Source: an uncultured Dialister sp.
GTDB taxonomy: Bacteria > Bacillota > Negativicutes > Veillonellales > Dialisteraceae
NCBI GenBank assembly: GCA_934216155.1
Contig: CAKQBK010000078.1
Span: forward strand, 1-10,941
Reading direction: 5' to 3'
DNA: 10,941 nucleotides
The stretch's first letter is position 1, and each line of letters begins with the position of its first letter. The position numbers were made by a program, and so were the translations under genes. The notes below the pieces were generated by a model. The model was not told the DNA's origin and did no database searches. It saw only the letters and a list, made by a program, of their open reading frames with translations. Below, one piece after another: positions 1-10,941 of this stretch.

Positions 1-302
1 GAGAGTCCTGAGCAACCTGAGAAACTTTGTCACAAAAGGAATCACCACATATTTCGCTTAACTTAACAGCATTGCCCATTGGGGGAGATGCCGTAGGCAG
101 AGGGGGCACCTTTAGCGGCATAAATAATTATGTTATTCTATGCAAAGTGGGACTAATACCACTCCTCACTTATATTCCATGTGATACAAGCCATAATTGG
201 CAGTTGGGCTAACTGTCAACTGCCAACCGTTAACTGTTAACTGATTTATTTCTCTTCAGGGAAATTAAAAGAGAAACCATTCAAATTGGAAAGGGGAAAC
301 CA
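1..302. repeat. Repeat-rich leader region before rsmG, no gene
   Basis: No credible gene is seen here; the short open frame from 27 has no ribosome binding site and runs through repeats. Bases 1-25 carry two 9-base units (CCTGAGCAA, CCTGAGAAA) and are the reverse complement, with one mismatch, of 3317-3341. Bases 148-170 (GGGACTAATACCACTCCTCA) are the reverse complement of the start of the repeat at about 10801-10823. Bases 209-243 are 7-base repeats of the type TAACTGT/CAACTGC. A stem TTTCTCTT (249-256) / AAGAGAAA (269-276) sits just before the rsmG ribosome binding site. No clear promoter was recognised. Confidence 0.6.
197..226. repeat. Perfect 9-bp inverted repeat
   Basis: TTGGCAGTT (197-205) pairs perfectly with AACTGCCAA (218-226) around a 12-base loop. 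There is no T-run after it, so it does not look like an intrinsic terminator. It forms part of the 7-base repeat tract upstream of rsmG. Confidence 0.6.
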
Positions 303-1013
303 ATGACAGTCGCAGAAATGATGGAGGCCCTGGGCCTTCCGGCCAATGAGGAGGCCGCAAAGAAACTGACAGAATACAACGCCATGGTAATCGAAATGAG
401 CCGCAAGGTGAATCTCACCGGCATCAAAGACGTAGAAGAAAGTCTCATCAAAAATGTCTACGATTCACTGACGGTGTACAAAGACACCTACTTCCCAGAA
501 AAAGGACGTATGATGGACCTGGGCACCGGCGCCGGATTCCCTGGCGTACCCATGGCGATCCTTCGTCCAGACATGCAAGTGGTCCTGGTAGATTCCATTC
601 AGAAAAAGCTCACCTTCATTGAAGGAGCCTGTGCGAAACTGGGTATCAAAAACGTGAAATGTATCCACATGCGGGCCGAAGAAGGAGGCCGCCGCAGAAA
701 AACCAGAGAAACCTTCGACATCGTCACTGCCAGAGCGGTGAAATCCATGCCGGTCATCTCCGAATGGGCCATGCCCTTCGTCAAAGTCGGGGGAGTATTT
801 GCTGCCATGAAAGGCCCCGGCGCAGAAGACGAACTGAAACAGGCCGGCAAAATTCTCCGAGAACTGAAAGGGGAACTCACCGAAAAGAAAGACCTCACCC
901 TGCCTACAGGAGAAAAACGTTGCATCCTCTACATCAAGAAAACCGCTCCCTGCCCGAAGACCTATCCTAGAAAAGTGGGAATTGCGGAAAAGAAACCGAT
1001 TATTGGGGAATGA
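303..1013 (+). CDS. rsmG: 16S rRNA (guanine-527-N7)-methyltransferase RsmG (GidB)
   Basis: RsmG uses S-adenosylmethionine to methylate N7 of G527 in 16S rRNA in the cytoplasm; loss in other bacteria gives low-level streptomycin resistance. The 236-residue length is usual for the family. Visible landmarks are the family segment KNVYDSL (residues 50-56, usually KHILDSL), the SAM-binding glycine motif DLGTGAGFPG (72-81), the acidic strand end VLVDS (94-98), MRAEE (123-127), VTARAV (141-146), MKGPG (169-173) and the C-terminal YPRKVG block (221-226). The ATG at 303 has AAGGGG six bases upstream. In many Firmicutes this gene sits beside parA/parB near the origin; here the gene downstream is yigZ, on the opposite strand, so that cluster is broken or lies to the left. 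The stop TGA abuts a 7-base repeat tract. Confidence 0.97.
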   Translation: MTVAEMMEALGLPANEEAAKKLTEYNAMVIEMSRKVNLTGIKDVEESLIKNVYDSLTVYKDTYFPEKGRMMDLGTGAGFPGVPMAILRPDMQVVLVDSIQKKLTFIEGACAKLGIKNVKCIHMRAEEGGRRRKTRETFDIVTARAVKSMPVISEWAMPFVKVGGVFAAMKGPGAEDELKQAGKILRELKGELTEKKDLTLPTGEKRCILYIKKTAPCPKTYPRKVGIAEKKPIIGE

Positions 1014-1042
1014 GTGACTGGTAGACTGGTGACTTGTGACTG
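1011..1042. repeat. 7-base direct repeat tract at the rsmG stop
   Basis: Units GTGACTG, GTAGACTG (one base longer), GTGACTT and GTGACTG follow the rsmG stop TGA with no gap. The same unit type recurs at 2044 and 4996. Confidence 0.75.
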
Positions 1043-1061
1043 GAAATAGATAGGAATATAG

Positions 1062-1098
1062 AAAAAGCTCTGCTGGGAACCCAAGCAGGGCTTTTTTC
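1062..1098 (+). terminator. Intrinsic terminator after rsmG
   Basis: The stem AAGCTCTGCT (1065-1074) pairs with AGCAGGGCTT (1084-1093) with a single G-T wobble, and the loop contains GGGAACCC. A run of six T follows (1092-1097). It lies about 50 bases after the rsmG stop and should end the rsmG transcript. Confidence 0.88.
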
Positions 1099-1106
1099 TA
1101 TGGGTT

Positions 1107-1290
1107 GTGATTTACCGCTAGTTGTTGGGGTTACGCTCCGAGTTCTAAAGATATAATTCGCACAAACACAAAGCTTCATTGGTTTAAGGTTTAGGGTTTG
1201 CATGATAGCCATTAAACCTTAAGCCCAAAACCAATGCCACTTTCTTCACGGCAGATTGTCTCTAAAGGAACCAGCAGATAAACCCACAAC
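1107..1290. repeat. Imperfect palindromic element with GGTTTAA/GGTTTAG core (copy 1)
   Basis: A long imperfect inverted repeat. The inner arms CATTGGTTTAAGGTTTAGGG (from about 1178) and the reverse complement of TTAAACCTTAAGCCCAAAAC (about 1212-1234) pair around a short loop. The outer arms include GTTGTTGGGGTT on the left and AACCCACAAC on the right. It is related to the clearer copy at 7680-7880 through the CATTGGTTTA...CCAATG core, the flanking GTTGTTGG ends and the GATTGTCTC/GGTTGTCTC block. The core itself is built from 7-base units (GGTTTAA, GGTTTAG). No coding capacity is seen. Confidence 0.7.
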
Positions 1291-1340
1291 TAAAAGAGAT
1301 CCTACGAAATATTTCTATTTCATAGAATCTCTTTTTTAGT
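1289..1340. terminator. Bidirectional hairpin terminator between rsmG and yigZ
   Basis: The left arm (1289-1310; ACTAAAAGAGAT then CTACGAAAT) pairs with the right arm (1317-1340; ATTTCATAG then ATCTCTTTTTTAGT) with few mismatches. A T-run lies on the + strand (1331-1337) and an A-run on the left arm gives a T-run on the - strand. The convergent gene arrangement fits a terminator used from both sides. Confidence 0.75.
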
Positions 1341-1357
1341 AAGTATTTTCCTAGGGC

Positions 1358-1399
1358 CTAGCTACTAGTCATCAGTTACCAATACCTAATCCCCAGTCA
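1358..1399. repeat. 7-base repeat tract overlapping the 3' end of yigZ
   Basis: Six consecutive units: CTAGCTA, CTAGTCA, TCAGTTA, CCAATAC, CTAATCC, CCAGTCA. The yigZ stop (CTA at 1386-1388 on this strand) and its last four residues lie inside the tract. Confidence 0.7.
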
Positions 1400-2027
1400 G
1401 TGCTATCTTCACATACACTTCATCGACTTTCTCGATTTCCGCTTTACCGCCGGTCATGTCGGTGAAAGTTTTGCTATGTTTGGCGGCGTTTTCTGGCAGG
1501 GTGAGGTAGGTAATTTGCACTTTGTCCGTGAAGGTGCGATCTTCTACGCGGATGTCTGTATCTTTACTATAGTTTTCGAAAGCGCCCACAGCGGTGTAGG
1601 GCAGGGTGAGGATGTATTTCTCATAGGGGGTATATCTTACAATGGAGGCGATTTTCACGGTGTCCGCCAGGGAGGAGCTATAGGCTCTTGTGAGACCGCC
1701 GGCGCCCAGTTTGATGCCGCCGAAGTAGCGGGTGACGATGGCTAACACGTTGGTCAGTTCTTTCATTTGCAGCACGTGGAGCATGGGATGGCCGGCAGTG
1801 CCTTGGGGCTCGCCGTCGTCGCTGGATTTTTCCAGAATGCGCTCCGTGCCAAGCCGCCAGGCATAGCAGTTGTGGGTGGCGTCTTTGTATTTTTTACGAA
1901 ATACAGACAGCTGCTCCTGGGCTTCTTCTTCGGAAGTGACAGGAATGATATGGGTGATGAAAATGGATTTCTTGATTTCTATTTCATGAGCAAATGTTTC
2001 AGACGGGGAAGAGTAGGGAATGAGCAT
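1386..2027 (-). CDS. yigZ: YigZ/IMPACT family protein
   Basis: A 213-residue protein of the YigZ (UPF0029/IMPACT) family, a soluble cytoplasmic family with a ribosomal-protein-S5-like fold. The precise bacterial role is unsettled; the eukaryotic relative IMPACT acts in translational control. The N-terminal domain carries the diagnostic THNCYAWR (residues 51-58), SDDGEPQGTAGHP (69-81) and VTRYFGGIKLGAGGLTRAY (98-116). The remainder (about 135-213) matches the position of the smaller C-terminal domain. The ATG is preceded by AAAAGGAG (2036-2043 on the + strand) at 8 bases, which fixes the start. It is co-oriented with lysR, but about 350 bases of repeats separate them. The last residues (LTGD) are encoded within a 7-base repeat tract. 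Confidence 0.93.
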   Translation of the reverse strand: MLIPYSSPSETFAHEIEIKKSIFITHIIPVTSEEEAQEQLSVFRKKYKDATHNCYAWRLGTERILEKSSDDGEPQGTAGHPMLHVLQMKELTNVLAIVTRYFGGIKLGAGGLTRAYSSSLADTVKIASIVRYTPYEKYILTLPYTAVGAFENYSKDTDIRVEDRTFTDKVQITYLTLPENAAKHSKTFTDMTGGKAEIEKVDEVYVKIALTGD

Positions 2028-2043
2028 TTTATAAACTCCTTTT

Positions 2044-2109
2044 GGTGACTGGTGACTAGTAGCTAGGAATTAGAAAATAGTGAGGAGTTAGGAATTAGGA
2101 GTGAGGAGT
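2044..2109. repeat. Nine-unit 7-base repeat tract upstream of yigZ
   Basis: Consecutive units in register: GTGACTG, GTGACTA, GTAGCTA, GGAATTA, GAAAATA, GTGAGGA, GTTAGGA, ATTAGGA, GTGAGGA. Two unit types (GTGACTA and GTTAGGA) are joined without loss of register. The tract runs straight into the hairpin element that follows. Confidence 0.8.
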
Positions 2110-2212
2110 GTTGGAAGGGGCGCACAACTTAAGAAGCACCCCAATACCCTTTTATTGTATTTGTGATTCTAACAATAGACGTTAATTCGCACGTTCGAGG
2201 CCCCTCAGAACC
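2079..2212 (-). repeat. Intergenic hairpin element, copy A1
   Basis: Read on the - strand, this is nearly identical over about 130 bases to 10130-10263. Shared landmarks are TCGAACGTGC, CACAAATACAATAAAA, GGTATTGGGG, the hairpin GGGGTGC...GCGCCCC, CTTCC, and the TCACTCC/TAATTCC repeat end. The stem carries a G-U pair (GGGGTGC with GCGCCCC) where the other copies have a G-C pair, and that pairing survives only when the RNA is read on the - strand. The element sits between lysR and yigZ and points the same way as both. Confidence 0.85.
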
Positions 2213-2376
2213 TATAAAAGGTTATGAGAATATCTGTTCAAGCATAACCCTTTATAACCTTGCCATTAGCCATTATGGTTCTATGTTAAAAATAGGACGC
2301 AGCAGAATAAATAACCTTATATGCCACTCATATTACGCACTAATTCATAATAGGGAAATCAGTATCTACCCACTTA
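2213..2376. other. Gene-free spacer downstream of lysR
   Basis: No gene is supported. A stem GGTTATG (about 2220-2226) / CATAACC (about 2243-2249) resembles the tip of the hairpin at 5312-5432. No T-run terminator for lysR was found, so lysR may be transcribed toward yigZ. Confidence 0.4.
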
Positions 2377-3255
2377 TTATATCATGTCCGGTGGGGATAT
2401 CAGGGTATGAACGAATTGTTCCATTCCTTTGGATAGCGTATGGTTTTTGAGGGAGAAAATGGTTTGGCTGATGGATATATCCGGTGTGGGCAGGGGGTAG
2501 AAATCCACGGTTTCTGAGGCGTCGGTTTCTTTTTGGTCGATGAGGATCGCAATGGCAAGCCCTTCTCTGGCGAGGCGGAGCGAGGAGGTGCGGGTGTCTA
2601 CGGAGTAGAAAATATCCGGCTGTATGTGCCAGGTGGCAGATAGGGTGCGGAAAATATCTTCAGAGCTGCGGCTTACGGCAATGGGAAAATGGGGCAGCAG
2701 GGACAGAATGTTTTCTTGATGAGAGGCAAAGGATTTGGGGACTGCCGCCAGCAGGGATGACGGGGTCTGTTTCCATATATGAAATTGGGATGGATCCGGC
2801 AGGGGTGCATTGGCGATGCCGATTTCAGACCGGCCTTGCCGCACGTCTTCCACCAGTGTGAGATGGTAGGATTCGCGGATGCGGAAACACAGGTCTGGAT
2901 AGGTTTTGTGAAAGGGAGGAAGAATATCTGAAATCAGCCACGACGCATAGGAGGGGGCGATGCTGAGTCGGAGTGTTCCGGATAATCCGGCGGACAGGGC
3001 GGCCAGTTCTGCCTGGGTGTGGTCTTCCATGTCGCAGATTTGTTTCGCTTGTCGATAGACGATCCATCCCGCTTCGGTGAGGGTCAGACTGTGACTGCCC
3101 CGGCGGGGTTCGATGAGGGCGGTGCCGTATTCTTTTTCCAAAATTTGTAATTGCCGGGTCAAAGCCGGCTGGGCGATGTGGTATGTCTTGGCGGCTTTGT
3201 TAAATCCACCACTTTCCACAATGGCAATGAAATGACGAAGAAATTCGGTATTCAT
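2377..3255 (-). CDS. LysR-type transcriptional regulator
   Basis: A 292-residue LysR-type regulator, the normal length. The N-terminal winged helix-turn-helix spans about residues 1-65: MNTEFLRHFIAIVESGGF, then AAKTYHIAQPALTRQLQILE and a GTALIEPRRG wing. A linker helix follows, and a periplasmic-binding-protein-like effector domain covers about 90-292. Such proteins bind DNA as tetramers and respond to a small ligand. The gene is divergent from the AEC permease at 4054, the usual layout for a LysR protein and its target. Two dyads upstream of the permease (3850-3870, 3900-3918) are candidate binding sites. The ligand cannot be read from the sequence. The start is the only one that keeps the full HTH; the region upstream of it offers only a weak ribosome binding site (GAAAGG). 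Confidence 0.92.
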   Translation of the reverse strand: MNTEFLRHFIAIVESGGFNKAAKTYHIAQPALTRQLQILEKEYGTALIEPRRGSHSLTLTEAGWIVYRQAKQICDMEDHTQAELAALSAGLSGTLRLSIAPSYASWLISDILPPFHKTYPDLCFRIRESYHLTLVEDVRQGRSEIGIANAPLPDPSQFHIWKQTPSSLLAAVPKSFASHQENILSLLPHFPIAVSRSSEDIFRTLSATWHIQPDIFYSVDTRTSSLRLAREGLAIAILIDQKETDASETVDFYPLPTPDISISQTIFSLKNHTLSKGMEQFVHTLISPPDMI

Positions 3256-3317
3256 GGGGGGCCTTTCTGTTGCTACGGCTTTGCGTTAGTAGGTATGATT
3301 TCGCTGGAGATGATAAG

Positions 3318-3362
3318 TTTCTCAGGTTGCTCAGGATTCTCAAGTTTCTCAGGTCTCTCGAA
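3318..3362. repeat. 9-base direct repeat tract
   Basis: Five units in register: TTTCTCAGG, TTGCTCAGG, ATTCTCAAG, TTTCTCAGG, TCTCTCGAA. The first three match bases 1-25 in reverse complement. The tract ends at TCGAACGTGC, a junction also found at 10139-10148 and, inverted, at about 2189-2198. Confidence 0.8.
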
Positions 3363-3379
3363 CGTGCTGCTATCCATAA

Positions 3380-3575
3380 ACGTCATTTCGACCGACGGGA
3401 TTTGTGCGGAATGTCGCTGTAGAGTAGTCTGGGACTATGTTAGACAGAAGTGGAGAAATCTTGTGATACTAGCGAAATGATCGAAAGAGACACAAGATTT
3501 CTCCACTTTTGTCCAACATGGTCGCTTGCATCTTTTTTGATATTTAGCACGAATCCCATCGGCTCCCATGACGCT
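3380..3575. repeat. 196-bp imperfect palindrome upstream of lysR
   Basis: Inner arms 3438-3465 and 3491-3518 pair at 25 of 28 positions; the shared core is GTGGAGAAATCTTGTG and its complement. Outer arms 3380-3407 (GTCATTTCGACCGACGGGAT region) and 3547-3575 (ATCCCATCGG, CATGACG) also pair. The central loop is 3466-3490. This is a MITE- or REP-like layout with no reading frame of its own. Confidence 0.8.
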
Positions 3576-3791
3576 AGTCTTTTATACCATTTTTTTAACT
3601 TAGCAGCAGGAGGAAGAAGTGGTATTTCTCATGACCGCTAGAGTGGACGCCTAAGTGAGTAGAGGGAAACCTATTTTATGTCGCTAAAGCGAGCTATCCC
3701 CTGGACTTTTCGCTACGCGTAAGTCCTATCTCCTTCCAAAGGAAGGGGATTCACGTGGTGGATATCACTAGCGGATAGTGGCATGTTTGAG
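3576..3791. repeat. Mosaic of small inverted repeats in the lysR-AEC spacer
   Basis: Contains GGACTT (about 3703) / AAGTCC (3721) around a 12-base loop, CCTTCC (3732-3737) / GGAAGG (3741-3746) around AAA, and CACTA/TAGTG near 3768-3780. The words GCGAGCTATCCCC and CTTCCAAAGGAAG recur inverted at 5064-5100. Open frames here have no ribosome binding site or recognisable product. Confidence 0.5.
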
Positions 3792-3845
3792 GAACCTTTA
3801 GAACCCTCAGAACCTTGAGTAACCTGAGTAACTTAAGCAACCTGT
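3792..3845. repeat. 9-base direct repeat tract
   Basis: Six units in register: GAACCTTTA, GAACCCTCA, GAACCTTGA, GTAACCTGA, GTAACTTAA, GCAACCTGT. This is the complementary-strand type of the 3318-3362 tract. It ends five bases before the first dyad upstream of the AEC permease. Confidence 0.75.
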
Positions 3846-3849
3846 GCAT

Positions 3850-3870
3850 CTTATACAATATTCGTATAAG
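3850..3870. promoter_or_regulatory. Candidate LysR-type operator (dyad 1)
   Basis: A perfect 7-bp inverted repeat with a 7-base spacer: CTTATAC (3850-3856) and GTATAAG (3864-3870). It contains ATAC-N7-GTAT, the same arrangement as the CatM/BenM class of LysR sites and an instance of the T-N11-A rule. It lies in the divergent region between the LysR gene and the AEC permease. Confidence 0.55.
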
Positions 3871-3899
3871 TATCACATTATATTTCTATTTCTATGATA

Positions 3900-3918
3900 A
3901 GTATAAATCGGATATACT
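3900..3918 (+). promoter_or_regulatory. Dyad 2 overlapping a candidate -10 of the AEC permease
   Basis: A perfect 6-bp inverted repeat with a 7-base spacer: AGTATA (3900-3905) and TATACT (3913-3918). TATACT is also a good -10 hexamer; at 17 bases the -35 would be TTCTAT, which is poor, as expected for an activator-dependent promoter. Its centre is about 49 bases from dyad 1, close to the spacing of recognition and activation sites in LysR promoters. Confidence 0.5.
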
Positions 3919-3943
3919 ATAGGAAACAAGGGAAAACTAAGAA

Positions 3944-4000
3944 GTTAGCCGTTAGCGGTAGGCAGAAACGGCTAACTGTCTACTGCTCACTGCTTACTAA
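3944..4000. repeat. Inverted repeat plus 7-base repeat tract in the AEC leader
   Basis: GTTAGCCGTT (3944-3953) pairs perfectly with AACGGCTAAC (3967-3976). It is followed by 7-base units CTAACTG, TCTACTG, CTCACTG, CTTACTA (3972-3999). No T-run follows the stem. Confidence 0.7.
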
Positions 4001-4002
4001 AA

Positions 4003-4018
4003 CGTTTCCCGTGAAACA
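4003..4018. other. parS-like site 1
   Basis: CGTTTCCCGTGAAACA matches the widely conserved chromosomal parS consensus TGTTTCACGTGAAACA at 14 of 16 positions. The core (4004-4017) is identical to the second site at 6973-6986. ParB (Spo0J) binds such sites to organise origin-proximal chromosome segregation, usually near the gidB-parA-parB region. Confidence 0.6.
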
Positions 4019-4053
4019 TGACTCTTATGTATGAAAAAATGAAGGAGAATGGC

Positions 4054-4992
4054 ATGGACGCTATATTACAAGGGTTATCTGGAATTTTTGAGGTAGTACT
4101 CATCGCTGGGCTGGGATTTTTCTTGAACAAGAAGGGCTGGTTCTGGGAGAATGCCGGGAAGGATTTGACGAAGCTCACTATGACCGTGGCGTTGCCGCCG
4201 CTCATGGTGTATTCGCTGTATTCCAATTTCACCCATGACGAGCTGATTGCCACCGCGCCGGATCTGATTTTGCCTTTTATTTCTATTTTTGTGGCTTACT
4301 TAGTGGGGCATCTCTGGGCAGCGGTTCTCCATATTCGCAAAGGACGGCGGGGGATTTTTATTTGTACTTGCTGCATTGCCAATGCAATTTTCATCGGCCT
4401 TCCAGTCAATGTGGCACTCTTCGGTGAATCCAGCGTGCCTTCCTGTATGTTGTATTATATTGCCAACACAGCCATGTTCTGGGGCTTGGGGGCGTATCTC
4501 ATCGTACAGGATGCGGGAGGAGATAAGAAATTCACTCTAAAAGAAATGCTTTTGAAATTGCGGACCCCGCCGCTCATGGGATTCTTGGCTGGGGTGGCCC
4601 TGATTCTTCTCAATGTCCCCATTCCTCATTTTGCTCTGACGGCCATGAAATATGTAGGCGGCATGGCGACACCGATGGCTCTGATTGTCATTGGGATGCA
4701 AATGAGCCAGATTCCATTGTCATCCATTCATTTTGATAAGGAACTGGTAGGGGCTGTGGCTGGTCGTTTCATCTTGGCCCCTTTGTCTTTATTTCTACTG
4801 CTTCCTTTTATTCCTGTATCAGAAATGTCTGCGAAGGTCTTTCTCATGCAAGCCGGTATGCCTGCTATGACAAACATGACCATTCTGGCCTATTCCGTAG
4901 GAGCCGATGCGGAATATTCCACCACCATCAATTGCGTGTCCTTGGCACTGGGGGTATTCTTCATTCCGCTGTATATGTTTTTGCTGAATTAG
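4054..4992 (+). CDS. AEC-family (auxin efflux carrier) transporter
   Basis: A polytopic membrane permease of the AEC family, whose bacterial members carry malate, malonate and similar organic acids. I chose the ATG at 4054 (312 residues) because AAGGAG (4042-4047) sits six bases upstream; the in-frame ATG at 4018 overlaps the parS-like site and has no ribosome binding site. About ten membrane segments are visible, with a short basic loop IRKGRRG (94-100) near the middle. Family landmarks are ALPPLM (46-51), CCIANAIFIGLPV (106-118), the segment with GGMATPMALIVIGMQ (202-216), and AGMPAMTNMTILAYSVGAD (267-285). The divergent LysR gene is its likely regulator, through the dyads at 3850-3918. The substrate is not readable; an organic anion is the default inference. 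Confidence 0.9.
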   Translation: MDAILQGLSGIFEVVLIAGLGFFLNKKGWFWENAGKDLTKLTMTVALPPLMVYSLYSNFTHDELIATAPDLILPFISIFVAYLVGHLWAAVLHIRKGRRGIFICTCCIANAIFIGLPVNVALFGESSVPSCMLYYIANTAMFWGLGAYLIVQDAGGDKKFTLKEMLLKLRTPPLMGFLAGVALILLNVPIPHFALTAMKYVGGMATPMALIVIGMQMSQIPLSSIHFDKELVGAVAGRFILAPLSLFLLLPFIPVSEMSAKVFLMQAGMPAMTNMTILAYSVGADAEYSTTINCVSLALGVFFIPLYMFLLN

Positions 4993-5030
4993 TGGCTGGT
5001 GACTAGGGACTAGTGACTAGGGACTAGGAA
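4989..5030. repeat. Six-unit 7-base tract carrying the AEC stop codon
   Basis: Units in perfect register: TTAGTGG, CTGGTGA, CTAGGGA, CTAGTGA, CTAGGGA, CTAGGAA. The AEC stop TAG (4990-4992) is inside the first unit. Confidence 0.85.
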
Positions 5031-5039
5031 ATATGACGC

Positions 5040-5271
5040 TATCCGTAGAGGCACTAGCGGCTACCCTCTTCCTTTGGAAGGGGGCAGGGGGGATAGCTCG
5101 CACTGGCGAGAGCATTGTGATGAGACACATCACGTTGTCGGCGTTCTGCAAAGGCGGCTAGCGAAACAACTCTTCTTCGTCGGCCTATCCCCGGCTCGCA
5201 AGCGAGCCTGCCCCTTCCTGAGGAAGGGGCTCTTAGGGGGCTGTAGCGGTGATGTGGTTAGAGGAACATAG
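5040..5271. repeat. Palindromic dispersed repeat between AEC and ABC genes
   Basis: The left part (CTCTTCCTTTGGAAG, GGGGATAGCTCGC, about 5064-5100) and right part (CTATCCCC, CGAGCCTGCCCCTTCC, GAGGAAGGGGCTC, about 5182-5231) are inverted copies. Inside lie GATGAGACACATCACGTTG and GGCTAGCGAAACAAC. GCGAGCTATCCCC and CTTCCAAAGGAAG link it to 3685-3750. The open frame 5074-5271 has no ribosome binding site and is dismissed. No T-rich terminator for the AEC gene was found. Confidence 0.6.
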
Positions 5272-5311
5272 ATGTAAATGAAAGGTATTATTTCTCTGTA
5301 TCCTTTATCTA

Positions 5312-5432
5312 ACAGAGAAAAACTACCGCCTGGTAAGGGGGAAAAAGGGGTATTAAAAGGTTATGGGAGTATCGAAAGTTTCATAACCTTTTGTAACCTT
5401 TCATACCCTTTTGACAGGCGGTGTTTTTTCTT
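5312..5432. repeat. 115-base hairpin with GCCTG/CAGGC base and GGTTATG tip
   Basis: The base stem AGAAAAACTACCGCCTG (about 5316-5332) pairs with CAGGCGGTGTTTTTTCT (about 5416-5432). The upper stem AAAGGGGTATT...AAGGTTATG pairs with CATAACCTTTT...CATACCCTTTT. A T-run at 5423-5430 follows the right base arm, so it could also end transcription arriving from the AEC gene. Its tip sequence recurs at about 2213-2250. Confidence 0.65.
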
Positions 5433-5534
5433 TGTTGTATACAGATTTCAGCAGAATAATACCCTTTAGATAAGCGGTATGAAAGTTTTTAGAATAAATC
5501 GTTTTATGGCAGCATATAACCTTTTTACATGTAG

Positions 5535-5540
5535 TATAAT
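5535..5540 (+). promoter_or_regulatory. Candidate -10 of the ABC transporter gene
   Basis: A perfect TATAAT lies 46 bases before the start codon. The -35 region at 17 bases spacing (GCATAT) is poor. The 5573-5579 ribosome binding site GAGAGGA follows, 7 bases before the ATG. Confidence 0.45.
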
Positions 5541-5586
5541 AGATGAAATTTATCCCTAGCGGTTTTGTAAATGAGAGGACGCTTTT

Positions 5587-7278
5587 ATGAAATCTAACAC
5601 GTGGAATCGATCGTTTATACAGTCCCTATTTCACCTGATTACCAAGTACTGGAAGTCGGAGGAGAAGAAAAGTGCTTACCTGTACCTGGTGGGCATTATT
5701 TGGCTCACCATGGCGGCGGTGTATATGACACTCCTTTTGAATGACTGGTTCAATGAGTTTTACAGTGCGCTGCAGAATTATGACAGCGAAGCGGTCTATC
5801 ACGGGCTTTTGAAATTTACCGGTTTGGCCTTTGCCCATATTGCCTTTGCGGTTTATGGGTACTATTTGCAGCAGAAACTGGCTCTTCGGTGGCGGCAGTG
5901 GATGACCCGGGAATACTTGTCTCGCTGGACGTCCCATGACATGTACTACCGGATGGAAATGTTTTCCAAAGGCGAAGCAGATAACCCGGACCAGCGTATT
6001 TCGGAAGATATCAATTTATTCACGTCTCGGACTTTATCTTTCATGTCGGGCCTTTTGAAAGCCATCACCACCATTTTCTGCTTCATTTTTGTCCTGTGGG
6101 GCCTATCGGAACCGCTGTCCTTTATGGTAGGGGGAAGCGAATATCACATCTATGGATACTTGGTGTGGACTGCCCTGGCCTATTCGGTGGTGGGCACCTG
6201 GATCACCCATGTGGTGGGGCACAAACTGGTGGCACTGAATTTCGTGCAGCAGAAATTGGAAGCCGATTTCCGTTATGCCATGGTCAGGCTTCGGGAAACG
6301 GCAGAAAGCGTGGCCTTTTATGAAGGGGCCCGGCGGGAAAATGGGATTCTGGGCCATCGCTTCCAAAAGCTGGTGACCAATACCATCTATATTATCCGAA
6401 AACAAAAACAACTGTCATGGCTCACCAATTCTTACGGTCAGATTGCCATCATCTTTCCTTTCGTGGTGGCGGCCCCGCGGTATTTGTCCAAAAGTATTTC
6501 TCTGGGCGGCCTCATGCAGGTGGCCAACTGCTTTGGTAAAGTGCAGGAATCCATGTCCTACTTCGTGGACGTCTATTCCTCTTTGGCAGAATGGCAATCC
6601 TGCGCCCAGCGACTGCTTTCCTTTGATAGTCACATCGAAACCCTGTTGAAGGAAACGGAAAAGGAAGAGCAGGGACTTCAGCGGGAAGAAAAGGAAGATA
6701 CCTTGCAACTGACCGATGTAGAAATAGGACTTCCCACTGGGCGGATGCTGCTCACGCATATGAATTGCACCATCCACCGGGGCGAAAAAGTGATCATCAA
6801 AGGTCCCTCTGGCAAAGGGAAATCGACGCTACTGAGAACCCTGGCAGGCTTCTGGCCCTATGCAAAAGGGAAAATGGTGCTTCCGAAAAAGGAAGAAACC
6901 ATGTTCATCCCCCAGCGGCCTTACATGCCTATGGGAACGCTCATGGAAGCGGCTGCCTATCCAGATAGTGATGTTTCCCGTGAAACATTGGAAAAACTGC
7001 TGAAAGAATGCGGCCTGTCTCACCTGGTGGATAGCTTGGATATAGAAGGTGATTGGAGTCACATCCTTTCCTTGGGAGAACAACAGAAACTGGCCTTCGT
7101 CCGTATTTTCCTTCGGAAACCCCAATGGGTTTTCTTGGACGAAGCCACCTCCGCCATGGATGAAGAAACGGAAAATAACCTCTACGGCAGACTCGTGTCC
7201 ATCCCGGGCATTACGGTCATCAGCGTAGGACACCGGTCGACGTTGGATAAGTGGCACACAAGAGCTATGCTCTTGTGA
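5587..7278 (+). CDS. SbmA/BacA/YddA-like ABC transporter, fused membrane and ATPase domains
   Basis: A 563-residue half-transporter of the ABC_membrane_2 (SbmA/BacA, YddA, Rv1819c) type, expected to work as a homodimer in the cytoplasmic membrane. Relatives move peptides, vitamin B12 and other hydrophilic or amphipathic compounds; the substrate here is unknown. The membrane domain (about 1-350) has about six segments (around 30-50, 72-94, 152-173, 188-210, 282-300) and the family words [14 protein letters not shown] (101-114) and [13 protein letters not shown] (133-145). The ATPase domain has Walker [10 protein letters not shown] (406-414), Q-loop IPQRP (Q443), signature LSLGEQQ (494-500), Walker B WVFLDE (514-519) and H-loop H549. 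It stops only 14 residues after that histidine, short for the family by recollection. Start fixed by GAGAGGA. A parS-like site lies within the coding region. A role with the biotin genes is only suggested by position. Confidence 0.9.
6972..6987. other. parS-like site 2, inside the ABC gene
   Basis: TGTTTCCCGTGAAACA matches the parS consensus TGTTTCACGTGAAACA at 15 of 16 positions. It lies in frame and encodes VSRET (residues 463-467 of the ABC protein). It shares a 14-base core exactly with 4004-4017, including the same deviation from consensus (C for A). Confidence 0.65.
7257..7277. repeat. Perfect 9-bp hairpin across the ABC stop codon
   Basis: CACAAGAGC (7257-7265) pairs with GCTCTTGTG (7269-7277) around the loop TAT. 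The right arm covers the first two bases of the TGA stop. There is no T-run behind it. Confidence 0.7.
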
Positions 7279-7280
7279 AG

Positions 7281-7487
7281 TGAGGAGTTAGGAGTGAGGA
7301 GTCAGGAGTGAAGGCGGCGAGCGCATCGAATTGCTCTTATACGGATAACTTTATGTGGTGCAGAATCCGTTTCTATATGCTCGCCGAGTTCTGTTTTACG
7401 TGAACCAACATATAAAAGAGAGGTATTGGGGCGCTTCTTAAGTTGTGCGCCCCTTCCTTCACTCCTCACTCCTAATTCCTCACTCCT
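7281..7487 (+). repeat. Intergenic hairpin element, copy A2
   Basis: Starts with 7-base units TGAGGAG, TTAGGAG, TGAGGAG, TCAGGAG (7281-7308) and ends with CACTCCT, CACTCCT, AATTCCT, CACTCCT (7460-7487), so the tips are inverted. Between them lie a stem GGCGAGCGCAT...ATGCTCGCC and the hairpin GGGGCGC (7428-7434) / GCGCCCC (7447-7453). Closely related to A3 over its whole length. Points the same way as the genes on both sides. Confidence 0.85.
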
Positions 7488-7529
7488 CATTTATATCAAG
7501 CCGGAGAGAAGAAAAAGACACAGCATATA

Positions 7530-7561
7530 TTGTAAATACAAAATATTGTCAATCTTGACAA
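7530..7561. promoter_or_regulatory. Candidate BirA-like operator 1 with overlapping -35
   Basis: TTGTAAATA (7530-7538), 14 bases, TCTTGACAA (7553-7561) loosely fits the biotin-operator pattern TTGTAAACC-N14-16-GGTTTACAA. A tighter dyad TTGTCAA-TC-TTGACAA (7546-7561) lies inside. TTGACA (7555-7560) with TACACT (7579-7584) at 18 bases could be a promoter, but its start point would fall directly before the terminator at 7594, which weakens the case. Confidence 0.3.
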
Positions 7562-7593
7562 ATGCTAGTCAACCCTAGTACACTGACACTAAA

Positions 7594-7623
7594 GGCCGAA
7601 GCAGGAGGGCTTCGGCTATTTTT
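7594..7623 (+). terminator. Intrinsic terminator between the ABC gene and bioW
   Basis: GCCGAAGC (7595-7602) pairs perfectly with GCTTCGGC (7609-7616) around AGGAGG, followed by TATTTTT. It would end transcripts coming from the ABC gene, implying that bioW has its own promoter downstream. Confidence 0.9.
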
Positions 7624-7632
7624 ACGGTTTGA

Positions 7633-7665
7633 TTGTTAATTTATGCCGGTTGCGAGTGTTTACAA
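7633..7665. promoter_or_regulatory. Candidate BirA operator 2 upstream of bioW
   Basis: TTGTTAATT (7633-7641), 15 bases, TGTTTACAA (7657-7665). The half-sites match the biotin-operator pattern TTGTwAACC / GGTTwACAA at their conserved outer positions and have the expected spacing. The site lies after the terminator and before bioW, where a biotin repressor would act. No convincing -35/-10 pair was found around it, so confidence is limited. Confidence 0.45.
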
Positions 7666-7679
7666 ATAGAGAAAGTGTT

Positions 7680-7880
7680 GTTAGTTGTTGGTTGGTGGTT
7701 TATGTGCCGAGCTCTACGTAGACAATTTGCCATCCACAAAATTGCATTGGTTTAGGGTTTAAGGTTTTTGTTCTTGCATGTAAACCATAAACCTTAAACC
7801 AATGAGATTTTGGAAAAGGCAGGTTGTCTCAAAAGTGCTCGGCACATAAACCAACAACTATCAACTAACAACCAACAACC
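7680..7880. repeat. 200-bp near-perfect palindrome in the bioW leader (copy 2)
   Basis: Nested arms all pair: ends GTTGTTGGTTGGTGG / CCAACAAC; TTTATGTGCCGAGC (about 7699-7712) / GCTCGGCACATAAA (about 7837-7850); GACAATTTGCC / GGCAGGTTGTC; CATTGGTTTAGGGTTTAAGG (from 7745) / CCTTAAACCAATG (to 7804). The loop is about 7768-7781. The tips are 7-base units (GTTGTTA, GTTGTTG, GTTGGTG and, inverted, CTAACAA, CCAACAA). It ends 8 bases before the bioW ribosome binding site and so would form a large hairpin in the mRNA leader or a cruciform in DNA. Related to copy 1 at 1107-1290. Confidence 0.85.
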
Positions 7881-7901
7881 ATACAGAAAAGGGGCTACAG
7901 T

Positions 7902-8654
7902 ATGTTATACAGTGTCAAAATGCGATCCAGTCTGGGCGGAGTCCATGGACAGGGGGGACGTCATATTTCTGGGGCGGAGCGAATTGTGACGGAAGAGGAT
8001 ATGGAACGTAGTGTGCTGGCCATGCTTCGTCGGGCCAGGACCCATGAACGTGGGGCTGCTGATTTCATTCAGCTTAAAGTGGAAGAGGTAAAGCCAGAGA
8101 ATATCCAGTATTGTCCGCTCCTTCCCATGTACCAGATGGTGTCTCATTCCAAAGAAGAGGGACGGGACATGGCGAAGAAAGAACTGCTTCGCATCGGCGT
8201 CAGTGAAGTGGCGGTACGCAATGGGTTTGCGGAACTGGAATCTTTGACTGACAGCATGCGAGGCGCCATCGTGATGGATGCGCTGACTGGCAAGCGACTG
8301 GATGATAGAAAAGAGCGGGGTGTTCGTTGCAGCAACATGGACTGTGAAGATGTGGCTGCCTACGAATCGAAAATGAAAGCCAAAGGATTGGGCGGTGACC
8401 ATCCTAGAGAAGCGTTGGTACTGGCCTCGAAAGTAGCCTACGGTCCTGGCACGGTGGCAGAACTGTGCTGGTCCGACGACCCGGATTATGTGACCGGCTA
8501 TGTGGGGTCCAAAACTTACGGCTACGGCCGCATCACAGTTATGAAAGACAAAGGTGATCCCGTAGGCGGTCGGGTCTTCTTCGTAGAGCACGGCACCGAC
8601 GTGGAGACCTATGATGATTATATGCAGAATCAAACCATATTAGTTAGAAGTTAG
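7902..8654 (+). CDS. bioW: 6-carboxyhexanoate--CoA ligase (pimeloyl-CoA synthetase) BioW
   Basis: BioW activates pimelate with ATP and CoA to pimeloyl-CoA, releasing AMP and pyrophosphate, the entry step of biotin synthesis in Bacillus-type pathways. The 250-residue protein aligns from end to end with the BioW family: YSVKMRSS at the start, HISGAER (21-27), RGAIVMDALTGKRLD (120-134), RGVRCSNMD (139-147), REALVLASKV (169-178) and AELCWSDDPDYVTGYV (186-201). The ATG at 7902 has AAAGGGG (7888-7894) seven bases upstream. bioF follows after a 213-base repeat element, suggesting one transcript. The last three residues (VRS) and the stop are encoded inside a 7-base repeat tract; by recollection the Bacillus protein runs several residues further, so the native C-terminus appears to have been replaced. 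Confidence 0.95.
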   Translation: MLYSVKMRSSLGGVHGQGGRHISGAERIVTEEDMERSVLAMLRRARTHERGAADFIQLKVEEVKPENIQYCPLLPMYQMVSHSKEEGRDMAKKELLRIGVSEVAVRNGFAELESLTDSMRGAIVMDALTGKRLDDRKERGVRCSNMDCEDVAAYESKMKAKGLGGDHPREALVLASKVAYGPGTVAELCWSDDPDYVTGYVGSKTYGYGRITVMKDKGDPVGGRVFFVEHGTDVETYDDYMQNQTILVRS

Positions 8655-8856
8655 AAGTGAGAAGTGAGAAGTGAAGGCCGGCGAGCGCATCGAATTACTC
8701 TTATGTGGATTTCTTCAAGTAGCACAGAGTCCGTTTCTATATGCTCGCCGATTATTGCTAATTGTGTACTTTATATAAAAGGGGTATTGGGGCGCTTCCA
8801 AATTTTGTGCGCCCCTTCCACCACTCCTCACTCCTAACTCCTCACTTCTCACTATG
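8644..8856 (+). repeat. Intergenic hairpin element, copy A3, filling the bioW-bioF gap
   Basis: Begins with TTAGAAG, TTAGAAG, TGAGAAG, TGAGAAG (8644-8671), the second unit holding the bioW stop, and ends with CACTCCT, CACTCCT, AACTCCT, CACTTCT, CACTATG (8822-8856), one base of which is already part of the bioF ribosome binding site. Inside are the stem CGGCGAGCGCAT...ATGCTCGCCG and the hairpin GGGGCGC (8789-8795) / GCGCCCC (8809-8815). The whole intergenic space is this element. Confidence 0.88.
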
Positions 8857-8867
8857 AGGTGATACCT

Positions 8868-10031
8868 ATGAAAATCAATGATATACCCAATCAATTAAAT
8901 GAAATACGAAAAGAGTCCCGTTTCCGGCAGGTGTCGGATCTTCGGATGGTGACCGCTTCTAAGGGGATTCGCCGGGATGGGAAGGAATATATTGTATTCA
9001 ATTCCAACGATTACTTGGGCATGACCCACGAACCGGAGGTGATGGAAGCGGCAAGGCAGGCTATTTCCTATGGCACTGGTTCCGGCGGGGCCAGGCTCAC
9101 TTCGGGAGCGGTATTTGAATTGTCCGATTTGGAAAAAGAATTGGCTCAGTTCAAACACGCCGAAGAGGCGGTGATTTTTAATACCGGCTACATGACGAAC
9201 CTGGGTGTTCTTTATGCGCTAGCCGATAAGAACGATGTGATTTTTTCCGATGCGTTGAACCATGCCAGCATTGTGGATGGTTGCCGGATTTCCCGGGCCC
9301 ACGTGGTGGTCTATGGTCATTCCGATATGGATGATTTGGAAAAGAAATTGGTCGAAACGCCCTGTGACGGACAGCGTTTTATTGTCACCGATGGGGTCTT
9401 TTCCATGGATGGCGATGTGGCACCCCTTCCGGATTTGCTTCGACTGAAAAAGAAATACGATGCTTGCCTCATCGTAGACGATGCTCACGGTGTGGGAGTC
9501 ATCGGAGAAACCGGAAGAGGCAGCGGGGAATATTTCCATACCTCTGGCATCGATGTGCAGGTAGGCACCCTGTCCAAGTCTCTGGGAGCCGAAGGGGGCT
9601 ATGCAGCCACAACGAAAGAAATCGCTGCGTTTTTAAGAAATCGGTCCCGTCCCTTCATTTTCTCCACGTCCATTTCTGCCGTGACCGGTGCCACTGCCTT
9701 GGCAGCTCTTCGTTTATTGGAAGCCAAACCGGAAATCTATATGGGGAAACTTCGTAGAAATACAGCGTACATGAAACAGAAACTCACCGAAGCAGGCATT
9801 CCCTTCCTGCCGGGCGATACGTCTATCATTCCGGTGGTCATGGGAGACGAAGCAAAAACCCTGGCCTATGCCAAGGCCTGCCTGGAAGAGGGTATTCTCC
9901 TCTCCGCCATTCGTCCGCCCACAGTGCCCAAAGGCACCAGCCGCATCCGCCTCACCGTGACCGCCGCCCATACACAGGAAGAACTGGATCGGGCGGCGGA
10001 CGTGATGGGAAAACACTGGAAGAGCAATTAG
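8868..10031 (+). CDS. bioF: 8-amino-7-oxononanoate synthase BioF
   Basis: A PLP-dependent alpha-oxoamine synthase that condenses pimeloyl-CoA with L-alanine to 8-amino-7-oxononanoate, CO2 and CoA. I chose the ATG at 8868 (387 residues): GAGGTGA (8856-8862) is a strong ribosome binding site five bases upstream, and the alternative GTG at 8859 lies inside that site. Landmarks are NSNDYLGM (45-52), GTGSGGARLTSG (69-80), NHASIVDG (131-138) with the cofactor-stacking H132, DDAHGVG (204-210) with D204 and H207, and the PLP lysine K237 in GTLSKSLG (233-240). The family also holds 2-amino-3-ketobutyrate CoA ligase (Kbl) and 5-aminolevulinate synthase, which these motifs alone do not exclude; the bioW neighbour makes BioF the best reading. 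The stop lies in a 7-base repeat tract. Confidence 0.92.
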   Translation: MKINDIPNQLNEIRKESRFRQVSDLRMVTASKGIRRDGKEYIVFNSNDYLGMTHEPEVMEAARQAISYGTGSGGARLTSGAVFELSDLEKELAQFKHAEEAVIFNTGYMTNLGVLYALADKNDVIFSDALNHASIVDGCRISRAHVVVYGHSDMDDLEKKLVETPCDGQRFIVTDGVFSMDGDVAPLPDLLRLKKKYDACLIVDDAHGVGVIGETGRGSGEYFHTSGIDVQVGTLSKSLGAEGGYAATTKEIAAFLRNRSRPFIFSTSISAVTGATALAALRLLEAKPEIYMGKLRRNTAYMKQKLTEAGIPFLPGDTSIIPVVMGDEAKTLAYAKACLEEGILLSAIRPPTVPKGTSRIRLTVTAAHTQEELDRAADVMGKHWKSN

Positions 10032-10263
10032 GAATGAGAAATGAGGAATTAGGAATGGTAGTGGCGGCGCACAAAATTTAGAAGCACCGCAGAATGTAAT
10101 ATGAAAAGGTTCTGAAGGTTCTAAGGGTTCAAGGGGCCTCGAACGTGCGAATTGACGTCTGTTGTTAGAGTCACAAATACAATAAAAAGGGGTATTGGGG
10201 CGCTTTTTAAGTTGTGCGCCCCTTCCACCACTTCTCACTCCTAATTCCTAACTTCTCACTATT
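10028..10263 (+). repeat. Intergenic hairpin element, copy A4
   Basis: Begins with TTAGGAA, TGAGAAA, TGAGGAA, TTAGGAA (10028-10055), the first unit carrying the bioF stop. The left arm GGCGCACAAAATTTAGAAGC pairs with the right arm region 10197-10222, and the hairpin GGGGCGC (10197-10203) / GCGCCCC (10216-10222) is intact. A 9-base tract AAGGTTCTG, AAGGTTCTA, AGGGTTCAA, GGGGCCTCG (10106-10141) is embedded. It ends in CACTTCT, CACTCCT, AATTCCT, AACTTCT, CACTATT, and 7-base spacing continues to about 10284. About 130 bases match A1 in reverse complement. Confidence 0.88.
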
Positions 10264-10302
10264 TTCTAATCCCCAGTCACTCAACATACGAAAGGAAAAG
10301 CC

Positions 10303-10785
10303 ATGAACAGTATCGCTAAGGAACGTTCACTCATCATCGATTGTACCGAGACCGCATTGCTGGCGGTGCTCATTGCGGTGTCAGGGACGTTTCGTATCCC
10401 TGGCATCGTGCCGGGAACGGAGTTTCAACTGTCTGCGCCCATTGCGGTCGCCATTTGTGGTGTCTTTGGGTTCAAGAAATATATTACGGCCGGCATCATT
10501 GCTTCTTTACTTGGTTTAGGCATGGGGACCGCTACCATTTTGAACGTAGCGATTCAGATGGCGTTCCGTTTGGGGGTCGGTGTATTCTGGCTTCTGTCTG
10601 GTTCGAACAAGCTCTTTTACATCTTCTCCGGTCCCATTGGTACCGCCTTGGCGCGGGTGGTGATGTATTTTCTTTTGGGAAAAGGCCTCACCCTGATGCT
10701 CATCGCCGCCGCTCCCGGCATGGCGTTTACAGCAGCTACGGCGTGGATATTTGGTCGATTGTTCCGCAAGTGCAAGATAAGTTAG
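10303..10785 (+). CDS. Small integral membrane protein, ECF S-component-like
   Basis: A 160-residue, very hydrophobic protein with about six likely membrane segments (around 14-32, 43-57, 60-80, 84-100, 105-125, 129-152), a positively charged C-terminal tail (RLFRKCK) and no signal peptide. Size and layout fit the substrate-binding S component of energy-coupling factor transporters. The N-terminal stretch ETALLAVLIAVSG followed by IPGIVPGTEFQLSAPIAVAI resembles that class, but I do not see a clear BioY signature and cannot name the family. It follows bioF on the same strand with AAAGGA (10291-10296) six bases before the ATG, so it may belong to the biotin operon and could import pimelate, biotin or another precursor. 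No ATPase or EcfT partner is in the window. The stop is inside a 7-base repeat unit. Confidence 0.7.
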   Translation: MNSIAKERSLIIDCTETALLAVLIAVSGTFRIPGIVPGTEFQLSAPIAVAICGVFGFKKYITAGIIASLLGLGMGTATILNVAIQMAFRLGVGVFWLLSGSNKLFYIFSGPIGTALARVVMYFLLGKGLTLMLIAAAPGMAFTAATAWIFGRLFRKCKIS

Positions 10786-10809
10786 GAGTGTGGAATTAGG
10801 AGTGAGGAG
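10782..10809. repeat. 7-base tract carrying the stop of the last gene
   Basis: Units in register: TTAGGAG, TGTGGAA, TTAGGAG, TGAGGAG. The stop TAG (10783-10785) is inside the first unit, after which GGTATTAGTCCCA follows, as in reverse complement at about 148-165. Confidence 0.8.
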
Positions 10810-10941
10810 TGGTATTAGTCCCATAACGGATTGTCGTACCGTTAGCGAAGTATACCGCTAGAGATGCCCATCTTCGCTTCGCTCGAAATGGCGTCTCACT
10901 ATATCCCTGCGTCGCTTTGCTCCTAGCGATATAGTTCGCTT
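10810..10941. repeat. Partial repeat element at the right edge
   Basis: No gene is seen. ACTATATC (10898-10905) and GATATAGT (10928-10935) form a perfect 8-bp inverted repeat, and GCGAAG/CTTCGC words are repeated between 10846 and 10885. ACCGCTAGAG recurs at about 3636. The element probably continues past the window. Confidence 0.5.

Follow-up and report, generated by a model that had tools for sequence, protein, structure and literature searches.

Short repeats placed within a stem-loop are found in the STRR sequences of cyanobacteria, to which the tracts described here have been likened. For the heptamers GGGAATC and GGGGA(C/T)T of Xanthomonas and Nostoc, a rule of stop and strand has been published (PMC4692102): the units repeat with period 7, are intergenic, sometimes cover the stop codon, are sometimes inverted, occur on the coding strand 0-50 bp from a stop or on the non-coding strand ahead of a start, and are rare between divergent genes. 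The same source mentions a tie to inverted, stem-loop arrangements. The TAACTGA direct repeats known from marine Beggiatoaceae, cyanobacteria, and Bacteroidetes are mostly intergenic, and in the account of PMC4679880 one unit dominates, most sets face the start, and stop codons limit how far the unit enters a gene. REP and REPIN sequences, which carry GTAG/CGTC tags, are small hairpins whose units often neighbor one another in opposite orientations; most occur downstream of genes, in gaps whose flanking genes run the same way or converge (PMC3733652). The BrickBuilt MITE of Porphyromonas gingivalis is an intergenic combination of tandem repeats and inverted-repeat ends (PMC4596501), and the P6b repeats of the Nostoc tRNA-Leu intron are short repeats in a stem-loop, in an intron and not at gene ends (PMC4476775). 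Our literature search found no report of such repeats in Dialister.

The tracts described here are a lineage-specific variant of the known gene-end heptamers and of REP/MITE-like repeats. An excess of period 7, an intergenic position, and the stop/start strand rule of the Xanthomonas and Nostoc heptamers were all found. Unlike those heptamers as described in PMC4692102, the units are GTKRNNN or AGTGAGG-like and diverse within one genome, many of them, by eye, lack the GGG runs that could form a G-quadruplex, and the tracts are often tied to terminator-like hairpins. The TAACTGA unit occurs in the related genome UBA7295 as the consensus GTTATCA and is not the unit of our locus; where the account in PMC4679880 has one dominant unit and sets facing starts, we observed many units and an excess on the stop side. 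Compared with REPs as presented in PMC3733652, the arms are heptads and the stem sequence is not conserved, while the BrickBuilt element, as described, is a single family with a 23-base unit lying 49-591 nt from genes, unlike the elements found here.

The window, meaning the whole stretch analyzed, comprises 10,941 nt of an uncultured Dialister sp. (GCA_934216155.1, contig CAKQBK010000078.1). Its features are listed in Table 1. The first-pass annotation had placed the stop codons of seven of the eight genes at or in 7-base repeats, with lysR as the only exception, and both statements held when stop regions were scored against shuffled intergenic DNA: the best 7-periodicity score, out of 14 positions, was 9-14 at the seven tract-bearing stops, and the lysR stop region gave p=0.54. 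At a single threshold, 11 tracts of period 7 and one of period 9 were identified, with none for periods 5, 6, 8, or 10-13, so that 7 is nearly the sole tandem period of the window; neither this count nor the tandem-gap tally below includes the rsmG, yigZ, and last-gene tracts, which do not reach the strict threshold applied in both. We also observed 7-periodicity on the start side, which is absent from the earlier annotation: in the 90 nt upstream of starts, six of the eight genes (rsmG, yigZ, AEC, bioW, bioF, and the last gene) reached p<=0.02, and lysR and ABC did not.

Table 1. Features of the window and ORF ends; stop-region p values come from base shuffles of the window's intergenic DNA
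Feature	Position	Strand	Evidence or detail
Heptad tract, GTTAACA type, upstream of rsmG	211..245	-	TRF
ORF end, rsmG	1013
Heptad tract (GTGACTG) from rsmG stop codon	1014..1043	+	TRF; stop region p=0.001
Terminator-like hairpin and T-run after rsmG tract	1057..1102	+	fold z=-6.0
Terminator-like hairpin and T-run after yigZ tract	1292..1335	-	fold z=-7.3
Degenerate heptad tract over yigZ stop codon	1352..1395	-	stop region p=0.032
ORF end, yigZ	1386	-
Two heptad tracts just upstream of yigZ start	2043..2113	+	start region p=0.000; GT strand opposite to yigZ
Heptad tract (GTGACTAGGGACTA) containing AEC stop	4990..5037	+	TRF; stop region p=0.000
ORF end, AEC	4992
ORF end, ABC	7278		stop region p=0.000
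Fold-back element A	7279..7489	.	heptad arms 7279-7312, 7457-7489; hairpin 7428-7453 inside right arm
Fold-back element D, long palindrome upstream of bioW	7676..7881	.	heptad ends 7676-7705, 7845-7881, TTGTTAG type; arms 80% complementary
Fold-back element B, bioW-bioF gap	8642..8853	.	arms 8642-8675, 8820-8853; hairpin 8789-8815
bioW stop TAG inside heptad unit TTAGAAG	8652..8654	+	relatives and 99% identical bioW
ORF end, bioW	8654		stop region p=0.000
Fold-back element C, after bioF	10026..10260	.	heptad arms 10026-10058, 10229-10260; hairpins 10064-10090, 10197-10222 in inverted orientation
ORF end, bioF	10031		stop region p=0.000
Heptad tract with stop of last gene	10780..10811	+	TRF; stop region p=0.001
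ORF end, last gene	10785

To follow the tracts beyond the window, we turned to related genomes. A plasmid search gave no match, and the exact pattern AGGAGTNAGGAGTNAGGAGT had no matches in six genomes of the genus, so the general pattern GTKRNNN x4 was used instead. In UBA7295 it gave 459 overlapping matches, compared with 37 for the reversed control; there were two in D. succinatiphilus, four in UBA1703, and none in three other genomes of the genus. Across the class, 136 of 380 genomes had one match or more, yet in several of them the reversed control scored high as well, making the pattern unspecific at that level. The UBA7295 sample comprised 351 kb on nine contigs chosen non-randomly (five for GTKR matches, four from the ABC search), with genes called by a simple ORF script. 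It held 122 period-7 tracts, 100 of them intergenic, against none for periods 8, 10, 11, and 13, six for period 9, and 15 for period 6; GTKR fits 89 of the 122, a share biased upwards by the choice of contigs.

Of 263 stops in UBA7295, 18 had a tract no more than 10 nt away, as did 4 of 263 starts; random placement in the same gaps gave 10.0 +/- 2.7 and 8.0 +/- 2.3. The excess at stops over starts proposed in the first-pass annotation is therefore present in that genome, and it is not seen in the tandem gaps of the window, where five tracts were closer to a stop and five to a start (n=10, strict threshold); window tracts also lie near starts because many arms are inverted pairs of intergenic fold-back elements. 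Within 60 nt of a UBA7295 stop, the GT strand was coding for 38 tracts and template for 4, and within 60 nt of a start it was template for 11 and coding for 6, with two ties. The same rule was observed in G333, by 17 to 5 at stops (one tie) and 4 to 0 at starts (one tie). Tract density per kb in divergent, tandem, and convergent gaps was 0.99, 1.71, and 1.86 in UBA7295 and 0.31, 0.61, and 1.46 in G333. Of the 122 UBA7295 tracts, 23 share a 9-mer with an inverted partner no more than 800 nt away and 25 with a direct partner, so paired arms are the exception there. Unit sequence varies between neighboring tracts and between species, and so does unit length: D. succinatiphilus has 7-, 8-, and 9-base tracts side by side, and at both yigZ and rsmG, tracts of differing unit length stand at one and the same stop.

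Hairpins accompany many tracts. In UBA7295, a terminator-like hairpin lay within 100 nt past the GT 3' end of 52 of 103 intergenic tracts, 39 of these within 14 nt, compared with 23 of 103 on the other side of the tract and 2114 of 9000 random positions. Folding was stronger after the tract than before it (median z -1.40 vs -0.18, n=98, p=1.3e-6, base shuffles). Terminator-like sites within 150 nt were found at 29 of 43 stops with a tract within 60 nt vs 99 of 220 other stops, and in G333 at 17 of 22 vs 104 of 282. The order in G333 is unlike that in UBA7295, with terminator-like hairpins often outside and heptads inside the gap; 20 of its 34 tracts have such a site before them and 19 after, and fold z is lower before the tract than after (-3.42 vs -1.03). 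A heptad thus does not always lead into a terminator. Within the window, only the tracts at rsmG and yigZ are followed by a canonical stem and T-run, elements A, B, and C have none after their left arms (z=+1.0, +2.5, and -0.6), and an automatic scan placed terminators after two and before six of ten tracts. Stem sequences vary widely, yet one subfamily of 18 sites with 13 distinct arm pairs had 96% of positions paired, counted from anchored positions since MAFFT misplaced some stems; shuffled arms reached 66%, and 0 of 2000 shuffles reached 96%. Extra pair types and doubly changed positions in this subfamily were not above shuffles.

The bioW/bioF junction offers a view of the locus with and without an element. 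The two genes overlap in all three relatives compared (G001, G002, and G003), while the window has the 212-bp element B between them. Terminal inverted repeats were found in elements A-D, so that at this junction inverted ends go with an element-free site, as in a MITE; inspection by eye of this one junction revealed no target-site duplication. A 99% identical bioW protein (P0001), presumably from the same species, is the same for 245 residues and then reads VLVKMSNE where the window has ILVRS. At bioW a tract-encoded stop replaces another end, the repeat having overwritten the last part of the gene. When eleven gap sequences of the window were searched with BLAST against the samples of UBA7295, D. 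succinatiphilus, and G333, matches beyond the window were limited to the first 300 bases and the element C core, both in D. succinatiphilus, the latter as short 9-mers; the cores of A, B, and D had no relative in these samples.

We consider it fairly probable that these are lineage-specific, mostly non-coding gene-end repeats, built as modules of heptad arm and hairpin in gene gaps. This builds on the observed position, period, and strand rule of the tracts, the hairpin association in UBA7295, the paired-stem subfamily, and the element-free junction. A degenerate 7-base tract would be one arm of an intergenic module with one or more hairpins, often terminator-shaped, its GT strand running out of the gene toward the gap, and a fold-back element would be two modules back to back. 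Modules would originate at gene gaps or insert there, and are presumably mobile. The units would change fast in sequence and in copy number, at times in length too, probably via replication slippage beside the hairpins, and modules would survive where they are least harmful, just behind stops and away from divergent promoters. The stop would normally be the old one, and only a module landing in the last codons, as at bioW, would make the TAG or TGA of the repeat the stop. Transcription probably ends at the terminator-like hairpins, and no function need be assumed for the heptads.

The earlier annotation had read the tract as the supplier of the stop, kept at gene ends since its units close every frame on insertion or expansion. 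Its arithmetic is sound: TAG or TGA is present in the units it lists, and a 7-base unit passes through all frames. At bioW, where other ends differ, the end is encoded by the repeat, and in UBA7295 TAG is used at 8 of 18 tract-touching stops vs 39 of 245 others (Fisher p=0.006). In UBA7295, 14 of the 16 tracts within 6 nt of a stop carry stops in all three frames, and such all-frame tracts make up 21 of 39 at stops compared with 19 of 76 elsewhere. In G333, one of seven tracts within 6 nt of a stop is of this kind, and there is no enrichment at stops (3 of 16, compared with 7 of 21 elsewhere). Tracts of 8-base units with TAG lie at the yigZ stop in two relatives and at D. succinatiphilus stops (two of the five AGTG-type tracts listed), and the 9-base family of that species, which does not cycle through frames, lies within 10 nt of a stop in one of ten tracts, five of the ten being inside ORFs of the simple caller. 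Orthologues argue against the idea. The rsmG end position is unchanged in five of six relatives, and G003, G004, and G006 share it with no tract in the 70 nt 3' of the stop; likewise, the AEC end is unchanged in three of three relatives with no tract in that interval. These are tract-free orthologues with the same ends, the case named beforehand as refuting. Compared with relatives, the window's yigZ end differs by -3 to +1 residues and its bioF end by -2 to +1. Of 34 reciprocal pairs between UBA7295 and D. succinatiphilus, five had a tract at 10 nt or less, a number too small for testing, and ends agreed within three residues in four of the five. Moreover, the Xanthomonas and Nostoc units, which show no stop triplet on the G-rich strand, obey the same placement rule as reported in PMC4692102, and stops in all frames are not required at gene-end tracts. 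Supply of the stop by the tract thus stands for bioW and is mostly wrong elsewhere, the stop in most of these genes having existed before the tract, and we regard retention for this purpose as unlikely.

Truncation by a tract was considered for two genes and rejected. Against three relatives the ABC protein falls 7-10 residues short, and against two the last-gene protein falls 3-4 short, but nearer homologues end identically or nearly so: ABC shares its end with a 99% copy and with the next five homologues, which are 82-93% identical, and the last gene is one residue shorter at the tail than an 88% homologue.

It is improbable that the modules are REP- or REPIN-like hairpin pairs spread by a Y1 (RAYT-like) transposase with the heptads as a by-product, even though element C has inverted hairpin pairs, gaps behind genes are preferred, and the bioW/bioF junction is element-free in relatives. 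A Y1_Tnp match (PF01797), which does not separate RAYT from IS200-type Y1, was found in three of ten genomes (UBA7295, G333, and G337) and in none of G001, G002, and G004-G006, in favor of this reading; against it, the pattern-rich G165 and G195 had no such match. The wide variation of stem sequences also speaks against it, and no GTAG/CGTC tag was noticed by eye beside the hairpins. The aligned copies had been chosen for AAGG before the hairpin and are therefore unsuited to decide on the tag. AAGG(T/C)G before the hairpin, considered as a tag excluding REPs, was dropped because of this same selection.

Less is to be said for an enzyme-driven process that deposits tandem units of preferred length beside gene-end hairpins, GT strand outward, and in this way keeps altering terminators, C-termini, and 3' ends. 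Slippage at random would by itself favor neither one length nor one strand, and the preferred lengths would be 7 in this species and UBA7295 and 7, 8, and 9 in D. succinatiphilus; nevertheless, we hold such a process to be decidedly unlikely. That a regulator of translation or mRNA decay binds the heptads in RNA or DNA, as proposed for the Beggiatoaceae repeats, is very doubtful, given that units differ in sequence and length between tracts and species and that stops are preferred to starts, even if GTTATCA, the commonest UBA7295 unit (21 of 122 tracts), matches TAACTGA once reverse-complemented and rotated, and the start-side orientation agrees with that described in PMC4679880.

Gene-end heptamers are known from distant phyla, and their cause is unexplained. 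Dialister combines tract-rich and tract-poor related species, versions of 7, 8, and 9 bases, and a link to hairpins, and it includes a bioW copy with an altered C-terminus alongside a 99% identical protein without that tail. These contrasts make the origin of the tracts, their preference for seven bases, and their outward strand testable by comparison of strains.

At a single threshold, the window held 11 tracts of period 7 and one of period 9, with none of periods 5, 6, 8 or 10–13. The same threshold returned no period-7 tracts in ten Veillonella loci (207 kb) and a single one across ten loci from Bacillus and relatives (205 kb). These runs of degenerate 7-base repeats (heptads) are real and specific. 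The first-pass annotation had placed them at seven of the eight stop codons, and seven of the eight stop regions indeed scored above shuffles, lysR alone being the exception. Six of the eight start regions also did so, and in tandem gaps of the window tracts were nearer the stop as often as nearer the start (5:5). Tracts occur at starts as well as stops here because many of them form the paired, inverted arms of fold-back elements (A–D, 206–235 bp). A and B have a core in common (85% over 73 nt), and a GGGGCGC...GCGCCCC hairpin adjoining an arm occurs in A, B, C and an inverted copy at 2081–2160. Other inverted repeats were also observed. The lysR–AEC divergent gap contains inverted arms of 9-base repeats (GTTNCTCAG; 3314–3360 and 3792–3837), one of which is matched in reverse by the first bases of the window (1–27), as well as a hairpin without heptads (3433–3523; 33-nt arms, 91% complementary). 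A perfect 23-nt inverted repeat (AGTGAGGAGTGGTATTAGTCCCA) lies near both window ends (148–170 and 10801–10823), which suggests two copies of one further element.

Coordinates of the fold-back elements in the window and of 8-base repeats in other Dialister loci
Feature	Location	Description
Element A	7279–7489	fold-back with inverted heptad arms
Element B	8642–8853	fold-back with inverted heptad arms; separates bioW from bioF
Element C	10026–10260	fold-back with inverted heptad arms
Element D	7676–7881	fold-back with inverted heptad arms
TAGTGAGC-like 8-base repeats at yigZ/rsmG stops	L226 2125–2191; L225 1450–1500; L218 1438–1495	

The window proteins matched the Pfam families GidB/RsmG, UPF0029 (YigZ), LysR, Mem_trans (AEC), SbmA-like ABC transporter, BioW and class I/II aminotransferase (BioF). 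The last gene's product (10303–10785; 160 residues, hydrophobic by eye) had no Pfam family match; it is conserved, with named relatives in Dialister (loci L002 and L003) and Acidaminococcus (protein P0276). The proposal that the repeat supplies the stop codon failed for rsmG, which ends at the same position in five of six relatives (three without a tract), and for AEC, whose end is the same in 3/3 relatives, none with a tract. Ends were shifted against relatives by −3 to +1 residues in yigZ and −2 to +1 in bioF, compared with −2 to +2 in the control, lysR. Shortening by the tract was rejected for ABC, which falls 7–10 residues short of its counterparts in UBA1703, D. succinatiphilus and UBA7295 but ends where a 99% copy and the five homologues next in line (82–93% identical) do, and for the last gene, 3–4 residues shorter than two relatives yet within one of an 88% homologue.

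The proposal holds for bioW only, where the tail ILVRS is followed by TAG inside a heptad. Among genome contigs, the closest relatives of this gene are three Dialister records (78–80% identity), and the proteins of the window put it in or near that genus. In relatives G001, G002 and G003, bioW and bioF overlap, the bioF ATG lying within the last bioW codons, where the window has element B. A 99% identical BioW, P0001 (a cluster of 30 sequences, presumably of this species), agrees with it over the first 245 residues before continuing VLVKMSNE, so the change looks recent and restricted to the tract. The BioW tail also differs in length among other relatives (250–255 residues in most of 30 read). 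As for the idea that successive units offer stops in all frames, TAG was commoner at tract-touching stops in UBA7295 (8/18 vs 39/245, p=0.006), but in G333 only one of the seven tracts lying 6 nt or less from a stop was all-frame.

Tracts are unevenly distributed across the genus Dialister. The pattern GTKRNNN repeated four times had 459 matches in UBA7295 (reversed control 37), four in UBA1703, two in D. succinatiphilus and none in three further genomes. A 351-kb UBA7295 sample, non-random in that five of its nine contigs were picked for pattern matches, contained 122 tracts of period 7 (100 intergenic), 15 of period 6 and six of period 9; periods 8, 10, 11 and 13 were absent. Consensus units varied between these tracts (GTTATCA 21, GTTAGCC 19, GTGATTC 9, GTGCGGG 8, others), and 89/122 fit GTKR compared with 4327/20000 random heptamers, the 89/122 being inflated by contig choice. 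One 200-base UBA7295 array (L219, 283–483) runs through GTTGTTC, GTGGTTC, GTGGTCC and ATTAGCT types in a single period-7 tract. D. succinatiphilus had few tracts in 800 kb (19 of period 7, eight of period 8, 11 of period 9), including a 9-base family, GAACCYTYT, and a 7-base tract (CGCTCTC) 11 nt after the rsmG stop. An 8-base family (TAGTGAGC-like) lies at the yigZ stop in both D. succinatiphilus and UBA1703; in the latter it also occurs at the rsmG stop. Orthologous gene ends can thus bear another unit, of another length, across related species.

The expected enrichment at stops over starts was found at close range only: in UBA7295, a tract lay within 10 nt of 18/263 stops and 4/263 starts (10.0 and 8.0 for random placement within the same gaps), fading by 150 nt (55 stops vs 44 starts; random 52 vs 46). 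Tracts in tandem gaps were nearer the stop in 34/55 cases in UBA7295 (p=0.1), 11/14 in G333 (p=0.057) and 8/10 in D. succinatiphilus (p=0.11), no genome reaching significance by itself. A stronger rule concerns strand. Behind stops, the GT strand was coding rather than template in 38 vs 4 cases in UBA7295 and 17 vs 5 in G333; before starts it was template rather than coding (11 vs 6 and 4 vs 0). No strand rule was seen at D. succinatiphilus stops (3 vs 3; few tracts). For other heptamers, in Xanthomonas and Nostoc, PMC4692102 describes this rule of stop, start and strand together with under-representation between divergent genes, and the Dialister tracts share the positional features described there.

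In UBA7295, the GT strand often continues, frequently via AAGG, into a GC-rich hairpin and its T-rich tail; the 49 aligned hairpin copies were chosen for that AAGG. With no such selection, a terminator-like site followed within 100 nt in 52/103 intergenic tracts, compared with 23/103 on the other side and 2114/9000 random positions; 39 of the 52 begin within 14 nt of the tract. Among UBA7295 stops no more than 60 nt from a tract, 29/43 had such a site within 150 nt vs 99/220 of the others; the G333 figures were 17/22 vs 104/282. A stem subfamily anchored on AAGG(T/C)G, a TGA(T/C/G) loop and ATG(G/T)G (18 sites, 13 distinct arm pairs) was 96% paired vs 66% for shuffled arms (0/2000), with extra pair types and doubly changed positions no more frequent than in shuffles. 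In the window, a strong hairpin and T-run follow the rsmG and yigZ tracts (fold z −6.0, −7.3), a moderate hairpin follows the right arm of each of A, B and C (−2.0, −3.3, −2.8), and practically none follows their left arms (+1.0, +2.5, −0.6). G333 hairpins often lie outside, with heptads inside the gap, terminator-like sites preceding 20/34 tracts and following 19/34. The pairing of heptads with a gene-end hairpin therefore recurs in three genomes; its order does not. The G333 loci (L178–L197) also show recurrent terminator-like hairpins with varying stems (GGCGCTGTCGCATGAAGACAGCGCC, GGGCTTGTCGCATGACGACAAGCCC), and AAATTTAAA is common to several fold-back cores.

As inverted hairpins placed in gaps, the Dialister modules resemble REPs and MITEs, candidate kin by placement rather than by the tag, duplication and transposase that define those classes. 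A Y1 transposase domain was found in three of ten genomes examined, and in neither of two pattern-rich ones among them. An enzyme-driven process that deposits tandem units of preferred length beside gene-end hairpins is improbable, the more so since tracts of 7, 8 and 9 bases, instead of a single length, coexist in D. succinatiphilus. Most simply, the tracts can be read as part of a gene-end module that combines a hairpin with slipping heptads; polymerase slippage is cited as a hypothesis for heptamers in PMC4692102. The all-frame stop would help when such a module runs into the end of a coding sequence, as in bioW, without being what causes the overall pattern. Such a module would be tolerated after stop codons, its orientation being set, perhaps, by its hairpin or by transcription.
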